From positions 103,764,513-103,828,512 of the forward strand of contig CM051521.1 of the NCBI GenBank assembly GCA_028015205.1: 64,000 nt of DNA, in the 5' to 3' direction. A program made the translations under genes and the position numbers. Source of the stretch: Mytilisepta virgata (taxonomy: Eukaryota > Mollusca > Bivalvia > Mytilida > Mytilidae). A model generated the notes under the pieces. It saw only the letters and a program-made list of their open reading frames with translations. It did not search any database and was not told where the DNA came from. Position 1 is the stretch's first letter. Each line of letters opens with the position of its first letter. This document shows, in pieces, positions 1 to 64,000 of the stretch.

Positions 1-145
1 GTGTGATATAACAATGTTTTACTGCAATGCTAACAATTTTCAAAAAGCTGGACATATGTCAAATTTCTAACAATCAGTTGTAAATATTTATTTTTCAAAC
101 AAGAGAAACTAATTTTTTCAAATACAAGGAATATAATTTTGGTAC

Positions 146-503
146 CTTTCCCTTTAGTCTGTCTGAGGATTTCTCCAATGAATTGTTCTGTCTTATCTGA
201 TACAAAAACATTTTGCTTTTCTTTGTCTCCAAAGTTAACAAGATATTGTTGACATTCTTTGGAATTAACTAATGCAAATACAAAACATCCCAAAGAGAGA
301 GCGATGGAAACTGCAGCCTGACCAAGTGATGATGAGGCATTACTTATGAGGACTCTAGACTCTCTACAGATTTTACCCCTCATAATGAGGGCATAATAAG
401 CAAGACCATATGATGAAGGTACAGTAGCTGCTTCCCTCAAAGACCATCCTTCTGGAATATCAAATAAACAGTTCTGGTCTACAGAAACATTTGTGGCTAA
501 AGC
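146..503 (-). CDS. FASN-like exon 17 (ER core, last exon in window)
   Basis: 358 nt, phase 0 to 1, acceptor TTTTCAG, donor GTACCA. It encodes [39 protein letters not shown] and [20 protein letters not shown]. Medium-chain reductase-type ER. The NADPH-binding glycine motif (SGSGGVGQAA in FAS) reads [10 protein letters not shown], losing three of the glycines. The next exon lies beyond position 1. Confidence 0.92.
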
Positions 504-3500
504 CTGAAAATAAAAAGAAATTCTTTAATTATGAATAGTTATTCAACAGATCCAGTATTTAACACAAAAAGATAAATACAATTTATACTATTAACTATTA
601 CTTTCATATTTTGATTTTCAAAACTTTTTCTCTGTAAATATTTGAGAAAGCTAGCTGTAATCCTAACATATCCAAAATTATTTTATTATATGGAGACTTT
701 TTGATCATATAAAGTAATAAACTGTATATGCATTTATGTAGCAATATGCTTTTCTGCATTGCAGGAGGTGCAAATTAACAGTTTTGCAGTTGCCTATGGT
801 AACAAAATTTCAGCATTTGTAGCCCAGGTGGTGACTTAAATCCAAATTTCAGACCGGAACTTTCCTGTTAAACACAGCTTACTAGGACATCACAAATAGA
901 AACAACCATTTATTCTTCTGCAGTTATAAATTGAAGCTTATCATGCAACTCATAAGGAATAATGTGTTTAGCCAATGCTGTGATAAGACTTCTTCAAGCT
1001 AATGATTTTTGGAATCTAAAACTTTGGCACTAAAACTGTCCCATCGAAAATTTAATATTCATTTTGGTTTCATTGAATGACTAATTTATAGAGAAATTGT
1101 AGCTGCTGATGTCAACCTATCAATTAATTTCTCCAGACAGAATTTCTTCCAGAATTGTTTATTTCCAAAAGTGTTATAAATATTGTTCCTATTGTAACAA
1201 ATATTTCGTACAATTTATTCTCTGAGGAACAGATTCTATAATACAGTAGACTATATGAAATAGGAAGAATATTTCGGGAAATGGGATATACAAAGTACAG
1301 TAGACTCCATGAAATCGGATATCGGGTAAACAAATATATCGGCAAATGGGATATCACTTCAAAACACCAAACCATTTCCTATATGTTATGTATTAAAATC
1401 TCCGGCTATTTGGATATCGGATAAGAGAATATACCGCTTAATTAAATAAAAAAATGCTAAAGTAGTGACCAAAGTCATTGAAATCGAATTTTTTTAATTA
1501 CAGGTAAACATCCCGGAAATGCCTCGGGTAACGAAGTCAGTGATTTGCATAGTAAAAAATGTACAATTTATTAATAAAAATCGTTCTTTAATGTGTTTTG
1601 TTTTTTATTACATGTATAATTATAAATTTTCTGAAATGGTTTTGTGTATTTGTGTGTTGTGGCAAGGAAGAACATCGAGAAAATGTTGTTCACTCAGCAC
1701 GCTTTCTTTAGAAATGTATCATGTTGTGTATTAAATGTTCTCCAACAAGTTTCTGGTCGGTTAAAATCCATGCATCCCATACAGATCGACTGTGTTACAC
1801 ACACCATTTATATTTTACCTGTGTAGTTACATACAGTTAAAATGAAATCATCCGAACCTTTTATATGAAAAGTTAAGTAAATGTACCAAAAAGCGTTTAC
1901 AAAATGAATAAAAATTAAAAGATATATTTATTCATTAGTTTATTAAAAATTAATATTTTTTTTGCGTTCATGATCAACTTGGGTCACATGTTCCATTTCT
2001 AATCGTAACTGCTAATTTGTCTTTAATCATTAATATCCAAGGAAATAAGATCTTTTAATCATTCCATATCAAAAGAAAATTAAACTGTAGATATGTGTGC
2101 CAGAATGTGTTAGCTTGGTATGAGAAATTATGCAACAGCTTAGCATAATTAACATTTTGTCATAAATAGTGGGGTTTCACTGGTTTTTGTCTTTCACACA
2201 AGTCATGAGTTCCGCAAAACGTAAACGCAATGACCTCACACTTGGCGACAAGTACGAGGTGGTAAAGCTGCTTGACAAAGGTAAAAAACAAAAAGAAATC
2301 TGTATGCAGCTTAATATATCTCAGGCACAGGTCTCGAGAATTAACACAAAGAAAGATGAGATACCTTAGGCCATTGAGTCGAACGCAAACACCAAATGCA
2401 AACGCATTGTTACGGGAAAAGATGCCGAGGTTGAAAGAGCTTTAACTGAATGGTTTAAGAATGCCAGATTGAGAGATATACCACTAGCGGGTCCAATACT
2501 CGCCGAGAAGGCCAAAGACCTTGCTCAACAACTTGACAAAGCAGACTTTGAACCAACAAATGGCTGGCCACAGCATTCGAAAGAACGCAACAACATAGTT
2601 TATAAAACGACTCATGGTGAAAAATAGGACGCCGACACACAGGGAGCATCAGACTGGTCAGCTACTGTTCTAACAGACATTTTACAATCATACGAGCCAG
2701 AAAACATTTATAATGCAGATGAGACGGGCATCTATTACCGTGCCATTCCAGACAGTACACTATGCGACAAATCCAACAAAGCTGCCGGCAGTAAGAAATC
2801 AAAAGACCGTATCACGGCACTTGTCGCAGTTAACATGATCGGTACTGACAAGCGGCCACTACTCGTCATAGGCAAGAGCAAAGCACCACGTTGCTTCCGT
2901 GGGGTCAACCACTTACCAGTTACTTACCATGCAAACGTCAATGCATGGATGACATCAGATATATTTACTCAGTGGCTAAAAACATTTGATAGAGACATGA
3001 AGCGTCAGAAATGCAAAGTTTTACTTCTTGTTGACAATTGTAGTGCACATCCATCTTCTGCTGCTAGTGGGTTGAACAATATTACACTAAAGTTTCTTCC
3101 TCCGAATACCACATCAATTATTCAGCCTTGTGATCAAGGCATTATACGCAACATAAAGTCATTCTACCGAACCAATGTCGTCAGAAAGATAATACATGAG
3201 ATTAAGCAAACAGCTGGTGACCGAGTGACAGGTACCACCCTGTCACGACGACTAACACTACTAGATGCAGTTCATCTTCTAAAAAAGTCATGGGCTGCAG
3301 TAACTGCAACGACAGTCATCAACTGCTACAGAAAGGGTGGTTTCGTTCTACCAACCACTACCGATGACCAAACAACACAGGATGACAACTATACCGATGT
3401 ATTGCCACCAACTGAAATGTCGACAGCAGACTTTAATGAGTATGTCAACATCGACATCAACGAGTCTATTATATCGGAGAGGGCAGAGAACCGAGACAAG

Positions 3501-5613
3501 CCTGCCGATAGTGATGACGACGAGGTGCACCCCGCCCTTAGAGTCCGTCTTCAAATGAAATCATCAGTGCAATGTCAACAATTCGTCAAGCTATGGACTT
3601 CGGAGGTGTTAAGGACTATAGTGGTTATCACAAGGTGGAAGACCAGATGCACTCAATGATGGCTGCAATGAAGAGACAATCTGCAGTTACCGAGTTCATG
3701 CAGTGGGTTCCTGAAGTTCAATGAACATTATTTAAATTTTAGGTCAAGTGTCACAATGTACATGTATCTAGTGCTGTGGTCATAAACGTTTAAAAATTAT
3801 TTTATCTAGTGCTGTTTGTTATGTACACATATCAGATTTTATTTATGATGTAGATTGTTTCTGTTAAATTGTCATCATTAAAATATAGAAATGACTTTGA
3901 CTTTGCTTTCTTTCAAAAAAAAGAATGAAACAGTTTATGGAGTAAATGGACATGAGACAATCTTTATTGGGTAAAAGGTTTTCAAAATGATTGGTCTGTT
4001 CTTTGTCAGGTAGACTTGTGTGTAGATCAGATTTATTGTCCGCTCAGGTCTCTGTTCATTTATAATGCATATCGATGTCAACGGTCAATAAATATGAGCT
4101 ACAAACAAGCCTATGTGATATTGATTTCACTGTAGATATGTCGTCAATTTGAAATAGCTCGAGGTCAAATCAATCAGCGGTTTAACACCCGTCATGGTCT
4201 ATACACTTCACCGAGGATTACATCAGAGGAAATAAAAACACACAACAAAGGAAGTTATTTTATTTTTGACACTCAGACAAACATTTTATCATTTTAATAA
4301 TTCGCAACAGCTGAAAATAACGGCAATACACATTTGACAGCATACGATGCATCACACGATACTCTTTAATCTACAATTAAAAAAACAACAGGTTAACTGA
4401 CAGAAAATGAATTGACCCTTCAACTTAAGTCAATAAATAACGACCTATCAACGGTTGTGAGTTCAATCCCTTAATATCTTGCTAATATCTTGGCGACAGA
4501 GCGATTTCCCTTGGCTGAAAACGGTTTACCGGACAATTGAATACTCCGGGAAATAGAATATTTTTGGCTGACATTTCTCGTATCCAATTACCCGGAGTCT
4601 ACTGTAATATCAAAACATCAAACCATTTTTAGTTATTCTATGTTAAATTTATTGGATATTTGCATACCTGATAATTGAATACTCCTTCTTATTGGATAGA
4701 ATTTTCATCTAACATTGATGACAATGTCATTATAATAGAATCTTTTTGTTCCGATATGTGTATAAGAAATGGCTCCTTGAGTCAACAAATTTTCTTTCAG
4801 GAAAACAATTTTCATTATATTTGAACATATTTGTTTGGTCAAATGACCAAGTTCACCTCAAAATTCAAATAAATGACAATAGATTGAAATATGCCACAAG
4901 AAAGAACACTATATGCATATCAAATATATAAAAATGAAATTAAATGGCTGATTTTTGTCAGAATTGTTGTTTCTGTCTAATTGAATATCCTGGATAATGG
5001 GATATTTTTTGCTGACATTTTTTATATCCAATAAGCAGGAGTCTACTATTTCTTCTGGTGGAAATAATATCCAGAATATTCAGTGTAGTTAAAAATATTC
5101 CTTTTAAGGAACTTTAGATACAAGACATTTTTAGAATAGATGCACTAAGCCTTTTGAAATGTTTTTTTATTATACAATTAGATGATTTAACAAAAGATGA
5201 TCTGTTATGGAAAATTTGTAATGATGACAATGGACAACGATGGATGACAGACGCAAAATAATGAGGATGGAACCATTATACTATGCAAGCTAAATTTTGA
5301 AACATGAAAAGTAAACCTCAAATTGAGTATACCTACTTTTCTATCTATGACTCCCATCACTCTTCTTCCTTGATCTGTTAGTCCAGAGAATTCTGTCCCC
5401 ATGTGGTACATCTGATCGCCAGGAAGCTTACCCAAAGCAAACATCAGGTCTTTTATTCCCAAAGAAACATAATGAACATTACAGTGTACCTTGGTTGTTT
5501 GTGTATCGGAGAGATCATCACTATTATGTTTCCAACATAAACTTGACAAATCTCCTTTTCTACTAATGTCCATGAAGCAACTGGAGTTTTCTTCTAGCTT
5601 CGGTTCTGTAAAA

Positions 5614-5649
<36 letters not shown>

Positions 5650-8600
5650 TTTTTTGGTGATATTTTCTTTAAGGTCTTGTGTAAGGATAGTTTGCAGATG
5701 GCGATGTCTACTGTTGAAGCAATTGGGTACATTTTATTGAACTGAAATCCAAACAATGGCCCAACCTCAATTACAATACATAGATTTCCAGTGCAATTTC
5801 CTGCAATTTCTTAATATCAAAATACAGAATTTTCTTACGGCACATTTTTTAATGGCATAATTTATGCCAGTTAACTCCAGGTCAGACGTTGCAATTCATT
5901 CATAAAAAGAAATTATTTTATACTGAACTGGCTGAACAGAAAAAAGTAATGTAAAACATAAGATCAGGCATAAAGTCATACACAACAATTTAGACAGCCT
6001 AGCACTGTTTGAATTGTCTCCCTTATTACACCTTGACAATAAAATATTCATTTCATATGATATCCCCAAAACCATAATCTGATAATAGAAGATAAAACAG
6101 GAGTACAATGCCATTAGTTAGAAGATTCCCTAGCTGAAACTTCATGGAAATCCACAGATAGAAAAAAGTGTGATGATGATTCAGATAAAAAAGATGACAG
6201 TTAGTGATTCCTGTGTCAAGTGTGGGATTTTTCTCAATAACAGAAGAGATTTTTGAAAATTTACAAATAAGCAAGAAAATTTTGGAATTAAAAAAAAAAG
6301 AAGTTCAAAATGCTATGGATAATTATGGCAATTTCAGGCAAAAAAAATACAGATAAGTATTAAACCTAAATTCTGAGATATATCACGCATAAAAAAATTC
6401 TGAAAAAGTAAATGCTGTTGCCAGTATCAAACAAAAAATATCCAGTTACTTGTCTAAAATTTAACACAGCATTTATTTCTTTTTTCTAACTTGAGTAATA
6501 CAACAAAGTCTTGATAAAATAATGTGGTCATAATTTAAATATTTTTATAAATATTTCCCATTACATGTTGCAACAGAATTCTGATATGCAATTAACAACT
6601 TGCACCAATCATTGTTAGTTTTGAAGGTGGACATGTTATTTTTATCAGCAGTATTATGAAATGAACATACCTAGTTTCAGCACCATAAAGCGAACAAATT
6701 TATAATATCTGAACTACAATATGATAACACCACAAAATTTAATTTCTCACTGGAAATTGTCATGACATAAAAAAAAAATTTGGTTAATTTAATGGTACTT
6801 TAACCTAAGATTTCATCATGTGCAATTATGGGGATTAACAAAAAGGAAAAACTTGTGCAATACAATATTTCAACAGTGTGACAGTCTGGAATTTTACCAG
6901 GATATATAGGTAAATGTCTATAAGAGCCCAATGTTCCGTCCTGCCATACATTCATAACCATATCTCTATTTACTAATTCCTCTGTAACTCTAACCTTATC
7001 CACTGACCCTGAGGCATTCATAATACACCTACAATTCAAATTCTGGTTATATTTTTCTGCAGTTCTATTAAAAAATATATTTATTAATATATTCATCTAA
7101 ATTAAGTGGACAGAAATTTAAAATGTGGCCAATTTCCTAATAAAAAAAAAAAACACAAATGCAAAATAGTTCAAATTCAAACAGGTTCTATATTTAACAA
7201 TTTAAATTAAACAGCACGGGTACCTGGACAGGGATGATTCTACCATTCTTGTAGGGCCGCTTGACGGCCCCAAAAAATTGTGGCAAAATTATAATTCCCC
7301 TAAAAAAATTATCGGTATTTCCGAAACTGACTTGTAATTAGCTCAAACTATTGATCATTCGAGCGCTTTAATCGTGTTATGAGATTTCCATTTGATATGC
7401 TGCCGTTTAATGAGATTAATCTGTTTTAGATGAAATTGAATAGTAAAAAAACGTTAAGGACTTTATTGAATCCCAACATGAACATTTTAACTTGTAAATA
7501 CTTCTTGTCTATGTATTGTAGAAGCGTAAATGGATCGTGCATTAATGCATACTGACAGTGTTCTGCAGAATCTCCTGTTCTGATTATTAATTTCATAGTA
7601 GTTAGCTGACATTCACAATTATAACAGCCTTTAGCAGTTTATAGAATATTTTGAAAACGTTCATAGTTAGCTGACAAAACTATACATTTTAACAGGAATA
7701 CAAAAAGAGGAACATTTTTCAAAATATCATTCAAATCTAATAGCGCTATGATTGTTGTTTATCATCTTGCTGTTGTCGGTTCACAATTTTTCCCAATTTT
7801 CTGGAAAATTCCCAGTTTGATAGTTTGGGGACCCATTTTAAAACATGTGGAATCATCCCTGCTGGAGACATCGTAAATATTCAGTTAGGTAAATTTATTC
7901 AACCCCCTTATTTAACTTGGTAATCTGGTAAATGCAGGATGTAAAGTGTGAAATGCCAATTGGACCTTTAGTGTTCTATAAGGCCAACTAAAATTAATTA
8001 GTAGATTTTCATCCAAATTTTTGAAAAAAATGGGGCGGGTGGGAGGATTTTATTTTTTATTTCATATGAAACTATTTTGTAAGGTGTTATTAATATGTAA
8101 ACGTTATAAAATGGCTTATACCGCTTACTACTCTAAGAATCACGAAACCATGTTGAATTGTTACAGGAAGTTAACAACTAGAGGCTCACCAGAGCCTGTA
8201 TCGCTCACCTGGAGTTTGGTTTTCATTGTACAATTAATCAACTATTTGACCAAGTTTGTTGCAATTGGTTCAATTGTTCAGGGAAAATTTGTTGAAGATT
8301 TATTTTTCATAAGGTTTAATGTTAAAATATGTTCCCTGATGGAGGTAGTCCGGGCAAGAAGTTGATAAAATTGACCAGGAATAATGGTGAATCTTAAATA
8401 AGTGTAACAGAACCCGACCTCAAATTACACAAACGAATAACTCCTAAATGGGTTTTGGTATTTCCTTTAAAATTTCAGGGTATGTAGATCTCAACATGGC
8501 AAACATTTTTCGAATTTACATTTCACTTCTATCCCAAATAGTTTTGGAGATAAATGACGAAAAATGTTAAATTTTGAAAATTTGATGAAAAAAGGGCAAT

Positions 8601-11600
8601 AACTCCTAAATGGGTTTTGAGATTACCTTCAAAATTTCAGGGTAGGTAGATCTTGTCATGCTGATCAATTTTATCCCGTCAGATTTTCGATATCTGTAAC
8701 GGTTTTTGAGTTATTAGCAAAAAACAGCAATTTACCCCCTATGTTCTATTTTTAGAACAGTGGCCATGTTTTTCATCGGATCAATATAAAATGAGGACCG
8801 TTTGTGGAAGATATGTCATATATCATTCCTACAAAGCCTCGATCCAATCTGCCCAGCCGTTTCAGAGGAGAAGATTTTTGAAAATCAGCCAATCAGAAAC
8901 AAGAATTGCCTCTGGTGGCCATGTTTCTTAACCAATCAGAACTTAATGAGGAAACTTTGTTGAGGACCTTCCATACACCACTCATGCAAAGTTTGGTTGG
9001 AATTGGCCAAATGGTTTCTGAGGAGAAGATGTTTGAATGAAAAGCTAACGATGGACGGACGACGGACGCCAAGTGATGGCAAAAGCTCACCCTGGCAATA
9101 GCCATGTGAGCTAAAAAACGAAATTATTGACACGGATACCGGTAACGGAGATGAACAAAATCCGGAAATCGTAAATTTTAGAAAATAAAAAAAAATCGGG
9201 GCGGCACAATTTTCGAGGGGCGGGCGGGGATGAAAATCTATCAATTAATTTTAATTGGCCTAACAATACAACTCAATTTAAAAGAAATTGGATTAGCCTT
9301 ACTAAGTTATTGCATTGGAATAAGTTTGGGATGGATTGACAAATTACCCACTTAATGCCCCCCAAGCTCTAAAAACAAGAGGTATAAAAACAATTCATGA
9401 TTTGTCACAATCTTTAAGGTAACATTCGTAATATGCAGTGACTTCCCCAAAGTTAATTTTAATTACAGATAAGACTACATACATAAAATTACTTTATTAC
9501 CTAATTTTTTCTCCTCCGGGTTCCTTGCGTAAACAATTAACCAATCCCATAATACCACTGATAGTGTTTTCAGTCAATAACCATAAATTCTGTCCCTTGG
9601 GTTTTTCTGCTACTTCCTGTAATTTTTCTTTCAAAACCTCCACAGATTTAGTAATATCGTCCTCCACTTTTAAAACAGTTTGTGACATCAAGGAAATTGG
9701 AGCATGTTTTCGAAGGAGAAATAGTGTGTTCATCAAGCCATCCGATTTTTGACAGACAATTTGAAAATTCTCCTTCTCAAACATTTCTTTCCATTTATCC
9801 TCATCACAATAGCAGCCAACGGACCTAGTCTCTGCCAAGACTGGCAGGTCTGAAAGCAGACCCATGACAGCGAAATCCAGATGAACATTACGGGTCACTT
9901 CATGTACTAACAGAAATGCATCATCATTGATTGATTTACTGATATTTTTCAAACATTTTCCTATGTTACTTTGTTTATGTAAAAAATTGAAACAAATGAC
10001 TAGTTGAACACCTTCCATAAAAACTGCAGGACTGTCCTCTGGATTCCAAACAGTCTCTCTTACTGCAGATGGATGAACATGTCTTGTGCATTTTATGTAG
10101 TCAATGTTTGCCATAGGCTGGCTGTTTAAATAATGAAACATTAACTCAGATAAGCTATTGCATTCTGCATCCAACTCAATCACTTTCATTGTACCTGACA
10201 TGTTTTCAAGGACAATGTCAAGACAAGCCTTCAGAGACCTTTCCCTTGTCAAATTTGATAACAGTCTATCATTCAGCAACTCTGACTTGTATGCATCCAA
10301 CACGTTTTTACAATTTTCTAAAAAGTTATCTACTGACATGCTAAAAAGTTTATGCAGGACTAAAAATAAACCATTTTTTTTCATTTTTAAATATCTATCA
10401 ACATCCTCAACAAATCTAACAGGTGTTAAGGTCTTGGAAACTTGTTTCAGTAGGTTAAAGTTGGTAAAGGTTAATCCTTCCATTCCCATCATTCTCAGGA
10501 TGCCATTTGCTGCTATGGAGGAACATTTAGAACAATATTCCTTTAAATCTTCTGCTGAAAGCTCTTTCCCTCCTACTTCAAAATCTGGACAGAAGACATG
10601 TTTCTCCAGTATTATGGGCTGTTGGTTCAGTTTACGTGGAGCTGAAGTAAGCTGAAGCCCATTCATCTCTATACCTCCAGCTATGGTTGTTTCTGAGAAT
10701 TTATTCACAAATATAGGCACAACTGGAAAGAGAGCATATACATCGTACATAGTACTTTTTATACATTTTTTTTCACAACCATGAAAAAAGCTGAATTTCA
10801 ACAAAAGTCCAATTTTTACACTGAAAGTCTATAAATCAAAATTATATTTGTAATTTTTTATGTCAAAAAACTGTTAAGCAAAGTTTTATTTTCCTTTAAT
10901 ACTACTATCTGATACACCTGCTGATTCAATACTAATACCTGATATCTCTGTTGATTTAACGGCAGACCTGTGTGACTCTGGATTTATTCTAATTAACCTG
11001 ATACCAGTGGGCAGAATCAGGTCAGGTGACAACCTGATCAGTAAATTCATCTGCATCATTGTGTCTATAAAGGAGATCCAGTTATCTTCCCACAACAGTT
11101 CACCATGCTCACCTAAAAAATTGTTTTCAAATTTTTAAACTAGAGGTTCCAAGGAGCATGTATCACTCATCTGGATATCATTTGCAGACTTAAAGCAGAA
11201 TCAATTGTTTGACTTTGTCCATCTTGATTGGCATTCTGGAACATTGCTGTCAAGTTGGGTTCCAATTAGCTCACTGGTTTTACCAAATTGGTTTTCAAAT
11301 TTCTCACTGGTTTCAAAAAAGAAAATGCGCAAGTAAATTTTCCCATAGAATCCAATGTTAAACTATGTTCGGCTCTGGTGGCCATCTTGGATGGCAGCTG
11401 GGGTCATCATACACATTTGAAAAAGAGGGTCATCAACAGATTTTGCCGCAAAGTTTAATTCTAGCTGACTCAGTGATTTCAGACAACAAGATCTTCAAGT
11501 GAATTTTCCTAGAGGGTCCTAAGTTTTCCTTTGGCATGGCAACCATCTTGGATGGTGGTCAGGCTCATTGGATATATCTCTGACAGAAGACCATCTAAGG

Positions 11601-14600
11601 ATACAATTTGGGACAAGATGCGCAATTGAAATGAAGTGAAAGAAGTCCTGAAATAACCTGCTGTCACTCAGTCTATAAGTTCATTGAGGTATGAGTGATG
11701 CTCAAAACGATCAGAATACAATGAAACATGTGTACTTTTATTTTCAGGGTATGATGTCCAATTCATTTTTTCACAAATATAGACTGTCCAGCACTTTTTG
11801 ACAAAATATAAAGGCGAATTTTAGGGATAACATTAAGAAATTTTAGGGCTAATTTAGGAATTTTATAACTAAATCAGGGCAGATTTGACATTTAAATGGA
11901 CTTACCTTTGCAAATTTGAAAATAAAGAGACTCACAAAAAAGAATTTAAGTATAGGAAGGGCATCTTCCAGGGTTCCATTGTCTCAGCTATTATTGGCTA
12001 TAACCTTAATAGTCATATCTTTGTCACAACCAATAAACAAGCTTGACACATGGATCCACCGGTCAACTGCCTTTCACTGCATAATCTGAATAAGAACTGC
12101 AAACTACATTAAGACACATTTAGTATGAATGCATTTTCAAAATTGCTAGAGTAGAAATATAAAAAAAAAAAAGGAATTGGCATGAAAAATTAGGGCTTTT
12201 TTAGGATTTTCCCCTTGAATTTAAAATTTTTTAAGGAATTTTAGCAAAACTTAAAAAATTAGGATTTTGCCGGTGGACAGCCTGCAAATAGTGAAAACAA
12301 GAGGTGTGATGAAAATTAAGCTTTTGCCAATTAAAATGCCCCTGTTTAAAACTCTCCATCAAGAATAAACAAGAGGCTCCCGAGAGCCTGCATCACTCAC
12401 CTATTACTTTTTGTGTAGATCTTGCATCAATGATTATTTTTGCTATTTAATGTATACTGTTGCATTTTTCGTCCAAATATTGACTTGAACAGCTAAAATA
12501 TAGAATCCTGAACCCAAATGTATATTGTTGCTAGGGATTTTTTCATCGGTTGCTATGGACTTTGTCAATGGCATTGACTCTTTACTAACATTTTGACTTG
12601 TACATCTAAATTATAGGGTCCTTAACCCAAATATATATGGTTGCTAGGGACTTTTCATCGGTTGCTATTGACTTTGTCAATGGCATTGACTCTTGACCTT
12701 CCATTTCGACTTGAACAGATAAATTGTAGGATCCAGAACCAAATATATCTGGTTACTAGGGACGTTTCCATCAATTTCTATGGATTTATTCATTGACCTT
12801 GACCCTTGACCCTCCATATTGACTTGTAAAACTAAATTATAGGGTCCTGAATCTAAATATATATGGATGCTATGGACTTTTTCAATGACCTTGACTCTTG
12901 ACCTTTCTTTTTCACTTGTACAGGTAAATTATAGGGTCCTTAACCCAAATATATATGGTTGCTACAGACTTTTTCATAGGTTGCTATGGACTTTTTCATT
13001 GGTTGCTATGGACTTCTTCAATGACCTTGACCCTCCATTTTAGTTGTATAGCTACCATCTAATTTATTTCAAGTTATCCTCTTAAGGCAACACGATACCA
13101 AATTGGACTGAATTTTTTTTCATAAAATCACATGAATCCGGAAAGAACTATCAAAAGTACACCAAAAAATATTAAAAAAATTGGGGGGTCACCATGCTTA
13201 TTTTTAAGTAATCGTTGATTTAGAATGTAAATTTTGGCACCAAATTTGGATAGGTATATAGTGTTAATTACACTTTTTTACCCTGTTTTTTGTTCTTGTT
13301 ATGATTTTTGATAACCAAAAATGTGATCACATGTGCCAAAACTAACACAATATAGAGAAATACAAACACAATCGAACCATATATATGTCACAGGGCGACC
13401 AACCAACACCATAACAATATACTAGATAAACTAACTGGATTGTACAAGGGCCGTGACGTACCACCAAATATTGAAACTGCAAATATATGCTTCAGTATCT
13501 AAACGTCCGCAAGCAAAGGCTATTCGACAGTAACTGAAAAAGCATAGCGCAGGTTTAAAATGCTATGACGTATTATTTAAAGGGTGTGCTCGTATGGTTA
13601 ATTTCATGCAAAGTGTTAGTATGGTGACGTATATCGTTATGTAATCAGTCTAAGTCACACATCACAATAAATGAGGAGATGATGTAATGAAGACATGAAA
13701 TATGAAATATTAAAACTATTATTCGGTGATCTATTTTTTAAAGATATATTGCCTGAAACGTTACCTTTCATGTGGAAAATAGCAAAAAACTGACTGGGAC
13801 GTCAATACAACGTTATCATGTAGAACAGTCAATAACGTCAATTTCGAGAACGCCTTTTGCCAGGTGAGCTAAGAATTCATGAAATGTGTAAATATGATAC
13901 CTCTGTTAACTGCTTTATATATGCCTCTAAAACTTCCATCATATTCATAGCCTCTCAATCTGAACTCTTTGTAGATATCAGATGGTGCAAGATCTAATTC
14001 TTTCTTCTTTCGAGGACTAGAAGGTGGAATATCCCTGGTATATCCTGATACTGGTCCAGAAGGAAAGTAAATAATACCACTGGCAACCAATCCATTACCT
14101 TCACAAATCTCAAACTCTCTCAATGCAGGTACCAGACTGACTTCAAACCTTAAACTACCTGAACATTTATTAAGAATATTTTTCATTATTTTTGTATTCA
14201 TGTTACCACAAATTAAGTGAAAATACTAAGTAATTATTTTGTAGCTTCAGAACATGTTAAAACTATCTAAAATCTAGTCTCTAAATTTTTTAATTTCAGA
14301 AGTAGTTTTTACGGTATGGAGATTTCCATATTAAACACAACGGGCAATTCTCGAAAGGGGATGCAATATACCCTGCTTCAGTACCATCAATCTCAGAAAA
14401 TACCAAAAATAGAATATTACATGGCATTTTCTATATTGGACCAAAAGCTTTTGCCTGAAGTGAGATATGGGTTAAGGGATGATGCCTGGCCTGATATGGA
14501 AAATGACATGTAATAATTTGTTTATCAAATATATCAAACTTTGATCTAATGTGAGGGACAACATAGATTCACATAGAAAATCCATATTAGCCCTAGAAAG

Positions 14601-17600
14601 GCACTGGGCTTGATATCTGACATGAAAGCATTATCATATCAGACATGCAAAACTTAATGTTTCACCAGTAAATATATGTTAACTGCAATAATTACATAGG
14701 GAAATATTCCATTTTATTATACCTCAATATGTATACTCTATATAAACTAGAGGCTCTCAAGAGCCTATATCATTCACCTGGATTTGCTTTTCCACCTTCA
14801 GCAAGACTGAAAATTTATCTTGGCTGGTTTTCCCATAGGTACAATGTGAAACAAAAGTCAGGGTGTGGTGGCCATCTTAGTTGACATTCAAATTATCAAA
14901 CAACTCTGAAGAGGACCATTGCTGGCATCAGTTTGGTTCCAAATGACCAGGTTTAAGGTATGATGATCTGCAAATTAAATATCCCATAGGGTCCTATGTT
15001 AAACTAAGTTCAGCTTTGGTGGCCATCTTGATTGACAGGCCATGTCAGCAGACACATTTATGAAAGTGGACCATCTAATTACCATTGCTGCCAAGTCTGG
15101 TGCAATTTGGCCAAGTGGTCTCAGATAAAATGATCTTTTAAATGAATTTTCACATAGGGTCCTATGTTGAACTAAGTTCAGCTGTGGCAGCCATTTTGGT
15201 TGACATTTCTGGTCATCAGTTACAATTCTGAAAGAGGACCATCTAGGACCATTGCTGCCAATGCTGGCTCCAATTGGCTCAGTAGTTTCAGACAAGAAGA
15301 TCTTTTAATGAATTTTTCCAAAGGGTCCTAAGTTAAACTAAGTTCAGTAGTGGTGGCCATCTTGGTTGATAGTCTAGGTCATCGGACACAATTCTGAAAG
15401 AGGACCATCTAAGGTCCATTGGTGCCAGCTTTGGTTCCAATTGGCTTAGTGGTTTCAGACAAGAAGATTTTTTAATGAATATTCCCATAGGGCCCTATGT
15501 TTAACTAAGATTGGCTGTGGCAGCCATCTTGGTTGACATTCTGGGTCATCTGACACAAATCTGACAGAGGACAATTTAAGGACCATTTCTGTGAAGTGTG
15601 GTTCCAATTGTGCAGTTTCAGACATCTTGGATTTCATATTGGCATGAAAAACATAAACTTGGTAGAGGACCATGTAAGAATCATTCATGCAATCTAATTG
15701 ATTCAATTGCTTTTGTAGTTTCAGGGAATATTTTTGAAATTTCAGCCAATCAGAGTGCATAAATGACCGTGGCAGCCATGCTGAATTTCAGATCGGCACC
15801 AAACACAACCATTTTGTTAAGGACTATTATCTGATGATTAAGGCATAATATTACTTCTATCTGTCAAACATTTTCTGATAAGATGTTTGTATGTATTTCC
15901 CATAGGATTCTATGTTAAATGTGTCCCGTGGTAACAGCCATCTTGGATTTCAGATCGGCCCAAAAAAATAAACTTTGTAGAGGACCATGTAAGGATCATT
16001 CCTGCAATATAACAAATCAATTGCTTATGTAGTTTCAGAGAAGAAGTTTATTTTAAATTTCAGCCAATCAGAGTGCAAAAATGGCCCTGGCAGCCAAGTT
16101 TTTTAATTTCGGATTGGTACCAAAAACAACCATTTTGTTAAGGACCATTATCAAATCATTCAGGCATAATATTACTTCCATCTGTCAAACGGTTTCTGAA
16201 AAAAAAGATGTTTGTATGTTAAATGTGTCCTGCTGTGGTGGCCATCTTGGATTTCAGATTGACACCAAAATCATAAACTTTGTAGAGGACCATGTAAGGA
16301 TCATTCCTGCAACATAACAATTCAATTGCTTTTGTAGTTTTAGAGAAGAATATTTTTTAAATTTGAACCAATCGAGTGCATAAATGGCCCTGGCAGCCAT
16401 GTTGAATTTCGGATCAGAACCAAAAACAAACTTTGTAGAGGACCATCCAATGAACATCCCTACCAAGTTTGAACCTCCTAAGGACCATTACTGCCAAGTT
16501 TGGTTCCAATTGGCATTGTAGTTGTATAGAAAAATATTTTTTAAATTCATCCCCCTTTTTTTCTATTTTTAGTAACAGCAGCCATGTCGGTTAGAAGTCG
16601 GGGATGCCTGACATACTTTTGGAAAGGGGCCACCAAAGAGCCATTCCACCAAAGTTTGACCTAGTGGTTTCAGAGAAGATATCAAAAGTGTTAAAATTCT
16701 CATAGGGTCCAATGTTAAACTATGTCCATCCATGGCAGCCATATTGGATGGCACATGGGAAAACATTTTAAAGGGGATCATTCAAAGACCATTCCCCTAA
16801 AGTTTGGTTTAAATTGGTTCAGCGGTTTCAGAGGAGTTGACGAAAATGTAAAATTCCCACAGGCTCTATGTTAAACTAAGTCCAGCCATGCCAGCCTTGT
16901 TGGATGGCATTTGGGGAAACCAAACTGGCCATTCCACCAAAGTTTGGTTCTAATTGGCCTAATAGTCTCAGAGAAGATAACAAAAAAGTTAAAATTCCCA
17001 TAGGGTCCAAGATTAAACTAAGTCCGACCATGGCGGCCACATTGGATTGTGCCCTGGAAAACTGAACTTCATGTCTAGTTTTAATTCATTTTGTCAAGCT
17101 GTTTCAGAGCATATGTTTGAAATTTTACTAAACTACAAACTACAGTTGCATAAATTAGCAAGTGCAGTGACAAATTTTGCGAACTTTATACAGACTCTGC
17201 AACAATTTCAGTTGACAAAACTCAAATGGTCTTTGGAGAAAATGAGACATGTGGAACATTACAAAAATTTATACCAACATAGACAAAAAATTATTCAAGC
17301 TTCTCCTTAAACCTTAAACATCTTAAAACCTAATAATTCTTACTTTATAAATAAGCATGAAACATCTACATACCATTTAGTGGTACCAATGTTGCTCTGT
17401 GGATTTTAACATTTTCCAGAACAACTGGCACACCTTCAAGTATTTTTCCATGGAATTTTGCTAAAGCTTTCCATGCTAACACAACATAACCAGAAGCTGG
17501 GAAGAGGGTCCGTCCTTCAATCTTATGTCCAGTTAAATATTTATCCTGGTCATTCTTTGATACATCAAATTCAAATCTTGATTCAGCTTGTCTTCCTGAA

Positions 17601-20600
17601 CTTCCACTTAAAAACTCATCACCCTTCGGAACATACCATGTCGTTTGGTGATCCCATTTAACTGCAGGTGCTATCATCGGAGTACCTCTAGGTACAGGAT
17701 GTTCTACTGGGGGAAAAATTCCCAATGGATTAAAATCTACTCCACTGTTATAACACCTGTATGTACATAAAAAATTCTTTCAATAATGCCGAAAAATTCT
17801 ACAATGGAAGAAACTAGTTGGAAATATGACAATTAAAACAGCTAACATCTCCATGAAGCAGTCAAAAGTTTCATATATAATCTAGAAAGCTGGAAAAGGT
17901 TATAACCTGAATTTTCGGAATCCTGATTTAATAAATTTTTCCAGAAAACTGAAAACCCCAAATTCCTGCCATCTTTATTGACAAATGAAATAAACTGCTC
18001 GAGACTAAGGTCTAGAAAAACGTTCTTCTGCCCCTTTGTATATCTGAAACAGAACTGGGTCAGCATATTCCCCTTTTATTATCACAGTTCAATTCATCAG
18101 CAGCAAATAAGTTAAATTCACTTTTACAGTATTACTATAATTCTAATACAAAAAGCAATACACATACACTAATGTTTAAACGAAACATAAATCATTTGAA
18201 TTTTAAAACTTTAACGATGGGAAATTCTGTTCTATGACTTGAAGAGAATGATATCTTTTACACTTACTTTCCTAGGTTCACATAAAAGAATTCTGGATTA
18301 CAAGGATGTTCTCTCTTCATTAAACTGGCAATAAAACAATTGTCTAATGACCTCTTCAATACTGCTTGTAATAAACCATGTGGGGCAATCTCGATTACAA
18401 CTGCATTTGATGGAATGTGTTTAAGAGCTTCTTGAAATAACACAGGACTGACAAGATTATTGACAAGATAATCTGCTGAAGCCGTCTTCGCCAGATCAGA
18501 ATCCCATTCTGATTCAGGAATAGAAGAGCTAACCCATTTGCTTGTTCTTGGTTTTGGCTTTATAATCTACAACAATAGCATTTTATTGAAACATCAAAAT
18601 CAATATATAATTTGTAAAAGACTCGTTCTGGGGTTTTAGTTATGCAGCCAGTGTCCATTAACTGATTATAGAATGAATAAATTGGTGATTGTATGTCGTT
18701 CCTTGGTGATAATTATTTAGAATAACTAACATTAATGCAAAGTTTTTACCACAGTCAATGTTTTATTGTGACACAACTGATATGGTATTTGTCTAACTTG
18801 TCATTTGAATTAAGGAAACTTCGTATAAGTAACACCACTGATCAAGGTAATGATGTCAGAAAGAGAAATGACAAATGTTTAATTAAATTTCATAAAGAAT
18901 AAGGCTTTGTTCACAATATACAATTATGGTTTTCAGAAGAAGGTAATACACATAATTATTAAATCCAGGAAGAGTTATTTTTCCGAGGGCCTCTTGAAAA
19001 ATAACCCTTTCGAGATTTAATAATTATGGATATTACCACCTTCTGAAGGACATAATGTATTATAATAATGAACTAAACTCCTGGACAAATATCAGTTATT
19101 ACGCTCTCGTCGATTCGAGAGAGAGTTATTTTGCTCTCATTGTTTATTGCGTGAATCGACGAGAGCAAAATAACAGTTAATTCCCTCTGGCAGAAAAAAC
19201 TGGAGTTATTTTATTTGCACGCTAAAAACAACGTAGTTATTTTACCAGTAGTTGCTAAAGTAAAGAATAATTATGATGCCTACAAATGTTTGAAACTAGT
19301 ATAATCAACAAATTATGAAAGCCAAATCCATTTATTTGGAATACAATCAACTTTTGAATACATTTTTGAATGAAATCCCATATTATATTGTTTACAACAA
19401 CTGCAAAGATGCTGACAAAGATTCTTGTGTACACAAAATGTACTTCATATAAGCAGTAAACACTCCAAAAGTTATTAAAACAAGTTAACTCTCCTTGTAT
19501 GAACATAATCAGGTGAATATTAGATACAGAAACATAATTGTTAGATGACACAGCTCCAATTGTATTGAAAACGTATTTGTAAGGTTGGTCTTTTAAGTAG
19601 CCAAACACTTGTATATAAATAAACTACTGTGGATTCATTAATATTCGTTGTATACCAATTTTCGTGGTTTTCGTGGGTCCCAGTAAACCACGAATTTAAA
19701 TATCCAACGAAAAATGATATTTTTACTCTAGTTTAAATGCACTGAAGTTTGAAACCGCGGAGTTTTGAACAATTGCGTTTTTACAGCATGTACTTGAATT
19801 CTGACATATGATGAGTTAGCTATATCCACAGAGGATACAGTGTTTCATGTAATTTTGTCACATAAACGCTCAAACAATTTTCTTTAAAAAGATTTTGATT
19901 GTGTAAATTGTCGCAGAATTCACTTCCGGTCTTTTGTTATTCAAACATTCAAGAAAAATCTTAATCCTAAGTAGACCTAAACAATACAGACTTTCTCCTA
20001 GATTACAGTAAAAACATCTTGTCAAAAGATAATAAAGCAGAAATTATTGATGGTAATCGGATTACAAAATATGTATGTACATGCCCCGAGGTATTTGGTG
20101 ACAAGTGATTGCAATTTTGTCAATATATTTCACACCTCTTTATCCTAATGAGTAAATAATTACGGATTTTGTTAACCTTGTTAAATTCATGACAAGCTTT
20201 AATTGTTCCGTTACAAATTTAAAGAATCTGTTTGTTAGACTTTTTTGTTTAATGAGCGCTTTAAATCAGTACTTTACTGTACAATATCAAGTCTGATCGG
20301 CACGTTTTGTCGCAGTATTTTCATGATATCTGATGTGCCAAGCCATGAATTTAAGTATTTCAACAACTTTTTATATTTTTTTTCTAAGCCAGCAATCCAC
20401 GAATTTAGGTATCCCACGAAATGCCTTTTTTCCTCTATCCACGAAAATTGGTATCCACGAAAATAAATGAATCCACAGTATATTTTAAAACTGCAGCAAC
20501 ATAACAGTGAATGTACAAAATGTAGATATGATACTTGAACTATAATAGTCAAAATCTTGATGATGATGATGCTCCACCATTAATATTATGTGCAACTGAT

Positions 20601-23600
20601 TGAAATTTTATAAAAATATAATATAAATTTTTTTATAATCCTCAGCCTTCAACTCATTTCCCGGGGGGCTTCTTAATACTTTCAGGGAAAATACTGACAT
20701 TGCTTCTTTTTTCTTCCAATTCAAAAAACATTTTATTCTATTTCTAACTACAACTGGATACACCTTTCCTTATTTAGGGAAAGAAGAATGTAAAATACTG
20801 GCCTTCATTGTTTCCTCTTTAACCCTTGGAGATACTTTCTGCATTATGGCAGAGTGGAATGCCACACCAGCACTGTTTACTTCTTTGGCAAATATCTGTT
20901 TTTCTTTCAGTTTTTGTACATATTCAGACACTTTATCTTTTGGACCCGATATAGTTACAGTCCCCTTGGCATTATGACAGGCAGGAACAACTCCTTCAGG
21001 ACACTGCTGCTTTGCCTCTTCCCATGTCATACCTATATTTTGTAATTTTGCAATTACACAGAAAACAACAGAATGTTACACTTTGGTAAACAACTTAGTT
21101 GTATCTTATAAGGTTCTGGTGGCCATGTTTTTTTGACCAATTGGCACCAAATTAACAATAACACTAGAAAATGATATTGTAAGGAACATGTCTGCCAACA
21201 TTGGTTAAATTAAGTTCAGCAGTTCACAAGAAGATAAAAATATTTCTGAACATGGAAAATGTGATTGCAGTAGCTCACACTGGTCTTTGGCTAGGTGAGC
21301 TAAGGAGAATTATTCCAGAAATAAAACTGTTTAGAAAATCTTAGTGATAAGTATGAAATAACTAGAGGCTCCCAGGAGCCTGTAATGCTCACCTGGACTT
21401 TGTCCATCTTAAATGGAAGCCTGGAACATTGCTGTCAAGTTCGAATTCGCTCACTTGTTTCAAACGAGAAGATCTTTCAGTGAACTTTCCCATTAGGTAC
21501 TATGTTAAACTATGTTAGACTCTGGCAGCCTTACTCAACAGCAGACAGGTTCATCATATATAAATCCGAAAGAAAACCAACTAAAAACTATATTGCTGCA
21601 AACTTTTGTTCCAATTGGCCAAATGGTTTCTGACAAGAAAATCTTTTAGTAAATTTCCAATAGTGTCCTATGTTTAACTATGTTCAGCTCTGGCAGGCAT
21701 CTTGGATGGCTGGTGGGGTCATCAGAAACAATTCTGAATGAGGATCACTTAAGGACCATTGCTGTCAAGGTTCGTTCCAATTTTCCAAGTGGTTTCAGAC
21801 AAGTAGTTCTGTGGTGGCCATCTTGGATGGTAGGCAGGGTTATCAGATACACTTTTCGAAAGAGGACCACCTAAGGACCATCGCTGCCAATTTTTGTTCC
21901 AATAGGCCTAGTGGTTTCAGACAAGAAGATCTTTAATTCCCTATGTTTAACTCTGTGCGGCTCTTGTGGCCATCTTGGAAGGTAGGCGGGGTCATCAGAT
22001 ACAATTCTGAAAGAGAACCATTGCTGCCAAATTTTGCTTCAATTGGCCTAGTGGTTCTAGAGGAGATCTTTAAAGAAAACTTTATGGCGACGGATGCCAA
22101 GTGATGGCAATAGCTCACTTGGCCCTTTAGGCCTGGTGAGCTAAAAATAAAAACAGAAATACCTATAGCAGCCATGCCACCATGTGGAAGTTTAGCCTCT
22201 GTTATACAGAATCCTCTCCAGTAAGCTGCCAGGACAGTCTCCTCTGTCGTCAGACAACCATCAGCATAACCACACCCTAATTCACCAACAGAATGTCCAA
22301 CTATTCCATTAGGCTTTAGATTCATACTGAACAACATATCCACTAATGAAACCTTAAATATACAGTTAAATATGCTTTTTTCTAAACAGTCAATCCTCTG
22401 TATAAAGGGCACCCATGGCACAAATGATATGTGCCCATTATGCCCTTTATATAGAGGTTAATTTTACTGAAAAATTTCAGACAAACCAGGTAAAAGATGT
22501 TGGAGTTTCCGATTACACAAACTAGATACCCTTAAAAACCTGATAAGCATAAAAATGATTATGTTCAACAAATGATAAATTTGACAATTTTTTCTCAAAT
22601 CACTCCAAAAGGAGAGGTGCATATATTTTGTGTTCAGAATATGTGCAAAATTTCAGAAGTGCCGGATTTATGGTGTTTGAGTTTCGGATTACACAAAGTA
22701 GGTACCCTATTCTGTGATTGACACTCAGATGGACTGAGTGACCTGACTCTTACCCTGCTTCTGCCTTTGGCAACAAAGGTAAAAATAAAATATGAAAATC
22801 ATTATTGTTCAGTTAACAGATAAGATAAATGACGTTGTACATGTAATTCATATAATTTAACAAACCTGAATAGCAGCTAAAGCTACAAAGGAGTTGGTGA
22901 CAGAATCATAAGTCTTTGTATCTCCTTCCATTATCATGTCATACAGATGTATACCATGTGGTCTAAGTACTCGGTCACACTTCATTATTGATGATCTGAA
23001 CATATCAATCTGCATCATTTGTCTACCCATCTTTGGCCATTGGTTGCCCATGCCAGAAAAAACAAACCACACTGGAGGTTTGGTCTCCAATTCTGTCTTC
23101 TAAAATCAGTTATGAATAAATTACTTTTAATATTTTAGAAACAACACAATTTGATTGTATTATGTGTAAATATGTTCATGGAATGTACAAAACATGCATT
23201 TGAATGGGCTATGAAAAACAAAAAGCATTTGTCATTTTGTTTTCTTGTGTAATTTGACTCACATCTTTGAGATTACAGTATAGCCAGAATATTAACACAT
23301 GTAATACTGACAATAAAAAACTAGAGGCTCAGCCCTCTGAGCCTGCATCGCTCACCTGGCAGAAACAAGAATTGCTTATCGTGGCCATGTTTGTTGCATG
23401 ATCTGGACAAAATGAGAAATCTTTGTAAAAAACCTCCCACAGATGTTTCTTGTCCAGTATCGTTTCATTTGGTCAAGCGGTTTCAGAGAAGATTTCTTTA
23501 TATCAGAAACAAGAATTACCCATGGCAGCTATGCTTGTCATCCAATCAGGATGAAAACTAGAGGCTCAGCCCCCTGAGGCTGTATCGCTCACCTGGCAAA

Positions 23601-26600
23601 AACAAAAAATGGCCACAGTGGCCATGTTTGTCGCATGATCTGGACAAAATGGAAAAACTTTGTAAAAACCTGCCACAGATCCTTCTTGTCAAGTTTCTTT
23701 CCATTTGACCAAGCAGTTCCACAGAAAAATGTTTTTTTTAAATCAACCAATGAGAAACAAGAATTTTCCATGGTGGCCATGTTTGTTACCCGATCAGGAC
23801 GAAATGAAAAAAGTTTGTAAAGAACCTCCCATAGATGCTTCCTGTCAAGTTTCATTCCATTTGGCACAGTAGTTCCACAGAATTTTTTTTTTTTAAATCA
23901 ACCAATGAGAAACAAGAATTTTCCATAGCGGCCATGTTTGTTGCCCGATCTGGACGAAATGAGGAAAATTTGTAAACAACCCCCCACAGATGCTTCCTGT
24001 CAAGTTTCGTTCCATTTGGCCAAGCGATTTCAGAGAAGATTTTTTTATATCAGCTAATCAGAAACAAGAACTGCCCATTACGGCCATATTTGAAGTCTGA
24101 TCGGAACGAAATGAGGAAAATTTATAAAGGACCCGCCATATATGCTTCCTGTCAAGTTTTGTTCCATTTGGCCTAGCAGTTTCAGAGAAGATTTTTGAAA
24201 ACTCAGCCAATCAAAATCAACAATTGCCCATGGCAGTCCAATCGCGACAAAATGAGCAAACGTTTTTAAGACTTTACATAGATGCTTCCTGCCAAGTTTA
24301 ATTTCATTTGGCCCAGTGGTTTCAGAGAAGATTAAAATGTCAAAAGTTAACGGACGGATGACTGTCGCCAAGTGATGACAAAAGCCCACACAGCCTTTGG
24401 CCAGGTGAGCTAAAAATGTATTATGACTAAAAAATAGAAAAGTCAGCCTCTTAAACTTAACATAAACATCATATTTGCCTACAAAATTTATCATTTACCC
24501 TGTGTTCTTCTTCTAAACTAGTCTGACAGTTAAGAAGACAGTATCCTCTGCATGGCAGCTGTTTATTCAGTGGTCCACTTGTTTCATTCAATAAGAAATG
24601 AAGATAAGAATCCTTTGTATGTGTTTTCATTAGATGGAATATTGACTTCAAACTTTGCATTGTCCTTGCAGAATAAACACACAATCTCTTTTTTTCATTA
24701 GCAAAATGATATTTGTTAGTCTTGTCTGAAAAAGACTTTAATATAGTGTGAATATTCACACCTCCAAGTCCAAAAGAATTTACACCACAGTACTCCCCAT
24801 TTAGTCTTTGTCTTTCATTAACTATTTTAAATTTTCCGTTCTGAATAGCTGATGCACTGTATATAAGTGTAGGGGGAATAACTCCATCTTCCATGGATAA
24901 AACTATTTTTGAGACAGCTGCCAAACCAGATGCAGCCTCTGTATGACCAATACTTGATTTGACAGAGCCAATCAATAATGGTTTACTCCTATTTCCACAG
25001 ATTACATCTGCTATTGCATTTATCTCTAAACTATCAGACATCTTTGTGCAACTACTACCCGTCTCTATGTAAGATATATGGGAAGGATCAAGGCGAGCTT
25101 CTCTGTAGGTTTCCTCTAAAAATTTCCTTTCCTCTTCAAAACTTGGATAGTTGATGTCTGCTGATATAGTATAATATACAAGTATAAATCATATATGAGT
25201 ATAGAGGGCATAATGATATTGCTTCTGTATAATACTTGGAATATATTTCTTTAAGTCTCCATCATAATAAAATGCATGCATGTTTAAACTTTTAAAATTT
25301 CTTCTTAAATTCTGGAATGAATGTATTTTTTTCAAATTATTGATCAGTTTCACATTAAAACTATGCTTAAATCTGGAAAACCTAACATTAAATGGTAAAC
25401 AAGTAATCTGAAAACATTGTTTTGTCAAATGTCTTAGCAGAATTTTATTTATGTATATGACAACAAAAAAGTAATCACATCAAATGTACCGTACCACTAC
25501 TGCCAGTAACAAATGTAGAAGATTTGGAATGTATGACTGTACAATATACTCTCTTTGCCTTAGCTTTCCTTTGTAAATACATAACGACAATTCCCTCACT
25601 TCTTCCAAAGCCTTCTCCTGAAAATCATTTGTATTGCAACATTACAAAAAATACCTTACATGATTGCATTAAAATTGAAAGTTTTTTATTTTTCTTTCTT
25701 GTCTCAACAGGTAAAAATACGTCTTTGCAGTTTATAAAGATATACAAAATTTATTCCATGGAAAAATATAACCAATCAACAACCAACCAATATTTTGCAG
25801 TTACAAATACCTTTACTAAAAATTTTTATTTCTGTAAGTTAACCTCTACATTCTGTCAATTAGCATGACGTATGAAAAACAGAACCGATATTTCTTTATG
25901 TGACAGATCTATAAAAATATTTTTCCACCTATTATACAGGTACACATATTTTTACCTGTATTTATACCAATCTAATTAAAAACCGATCTCTCATCGCTCC
26001 CGTTTTCTGATATGTCGCGTGGGAGATCTAACGAAATCCCCTTTGAGGTCACATGTGAGTGAACTGGAACTTATGAATTTATAATGACATGCAAATGAGT
26101 TGACTTCCTATCAATAAGCCAATCAAAAAAGTTTATAAATTCTGGGGACTGACGATTTCTTCGTTAATAAAATGAGTTACATCCCTTTACCACAAGATCA
26201 ACTTACAAGATCGCCTAAGCCGCAATTTCATTGGTCAAACAGGACACACCTATGAGGTCACTCACATGTGACCTCAAAGCGGGTTTCGTTAGATCTCTCA
26301 CGCGACATATCAGAAAACGGGAGCGATGAGAGATCGGTTTTTAATTAGATTGTATTTATACAAAAGCAATGCTTATTACTTCAACATAATTATAACAGAA
26401 AAATGTTTCATCTAAAATTTTTTCACTTTATTAAATATTATAAAACATGAAAATGACAGTTGTGAGTAAACTCCTTCTGAATCAGAGATCCAGGAGAGAC
26501 TGTGACACTGTGGAACAATCACTTTTTAAAATTTTTATGTCAATTTTTTCTCTGATATGAAATCACAGAATTTTGTGTTTTACTCCAATGACAGACAAAC

Positions 26601-29600
26601 CTACTATATCATGTATTGTACCTTCATTTTCAAAACATCTGCACTGTCCATCTGATGATAATAAATTCATTTCTGCCAGCTGAACTGAGAATGCTGGTTT
26701 TAAACATAGATTAGATCCTGCAACAATTGCTGAATCACAGTGACCTTGTCTTATGCTCAATACAGCTCTATCTAATGCTAACATACCAGAAGCACACCCG
26801 TTCCTTAATCCAATGCTTGGACCTGTGTAAATACAAATGTTTTACATTACTTTTTTGAGCACTTTTTCCTGAAGACTTCAAAAAAATTAAATTTTGCATT
26901 TCTTTGTAGTTTTATCGGAGTATAAAAGCCAAAGCACAGACTGAAAATACCGATTTCAATGAAATGAACACGTAATGTAATATATGACAGGGAGAATGTC
27001 ACAATATTTCTTATTCACATTATTGTAATAACATATGACAATATATAAAACAATCGCATTACAAAATCTTGGTTGTCAAACAAACAAAATATTACAAGTA
27101 TGCAAATGCTGTTCTGCCATACTTTTACTAAGGCCATGCAAAAAAGATGCTGAGGTTCACAGGTCACTTTTTTTAAACTAGAGGCTCTCTAGAGCCTGTA
27201 TCGCTCACCTGGATTTAACTTTTCAACTTGAGCAGGACTAAACATTTAAGTGTTGCACTCAATTTGGCTGGTTTTTCTATAGGGTTCTATGTTAAATAAA
27301 GTTCAGCTGTGGCAGCCATCTTGGTTGACACTCCGGGTTAATGGACACATTTCTAAAAGAGAACCATCTAAGGACCATTATTGCTAAGTCTTGCTCCAAC
27401 TGGCGAAGTGGTTTCAGATAAGAAGATTTTTAAATGAATTTTCCTATAGGGTCCTATCTTAAACTAAGTTTGGCTGTGGTGGCCATCTTGGTTGACAGTC
27501 CAGATGATCAGACACATTTCTGAAAGAGGACCATCTAAGGACCCATGCTGCCAACTTTAGTTCCAATTGGCTAAGCAGTTTCAGACGAGAAGATTTTTGA
27601 GTGAATTTCCCATAGGGCCCTATGTTAAACTAAGTTCGGCTGTGGCGGCCATCTCGGTTCACAGTCCACGAAATCGGACATATTTCTGAAAGAGGACCTC
27701 CTAAGGACCATTGCTACAAAGTCTGGTTCCAATTGGTCAACTGGTTTCAAACAAGAAGATTTTTCAATGGATTTTCCCATAGGACCCTATGTTAAACTAA
27801 GTTCATGTGTGGCAGCCATTTTCGTAGACAGTCCGGGTCATCGGACACAATTCTGAAAGAGGACCATCTAAGGACCATTGCAACCAAGTCTAGTTCTAAT
27901 TGACTAAGTCAGGTTTCAGACGAAGATTTTTTAGTGAATTTCATGTGGGGTCTTATGTAAAACTAAGTTCGGCTGTGGTGGCCATATTGGTTGACAGTAC
28001 CGGTCATCAAACATATTACTGAAAGAGGACCATCAGGACCATTGCTGCCAAGTCAGGTTCCAATTGGTCAAGTGGTTTCAGACAAGAAGATTTTTCAATG
28101 AATGTTCCCATAGGGCCCTATGTTAAACTAAGTTTGGCTGTGGCAGCCATCTTGGTTAACAGTCCGGGTCATCGGGCATAATTCTGAAAGAGAACCTCCT
28201 AAGCACCAATTGTCGGTTGGAGAACAAAGTTTGGTCCCAATTGGCCCAGTGGTTTCAAAGTAGAAGATCTTTAAAGAAAAGTTTACGCCGGACGCCATCT
28301 TTAAAGGGTACAAACTCATATAAGGGATCAATCAACGATTTTGGTCATGTTGACTTATTTGTAGATCTTACTTTGATGAACATTTTTGCTGGGTACAGTT
28401 TGTTTGTATCTTTAATAATATTCAAGATAATAACATAAAACTGCAAAATGTCCTTAAAATTAACAATTCAGGGGCAATAACCCAACAAAGGGTTGACTGA
28501 TTCATCTGAAAATTTCATGGCAGCTAGATCTTGACCTGATAAACATTTTTATCTCTGTCAGTTTTCCTCTAAATGCTTTAGTTTTTTAAATATAAGACAA
28601 AAACTGTGGTTTACCCCTATGTTCTATTTTTTAGCCATGGTGCCCATGTTGGTTGGCAGGTGGGGTCATCGGACACATTTTTTAAACTACATACCCTAAT
28701 GATGCTTGTGGCCAAGTTTGGTTCCATTTGGCCCAGTAGTGTCAGAGGAGAAGATTTTCGTAAAAGTTAACGGACATTAGACGCCAAGTGATGAGAATAG
28801 CTCACTTGACCCTTTGGGTCAGGTGAGCTAAAAATGGATGAGGGAGGGGGGCTTTTTTTTTCCAATTTGTTATTGTTAGAGCATAATTTTTTTTACAAAA
28901 TCATCTAAACTGTGATTTATATCATTCCTGTGTGTCATAAAACAATTGCTGTTTGCCATAGCACACAATTCAGTTTCATAGTTGTTTTACAACTATTGAA
29001 GTTGTTTGAACACTTGTGACGCATATAAACTTATTTGTAATTTGTGTTACTCCCCGAGGTGCACCATTGTACCAAGTAATATGATTGTAGGTCCCTTGGT
29101 ATTGGAGAATTGAACTAGGACGTAAAACTTAAAGTGGAACTAAAACGCTTATAGAAAGTTATTTTCATTTTATAGTACTAAAAAAACGTATAAAAACGCA
29201 AAAACCCCGATGAAATTCGGTAACTTAGTTTTCGAGATATTAGCAAAATACTGGCCGATTGTCATTTGCACACCTGAACGATTTGTTAAAAAACGCGAAT
29301 ATTACTAGTCGTCGGAAGTGACGTACTGTGCGGTTCAGATCTTGTACATAAATAGGTACAGGTCATTTTCAAAGTGAAAGCAGATTCAGTTGATTGTTTA
29401 TACGTTATTGGTGACAACAATCGATTGGCAGTGCTTCTTATATATTCACCGACACTTGTTTGATGAAACATTGTACTTAATTTAAATCTACAATTCAACA
29501 ATGGGAAGGAATTGTGCAGTTGCGGGATGCAGCAACTCTGCAAAAACGGGACATACTCAACACGCTTTTCCAAAAGATGACCGACAACGTAACTTGTGGG

Positions 29601-32600
29601 TTCGTTTTGTAAAACTAACCCGTGTGGATTTTACTGTGCCAACTAAACACTCAGCCATATGTTCATAACACTTCTCAGAAGAATGCTATGAGGTTGACAG
29701 GTTGAAATTCAAGGAGTTATTTGGTTTATCTGCTCATAACGGCAAGAGACTATTGCCAGGTTCAGTGCCAAGCATTTATCCCAACCAGCATGACCAGTAT
29801 ACATGGTATAGTGACGGTCTGCACCAAAATACTTTTGAAAAAATAATTCTAACATGTCTGATCTTATTTGTTTTAATATACCATGCATATGTCTTTATAT
29901 ATACATCAAATTTATGTGTATATATGCACATGTTTGAAAATGAATGCATTATCATAATGTCATTGTGAGAATAAGCCTACATTAAGCCTATGCAGCCTCT
30001 CCTGTTGAATCAAAATTTTTTATGTATAACTATATTGTACCTTTACATCATACATAGGGTATATTTAAGGGTATTTTTAGAGTTATTGTGTTTGATTTAC
30101 ACCCCTTCTTTTCAAACCACCACAGTTACCAACTTCCTGAACATAGGGCTATTTAAAAATATTATTAATGAGGTAAGTAGAAGGTACATGTAAGGCCGCT
30201 TATATCAAATGCAGAGCCTTGACAGGCATGACTTTGAAAAGATGTAGCCAACAAGCTAACATAAGTTGTAGTACAATAAGAGGCTATTATAGCCAAATGT
30301 GTAGCTCCATAAAAAGTTATTCTGGTCCCATGTTCCTCTGAATTTTTTTCTCTTTCTATGAGCATAAAAGTTATACATTTGTAACCATAATAATTTCAAA
30401 TATTAAGAGTCTGCTGACTATGGTAAAATAATACAATATAGAACAATACATGTACTTCCATGATATAACTACCTCTCTATTTATATAACATGTTCATGAT
30501 CATAATCCTGATAATGCAGAAAATAATTTGGGTAAAAATGTAGCTTTTTTTAAAGACATTCTATTTCATTAGCAATGTAAAGCTAAAGCAAAGTTTGAAT
30601 GTCTAATTATTTATTAAAAGAATATGTATTTATTTATTCATTATTTATAAAAAAATATATATATATGACACTTCCAATCGTGCAAGAAATTGTAATTTCC
30701 CCCTAAAAAGTATTAAACACCTGTGAAAATTAAAACTAGTTCAAGAGACAAATTAGTAAACATGTGGATGGATATTTATCACCTTTAATCCTGGTAATTA
30801 AAACAGTTAAAGTTTTAGCACCTATTAATTAACATCCTGTTATCTAGTAATAAAGATCAAACAAAAGTTTTAATAATCCCTCCAATCAGGTAAATAACAA
30901 CTTGGCCATGCACCTACCACCTGTGGAGTAAATCAATATACCGGTAACAAAGTCATTAGAAAGGTGTTATGAAGGCATTCCAAAATAAAAAAGGAAATTC
31001 TTTGATGTCCTTTTTACCCGTATGAATTTGGAAAATTCCATCAAAATGGCAAAATGTCATTTTTTGTCCCTGGATTTGTTTAAATTGGTGGTATTATTAG
31101 AGAAAAGACCTCAAGAATAAATTTATTCTGAAAATTAATGAAAACTTTTAAAAACAGCTTTACTTTTACTGATAAATCAGAATAAATTTTGGTTGGTAGA
31201 GAATAAATTTCTTCTTAACTTGTACTCAGCACATAAATATACTATTATTATTAAAATTCATTATAAAATGTTTCTTTCTGAGACAAATATATCAGAATAA
31301 ATTTATTCCTTGGGTCATGAACGGCTTGTAGACTGAGAATAAATTTATTCTTAACTCTGATATGACGCAACTTCAGTAATAACCATCTTAGTGTTTTGTT
31401 GAGAATAAATTTATTCTTCAAATCTGAGTTTACAATCTTCTATTCCAGAGAATAAATTTATTCTTTTAAATCCAAATGTACAATCTTCTTTTTCAGAGAA
31501 TAAATTTATTCTTTAAATCCAAATGTACAATCTTCTTTTTCAGAGAATAAATTTATTCTTTAAATCCAAATGTACAATCTTCTTTTTCAGAGAACCAATT
31601 TATTCTTTAAATCCAAATGTACCATCTTCGTCTTCAGAGAATAAATTTATTCTTTAAATCAAAAAGTACAATCTTGTCTTCAAAAGAATAAATTTATTCC
31701 CAAATTAAAATATGCAATCTTAATATACAACCTTGTTTTCCAGAGATTTAATTTCTTCCCAAATTAAAATATGCAATTTTAATACACAACATTGTGTTTC
31801 AGAGAATAAATTTATTCTCAAATTAAAATATGCGATGTATAAACATACAGCTTTGTTTTTCAGAGAATAAATTTATTCTTTTAATTTTTTTTAAAGAATA
31901 AAGATGTTAACAGTGTGCTACAATATTATCTTATCTAGCACAAAAGATTTTTTATTCAATGTTATTTAACATATTTAATTTTGTGAATTTGGGAAAAAAA
32001 ATTAAAATAGAGAAAAAACTGCAGACATATATAACACTGAGATGAGATAGCTTTGTTATTTTTTTTAACTTAACAACAGAATGACTTAAATGTAAATGTT
32101 TCAAATTCAAAATCAACCTTAGTCTACTGGTTCGTAATATTGTATTAAAATGCCAACATTTGCAAAAGAAACACCAAAGGGATTAAACTGAACGTCCATA
32201 AGAATGAAACACAAAATGAATTCATAAGAACAGTAACATAAACAAATATATGTATATGTACCACAAAGTTAAAACTGAAATAATAGAAAAGACGTAGCAC
32301 ATTTAAACTTAACATTTAAAATGAGACAGCACAAGATGTAAAACACAAACAATGTGAGATACCACAATTCACTGGTTTTGTCCAATTTTTCACTGATTTT
32401 TAACAATCTTTCAGTGAATTTTCGCATGAGCTCCTTTGTTAAACTATGTTTGGCTCTGGCTGCCATCTTAGATGGCCTGCTTGGACATCGGATACAATTC
32501 TGAATGATGACCACCTAATGACCATTGCTGCCAAGGTTTGTTCCAATTGGCTTTGTGGTATCAGACAAGAAGATCTTTAAGTAAATTTCCCATAGGGTTC

Positions 32601-35600
32601 AATGTTAGACTATGTTCGGCTGTGGTATCGGAAAACTGAATTCGGACGTAAATCTTAACGTCAATGATGTGCAATAAGTAGGTCAAATTTGGTGGGAGGC
32701 CGTGTTACACCCCGCGATGCACTCTAAGACACCAAGTAATATGATTTTAGGACGCTTTGTATCAGAGAACTAAATTCAGACATAAAACTTATCTGAAGTA
32801 AGTAAGGCACGATAAGTAGGTCAGAGTGACCTAATTTTGGTGTGAGGCTGTGTTACTCACTGAATTACATCCTCACACCAAGAAAGATGATTGTAGGTAG
32901 CTTGGTATTGGAGAACTAACTTAACCTAAGTAAATGAAGCATGATAAGTAGGCAAGGGTGGCTTAATTTTGGTGGGAGGCTGTGTTACTCCCTGAGATGC
33001 ACCCTGAAACAAAGTTATATGACTAAGTTCCTTTGTATGGGAAAACAGAACTCGGACGTAAAACTTAACCTAACTCGAGGAAGTGCAAAAAGTAGGTCAC
33101 AGTGACATAATATTGGTGGGAGGCTGTGTTACTTCCCGAGATGCACCCTCACACCAAATAATGATTGTAGGTCCCTAGGTATCGGAGAACTGAACTCAAA
33201 GGTAAAACTTAACTTAAATCAATGAAGTGCAAAAAGTAGGTCATGATGACCTAATTTTGGTTGGAGGCTGTGTTACTCCCCGAGATGCACCCTAACACAA
33301 AGTAATATAATTGTAGGCCACTTTGTATGTTAAAACTGATTTTTGACATAAAAATTAAAAGCCAGTCAACCATGTAATATGGGTCATATGACCTTCATCT
33401 TATGTCACATGGTTAGTCCCTTCAACATGCACCTGCACACAAAAATATATGATCTATTGTTAAGTTTTGTTGATACACTATGCTTAGTTGCAAAGAAATG
33501 AACCTAAAATGCAAAACTTAACCAGAGTCCCTCAAGCATACAATGTAGGTCATAATGACCCAATTATTGTATGACTGCTCAGTACTACCAAAGGCACATC
33601 CACAGATGAAGTTTTGTTGATACACTATGCTTAGTTGCAAAGAAATGAACCTAAAATGCAAAACTTAACCAGAGTCGCTCAGGCATACAATGTAGGTCAT
33701 AATGACCCAATTATTGTATGACTGCTCAGTACTTCACAAGGCACATCTACTGATGAAGTTTTGTTGATACGCTATGCTTAGTTCCAAAAAAATAAACCTA
33801 AATGCAAAACTTAACCAGAGTCCCTCAAGCATAAAATGTAGGTCATAATGACCCAATTATTGTATGACTACTCATTAGAACCCAAGGCACATCCATTGAT
33901 GAAGTTTCATTGATACAATATGCTTAGTTCCAAAGAAACGAACCTAAACGCAAAACTTAACCAGAGTAGCTCAAGCATAAAATGTAGGTCATAATGACCC
34001 AATTATTACATGACTGCTAAGTACTACCCAAAGCACATCCACTGATGAAGTTTCATTGATACACTGTACTTAGTTCAAAAGAAATGAACCTAAATGCAAA
34101 ACTTAACCAGAGTCGCTCAAGCATAAAATGTAGGTCATAATGACCCAATTATGGTATGACTGATCAGTACAACCCACGGCACATCCACTTATGAAGTTTC
34201 ATTGATACACTATGCTTAGTTCAAAAGAAATGAACCTAAATGCAAAACTTAACCGGAGTCGCTCAAGTATAAAAGTTGGTCATAATGACCCAATTTTTGT
34301 ATAACTGCTCAGTACAACCCACGGCACATCCACTTATGAAGTTTCATTGAAACACTATCCTTAGTTCAAAAGAAATGAACCTAAATGCAAAACTTAACCG
34401 GAGTCGCTCAAGCATAAAATGTAGGTCATAATGACCCAAATATTGTATGACTGCTCAGTACAACCCACGGCACATCCACTTATGAAGTTTCATTGATACA
34501 CTATGCTTAGTTCAAAAGAAATGAACCTAAATGCAAAACTTAACCGGAGTCGCTCAAGTATAAAAAGTAGGTCACAATGACCCAATTATTGTATGACAGC
34601 TCAGTACTACCCAAGGCCCATCCACTGATGTTTCATTGATACACTATACACAAAGAACTGAACCTACGCGCAAAACTTAACCAGAGTCACTGATGCATGG
34701 AATGTAGGTCATAGCGACCCAAGTATTGCTAAACTGTGTTGTACTATACAAGAGGACTGTAGTGGTGATATATTACTATAGGTTTCTGAGAAATTGAGCT
34801 AAACGCAAAACTTAACCAAATCGGGACGTATGTGCGGACGGACATACAAGGGCAAATCTATATGCCCTGGCCACATTCCTGGCTGGGCATAAATAGGAGA
34901 CGACGAACAACTCATATTGTCAAAGCTACATACCAATTATGAAATCATTCTGCCCAGTAGAAGCTTAGAAAAAAATGTGACAAAAAGTGTTTGTGGACGG
35001 ACGAACGGACAAGGCGGTGAATGTAGTATAGCCGCACTTAAAGACTTGGGGTATAATATTTCAAATTGTCTTAATTCCCTAAACTGATCTAAATTTAGTA
35101 TTACTTCAAAGAATTGTAATTAAGTAGTATACAGAAAATCTCGGACACGCATGCCGTTAGGGTATCATTTTTATTTTAAAAAAATAGGTAGGTTATTTTT
35201 CTTTTAAAAAATGTTTATTTTATGTAAGGAATTTTAGTATTTTAACGGGGCTTTTACCAAAAAACCAATAAAAATGAAGAGGAGGAAAAAAATAGATCGG
35301 TAGGGAAACCCTCATCACACATTAAAATTGACATCGTTATAATAGTAAATATACTCACCGTATTTATATTTTCTGGATTGGGAGTAATGGAAAATGGAAA
35401 TAACTAACTTTATACAACCAGCACTCGTAGAAATTCACCGTATAATTATATTACATGCCACACTTTCACTCCTCGTATATAGATACAGATTTTGCATTAT
35501 CAACGGTCAATTTAAATTATAACAGATCTGCTACCGAAGGACGACGCATCCCGTTATTTTCTTTCATGGGTCATAATTTAAGCATCTTTCATTCAAAACG

Positions 35601-38600
35601 ACCGATACCTTCAGATTAATGGAATTAATTGTATCTAAATGGGAGTTATGTCCAAACTAGCCCATATGGTATCTCCAATTGAAAAACGTGGTTTGTGAAT
35701 ATTAAAAGATGGCATGCAGTGATATGTTACTTCCATTCCCGGCTTCAATTCTTCATTATTCTTCGATACGTTGAACTATGCTGGTATTTTTATTTGTATT
35801 ATAAATTAATAAAATTACCACAACAGACAATAATGTGTCATTTCGGTTTTCACAAAACGTTCATTTTCCCCCAACATTCAAAATGTGTGCATTTTCACAA
35901 TATTTAAAAATTGAATAAACGTATAGTTCGAATGTTAACACTCTGTCATGGATAAATAAATAACAGTGTGACGAAGTGTCAAAGCACGAGATTAATATAT
36001 AAAACGAGAAAAAAATTCATATTTTTTTTAATAATGAACAGGTACTTTTTCCAAGTGTAAACCAGACCAAACTTTGTCAATTTATTGGCGTAAACAATGG
36101 GGTTTAAATTGTCTTTTGTTCTAAAAAAATAATCTTTCTTAGGGAGATTGTTATATACGACTAGTCATATTTAAAAAGGGCCCAAAAATCAAGCTCATGC
36201 ACCATAGAATAATATTTTCATTGAATGCTTTAACCTCGCGGGGCGGGGGTAACTTGACCATTTTATGACGAAGGCTGTCGGTGAACTCGAAACCCATACC
36301 CGAAATTATCCACGTTATATCGAATTTGTGACCCGAAAATATCCAGGAAATCTAAAATTACACACCCGAAATTATACAAAAATAAAAAAGGCAGTTCTCA
36401 TGATGAGACATATTTATACATTTAACATTGTGTAAAGTCAACCTGAATTATCCTCAGTGCTTTATAAAAATCTGCAGAAATTTTTTAAATCCTGACCGGT
36501 GCTACATCCTAGTTTCCCCCATACCAGAATTTCAACACGGAAAATGGGTATATACTCAGATTTAGCCCCGGGCAAAAATGAGTATATACCCAATTCCCCC
36601 TCACCACGGAAAACCTGGTAGGCGTATACACATACTCATTTTCCCCCATACTAATTTTTCACCTTATTAAAAATAAAATGTACATGTGATAATATCGGTG
36701 AACGACATTTGAGCAGATTGATCCTACATTTTAGCAAATAAAATATTGCCTGGGGCCACTGAGGGCTGAATGTGTGACCTGTTATTTGAAGAAGAAAAAA
36801 TCCAATAAAGAAATATAAAATATCTTTTTCCATTGGGTTTCAATGTAAACTTTGACCATGGATGGCGCCATTTTGAATTTCTGATTGGTACTAAAGTGAC
36901 AACACTTATGAAGAACTGCATAGGGATGAAGAAAAATCTCTGCCAAGATTGGTCAAATTCTGTTCAGTGGTTCTCAAAAAGAAGACGAAAATATCATTTC
37001 CCATAGGGTTTCAATATAAACTTTGACATCGACTAGTAGACATTTTGAATTTCCGATCGGCACCAAAAAACACTTGGTTCTCTATGGAAATGGTGGTCCA
37101 ATGTAAAAATAAAATCATGACCAACTTGTCCTTTGTGTTAAACTATGCTCAAATATTCAATTTTGTTAAAAATCATAGCATTGTTTTTTTAGTAGATAGT
37201 ACGAATTTAATCAAGGGGGGAAAGTCTAGCATTGATTGGGTCTGGGGGGACATCTAGTATATACTAATTTATCCTACCATTAATTTCAGGGGGAAGTAGT
37301 ATATACTCGATTTTCCGGGAGAAAAACTCAGTATATACCAATTTATCCGGGGGAAACTCAGTATATACCCATTTTGCCGGGGAATACTTAGTATATACCC
37401 ATTTTTTCCGAGGGGGACTGGGTAGGGGGAAACTCTAGTATGTGACACTGGAATTCTCCACAGTGTCAACAAATCCCACCCCAAATCTCCGCCGGTTTTG
37501 TAAAATCTTGACCCGAATTTGCCACACGTCCCGTATCAAAATATCATTGAGTTATCCCCCGAGGTTTTAAGACATTTCATCATGTAGGCGTTGGTTTAAT
37601 GCATAATTTTTTATGTTTATTTAATCATGAAGCCTCACATACCATGCACTACTTAACATTTCATTTTTTTTTCTTTCTTATCCCCGTATTTTCGAAGAAT
37701 ATTTGGGAATAATGCTTTGTGAATTTAAAGTAGTGGTCTAAACTCCTCTTTCATTTTTCATTTTCTGCATTTAATTTCTATACAGTATTGTCACACAATG
37801 TATATAAATGCGTAGCAAGAATTTTGAATTTTGATTTTCAAAACTAGCGGTCTGTATTCAAACATTAGCATGATTGTGGAAGCGGACAATAGAACACAAA
37901 ATGCGTGGAGTACGGGGATAGCTACCTCATGAGCTAATAATTAAGTTAAAATCTGAGTCAGTGTGTCGGTCTGGTATAAAACAGGCTTTATATCATATCA
38001 ATATGTTCTGGCCCTGATATATATGTACATTTAATAACTACCACTAGACATTAAACATTTATACATCCACCTATCACCCCCCCCCCCCCCCCCACACACA
38101 CACAAGTAACAAATAAACCATACACAAAACCTTAGCATGCAACAATAGTCTAGAAATTTAAAAAAAAAAACAGATTTGACTTTGGATTTACTCCTACGTA
38201 TTATATAATACTTTTATACAACTTCAAGATTCTTTAATGTTTTAACCAAATTATCAGATATAAATAACTTATCAACTTCTGAGAAACTGAAAAGAATATT
38301 TTCTCATAATGATCTTATGCAGTTTGCAGCTACATCTATAAAAAAATCTCTCGAACTTAGGAAAGTGGACTCTACAACTGCGTAGATTTTGTACAAGTTT
38401 GTGTATGCTATATTGATGTGACTTTATTGTACTTTGTTTATTATGTTCATTTTGTTTGTTATCAACCCCTAGAGGTATAAACATGCATTTCAAATAAAGA
38501 AATATAATATATATGAAACGTTAGGTGTAATCGAGAAATTACTGAGCATAAGAAAAAAGAGGAAAAAATATTTCTCTCTCTCTCTCTCTTGCAGTATTAT

Positions 38601-41600
38601 TTTAATTAGATTTTCATTTAGTAATTTCCATAGTTATAATTTTTATTTATTTCGTTTCAATTTCTATTTAATTGGTTGGGGAAAAAAGTGGTTCTAAGCA
38701 CATAATCAATATGAATTAAACGTGAAAGATGTTTCTTCAAAACTCAGCAGGTCGGGTTTTGTTTTTAATGTTCATCAAAGGAGTCTATATCATTCTTCAT
38801 ACCATACGTAAATGTAACTCAATTACATGGTGTGACACGATATATTATAATTCAATTTCATTGACACACATTTTAGTTTGTCAGTAAACGTTCTCCAAAC
38901 TACGGTTTCTAAGGTCCGAGTGAATAGATACACAGGAAGAGTTGAATACACATGAATATTTTTTTAATAATGAATAGCAATATCGGCAAAAGAATAGATT
39001 CGAAGGAGAAGAGAAAGTAAGGAATCTCATTAAAACGGAGATTTCGTGAGAACAGTATCACAGTAATATAGCAAACAAATACTAAAAAAAAATAACTATG
39101 AGAATAATTAGAAAAAAAAACGATAAGGTTATGAGCCTATCTATGAAAGTTTCGTCTCCTTCTAGTTTCACCACAAATTGAGGGCATTGAATGGTATTTC
39201 GAGTGTTTTATCGTCAAAAGTATATACTGTATTAACTAATATTTTCGTTCAGTGTGATTTAAAAAAAATATACATATAGGAACTGAAGTGAACAAGTTGT
39301 AAAGATAAAAGGAAAATAAATTAATGCACTTTATGAGCTATTAGGTAATTTTGCTTTAAAATATTACATTTTAAATTTTAAATAACGAATTCAGTGCAAA
39401 AAAAAACATTACATTTACAACAATATATATATTGGAAGGAATTAGACTTTTTCACATCAAGAATATTTAGTTCAACTTTCTGAACGATGCCTTTAAAGAA
39501 ACTACATTGTTGTAAAAATATATTTATAACTTTTTCATGACCACTTGACCATTGACATGTCGAAGGAATTTATATGCGTGTCAAATTATAACCAAGTCGT
39601 ACAATGTTTCATGTGTCAGATTGGGAAGTAAAATAATGTCATGGTCCACATTCCCCGGTCGACCCATGCTGCTATGGTGACGATCGTTATTATCCTATTC
39701 ACAGTAGTTTCCAAGTTGCGAATTAGCTGGAAGATGTTAAACAATAAAAATGCCTTATATTGTAATTATTCTATTGATAAACGCATATAAAACTGAGATA
39801 AATACAAATCTTTAGTCCCACTTCATTATTGATAGTTATCAAATCACATTTCCGGTACAAATCACATTATGTTCCTAATCACGGTAACTTGGTTATTGTC
39901 AAATGTCTACCATATGCAAAGTAATTTAAAAAAAAAATATGAAAGAGATTGAAAATTAGTTCAGAACTCCATATTTTTTCATTTTCATATTTAATCTTCA
40001 AATGTGTGTTAATATATGTAACAGGAATTCGAAATAAATAGTTCAACATATTAGACTTCATGCGAGCTGCATAGTTTTACTAAATTATATTAACAAACAC
40101 AAAGTCGTGAACATTTGATATGTCTGTAGTGAAAATTTTTACCAATTTGAACGAGGTCGAAGAAAATCATTTCTCATTATATTTTCTTGAGAGCTTGATG
40201 CTGGATTCGATTTTTTTGGACGCAGGACATTTTAGCGGAACATTTTACAGCAAATTTTCATTATTTTGTTACATACAATGTATAGTAAGCAAAAATATTG
40301 TCAATAGTGAGAAGATTAATGACTATTACCGAAAAATCCTCCAAAATTATTTGACGCGCATTACAAGATCAGTAAGAGGAGGCGCTGCAACCAAACGATC
40401 TGAAAAATGTTCCAAAGGCTCTGCGTAGAATTAAAAGAGCAAACACATACCCAGCTTTGGCCAAGACACAGTTAGAAACACAAAGGGTGCTCCTAATGAC
40501 CAACATACAGACTAAAAAATTTGAACATTTTTACAGCTGAAAGACCCAGACCATTACCAAACTCTCCCAATAAAATATCCACATAGTATTTTAAATTCCG
40601 CAAAATTACCGCTAAAGGTCAATTTTTTTCGGCTAAATGGTCTTATCAATGAGCTAAAATGTCCCGCGTCGGATTTTTTATTGTATCATGATTAACGAAA
40701 ATTGTGGGTACTTTCTGATACAAAAATAATTATGGGAGATACCAGAAAAAAAAACATCTTATTGCATATTGAGGCTTATATTCTTCCAAATTTAAGTGGA
40801 TTTAATATGATCTGAACTGACATAACTGAAGATTGGTAAGAAATAAAATTATTGTAATCAATTATAATCATTGTTATAGATTGAACTGTCCTTTGGGGCG
40901 TCTTCATTGACATTAAAGAATTTGAATTTTTGAATTAGTAACATCAAAATATGATAAACGAATAAAAATATCTTATCCACTAAACTTTGTTCTTTTTTTC
41001 GGCCAAGCACTTTTCTTGTTATTTATTTCTTGTTGCTGATTATACTGTTTGTGACGTCACATTGGGATATTTTCATGTTTAATCAAACGAATTACTACAC
41101 GAACAATAAAATATTACCGAATTCCAAAGACAAGGCGAAATACAAACAACAACAACACAAGGAACATATTTTATTTAGTTTAACCAAATACCAGAAGCAC
41201 AACCAAGAGAAACAGAACCAGAGACAACACACAGATATAATGCACTAACACCGTGTACAACCGGCAGGCTTGAAAGATGGCACAATGTTTGATTTCTCAG
41301 ATTTTCTACCTTCAACAATGATACAATATGTAGGGATTATTAAGAAAGTAGTTGTTTCAAATGTTAAGAAAATTGACAGTTTCCCCAAATATTCAAGCAG
41401 TATCTCGGAAATTATGTATCATGAATGTTTACAACGCCTTGTTAAAAACCCTCATAGATCCGAATGTTTCGTAGTTAGTTGTAAAAGTAGTCCACTATTA
41501 TTGCGTCTTTCGTACTTTACCGATTGTACACAATGACTCTGATAATATCAACAACGGCTGTATTATTAGTTTGTTACAGTAATTTTGGCCTGGGGAGAAA

Positions 41601-44600
41601 GTCACCCTGCGTTTCCCATTGCAAGACAATAAAGAATCGCACATGAAACACCATTAGTTGCTGTTATGTTGCCTCTTTGGAGTGTTAAAGACATTAAATT
41701 AGGCATGGGATGCTGACACAAACCCCACATCTATTCGTTTTCATATCACATCAGAAAAAAATACATTATAATTTGATCGAATTCATAAAGGAGAGGGTTT
41801 TATTTGAGTATTTTGGCATATTTTAATTTACGTCTAGCTTATACATAAAATAAAAATTCTGATATTTATTTATTCTCAAATATACTATTTGACTATTTGT
41901 TGTTAGTTTTTCATTCCACAGAAACTCGGTTACAGTGGCCAAATCTAATATTTCCTTATTTTATTAATAACTGTTTCTATGTGTTTTGAAATGAGTTGCT
42001 TAAATACATGACCAGTTGCGATAGGACAAAATATCCCGAGCCGTAAGTCGTAGAGGCTACAGTTTAATAAGTGATTATTTATATTTACAGATACACTACG
42101 TCAGTATGATAAAAAAATAACAAAAAATCGAAAAGAGAAATGTGCATATCATTCCATCTGTGGACAATGTGCATGTAATGTCCATGTACTACTAAGCTCG
42201 ACTTGTTAACCCTGATGTAGAAAAAATATGTGCAGACGTATTATGGTATGGTAGTGCCGTCGGTTTCGGCTTCCGTAGACAGTTAATTTTCCGCTCATTT
42301 ACTTTTGTTCTACATGTATTAAACAAATCCTTATAATATTTTACCACAATGATCTCCATATACGAATGATTTTAGTAAATCTGGACTCTCCCGCTTTTTT
42401 TGGGGGTGGAGGGGGATAAAGTTTTTTTTATATAATTTTGGTGTACATTTTAAAATTTTCAACTGATTTTTTGTGTTCAATGTTTCTTGATTGAAATGGA
42501 ATAAACGTCATTTAGATCCATATTTTGACTATCTCTTAAATACCTCTATCTTTTAGAGATTTAAAGGGGCCAAAAAAGTGTCACGTCTTAATTTTCGAGA
42601 CTTTTTACCTGCGCCAGCTACGGAGTTGAAGTAATTTACACCTGGAATGGGACTTCATATTCGATTATTTCATAAAATAAGAATATAAAGACCTAGCCCT
42701 TTGCTCTTATGAGTTGTCCTATGTATCCGATATTGATTTGCAATACATATTTCATTTCTCCTACGAATAATATGGGGCTTCCTTTTAAGAGCTTATTTGG
42801 AATTTAACTAATGTTAAAATCAATATACACTGCCAAATTATATAAATAATCATTTACTCAAGAAAAACTAGAACTGTCCTGAAAGGGACTAATACCCCCC
42901 CCCCCCCCCCCAGCAACATGTCTGTTTTGAAGCCTACACAAAGTTCAAATCATCATATTTTTCAAAGTACTCGCCCCAACCAGAAAATACTGACAATATG
43001 TATATCTCTATAATGTGATCTAACACTCCATAAAGTTTCATGAGAATCATGCAAGTACATGTAATATAGGAGGTGTTGCGGACAACACATGTAAAGAAGT
43101 TTTGTTTAAAGAAGTTTTGTTAAAAATTTAACAGTCCAAACAGCCATATCTTTTACATTTCTTGTCCAAACAGAAATTCCGACAATGTAAACAGAAATTC
43201 CGACAATGTGCACATCTCCATATAGTGATCTAAAACTCCATAAAGTTTCATGAGAATTATGCAAGAAATCTAGGAGGAGTTGCGGACAACGTTATTTCGG
43301 ACATACGGACAAACTGAAACCTATATACTTCCAAACTTCGTTTGCGGGGGTATAATTAATAAAACGCATGTTTCACAGACTTATCGGCAACCGTCGCGTC
43401 ATTCAAAAATCAACATGGGGCGGCCTATGTATATATGTATTACAGTGCAGTACAAGATTGTTATTGTACACAACTTTTTCCTGTGGAAAAGATACTTTTG
43501 GTCTTCAAAGCATACCCAATTCACGTTTACGTAAAAATATGTACACACGGCATAAAAGTGGATATACCCTGTAATATATCGTTTGACGACATATACGATG
43601 CCATATTTGTGCACGAAAAAGTTTATTTCAGGACGAAATATGAAAGTATATATAACTGTTAAATGGTTAGGAGGATAGTAACAAATTTATTATTCTCAAA
43701 GGAAAACAGCTGCATCGTGACGAGGGGAACAATAAACTTCGGGACATACGCCTCATATCATCATGTTAATGCTTACTTTCCATTTGATCAATTAGAAGTT
43801 TGATAATTCTCTTTTATTCATAACAGTTAGTATTATATGATCCCTGTTCATAAGTAACGGGGTTAAACGGCTCAAATATATGCACGAGTATGATGAATTG
43901 ATGGACATAATGGGTGTGGTCAACGATAACCAATCATATGGTTTGAATTGGTCATGGTCACGTTATTACATGGAACCGTGTCTGATCGATAGAAAAACTA
44001 TAATTAATTAATTGGCGAAAGATTACACAGAACTCATTTAAGTTGAGAGGTATGTTCATTTTATTTAAGATTTAGTTACGATCGAGTTAATCATGCCGCA
44101 TGTAATTGAATGCATTGAGGATTGGAAGGTTGTTCAAAATACATATTTTGAAAATTGTGATTTAAAAGTATCTCGGAAAACTGTTATTTTGAAACCCAAA
44201 GACATTAATTCGGGTATATTTATAAGTCTAGGGTTTTCAATTAATGTAATAACCCGGGAGTGGGGTTTTTCATGATTTTTGGTATTGTTCGGGGTGTGTT
44301 TTGAAAAACTAATATATATTCGGGTTGTAAATTGACGGTGCTATTCAATTCCTCGGATGTTTGTGCATAAACATCAGTATAAGTCCGGGTGTGCTTTGCC
44401 GATATGGCTGTTTTGCGGGTATAGGTATTTTCATCTAAATATTTTTTTTTTGTGTATTATTAACATGTATTCTAGTATTTGTTCGGGTATCTTAGGCCAT
44501 TTTCGCACATCCTCGTCAACAATCCAGAGAGTTACCCCTCTCCCCTCTTCCGGGTAATTACACTAATTTCCAAGAACATTTCGCATCGTCTTTAGAAGTG

Positions 44601-47600
44601 AGGCTGATTATTTATGCAATCGGTAAGTCTTAACGGAAATGACCGAGCTTCATATTTTTGGCCCAAAATAATTTAATTACAAGAAGTGAGAACGTAAACA
44701 TTGTAATGCATTTCAAATTTATTTTGTTCATTTTAATTACAATCTTCACACACTTGTTTTTGAGAAAATTAGCGTAAAAATTTTAGTTACTGTAAATCAA
44801 TAACATTGAGGAGCTATTTTGGGAAATCGTAAATATCAAAACACATGATGATTCAATCGATGAAGTTTATGATAATGTATTTCATTCCCAGCCTCTTCTT
44901 GCCAATTTGACGCCTGGCAAATATCATACGTTTCGTAGGCGTTGCAAAAACCACTTTGCAATTTCTTTTTTTTAGCAGAAACAGTAAATGATCTTGGTCG
45001 ACTACTACTATTTACTTTGTGTAGACATTTTCTTCACCAACTTTCGCTATCCGCAAGCGCACGACTTCCACGGTAAGAGGTCATGTTGAGGTCATATGAA
45101 TAGGGGCGGGAATTAGATTGATTTTTTGTCGCACCGACAAAAATTTAAACAAGGTTTGTTTAATGTTAGTCCATCGGTGATTTGTTTACACAAAAAATTT
45201 TCTATAAAACATTCATTTTTTTTTAATTCGGGCGTCTGTCAACTTCTTACATGTATCTTCTATTGTTGCGATTAGGGGCATTATATCTTTATAATGATTG
45301 CATACCATCTGTAGATCAATTGCAAACATTATTGTTCGCAGGTAGTCGAATTTATAAAAAATAAACTTGTGACCTAGACTTTTCTGCATTTAACTTTGCA
45401 CAGTATTGTCATATGTATTTACAGGTGAAATAAAGTTTTAGGATTTTGATTTTAAAAATAGGGGCCCAGGGATAAAATGTTGTACCAAAAGTAGTAAATT
45501 TCAATTGTGGCTAAAATCTTCCTATTTTCCAGATGTAATATTATAAGAAGGGATTGCTTCTTTTAATAGGTTCATTGGAGTGTAAAGGCGTTGACCGACT
45601 GCCTTCATGCTTTAAATGTGTTTCAGTCATCCATGAGTGCCTTTAAATTTGTTTACACGCTAATGAATTACAAAAAGAAGATTTCAATTATTTAAGACTG
45701 TTAAATCATTCATTTTTAGCTCCCTTGTACAAAGGTCCATGTGAGCTATTGCCATCAATTGGGGTCTGTCGTCCATCTGCCTTTATTTTAAATCTGAAAT
45801 CAGTAAGCCAATTGGAACCAAAATTGGCAGCAATGGTCCTTAGATGATCCTTTATTAGCTCACTTGGCCCAAAGGGCCATGTGAGCAATTGCTATCACTT
45901 GGTGTCCGTCGTCATCGTCGTCGTAGTAAAATTTCCGTTAAAGATCTTCTCTGAAACCACTGAGCCAATTGGAACAAAACTTAGCAGCAATGGTCCTTAG
46001 GTGGTTCTCTTTCAGAATTATATCCGATGATCCGGCCCCTCATCCTAGATTGCCGCCAGAGCCGAACATAGTTTAACATAGAACACTATGGGAAATTTAC
46101 TTACAGACCTTCTTGACTGAAACCACTTGGCCAATTGGAACAAAACTTAGCAGTAATGGTCCTTAGGTGGTCCTCTTTCAGAAAAATGTCCAATGACCTC
46201 GCCTGTCATCCAAGATGGCCACAGTTTAACATAGGACCCTATTGGAAATTTACTTAAAGATGTTCTTGCCTCTGGCTTGAAACCACTTGGCCAATTGGAC
46301 TAAAATTTAGCAGCAATGGTCCTTAGGTGGTCCTCTTTCAGAATTATATCCAATGACAGGCCGGTCATCCAAGATGGCCACAAGAGCCAAACATAGTTTA
46401 ACATAGGACCCTATGGAGAATTTAATTAAAGATTTTGTCTGAAACCACTAGGCCAATCGGAACAAAACTTGGCAAGAATGGTCTTTAAATGATCCTTTTT
46501 CAGAATTATATCTGATGACCCGGCCCATCATCCAAGATGGCTGCCAGGACTGAACATAATTTAACATAAGACCCTATGAGAAATTTACTTAAATATCTTC
46601 TTGTCTGAAACCTAGTATAATATAGGACCCTATGGAGAATTTAAAGATCTTCCTGTCGGAACCACGGGTCCAATTGGAAGAAAACCTGGCAGTAATGGTC
46701 CTTAGGTGGTCCTCTTTCAGAATTATATCCAATTTCCCCACCTGTAATCCAAGACGGACGCCAGAGCCGAATATAGTTTAACATAGAACCCTATTGGAAA
46801 TTAACATCTTCTTAATATTTCTGAAACCACTGAGCCAATTGGAACAAAACTTAGCAGCAATGGTCCTTTGGTGGTCCTCTTCCAGAATTGTATCCGATGG
46901 CCCAGCCTACCATAAAAAATAGCCTTCACAGCTGAACATTGTTAAACATAGTACCATATGGGAAATTTACTTAAAGATATTCTTGTCTAAAACCACTGGG
47001 CCATTTGGGAAAAAAAACTTGGCAGCAATGTCCTTAGTTGGTCCTCTTACAGAGTTATATCCTACGATCCAACCCGTCATCCAAGATGGCTACCAGATCC
47101 GAACAGTGTTTAACATAGGACCTAACTTGAAAAATCACTGAAAGGTCTTCTTGTCTGAAATTGAAAGTTGACAGCAGTTGCACGCTGCCAGTCACGATGG
47201 ACATAGTCCAGGTGAGTGATCAGGCTCCTGGGAGCCTTTAGTTAAAGTTGTAACTGATGACCCAGACTTCCATCCAACATGGCACCAGAGCCAAACATAT
47301 GGGAAAACTGACAAAAAAATATTGTCTGAAATCAGTATGCAAATTGGAACCAATCTTAGTAGCAATGGTCCTCAGTTGATCCTTTCACAGAATTGTATGC
47401 GATGACCCTGTCTGCCGTCCAAGATGGCCAACTTAGTTTAACTTTATGGTAAAATTCACTACAAGTCTTTTTTCCTAAACCAGTGAGTCAAGTGGAACCC
47501 AATTTGGCAGAAATGGTCAGAATATTATTTGTTGGCCTGGACCATTCAAGGTGGTTAACTAACACCCTGCAGGAAAATACATTTAAAAGCTCTTCTTGTT

Positions 47601-50600
47601 TGAAACCAGTGATCGATTTGGAACCAGTGTGCCAATCAGAACTTTTATCCTCCAAACTGCCAGTCAAGATAAACATAGTCAAGCGATTTATATTGCTTTA
47701 AGTCCGCAAATGATTTAATGTGAGCAACACAGGCTTCTGGGAGCCTCTAGTTCAATATTCAATGCAGTATCTTATATTCTCGTTGCATGGAAAATTTCAT
47801 GGATATCTGCAATATAGCCTGATTTATTTTATTAAGGTCTGTCGATGCGTACATATGACGTAATTTCTTTTAGGTTGCAACAGTTTGTATGGAATATTTT
47901 ACCAGTAATAATAAAGACCACAACAAAATATATCTCTGGCATATTAGAGGACTTTTGCTTAAAACATGAAAAGGATCCAATATAAAAATGGAAAAAGATT
48001 CTGTTATAAACAAAAAATAAATCATTTATCACAAGAAGCCTGAATGATCAATTTTTATACGACCGCAAAATTTTTGCGGTCGTATATTGGTATGACGTTG
48101 GCGTCGTCGTCGTCAGCGTCGTCCGAAGACATTTGGTTTTCGCACTATAACTTTAGTATAAGTTAATAGAAATCTATGAAATTTAAACACAAGGTTTATG
48201 ACCACAAAAGGAAGGTTGGGATTGATTTTGGGAATTTTGGTCCCAACAGTTTTAGAATTACGGGCAAAAAAAGGGCCCAATAGGCATTTTTCTTGGTTTT
48301 CGCACAATAACTCTAGTATAAGTAAATAGAAATCTATGAAATTTTAACACAAGGTTTATGACCACAAGAGAAAGGTTGGGATTGTTTTTGGGAGTTTTGG
48401 TCCCAACAGTTTAGGAATTAGGGGCTAAAAAATGGCCCAGATAAGCATTTTTCTTGGTTTTTGCACAATAACTTTAGTATAAGTAAATTTAAACACAAGG
48501 TTTATGACCACAAAAGGAAGGTTGGGATTGATTTTTGGAGTTTTGGTCCCAACAGTTTAGGAATTAAGGGCCAAAAGGGTCCAAAATTAAACTTTGTTTG
48601 ATTTCATCGAAAATTGAACTATTGGGGTTCTTTGATATGCCGAATCTAACCGTGTATTTAGATTCTTAATTTTTGGTCCTGTTTTCAAATTGGTCTACAT
48701 TAAGGTCCAAAGGGTCCAAAATTAAACTTAGTTTGATTTCAACAAAAATTGAATTCTTGGGGTTCTTTGATATGCTGAATCAAAACATGTACTTAGTTTT
48801 TTTATTATGGGCCCAGTTTTCAAGTTGGTCCAAATCGGGGTCCAAAATTAAACTTCATTTGATTTCAACAAAAATTGAATATATGGGGTTCTTCGATATG
48901 CTGAATCTAACCATGTATTTAGATTTTTGATATTTGACCCGATTATCAAATTGGTCCACATTGAGGTTTAGAGGGTCTAAAATTGAACTTTATTTGATTT
49001 CATCAAAAATTGAATTCTTGGGGTTCTTTGATATGCTGAATCTATCCATGTATTTAGATTTTGGATATTGGAATACCACAAAGGGATGGTAAGAATTGTC
49101 TTTGGTAGTTATGGCTCAAACCGTTAAGGAATAAGGTGCAAAAAGGGGGGAAAAGGGTTTCCAGGTTAATGGACAATTACTTAAGTACAAAACATAATTT
49201 AAAAGGCAGTGTAAGGTTGGTAATTGAAACTTATTTGAATATCTCACCTAAACTGCTTTTAAATTATTTATATTGGAAATTTGCCAAAAACTTTATTATT
49301 AATAAATTCCATTGGAAATGTGCCAATAACTTTAGTTTAAGGCCATTTATTTTTAATTAGTTGGTTTACGGATCCGCCGACCCGATTTGAAGAAAAAAAA
49401 TAAAATTGAAAATTTTGGTTTTTTATTACCGCCGATCCTCTGAAATCAACCATCCCAAAAATAAAAATAAATTTAAAACTTTTTCCATCAAAATTTCATA
49501 AAAGATGATGTTCCAATTTGTCTTAAAATAGATTATCCGTTAATAAAATACTTGCAAAAAAAAAACTATTTATAGCCGTTAGTGATGCCAATTTCCGAAA
49601 CAAGTTTTATGAAACGAATTTCCTATTACAATCCATGCGGCTTTTAAGTTCGTTTTGTATGAATATCTTGATTCCGTAAGATATCGAATCCACTCATTTT
49701 ATCTTATCGTAGTTGACGAGTCGGATCTCTTAAAAATGGAATGGTCTACTGAACAACAACCTTCAAGATAGATGTTCTGACATTTGGCAATACAACCAAG
49801 ATTGTTCAAAAGTACACGATTTGCCCTCTTTTTTTTCTTTTTTTTCCGGACCGAGCGACCCTATTTTTAAAAAAAAAAATCCGTAAACCAATTAATTAAA
49901 AATAAAAGGCCTAATGAACTTCATTGGAAATTTGCCAATATAAAATGTTGCTGATGAAGCTTTTTTGTTTATCTCACTTAAACTGCTTTTATATTATGTA
50001 TATTGGAAATTTGCCAAAAACTTTATTATTAATAAATTCCATTGGAAATTTGCCAATAACTTTAGTTTAATGAACTTCATTGCAAATTTGCCAATATAAA
50101 ATGTTGCTGATGAAGCTTTTTTGTTTATCTCACCTAAACTGCTTTTAAATTATGTATATTGGAAATTTGCCAAAAACTTTATTATTAAATTTCTGATTTA
50201 TATATAAAAGCAAATAATAATGATAAGGCCAGAGATACACACCAAACAGGATGTGTAAATTATTATAATAAGTATTGTGCAATAGCAAGAAATTTTCAAT
50301 TGCACAGTATTGTGCAATAGCAAGAAATCTTCAGTTGCACAGTATTGTGCAATAGCAAGAAATCTTCAATTGCACAGTATTGCGCAATAGCAAGAAATTG
50401 ATATTTGGGCCCGGTTATCAAATTGGTCCACATTGAGGTTTAAAGGGTCCAAAATTGAACTTTATTTGATTTCATCAAAAATTGAACTATTGGGGTTCTT
50501 TGATATGCCGAATCTAACCGTGTATTTAGATTCTTAATTTTTGGTCCCGTTTTCAAATTGGTCTACATTAAGGTCCAAAGGGTCCAAAATTAAACTTCTT

Positions 50601-53600
50601 TAAAATTTTCCATTTTAAATTGGTTATTTCTGATTTATATATAAAAGCAAATAATACTGATATGGTTTGAATAGGTAAATTAAAAATTTTTTAATTTCTT
50701 AGACCACATTAATTCTGTGTCAGAAACCTATGCTGTGTCAAATATTTATTCACAATCCAAATTCAGTGTGTATCAAGCTTGAATGTTGTGTCCATACTTG
50801 CCCCAACTGTTCAGGGTTCGACCTCTGCGGTCGTATCAAGCTGCGCCCAGCGGAGCATTTTATTAGACATTGTCACCATACCAACACTCGCTTTACATTG
50901 CAATACACTGGGAATTTTCTATTGGCAAATACAGTTTATAAATGAAAAACACAAACAAGCAGCTAGCTACTGATGTAAGTTATATAAGTACAAGGACGGA
51001 ATGATATTATAGTTTAGTTGAATAAATGTTAGATTTAACAGGGTAGTTGGTAAGCAGTTTTTTTAATAAAGGCCCAAATCAAGAATTATAGTGATGTCTG
51101 ACTGTGAATTCATGTTTCACAATTATATGTACACTATATTTTCTGAGCTGTTTGAAGTTTAATATTGATACTTTGTGAGATTGTTCATCTCCTTCTACAG
51201 GTGTGTCACATATTTTACGAATTTCTACCTTGTAGGCCAAGCTAATTCATATGCTTAGTTCAAATTTCCATACTATGGGTGCTCGTTCAGAAACTGTGTT
51301 TGCTATATTTCAGTACATTGTACTTTTCGGAGTTCAATCGTGATACTTTGCATTAGTTGTCAATGTCTCACAAATGCCTACTCTTGTACATTATACTGAC
51401 TCCGAGCTGACCAGTCCTTTGCTCTTACTCCTACAATGCAGATGCTGTATGCTTGGCAGAGAAGCGGCAAATACCAATTTAAATGTCTTTGGTTTGACCC
51501 GGCCAGAGATCGAACCTGCGACCTTCAACACTCAAGGCGAGCATGCTACCACGAGATCACCGAGGCCGTTTTGAATGATGATGAAGATAAGAAAAAATAA
51601 TGTATGCTAGGAATACATAAATTGTCTTTGTACATCAAAATTAAATAAAAAATTTATTTTTAGCATAACACGATTGTATATTTGTATTTGGGAATAAATT
51701 TATTCCCTGAAAAAGAAGATTGTATCTTGGTGTTTAAAGAATAAATTTATTCTCTGAAAAAGAAGATTGTACATTTGGATTTAAAAAATAAATTCATTCT
51801 CTGAAAAAGAAGATTGTACATTTGGATATAAAGAATAAATTTATTCCCTGAAAAAGAAGATTGTACATTTGGATTTAAAGAATAAATTTATTCCCTGAAA
51901 AAGAAGATTGTACATTTAGATTTAAAGAATAAATTTATTCTCTGAAAAAGAAGATTGTACATTTAGACATAAAGAATAAATTTATTCTCTGAAAAAGAAG
52001 ATTGTACATTTGGATTTAAAGAATAAATTTATTCTCTGGAAAAATAGATTGTAAACTCAGATTTTAAGAATAAATTTATTCTCAACAAAACAATTAAGAT
52101 TGCTATTAATAAAGCTGGGTCATATCAGAGGTAAGAATAAATTTATTCTCAGTCTACAAGCAGTTAGCTTTGAAATTGTTCATGACCCAAGAATAAATTT
52201 ATTCTGATATATTTATCTTAGGAAGATACATTTTATAATGAACTTTAATGTTAATAGTATATTTATTGTTACTTTGGAATAAATTTATTCTTTGGGTTTT
52301 ACCTTTTCTGAAATATACCACCAATTTAAACAAATAAACAGACTAAAAATGTTGTTTTTGCCATTTTGATGGAATTTTTCAATTTCATACCGGTAAAAAG
52401 GACATCCAAGAATTTCCTTTTTTATTTTGGAAAGCCTTTATGAAAACCAGTTTTGACTGGTATTATAATTCAAATTACACAAAGAGCATAAAGTCCCATA
52501 ACCAATATTAACCAAATTATAACTCTACAAATTATTTTATAAGTTGAATAATTTTTTTTTATTAAAATCCATCAAAATCTTTTATTAAAGTTTTACATGT
52601 AAGTGTACAGTGCACTTTCTCCAATGATTCTCTACATATTTTTATTATTACAACAAGGATTGTAAGAAATTACTTATCCCTCTCTACATATATGTCTCTG
52701 ATTAAACTAAGAAATTTATTATATTTTTATAAGAAAATTCTGAAATTTTATGAATCTGTCAATTCAATAAAAAAAAAAAACACATTACAATTCTACATCA
52801 AAATCTATATTACTATTCAGTAACTTATATCACTATTTGTAAAACATCTGTTTTAAAACTATCAATTAATATTGTGTCTTATATTTGCTTGTTTAAAAAA
52901 ATAGTGTTTGTTTTTTATTCCTATAAGATGGTCTTCCATGTGTATTTATGTTATACACACCTTTCAAAATATCTTTCACTTTCATTCTTTTTATATATAT
53001 GTATATGGGGGCATTTATTGAAATTTATTGGCTATACTATTATAAATCACTAGCATTGCTGTCTTCATCCATAATATATTCCTTCTGGTCAATGTAAACA
53101 AGTTCAAGAGTAGCCCGCACTGTACGTCATTTCCGGTCAATCCGGGTCACTCAGCGAGGAAACCCTGTTTCCGGAAATAGCGCTGATTGGATTTCCCACA
53201 GGTAAAAATAATCCAACTTCACTCGCTATTTTCTCCGTTATTACTTGACCAAATTTCATCGGGTTTTTTGCGTTTTTATACGTTTATTTAGTACTATAAA
53301 ATGAAAATAACTTGCTATAAGCGTTTTAGTTCCACTTTAACCTAAGTCAATGAAGCAAGATAAGTAGGTCAGAGTGACCTGTTTGGTAGGAGGCTGTGTT
53401 ACTCCCCCAGATACAAGCTCACAGTAAGTTATATGACTGTAGGTCCCTTGGTATTGGATAACTGAACTTGGACATAAAACTGAACCTAAGTCAACAAAGC
53501 ACGATAAGTAGGTCCGAGTGACCTAATTTTGGTGAGAGGCTGTGTTACTCCTCAAGATGCACCCTCACACCAAGTAATATCACTGTAGTTCCCTTGGTAT

Positions 53601-56600
53601 CAGAGAAGTGAATCGGAGGTAAAACTTAACCTGTTAATATAGAGCAATAAGTAGGTCAGAGTGACCTTATTTTGGTGGAAGGCTGTGTTACTCCCTGAGA
53701 TACATCCTCACACCATGTTATATGATTGTAGGTCCCTTGGTATCGGAGAACTGAACTTGGACGTAAAACTTAACCTTAACTTCATGATGCACCTGCACAG
53801 AAAAATATATGACCCTATGTTAACTAGTAACTGAGAGCTGGCTGTGGACGTGGATGCGGACGCAGATGCCGGGGCGACTCCAATAGCCTCCCTCAACTTT
53901 GTTGAGGCGAACTAAAAAGGTGGTTGAAAAATTCAGAATCGGACGAGAATACCTTTTCATTGTCTTTTGACCACCTAAGTACCATTTCTGGCATGTTTTG
54001 TTCCCATTGGCCTAGTGGTTTCAGACAAGAAGATCTTTAAGTAAATTTCCCATAGGGTCCTATGTTAAACTATTTTCAGTTCTGTTGGCCATCTTGGATG
54101 ATGGGCCGGGTCATCAGATACAATTCCGAAAGAGGACTGCCTAAGGACCATTGCTGTCAAGTTTTTTTCCAATTGGCCTAGTGGTTTCAGAGGAGATCTT
54201 TACAGCAAAGTTTATGATGACAGACACCGGATGCTACGTGAGTGATGGCAATAGCTCACATGACCTTTTAGGCCAGGTGACCAAAAAAGGGTGTATAATA
54301 CAGTATCTACCTTCTGCGTTGAGTATATCAGAATTTTTTTTGCATTCTTCTTTTCTTTTGGTAAAAAATTTCATTTGCTGATTTTTGCACCTTCAAAATT
54401 ATGTTGGGAGAAGACTTCCATGTATCACTGCATGCCAATTCTTTATACATTTAGCATCTAAAAATCTGAAGGTTTTCTTTTAATTCACCTACCTCTAAAA
54501 TCAAATGCAAAGGAAATCCTGTTGGCAAACATACTGTTAGTACAACCCAGTGGAGAGTAACCAGTCACATTACTGCTATCTGTAGACAAAGCCTCCCATG
54601 TTTCTGACATTCCACAGCCAATATACACTGCAGTGTTTGACCCTCGCATTTTCACTGGTGGAACACCTACATTTGCACATTGATATTTCCAATTATTCAT
54701 TTAATTTGTTTGAATTTCCAATCTTCATAACCATACAATGAATTTAATAGAATAGTTTAATCGTCTAAATAGTAACATGTATGACAAAGATAAAATGCCT
54801 CTAATCTTAAGCATGACAACTAGACAATTTCCTTGAACTATTACTAATTGTTGAAGCAAAAATACTTCTATTCCAACTTCGAGTTAATATGCATTTCCTT
54901 ATATATAGGATAAATTACATAATTTTTTATGTATCTGTCCAGTGGTTAATGAATTTTCACTAACAAGCAATTCTTGTCATCAGTTTTGTTACCAAATTGT
55001 TTCACAATCCAGAAATTCCGCAAAAATGATCCAAATGTATCCATAATGAGGTGCATGTCCATTATATATATACAAACACTCTACCGAGTTTGAAGGCTCT
55101 GGATTTAAAATTGTACGAGGAGTTGATTACACAAAATAGGTACCCTATTTTCCCCACCAGTCCGCCCGACATTCACCATACTATAACCTGGATTTCATGC
55201 CGTGTAACCTGGCCAAAAATTATGTAAAGATCTATAATAAATAGTTAGAAAATTAAAGTGCCTTCAATCTTTTGTACAAACCAGAATCTATCAATGCTTC
55301 AAATGTTAATTCCAACATTATACGGAGTTGTGGATCCATATTGTTGGCCAGTTTTGGAGGCACACCAAAAAATCCTGCGTCAAATTTACTTATATCTTTC
55401 AGGGTACCAGACTTGTGTGGAAGTCCATGTGATCCTAAAATCATAAGGAAAGCTACTATATTTAACCTGGTTATATATTCTGCATATGTTAATTTGTATT
55501 GCATTAATATTAACTGACCAAAATACATCACTGTAAAAATAATGTTTGGATTTTTTCCACCAATCCATTTAAAAATTTAGAGTTGGTAGGATATTATTTT
55601 TTACCTTACTTTTGGAAATTTTCATTGGTCTCTACCACAGAGGTGTTTACCCTTTCTGGTGTTTTCAGTAATGTTTACAGTTTTTGTCAGTTATTAGGGC
55701 CCTTTGTCAGTAATCTCAAATTTGAGCATGAAAACTACCATAGAGACCCTACATCAAAGCATTTTATATTGTGTTAAGTCTAGAAACAATCCGACTTTTC
55801 ATCTTCAATCTTGTTAAAAAACGCTTTTTATAACTTGAAAATCAAGCCTAATTACGAAACATTTACACAAAGAGGAATAAAAAAATTTGGTACAAAACCG
55901 GAAAGCGTAATTTCCGGAGGTAAATCAGTAATCCATATTCTGAATGTAAAATCCGGGACAATTATGGAAATTCTGTTATAGTAAATACCTCTGCTGACAT
56001 TCCGAATTTAATAATGGTTACTGAAAATTTACAAAAATGTTAAGGTAGATACAGAAGAATAGGATTATTTGGGTAATTGTAAATCGGCGGAGCTACAAAT
56101 CGGTCCCATTACTCGTAATGGAGAAAAAAAAAATTTTACCTATTGCAATAAGAGGTTGTGTTTACCTGAAATATCACTGAATTGTATAATTTCCAGCATG
56201 TTAAATGTAAATTTACTTCATCATTAATTTTGAAATTGTTCTTTTGCACATCTGGTCATTTTATCAGTTTCAAAATTTTCTTTCCGCCATGATAGACTTC
56301 ACAAGATTGCAGGAGGCGTGGCCTGACCTTATATGGATATTCTTACTACGACTATATTGTCCTATATCGGGGGAACTAGTATATTCATTTTATGGCTTTT
56401 GCATAATTCATCTTAAACAGAATGTTTTTAGTTTCATCAATGGATACCTACATAATTTTAAGTATGTTCTAAAATAATATGAAAAGAACCTTTTCATCTC
56501 TGTATGACGGACTTTGTATCGGACACTGTAAATTGCTCGAAACACAGCACAACAATCTACCGCTTTTCGACTAGCAGAAATCAACGTCATAAAACCCTTA

Positions 56601-57282
56601 AGTCATAATGCCATTGCGCTTGCTGGTGAGCAGAAACAATAGGAAGTTTGGTCTTTAAAGACTCGAAAAAGAGTAGGCTAAAACGCCTTTCGCACCCACC
56701 AAGTGGAGAGGGATTAGTATAAGTTGTTATAACTTGTTTCCCAATCCACTTTAAATAAATAAGTTTTAAACTATGATGCAAAACAGAATTTTTCAATTTT
56801 GATTAATCAGTTACTGGAATTGCCAATTGTGGGCATCTTGGTTTGGTGAGTAGGATGGAAACTGAATTGACATCCTCCCGTAAATGCCTAAATTGACTGA
56901 ATAGTTTTAGAGAACAGGCAATTCATAATTTCTTGTTTCATTTACAAGAGCATCATTTCTAAAAAGACTGAAATGAATTGGCAAACTAACTATCAACTGA
57001 AGCCTAGGACCTAAATAATTCAGAAATGGGAATTATTCAATTACAGGAAAACTAAATTATAAAATCAAGTACACATATCATATCCAAACAACCTGACTCC
57101 CATCTCCTATTGACAGTAACCATACTTTCTCCATTCATCAGATGTCTTCTGAACTCATCCATGTTTTCTGATTCTGGCAGACGACAGGAAATTCCACTGA
57201 TGACGACATAATCCATGGACCCATCTGGTCGTTCCCCTTGACTGGTAAAAGGGGAAAACCCATCTCCAACAGTAGCTGGCAT
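146..57282 (-). CDS. FASN-like type I fatty acid synthase (17 coding exons, 3' end outside window)
   Basis: Spliced gene, exons (high to low): 57093-57282, 55282-55434, 54493-54666, 26622-26822, 25495-25617, 24499-25160, 22866-23099, 22163-22352, 20803-21032, 18268-18566, 17374-17756, 13901-14158, 10906-11112, 9501-10722, 6898-7028, 5337-5605, 146-503. All junctions keep one frame, about 1,761 residues so far. Domain order matches cytosolic animal FAS: KS (about 24-420), linker, AT (about 510-720), DH (about 850-1100), degenerate methyltransferase (about 1120-1410), start of structural KR, ER (from about 1560). Seen intact: AT Ser600 in GHSVGE and His702, DH His896 and Asp1049. Seen altered: KS Cys182 sits in NGCASG rather than TACSSS, the first KS His is Gly315, and the ER glycine motif reads [10 protein letters not shown]. 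Known role of the family: palmitate synthesis from malonyl-CoA. I infer a diverged paralogue with doubtful KS and ER activity. One junction (exon 9 to 10) needs a GC donor. Confidence 0.9.
504..1243. other. Part of intron 16, nothing recognised
   Basis: AT-rich intron sequence with no open frame of note and no repeat that I recognise. Confidence 0.5.
1298..4604 (+). mobile_element. pogo/Tigger DNA transposon (3.3 kb)
   Basis: Terminal inverted repeats CAGTAGACTCC...GGATA at 1298 and its complement ending GGAGTCTACTG at 4604. TA lies on both sides (1296-1297, 4605-4606), the target duplication of the Tc1/mariner/pogo group. It contains one transposase reading frame at 2205-3724. Confidence 0.85.
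2205..3724 (+). pseudogene. pogo/Tigger transposase, broken by two nonsense codons and a frameshift
   Basis: One frame carries a CENP-B-type N-terminal helix-turn-helix ([20 protein letters not shown], then ISQAQVSRI) and a DDE domain with Asp residues in [22 protein letters not shown] and [16 protein letters not shown]. In-frame TAG codons fall at 2367-2369 and 2625-2627; the second is one C-to-T change from CAG. Near 3530-3555 homology moves to the -1 frame, which reads [16 protein letters not shown] and ends at 3724. The enzyme would excise and insert the element at TA sites. It is inactive as sequenced but only lightly decayed, so recent in origin. Confidence 0.88.
5337..5605 (-). CDS. 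FASN-like exon 16 (ER N-terminus)
   Basis: 269 nt, phase 1 to 0, acceptor TTTTTTACAG, donor GTAGGT. It encodes [36 protein letters not shown] and [23 protein letters not shown] has YASLNFRD.MLATGKL; here N-F-R is G-I-K. A (TA)n microsatellite lies directly upstream of the acceptor. Confidence 0.93.
5618..5648. repeat. (TA)n microsatellite next to the exon 16 acceptor
   Basis: About 15 TA units directly on the intron side of the exon 16 acceptor. On the coding strand it lies within 15-45 bases of the splice site. The rest of intron 15 (5649-6897) shows nothing recognisable. Confidence 0.9.
6898..7028 (-). CDS. FASN-like exon 15 (before ER)
   Basis: 131 nt, phase 2 to 1, acceptor AATTGTAG, donor GTAAAA. 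It encodes [20 protein letters not shown] then [20 protein letters not shown], matching FAS KDLVMNVYRDG.WGSFRHLLL just before the ER domain. Confidence 0.92.
7229..7861. mobile_element. TIR element, 633 bp, superfamily unresolved
   Basis: Ends CAGGGATGATTC and its exact complement GAATCATCCCTG, flanked by CTGGA on both sides (7224-7228 and 7862-7866). The CAGGG start recalls hAT elements, but those make 8-bp duplications and only 5 bp match here. It contains no gene. Confidence 0.6.
7982..9260. mobile_element. Harbinger/PIF-type MITE with TAA duplication
   Basis: Terminal inverted repeats of about 32 bp begin GGCCAACTAAAATTAATT at 7982; the complement ends TTAATTTTAATTGGCC at 9260. TAA lies immediately outside both ends (7979-7981, 9261-9263). 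A 3-bp T-A-A duplication with G/C-starting termini fits PIF/Harbinger. A VNTR repeat copy (8177-9117) is nested inside. No transposase remains. Confidence 0.75.
8177..9117 (+). repeat. Family A dispersed VNTR repeat, copy 1
   Basis: Starts ACTAGAGGCTC...GAGCCTG...CGCTCACCTGG and ends ATGTGAGCTAAAAAA after GGACGCCAAGTGATGGC. The two ends are complementary (GCTCACCTGG / CCAGGTGAGC in better copies). Internal monomers contain GGTGGCCATGTT and CCAATCAGAA motifs. It is nested in the MITE of 7982-9260. Confidence 0.85.
9501..10722 (-). CDS. FASN-like exon 14 (pseudo-methyltransferase and start of structural KR)
   Basis: 1222 nt, phase 1 to 2, acceptor CTTTCCAG, donor GTAATA. It starts [19 protein letters not shown] (FAS: VVVNR.LDTTVAGG) and ends [20 protein letters not shown] (FAS: GMVNCLR.EPGG..IR). 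Between lies the methyltransferase fold, with [10 protein letters not shown] where an active enzyme would have a glycine-rich SAM loop. That loss is usual in animal FAS, so it is structural here. The largest exon in the window. Confidence 0.93.
10906..11112 (-). CDS. FASN-like exon 13 (DH C-terminus)
   Basis: 207 nt, phase 1 to 1, acceptor TTTTTTAG. It encodes [20 protein letters not shown]; Asp1049 in FIDTMMQ is the second DH catalytic residue (FAS FLDTMLQ). Two tandem donors, GTAGTA at 10905 and GTATTA at 10902, differ by one codon and both join in frame, so the end may be 10906 or 10903. Confidence 0.88.
11139..11710 (+). repeat. Family A VNTR repeat, copy 2 (3' truncated)
   Basis: Starts CTAGAGGTTCCAAGGAGC and contains about three monomers with GGTGGCCATCTTGGATGG. 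The usual CCAGGTGAGCT end is absent. Lies in intron 12, about 30 bp from the exon 13 acceptor side. Confidence 0.75.
12371..13873 (+). repeat. Family A-type ends around a different tandem unit
   Basis: Starts AAGAGGCTCCCGAGAGCC and ends TTGCCAGGTGAGCTAAG. The inside (about 12420-13060) is a different repeat of roughly 110-150 bp containing GGTTGCTATGGACTTTTTCA and GACCTTGACTCTTGACC, followed by 0.8 kb of non-repetitive DNA. The same termini therefore carry different cores. Confidence 0.65.
13901..14158 (-). CDS. FASN-like exon 12 (DH)
   Basis: 258 nt, phase 1 to 1, acceptor TGTTCAG, donor GTATCA. It encodes [31 protein letters not shown] and [20 protein letters not shown]. The last piece aligns with DVYKELRLRGYDYGPHFQG; the GP is changed to DG. 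A dispersed repeat ends about 25 bp beyond the donor. Confidence 0.93.
14746..17060 (+). repeat. Family A VNTR repeat, copy 3 (longest)
   Basis: Starts ACTAGAGGCTCTCAAGAGCC. About a dozen monomers of 130-190 bp follow, each with a core like CATAGGGTCCTATGTTAAAC, GGCCATCTTGG and GAGGACCATCTAAGGACC. The 3' end is not clear. It fills most of intron 11. Confidence 0.8.
17374..17756 (-). CDS. FASN-like exon 11 (DH N-terminal hotdog)
   Basis: 383 nt, phase 2 to 1, acceptor ATACAG, donor GTATGT. It encodes [38 protein letters not shown], then [20 protein letters not shown]. The H...G.....P dehydratase motif is intact (His896). Confidence 0.95.
18268..18566 (-). CDS. FASN-like exon 10 (AT end to DH linker)
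   Basis: 299 nt, phase 0 to 2, acceptor GTTGTAG, consensus donor GTAAGTG. It encodes [20 protein letters not shown], then [19 protein letters not shown] and [20 protein letters not shown]. These align nearly residue for residue with the FAS AT C-terminus ([41 protein letters not shown]). Confidence 0.95.
18915..19060. repeat. Palindromic MITE-like hairpin
   Basis: TTCAGAAGAAGGTAAT...AATTATTAAAT...GTTATTTTTC is mirrored by AAAATAACCC...ATTTAATAATTAT...ATTACCACCTTCTGAA, a stem of about 60 bp per arm around position 18990. Lies in intron 9 with no coding capacity. Confidence 0.7.
19100..19180. repeat. Inverted repeat with CTCTCGTCGATTC arms
   Basis: GCTCTCGTCGATTC and GTTATTTTGCTCTC are followed about 35 bp on by GAATCGACGAGAGC and AAAATAAC. 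Probably the end of another small foldback element. Confidence 0.6.
19627..20478. mobile_element. Tc1/mariner-type MITE (TA duplication)
   Basis: Ends CTGTGGATTCATT and its exact complement AATGAATCCACAG, with TA at 19625-19626 and 20479-20480. Subterminal regions on both sides contain TATCCAACGAAAA / TTCGTGGATA motifs in opposite orientation. 852 bp, no gene, inside intron 9. Confidence 0.75.
20803..21032 (-). CDS. FASN-like exon 9 (AT C-terminal part), uncertain 3' boundary
   Basis: 230 nt if the GC donor is used. It encodes [35 protein letters not shown] and [18 protein letters not shown], with AT catalytic His702 in AFHS. The open frame runs on to a TAA at 20770-20772, just before a good GT donor. 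Exon 10 begins phase 0 with IIKPKPRT. An AAG/GCCAGT GC-type donor at 20802 gives an in-frame join one residue shorter than FAS. The GT donor at 20763 (AAAG/GTGTAT) also fits the phase but leaves the stop in frame. Confidence 0.8.
21113..21303 (+). repeat. Family A VNTR repeat, 5'-truncated copy 4
   Basis: Short 3' fragment with GGTGGCCATGTTTTTTTGAC and the terminus TTGGCTAGGTGAGCTAAG. It stands just before copy 5 in intron 8. Confidence 0.7.
21361..22148 (+). repeat. Family A VNTR repeat, copy 5 (both ends present)
   Basis: Starts ACTAGAGGCTCCCAGGAGCC and ends GGCCTGGTGAGCTAAAAA, with four to five monomers between. Its end is about 15 bp from the exon 8 donor, so nearly all of intron 8's 5' side is repeat. 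Confidence 0.8.
22163..22352 (-). CDS. FASN-like exon 8 (AT active-site serine)
   Basis: 190 nt, phase 0 to 1, donor GTATTT. It encodes [16 protein letters not shown], then [16 protein letters not shown] with the catalytic Ser600 in GHSxG, and [12 protein letters not shown] with the acyl-carboxylate-binding Arg context. AT therefore looks competent. A dispersed repeat ends within about 15 bp of its donor. Confidence 0.94.
22393..22457. repeat. 65-bp near-perfect hairpin
   Basis: CCTCTGTATAAAGGGCA and GGCACA are mirrored by TGTGCC and TGCCCTTTATATAGAGG. The arms straddle a short loop around 22425. It lies in intron 7, 40 bp outside the exon 8 acceptor. The rest of intron 7 has a GATTACACAAA..TAGGTACCCTA repeat also seen near 55120-55150. 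Confidence 0.75.
22866..23099 (-). CDS. FASN-like exon 7 (AT N-terminus)
   Basis: 234 nt, phase 0 to 0, acceptor TTTTAG, donor GTTTGT. It encodes [19 protein letters not shown], the FAS malonyl/acetyltransferase opening (canonical PVWF..SGMG.QW), and ends SFVALAAIQ. Confidence 0.94.
23321..24416 (+). repeat. Family A VNTR repeat, copies 6 and 7 (tandem)
   Basis: Two 5' ends (CTAGAGGCTCAGCCC at 23321 and again at 23558), monomers with AAACAAGAATT..CCATGGTGGCCATGTTTG, and one 3' end GGCCAGGTGAGCTAAAAA. The monomer type resembles copy 1 rather than copy 3. Inside intron 6. Confidence 0.8.
24499..25160 (-). CDS. FASN-like exon 6 (KS C-terminus and linker)
   Basis: 662 nt, phase 1 to 0. It begins [15 protein letters not shown], covers [20 protein letters not shown] (aligned to Y.EAHGTGT.VGDP.E), then [20 protein letters not shown] and [18 protein letters not shown]. 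The second catalytic His (GHTEAASG, residue 353) is present. The His of HGTGT is replaced by Gly315. The KS-AT linker ends with [17 protein letters not shown]. The acceptor is CAGCAG, a tandem NAGNAG site; both choices stay in frame. Confidence 0.93.
25161..25494. other. Intron 5
   Basis: AT-rich spacer between exon 6 and exon 5. An open frame at 25189-25428 on the minus strand has no resemblance to FAS and is not counted as coding. Confidence 0.6.
25495..25617 (-). CDS. FASN-like exon 5 (KS)
   Basis: 123 nt, phase 1 to 1, acceptor TTTTCAG, donor GTACGG. It encodes [18 protein letters not shown] then [15 protein letters not shown], matching the G.G..RSEG..V.LL and RVY..I segments of FAS KS domains. 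The loop that follows lacks the usual N.DG residues. It is too short to appear as a long open frame and was found from splice sites and homology. Confidence 0.88.
25968..26352. mobile_element. Mutator-type MITE (9-bp duplication, ~100-bp TIRs)
   Basis: The 385-bp element begins CAATCTAATTAAAAACC and ends with its exact complement. Inverted homology continues for about 100 bp (CGATCTCTCATCGCTCCCG and GAGGTCACATGTGAGTGA on one side, complements on the other). TATTTATAC flanks it at 25959-25967 and 26353-26361. A 9-bp duplication and long TIRs fit Mutator-like elements. It lies in intron 4 and carries no gene. Confidence 0.85.
26622..26822 (-). CDS. FASN-like exon 4 (KS active-site cysteine)
   Basis: 201 nt, phase 1 to 1, acceptor ACACAG. 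Reads [18 protein letters not shown] followed by [19 protein letters not shown]. Joined to exon 3 it continues FDFRG-PSI with no gap against FAS. The nucleophile Cys is kept (residue 182), but the normally invariant DTACSSS context is RNGCASG. The donor at 26621 (GTACAA) gives the family's spacing to exon 5; a second in-frame donor 18 nt further would add six unaligned residues. Confidence 0.9.
26823..27175. other. Start of the distal part of intron 3, nothing recognised
   Basis: Ordinary AT-rich intron sequence between exon 4 and the first repeat of intron 3. Confidence 0.5.
27176..28834 (+). repeat. Family A VNTR repeat, copy 8 (both ends present)
   Basis: Starts AACTAGAGGCTCTCTAGAGC and ends GGGTCAGGTGAGCTAAAAA. 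About seven monomers of roughly 160 bp follow the type CATAGGGCCCTATGTTAAAC, GGCTGTGGCGGCCATCT, GAAAGAGGACCATCTAAGG. The 3' portion switches to a second monomer type with GACGCCAAGTGATGAGAATA. Confidence 0.85.
29040..29132 (+). repeat. Partial ~145-bp tandem-repeat unit, left flank of the giant element
   Basis: Contains GTGTTACTCCCCGAGGTG and GTCCCTTGGTATTGGAGAA, then stops at GTAAAACTTAA where the giant element begins. The same unit resumes at 53337 with TTAACCTAAGTCAATGAAGC. Confidence 0.8.
29133..29222 (+). repeat. Left terminal inverted repeat of the giant element
   Basis: About 90 bp beginning AGTGGAACTAAAACGCTTAT and reaching CCCGATGAAATTCGG. Matches the complement of 53247-53336 except for about four positions. 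Confidence 0.88.
29501..29815 (+). pseudogene. THAP-domain exon with premature stop
   Basis: ATG at 29501 opens [20 protein letters not shown], then [19 protein letters not shown] and KHSAICS. A TAA at 29666-29668 follows, then [19 protein letters not shown] in the same frame. This is the C2CH THAP zinc finger: C-x4-C, the FP and W, then C-x2-H. The stop replaces the residue between Cys-Ser and His-Phe. The frame stays open beyond to [11 protein letters not shown], where a donor is likely (for example GTATAC at about 29797). THAP domains bind DNA and are found in P-element and Kolobok transposases as well as host proteins. Its place inside the left end of the TTAA element suggests a transposase exon. 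Confidence 0.75.
30960..31890 (+). repeat. Left subterminal array of a 16-bp palindrome
   Basis: About 13 occurrences, some degenerate, of AGAATAAATTTATTCT between 31107 and 31880, spaced about 46-60 bp, with spacer AAATCCAAATGTACAATCTT. It starts with a segment (GGAAATTCTTTGATGTCC ... ATGGCAAAA) found in inverse orientation at 52345-52450. Confidence 0.9.
32380..32635 (+). repeat. Family A VNTR repeat fragment
   Basis: Two monomers with GGCTCTGGCTGCCATCTTAG and CCAATTGGCTTTGTGG, without either terminus. It ends where the next tandem repeat begins. Confidence 0.7.
32640..33360 (+). repeat. ~145-bp tandem repeat (same unit as element flanks)
   Basis: About five units with GGTGGGAGGCTGTGTTACTC, AGATGCACCCTCACACCAAG and TAGGTCAGAGTGACCTAATT. 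The last is a perfect inverted AGGTCA-N3-TGACCT. The same unit flanks the giant element outside its ends. Confidence 0.85.
33450..34840 (+). repeat. 147-bp tandem repeat, about 9 copies
   Basis: The unit contains GAAGTTTCATTGATACACTA, CTAAATGCAAAACTTAACC, GAGTCGCTCAAGCATA and TAGGTCATAATGACCCAATT. The start of AAGTTTTGTTGATAC recurs at 33609 and 33756. Copies are only slightly diverged. It ends with GGACGGACATACAAGGGC. Confidence 0.9.
34850..36500. other. Interior of the giant element, no gene seen
   Basis: AT-rich, with short open frames only (such as 35695-35907) that resemble nothing I know. Confidence 0.5.
36825..37080 (+). repeat. Family A-like repeat fragment
   Basis: Two partial monomers with CCCATAGGGTTTCAATATAA and ATTTTGAATTTCTGATTGG. 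No termini. Confidence 0.6.
37240..37450 (+). repeat. Short tandem repeat, ~35-bp unit
   Basis: Five units like GGGGAAACTCAGTATATACC followed by CATTTTGCCGG. Related units in opposite orientation occur at 36540-36650 (GAGTATATACCCAATTCCCC), so the two may be ends of one foldback element. Confidence 0.7.
38077..38104. repeat. Poly-C / (CA)n microsatellite
   Basis: Seventeen C followed by ACACACACACA. Confidence 0.9.
38105..42860. other. Interior of the giant element, non-repetitive, no recognised gene
   Basis: It contains a (CT)n tract at 38572-38589 and a few short open frames. The longest, 40120-40428 plus (102 codons, [20 protein letters not shown]), matches no family I know. No DDE-type or other transposase motifs were seen. 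Confidence 0.5.
42867..43355 (+). repeat. Dispersed repeat with duplicated core
   Basis: Begins AACTAGAACTGTCCTGAAAG and a poly-C tract (42895-42911), ends AACTTCGTTTGCGGGGGTAT. The inside holds two diverged copies of ACTCCATAAAGTTTCATGAG and GGAGGAGTTGCGGACAAC about 190 bp apart. Confidence 0.65.
43356..45712. other. Interior of the giant element, unassigned
   Basis: Overlapping short frames occur at 43280-43662 and one at 44093-44275 ([20 protein letters not shown]), all unknown. No repeat boundaries were recognised. Confidence 0.45.
45713..47752 (-). repeat. Family A VNTR repeat, two to three joined copies in reverse orientation
   Basis: On the minus strand the 5' end is CTAGAGGCTCCCAGAAGCC (47752) and the 3' ends are at 45853 (complement of TTAGCTCACTTGGCCC) and 45713. 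A second 5' end lies at about 47243 (complement of GGCTCCTGGGAGCC). About nine monomers. This is the only clear reverse copy in the window. Confidence 0.8.
48056..48086. repeat. 31-bp near-perfect palindrome at a repeat end
   Basis: TATACGACCGCAAAA / TTTTTGCGGTCGTATA. It begins a repeat that contains GTCGTCGTCGTCAGCGTC; a related end (CTGCGGTCGTATCAAGCTGC) occurs at 50826-50845. Confidence 0.85.
49341..49911. mobile_element. Harbinger/PIF-type MITE (TAA duplication, empty site nearby)
   Basis: 571 bp. Left end GGCCATTTATTTTTAATTAG, then TTGGTTTACGGAT; right end ATCCGTAAACCAATTAATTA to GGCC. TAA on both sides (49338-49340, 49912-49914). It interrupts the tandem unit AACTTTAGTTTAATGAACTT, which is uninterrupted at about 50057-50076. 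Confidence 0.85.
50272..50400 (+). repeat. 36-bp tandem repeat with internal palindrome
   Basis: Four copies of CAATAGCAAGAAATCTTCAA followed by TTGCACAGTATTGTG. TTGCACAGTATTGTGCAA is nearly self-complementary. Confidence 0.85.
51501..51568 (-). repeat. tRNA-like head of a SINE
   Basis: On the minus strand: GTGATCTCGTGGTAGCATGC (A-box-like) and GGTCGCAGGTTCGATCTCTG (B-box-like GGTTCGATC). The body continues to about 51370 with no tRNA 3' structure. It looks like a tRNA-derived SINE rather than a functional tRNA gene. Confidence 0.55.
51660..52450 (-). repeat. Right subterminal array, mirror image of the left
   Basis: About 12 occurrences of the same palindrome with spacer AAGAAGATTGTACATTTGGA, the complement of the left spacer. 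It ends with GCCATTTTGATGGAATTTTT and AAAAAGGACATCCAAG, complementary to 30990-31070. Confidence 0.9.
52451..53246. other. Right arm of the giant element, no gene seen
   Basis: AT-rich. 53100-53240 is more GC-rich (CCGGAAATAGCGCTGATTGG), comparable in position and character to 29300-29340 on the left, but without clear inverted homology. Confidence 0.5.
53247..53336 (-). repeat. Right terminal inverted repeat of the giant element
   Basis: The complement of the left end; reads CGGGTTTTTTGCGTTTTTAT and finishes GCGTTTTAGTTCCACT at 53336, followed by TTAA. Confidence 0.88.
53337..53915 (+). repeat. ~145-bp tandem repeat, right flank of the giant element
   Basis: Resumes with TTAACCTAAGTCAATGAAGC directly after the element, runs for about three units, and ends with the hairpin CCTCAACTTTGTTGAGG and GCGAACTAAAAA. 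It includes AGGTCAGAGTGACCT at 53366-53380. Confidence 0.85.
53940..54287 (+). repeat. Family A VNTR repeat, 5'-truncated copy
   Basis: Two monomers (CCATAGGGTCCTATGTTAAA, GGCCATCTTGGATGATGGG), then ATGGCAATAGCTCACATGAC and the terminus GGCCAGGTGACCAAAAAA. Lies about 200 bp from the exon 3 donor side. Confidence 0.8.
54493..54666 (-). CDS. FASN-like exon 3 (KS)
   Basis: 174 nt, phase 1 to 1, with a strong GTAGGT donor. It encodes [18 protein letters not shown] and the [14 protein letters not shown] stretch that in FAS leads directly into the active-site loop. The following intron is 27.7 kb because a giant mobile element lies in it. Confidence 0.93.
54667..57092. other. Introns 1 and 2, nothing mobile recognised
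   Basis: Apart from exon 2 this is AT-rich spacer. 55120-55160 has the GATTACACAAAATAGGTACC segment shared with 22480-22530 and 22690-22710. Confidence 0.5.
55282..55434 (-). CDS. FASN-like exon 2 (KS)
   Basis: 153 nt, phase 1 to phase 1, acceptor TTTTAG and donor GTTTGT. It encodes [14 protein letters not shown], then [18 protein letters not shown], and [12 protein letters not shown]. This is the KS segment with the family's FFGV..K....MDPQ..L.LE motif, colinear with vertebrate FAS. Confidence 0.92.
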
Positions 57283-57287
57283 TTCAC
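57093..57287 (-). CDS. FASN-like exon 1 (first coding exon, KS N-terminus)
   Basis: Coding from ATG at 57282 to 57093 (190 nt, residues 1-63, ends phase 1 before a GT at 57092). A 22-residue leader precedes [18 protein letters not shown], the conserved start of an animal FAS KS. The ATG lies five bases after an AG preceded by an acceptor-like stretch (exon edge near 57287), so a separate upstream 5' UTR exon is likely; I could not identify it. No promoter was recognised. Confidence 0.85.
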
Positions 57288-57882
57288 CTGAGCTAAATAT
57301 AATACAATTATTAATGCAAACTCTTTTATAAGAATTATCTAATAAAGTCTATTTGACTTCTATAGGTCTTCAAAAATTAAATTTTAAAATTAAAATATTC
57401 TACTGTTTTACAATCTTTTCCTATTGATAAAAGAAAATTAAACACATATTTTCAGAATTTTTGCTCCATTTTTACACAAGTTACCCTTACATGTACAAGT
57501 AGGTATCTATAGTAATATTTTAATTACTGAAATTTTTCCAATGCGAACAAGTATAGTATCTTACCCGTACTATGTAAACAAAAATAGAAAAATGTGCAAT
57601 TACATCATACCATGTGACTAGTCAATTTAAATAATGAGATTTCAGAACATAAATTGCATAAAAATATGGTATTTTCTGTTAAATTTTGTTATCCCTTCTC
57701 TGTAATGTTATTTGCGACATAAATTTGCTTTTAATTTGGTTCTTTACTATAATATTTAAACATACTTTTTGTTTGGTGTTGTGTTGTCCATTTACGCATT
57801 TATTTGATTGGGAACACACCTTCAGATGAAGATAAAATTTCGTGACAAAAAAACTTCAAATTTTGATTTTATCTTAAAGGGC

Positions 57883-59151
57883 AACTAGAGGCTCTCAAGA
57901 GCCTGTGTCGCTCACCTGTATCTAATGTGATTTTGGAAATTATGTAAAATTATATAATGATTGAGACCAAGATTGGTTTAATTTGACAACAGTATTTAAA
58001 ATTAAAAACAGGTCATCTTAGTGTAGTCTTACAATAGCTACTGAAGACATCTTATCATTATTATTTTTGAATATGTAGTCAGGTTGTGACCATTCAGAAT
58101 TTTTTTTACAATTTTCTGATAGACTTCTAAACATCTTGGATGATGGATCGGCAACAAAGTAACAACACTTGGTCAGCACCTCATAAGGAACATTCATGCT
58201 ATGTTTTGTTACATTCCATTCAGTGGTTCTCTAAAAGAAGTCATTTGTATGCATTTCAGATAGGGTCCAATGTTAAACTTAAGTTCCCCGCTGGCGGCCA
58301 TCTTGGATGATGGATCGGCTACAAAGTAACAACGCTTGGTCAGCACCTCATAAGGAATATTCATGCCAGATTTAGTTTCATTCCATTCAGTGGTTCTCTA
58401 AAAGAAGTCATTTGTATGCATTTCCCATAGGGTCCTATGTTAAACTAAGTTCCCCGCTGGCGGCCATCTTGGATGGATCAGCTACAAAGTAACAACACTT
58501 GGTCAGCACTTCATAAGGAATATTCATGCCATGTTTGGTTTCATTCCATTAAGTGGATCACTAAAAGAAGTCATTTGTATGCATTTCCCATAGGGTTCTA
58601 TGTTAAACTAAGTCCCCCGCTGGCGGCCATCTTGGGTTATGGATCGGCTACAAAGTAACAACACATGGTCAGCACCTCATAAGGAACATTCATGCCATGT
58701 TTGGTTTCATTCCATTCAATGGTTCTCTAAAAGAAGTCATTTGTATGCATTTCCCATAGGGTCCTATGTTAAACTAAGTCCCCCTCTTGGATGATGGATC
58801 GGCTACAAAGTAACAACACTTGGTCAGCACCTTATAAGGGTTCATTCATGCCAGATTTAGTTTCATTCCATTCAGTGGTTCTCTAAAAGAAGTCATTTGT
58901 ATGCATTTCCCAAAGGGTCCTATGTTAAACTAAGTTCCCCGTTGGCGGCCATCTTGGATGATGGATCGGCTACAAAGTAACAACACTTGGTCAGCACCTC
59001 ATAAGGAACATTCATGCCATGTTTGGTTTCATTCCATTAAGTGGTTCTCTAGAAGAAGTTCAAAATGTAAAATGTTAACGACGACGACGGACGACGGACG
59101 CCAAGTGATGAGAAAAGCTCACTTGGCCCTTTGGGCCAGGTGAGCTAAAAA
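57883..59151 (+). repeat. Family A VNTR repeat, copy upstream of the first exon
   Basis: Starts AACTAGAGGCTCTCAAGAGC and ends GGGCCAGGTGAGCTAAAAA. Five to six very similar monomers of about 150-165 bp contain GGCGGCCATCTTGGATGATG, GGATCGGCTACAAAGTAAC and AGAAGTCATTTGTATGCATT. Monomers are more alike here than in other copies. Confidence 0.88.
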
Positions 59152-59662
59152 TGTATGTAAAAGTCCTCAACCTTTTCCAAAAGAACAATATTTCTATCTA
59201 AATAAAGCAAAACACCACATGTCCATATCTGATGGACACGTTTTAATTAGATGATACATATAGTGTTGTTTTTGAAAAGTTGTCGTAAATTGTATGCATA
59301 TCTGACCTTTTTCATTCAAATTTAGAATTTTTTGTAAAAAATTATTTTAAATTCACTCGAAATTTATCCCACATAAATTAAAAGGGATAACCCCTTGGTT
59401 ATCATACATATGAGGTTTGTTCCCAACCTGTTTATTGTAATGTGTAATCTGCATTTTTTACGTCTCAATTATATACATTTTAAAATATCTATGAAAGCAG
59501 AAGTATCCTTTTCAGTGGCAATCTCAGTCAGAATTTTCTTGGTTTAATATCATCCCTTGAGTTATTAACTATCCCTTTTTCCTCCTATTCAGGGTGTCGA
59601 GCCATTTTTGACCAAAACTATATAGGAAAATAGGATTTTTCAAGTTGAAAATATAAGGTAAA

Positions 59663-59868
59663 TGTTATATATCTGTATTTCGTATGGTCGTGTAGTTTTG
59701 TGTGTGTTGAATTGGAGTTGCGTCCCTTTGACTACTGTTTGTAACTGTGTATGTGACGTAATCTTTGGTCTGGATAAAATGTAAAATGGAAGCTGATGTG
59801 TTTTTGTGTGTCCGCCCATAAATCTGAATAATCGGACGATGCCAGCTTTTACCCCCTAGTCCATAACA
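59663..59868 (+). repeat. 5' LTR of the compact element
   Basis: 206 bp, TGTTAT...ATAACA ends, containing GACTACTGTTTGTAACTGTG and GATAATCGGACGATGCC-like text (AATAATCGGACGATGCCAGC). Confidence 0.9.
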
Positions 59869-61199
59869 TGGTGGAGAATCTAAAAGAAGATCAATTTTAG
59901 CAGTTTCAGCGACTTTTGGACTTTTGCAGTGACTGATTATTGAAATTTCGTGTTTGAAAACTTTTGACAGCTTCATTCAATCATGGCTTCCATCAGTGTA
60001 ACTTTATATTACTTATCAATTTGGGATATTCATTATGATTTTGAACATTTGTTTCCAGTTTGATTTATTACCGACCTAACTTTGGCAATGGATGATTTTA
60101 TTATTTTGAACTTTCATTTGCGGACCAACCAGACCATGTCTTGTCAGTTTGTAATTGTTGTGTATCCTGTCTGCACGTGCGATTCGTTGTCTGTAATGTT
60201 CATGTATACAAATGTGTATTGAACTGTAAGTAATCCCGTCATCAGCTTATTATGCGGTGATAACTGTATCGCCGACTGACTTTCATATTTCGACGTCAAC
60301 TTTAAAAATTTATGCATTTAAACCTTTATGATAACATATGGATTTTAATTAGACGATTGCATCTCCATGGTTATAATCTACAATTTGAACTTTGATGTCT
60401 TGAAGATGACAGATCTACTAGATATGATGACCGATTTATTTTTCGACCTGTTTATTTTACAGTGGTCGCCGACTCTCATATATTGGACATTTTCCGGAAT
60501 ACCTTCTGGTGGTGATGATTGCATCGCCATAGTTGGACATTAAATTGATTAGCTTCATATGTATGCATATTTTTTAAAAAAAAGTTTATAAGAATATTTG
60601 GACGGTTTACTTAGAATTTTGCTGTTTTGTCTGAGTTTGTCATTTAGCGGTGTGATATTGATCATAAACAAAACCATTGGTGCAATGTATTTTCCTGACA
60701 TTTTTCATGTGCAGCATTATTTTTTTTATGCCGATAGTAGTGTATGAGTGATGATACGAGAGGGAGGGAGAAGTAGTCGATTTTTTTTTTATAATATTGT
60801 ATGCTTATGAAAAATTTGTCATTTGAATGATTGTCACCATGTTAGGAGTTTAAGGTCTCCGATGATCTTATCAAAGTTGTATTCAGCTATTTATATGACA
60901 TGTTTTGACTAGTAAGAAATGCCATTGAGATGTGTATCACTGCAAGAAAGTAATGCGTGCGTGAAGGTCCAGTTGGAGGACTGAGGGATGCCAGACTTTC
61001 AGGTTAAGTGCAGCGTTGATGCGTGTGATTTATAATGGTTACTAGTGTGCCGAAGGATCAGCAGTATTTTCTGTGAACTCTATGAAATTTATCATATTTA
61101 TTTTATTGTACAACTTAATTATTCGGACTTTTTAATTGAAACTTTACAAAACAAACGACCATTGTAAAAATTTAGGAATTTTTTGTTTGTGGGGCGGGA

Positions 61200-61404
61200 T
61201 GTTATATATCTGTATTTCGTATGGTTGTGTAGTTTTGTGTGTGTTGAATTGGAGTTGCGTCCCTTTGACTACTGTTTGTAACTGTGTATGTGACGTAATC
61301 TTTGGTCTGGATAAAATGTAAAATGGAAGCTGATGTGTTTTTGTGTGTCCGCCCATAAATCTGAATAATCGGACGATGCCAGCTTTTCCCCCTAGTCCAT
61401 AACA
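61200..61404 (+). repeat. 3' LTR of the compact element
   Basis: 205 bp. Differs from the 5' copy by TATGGTTGTG for TATGGTCGTG and by one base less in the run before CCCCTAGTCC. Confidence 0.9.
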
Positions 61405-61408
61405 TAAA

Positions 61409-62029
61409 TATAGGACAATTGCTACCAAATTTCACTCTTAATTTATGGCCTCCACCTCCCCTACAGCCATACCTCACCTCCTTTTTACTTAAAATAAAAG
61501 TTAATAACACAATTTTTATAAAAAAAAAAGTTCTAAACTTAATGTTACAAACTAAATTGTAAATGAAACCACTTTAGCTGAAACTTAGTCTTCAATTTGG
61601 CATTTTAAACTTGTTCAATAATTCAAATCAATCTGAAACAATGAATTCAATTACAATATATTGTACCTCCCATCAGTCTCAACTGCAGAGCACTCATGCC
61701 AATATTGTTTGACTATTTCAAGGTAAAAAAGGGAAAAAATAAATCTGTGTATAATTTACTATTGAAGATTTCATTTACATTTTGAGCCTTAGAAACAATC
61801 TTAAGATTACAGTTTGGATGCATGCTTCATGCATATTTCATCTAACAAATAATCATCAGCAGTGCTCAGTCAGGGTCAGTTGGCAAACAAAACAATAATT
61901 GGAAAACATTTAAGGCTATATCCTGATTCTACCCCGTACGGGGAAAAATGTCAGGTGTATTTTTTCAACTAATTTCCATGCCCGAAAAAAATAATTGAAT
62001 AAAGGAAAGATTTTATTAATGTTAATTTT
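61409..62029. other. Spacer, nothing recognised
   Basis: AT-rich sequence between the LTR element and the satellite. CCCCGTACGGGG at 61933-61943 is a short palindrome near the satellite's start. Confidence 0.5.
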
Positions 62030-63560
62030 TAAAGATTTACGGGGTAGAATCAGGAGTATATATATAGTGTTTTAAAGAGTTACGGGGTAGAATCAGGAGT
62101 ATATATAAGAGTGTTTTAAAGAGTTACGGGGTAGAATCAGGAGTATATATAGTGTTTTAAAGAGTTACGGGATAGAATCAGGAGTATATATAAGAGTGTT
62201 TTAAAGAGTTACGGGGTAGAATCAGGAGTATATATAAGAGTGTTTTAAAGAGTTACGGGGTAGAATCAGGAGTATATATAAGAGTGTTTTAAAGAGTTAC
62301 GGGGTAGAATCAGGAGTATATATAAGGAGTGTTTTAAAGAGTTACGGGGTAGAATCAGGAGTATATATAAGAGTGTTTTAAAGAGTTACGGGGTAGAATC
62401 AGGAGTATATATAAGGAGTGTTTTAAAGAGTTACGGGGTAGATTGATTGATTGATTGTTGCTTAACGTCCAGTGGCAAATATTTCATGCTTCTTCAGGAC
62501 GAGAACCAGTTCAATTTATCAAACAATTCAATTAGGGGTGGGATGGGACACAAAGGGGAACCAATTTTGGCTGCCACTGTAAAAGGAGGATGGTTGGGTA
62601 GGGTCGGATAATTTAGCCTTCTGTAGCGGCCATCAGCCTACTCTTTTTCGAAAACTACAAAAGGGGTCTTTAGCGTGCAGGGAGTGTGGCATTCTCCAAA
62701 CACGTTACCCACTATGGTCCGCGGTCAGGCTTTCCGTATTATGACCCGACAACGTTACGGGGTAGAATCAGGAGTACATATAAGGAGTGTTTTAAAGAGT
62801 TACGGGGTAGAATCAGGAGTATATATAAGAGTGTTTTAAAGAGTTACGGGGTAGAATCAGGAGTATATATATAAGGAGTGTTTTAAAGAGTTACGGGGTA
62901 GAATCAGGAGTATATATAAGGAGTGTTTTAAAGAGTTACGGGGTAGAATCAGGAGTATATATAAGAGTGTTTTAAAGAGTTACGGGGTAGAATCAGGAGT
63001 ATATATAAGAGTGTTTTAAAGAGTTACGGGGTAGAATCAGGAGTATATATATAGTGTTTTAAAGAGTTACGGGATAGAATCAGGAGTATATATAAGAGTG
63101 TTTTAAAGAGTTACGGGGTAGAATCAGGAGTATATATAAGAGTGTTTTAAAGAGTTACGGGGTAGAATCAGGAGTATATATAAGAGTGTTTTAAAGAGTT
63201 ACGGGGTAGAATCAGGAGTATATATAAGGAGTGTTTTAAAGAGTTACGGGGTAGAATCAGGAGTATATATAAGAGTGTTTTAAAGAGTTACGGGGTAGAA
63301 TCAGGAGTATATATAAGGAGTGTTTTAAAGAGTTACGGGGTAGAATCAGGAGTATATATAAGGAGTGTTTTAAAGAGTTACGGGGTAGAATCAGGAGTAT
63401 ATATAAGAGTGTTTTAAAGAGTTACGGGGTAGAATCAGGAGTATATATAAGGAGTGTTTTAAAGAGTTACGGGGTAGAATCAGGAGTATATATAAGGAGT
63501 GTTTTAAAGAGTTACGGGGTAGAATCAGGAGTATATATAAAGAGTGTTTTAAAGATTTAC
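62030..63560 (+). repeat. 44-45-bp satellite array, about 27 copies
   Basis: Unit: AGTTACGGGGTAGAATCAGG followed by AGTATATATAAGAGTG and TTTTAAAG. Variants differ by AAGAGTG (44 bp), AAGGAGTG (45 bp) or ATAGTG (shorter), and a few units have GGGATAG. An insertion occupies 62442-62752. Minus-strand frames through the array are only translations of the repeat. Confidence 0.93.
62442..62752 (+). mobile_element. Insertion inside the satellite array
   Basis: About 310 bp starting (GATT)4 GTTGCTTAACGTCCAGTGGC and ending ACCCGACAACGTTACGGGGT. It splits one satellite unit at GGGGTAGA and the array resumes at GTTACGGGGTAG. GC is higher than its surroundings and there is no coding frame. The sharply bounded unique segment is best read as a SINE-like insertion. 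Confidence 0.7.
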
Positions 63561-63711
63561 GGTGTAGACAGAAGCAGAGAATGAAGAAAATTACCGTATG
63601 TTTCTTATCCAAGTGTCTGAAAGGGTCTTCTTTGGGGATATTCAGGAGAAAAAAGGGGCTTGGTATTTTTGGGGGGTCCAAAGAAAGAAATTGAAATTAA
63701 AAAGTAAGGAA

Positions 63712-63890
63712 TTCAAAGTGAAAGAATTGGTGGGGTAGAAATAGGACCAGTGGGTTATTAGGTAATAATGCATAATTATACCATTTTTTCAGAGAAAGGA
63801 GGGGGGGGGGGGGGGGGGGGGAGGGTTAAAAGGAAATCAAAGTGAAAGACTTGACGGGGTAGAAATAGGACCAGTTGGTTACTATTTGAT
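63712..63890 (+). repeat. Imperfect direct repeat around a poly-G tract
   Basis: GGGGTAGAAATAGGACCAGT occurs at 63732 and 63855, each preceded by AAAGTGAAAG. Between them lies a G run at about 63800-63821. The GGGGTAGAA text resembles the satellite's core. Confidence 0.8.
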
Positions 63891-63930
63891 AGTATGAAAT
63901 GCGGTTTATTGCGTCTTAAATGTTTATAAC

Positions 63931-63990
63931 GGAATAAAGTGCAGTTTAATGTAAAACAAACGTTTGTTTTATCAAAATGCACTTTATTCC
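63931..63990. repeat. 60-bp hairpin at the window edge
   Basis: GGAATAAAGTGCAGTTT mirrors AAAATGCACTTTATTCC around the perfect palindrome AAAACAAACGTTTGTTTT. Possibly a foldback element end. Confidence 0.8.
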
Positions 63991-64000
63991 ATCATATTGA

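Follow-up and report, generated by a model that had tools for sequence, protein, structure and literature searches.

In Mytilisepta virgata, a large insertion within a FAS-like gene intron is best explained by two transposition events, and we consider it very probable that one element (B) is nested inside the other (A). The window, meaning the entire 64,000-nucleotide stretch of DNA that was analyzed, had previously been described in an initial annotation as carrying one 24-kb element in this intron. We instead find two nested transposons, with lengths of 2.74 kb (A) and 21.5 kb (B). Element A, about 2.74 kb long and of Kolobok type, carries a THAP exon, is flanked by TTAA, and occupies positions 29129-30971 and 52443-53340 of the window; it is a new non-autonomous member of this group. 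Element B represents a giant, apparently non-autonomous family of inverted-repeat transposons, of which this genome holds at least 24 paired copies. The nesting is based on the observed ends, the target duplications, the uninterrupted copies of A, the paired ends of B, and the interior that B copies share.

The insertion site in a FAS-like gene

The host gene is located on the minus strand, where ketosynthase exons were found at positions 57055-57348, 55283-55432, 54494-54664, and 26566-26841. Intron numbers for this gene are counts over the exons found in the window, and these exons also define the host intron, which runs on the minus strand from 54492 to 26823 (27,670 bp). Removal of the insert leaves 3,462 bp, in agreement with the earlier estimate of approximately 3.5 kb. 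Neither Rfam families nor tRNAs were identified in the window.

The target of element A is a 143-bp tandem repeat located at positions 53337-53776 on the plus strand, with a partial unit at 29043-29132. When the flanks of A are joined at a single TTAA, they align over the junction to six other stretches of the 143-bp repeat with 76-83% identity. None of the six alignments has a gap in the junction TTAA itself, and some have gaps within about 10 bases.

Several other features were observed elsewhere in the window. The next host intron carries a 385-bp MITE (25968-26352) with inverted repeats of about 95 bp and a 9-bp duplication (TATTTATAC) at 25959-25967 and 26353-26361, all as judged by eye. 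The length of this duplication leads us to presume that the MITE is Mutator-like. A 343-aa open frame at 2628-3659 includes a DDE_1 domain (Pfam E 3.4e-45) and is presumably pogo/Tigger-like. In addition, a 1.5-kb minisatellite that is built from 44-bp units and shows strong GC skew is present at 62027-63568.

Ends and THAP exon of element A

The terminal inverted repeats of A are located at 29129-29221 on the plus strand and at 53248-53340 on the minus strand, and they carry TTAA at 29129-29132 and 53337-53340. These ends are alike at 89 of 93 positions when the TTAA is counted in. The long inverted ends and the TTAA duplication that were originally proposed are thus borne out, both by this match and by the alignment of the joined flanks to other 143-bp repeats. 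The window holds no third good copy of this end, and only weak partial matches were found (best E 0.004). As a control, 150,929 TTAA pairs were scored with the larger arrays excluded. The pair of A ranked at the top, followed by a separate MITE (92.5%) and then by a pair at 53.8%, whereas pairs within the mirrored arrays described below reach 96.8% when arrays are included.

A mirrored 21-mer is found inside these ends at 29313-29333 on the plus strand and at 53115-53135 on the minus strand, with 19 of 21 positions alike. We take this 21-mer to resemble an ETS-CRE promoter motif. Just inside its right copy, at 53040-53072, the minus strand carries an ATG followed by a short peptide (10 protein letters) and a stop, and this frame is perhaps the remnant of a second gene.

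The THAP exon that had been noted within the insert is confirmed (29501-29788, plus strand; Pfam E 1.3e-8) and includes a stop codon at 29666-29668. A match to Zf_WRKY19 in the same frame (E 0.0084) was judged to be due to chance. According to tblastn, the protein P0001 is a close relative of this exon (93% over 96 aa), and it is identical to P0002 from Mytilus edulis over 62% of the P0001 length. P0002 continues past the THAP domain into a region that appears to be Kolobok-like, and Pfam returned no significant match for that region. A catalytic DDD/E transposase domain with an H2CH motif was not found in the window's copy of A, as is the case for non-autonomous elements. Likewise, tblastn searches of the insert gave a best match of only E 2.5 for the P0001 tail, one stretch (36878-36979) at E 0.15 for the P0002 tail, and nothing at E 1 or better for P0004 and P0005. 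The Kolobok label of A is a sequence-based prediction that draws on the ends, the TTAA, the THAP domain, and one gene model.

Copies of element A elsewhere in the genome

A first look through the genome with the 93-bp end of A yielded 848 candidates, and the best 40 that were scored all match at 99-100%. We fetched nine other genomic copies. As the earlier reading had anticipated, other copies share both ends: the second end is present in inverted orientation in all nine, and TTAA is found at both ends in every case. The span from end to end is 2,727-2,751 bp in seven of the nine copies, which are approximately 97% identical to the two arms of A in the window when these are joined. These seven align to window positions 29129-30973 and then directly to 52438-53340, with a 7-base overlap, such that the left part of A (29129-30971, plus strand) is continuous with its right part (52443-53340, plus strand). 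The site where B resides in the window reads GTGTTATGAAAACC in all seven uninterrupted copies examined. Furthermore, the palindrome GAATAAATTTATTC characteristic of the mirrored arrays does not occur in any of the nine fetched stretches. These uninterrupted copies without the palindrome indicate that the TTAA element is short and that the remainder of the insert in the window is something else. The proposal of an oversized Kolobok element is consequently abandoned, as A itself is only about 2.74 kb in length.

The two remaining copies are longer (5,759 and 6,639 bp) and match parts of the A arms in the window. Additional insertions in these two contain open frames of 676 and 1,172 aa that resemble, on visual inspection, a hAT-type transposase and a LINE. 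Seven of the nine other copies retain no fewer than 90 residues of the THAP domain, which is free of stops in two of those seven.

Element B and its mirrored arms

Element B spans 21,467 bp (30972-52438, plus strand) with the ends AAGGCATTCC...GGAAAGCCTT, reading AAGGCATTCC on one strand and AAGGCTTTCC on the other. Comparison of its flanks on the plus strand reveals a target duplication, TATG, at 30968-30971 and 52439-52442, although the window alone would be compatible with a duplication of 4, 6, or 7 bases. The left arm (30972-31878, plus strand) has 13 palindrome sites, 11 of which are exact. It is mirrored by the right arm (51641-52438, minus strand), which has 12 sites with 11 exact. The exact palindrome GAATAAATTTATTC therefore occurs 22 times in the window, 11 times per side, and it appears nowhere else in the window nor in 100 shuffles. 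The order of the palindromes is also mirrored, with spacings of 86 and 66/67 on the outside and 47 on the inside. These arrays are the subterminal arms of B itself and are separate from A. The mirror arrays noted in the initial annotation are thus real, but they do not belong to the TTAA ends. At 51440-51575, visual inspection suggested a SINE-like sequence containing tRNA-like boxes on the minus strand; ARAGORN finds no tRNA there.

Both ends of B recur in the genome. The first 321 bp of the left end match at 97-100% at the best 40 of 176 candidates, and 37 of these 40 cover the whole probe. The right end matches at 98-100% at the best 40 of 189 candidates. All 20 left ends of B that were read have AA directly ahead of GGCATTCC, and the flanks farther out differ. 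Among the matches listed, a correctly oriented right end accompanies at least 24 of the 40 left ends, compared to a chance expectation of 0.05 pairs; for the other 16, none of the 40 listed right ends fits as a partner. The paired copies range from 11,972 to 32,923 bp with a median of 19,510 bp, and 16 of the 24 are below 20 kb.

Target duplications were counted for 16 copies, consisting of the window copy and 15 further right flanks. An exact 4-bp duplication surrounds ends of the form AAGGC...GCCTT at 14 of these copies, including the TATG copy in the window. The duplications vary in sequence, with TATG, GTTT, GGCG, and AAGC among them. The two exceptions are L032, in which three of the four duplicated bases are alike, and L039, which does not fit. 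Because B has exact inverted ends, a duplication of fixed length, and many copies with different flanks, it has the appearance of a cut-and-paste transposon. A literature search, covering neither Repbase nor most subscription papers and made without the end sequence of B, found no published report of A or B.

Interior and coding content of element B

The first 7.8 kb of a second copy of B (22,588 bp) were read and are collinear with window positions 30974-38355 (7.4 kb) at about 97% identity. They include the tandem-repeat complex located at 32381-34728 in the window, and this complex therefore belongs to the B family. We had considered the complex as a later insertion, and this option was rejected on the same grounds. 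A 1.5-kb interior probe (43300-44800) matches at 91-100% at the best 40 of 1,625 candidates. Among the matches listed, 14 of the 40 places fall within the 24 paired copies, and each of these 14 is oriented as expected. Similarly, 33 of the 40 are within 35 kb of a listed B end, and seven are near none. Since the interior belongs to the giant B family, there is no need to invoke cargo or captured sequence as was formerly suggested.

The interior of B is rich in tandem arrays, as had been reported, but the nested MITEs reported with them were not seen, and only one short inverted pair was observed inside the insert. Related repeats of about 166 bp form short arrays of either orientation, within B as well as within host introns (14912-15610, 21359-22147, 27274-28286, 45849-47244, 53969-54290, and 58905-59151).

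We scanned 92 of 97 plus-strand frames and all 94 minus-strand frames of the insert against Pfam, leaving out frames in repeat complexes. No transposase domain was found in these 186 frames, and the only domain recognized was THAP, which belongs to A. Weak matches (E 0.016-0.046, one member each) were judged to be due to chance. Likewise, no open frame longer than 120 aa is present in the 7.8 kb of the second copy. Searches with the exact TIR pattern returned no matches in either viral or prokaryotic contig collections, and paired palindromes were absent from viral contigs. The queries P0002, A3, and P0004 matched 7, 64, and 7 stretches of viral contigs, respectively, and A3 matched 43 stretches of prokaryotic genome contigs, none of which were confirmed.

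Comparison with known transposons

The termini of A are AG...CT, which fits the 5'-RR and YY-3' pattern given for Kolobok termini in the available portion of PMC9587614. Element A is also like the Kolobok superfamily, as described in the available excerpts of PMC9587614 and PMC6004289, in its TTAA, its AG...CT termini, and its THAP domain. It differs in that no catalytic domain is seen in the window's A and in that its 2.74-kb copies are short. Nothing observed here links B to Kolobok; its 4-bp duplications vary in sequence instead of being TTAA. The earlier assignment to Kolobok is supported for A, with its TTAA and THAP exon, but does not extend to B.

Elements of the P superfamily and Galileo generate duplications of 7-8 bp, whereas 14 of 16 copies of B show a 4-bp duplication. 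Polintons generate 6-bp duplications and carry PolB and integrase genes. In B the duplication is 4 bp, and polymerase and integrase domains were not found in the scanned frames. Helitrons have neither target duplications nor inverted ends, and B has both. Duplications of 4 bp are known from superfamilies such as Sola, Ginger, and Chapaev. Each of these has a characteristic transposase, and no coding copy of B was found in the window or in the 7.8 kb of a second copy.

With regard to architecture, the arms of B are similar to those of Galileo/Foldback elements in that both are long and mirrored with repeated sites near the ends, as depicted in the excerpted text of PMC3688188. However, B has a 4-bp duplication, AAGGC ends, a length of about 20 kb, and no THAP domain was found in it. 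According to the same excerpts, the Galileo arm repeats are bound by the THAP domain of the transposase and are proposed to offset length (PMC3688188). Pack-MULEs and other non-autonomous TIR elements, as presented in the part of PMC6431247 at hand, lack a transposase of their own and move in trans, as B probably does too. That part gives Pack-MULEs as not above 7 kb, compared to the 19.5-kb median of paired B copies, and it places Polintons and other giant transposons in the same 15-25 kb size class as B (PMC6431247).

Evaluation of alternative explanations

A single giant 24-kb Kolobok-type element was first suggested because the arrays seemed tied to the TTAA ends and because the THAP exon has the relatives P0001 and P0002. 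Although the inverted ends, the TTAA, and the mirrored arrays just inside the ends would all be expected of such an element, the copies of A that are uninterrupted at 2.74 kb and the array ends that occur elsewhere with other flanks and with their own 4-bp duplication leave this reading with almost no likelihood. A related version, in which one decayed 24-kb Kolobok-type element had grown by nested repeats, was withdrawn after the genome copies of A and B were found. Setting the divergence of the TIR against that of the array also proved uninformative, as this compares parts of two different elements. We regard it as highly improbable that a segmental or tandem-repeat mode of spread, rather than transposition of whole units, dispersed the interior of B, given that 14 of 16 copies have exact 4-bp duplications and that the ends fall at the same base. 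The abundance of tandem arrays in the interior and the seven of 40 listed interior places near no listed B end are the observations that would favor such spreading.

A more substantial alternative, but still an unlikely one, is that B is autonomous, with a transposase encoded by some copies or by exons too diverged for Pfam. Reading covered 7.8 kb of only one other copy, the lengths of paired copies vary from 12 to 33 kb, and the Pfam scan left out frames in repeat complexes, all of which leave room for such a gene. Nevertheless, no domain apart from the THAP of A was found in 186 insert frames, and the 7.8 kb of the second copy have no open frame above 120 aa. Since no transposase was recognized in the window's B, this element most likely moved in trans. 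The earlier idea of a giant element without a recognizable transposase that is mobilized in trans therefore probably fits B, but not a Kolobok-type element.

Proposed history and implications

The nested arrangement suggests the following order of events. The non-autonomous, 2.74-kb Kolobok-type element A would have entered a TTAA of the 143-bp repeat in the intron, presumably with a Kolobok transposase encoded at another locus acting on it in trans. The giant inverted-repeat element B would then have entered A at TATG and duplicated these 4 bp. We propose that B moves by a cut-and-paste process with a transposase that is supplied in trans and encoded elsewhere. The palindromes of its mirrored arms, about a dozen in each, are putative binding sites that may help to pair ends located about 20 kb apart, and they might be bound by a host factor instead of the transposase.

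It is conceivable, although we advance this only tentatively, that B represents a new lineage of giant, gene-poor transposons. Its dozens of copies of about 20 kb would encode nothing recognizable, and mirrored palindromic arms would join far-apart ends under the action of a trans-supplied transposase, making B a natural long-cargo transposon. DNA transposition is described in the available text of PMC6431247 as much less efficient above approximately 6 kb of cargo, and engineered systems are noted there to have moved 100-200 kb. The presence of at least 24 paired B copies near 20 kb, with ends that are 97-98% alike, shows that natural elements this large can spread. A possible means by which elements the size of B do so is suggested by the mirrored palindrome arms, and this possibility could be tested using short DNA and candidate transposases.
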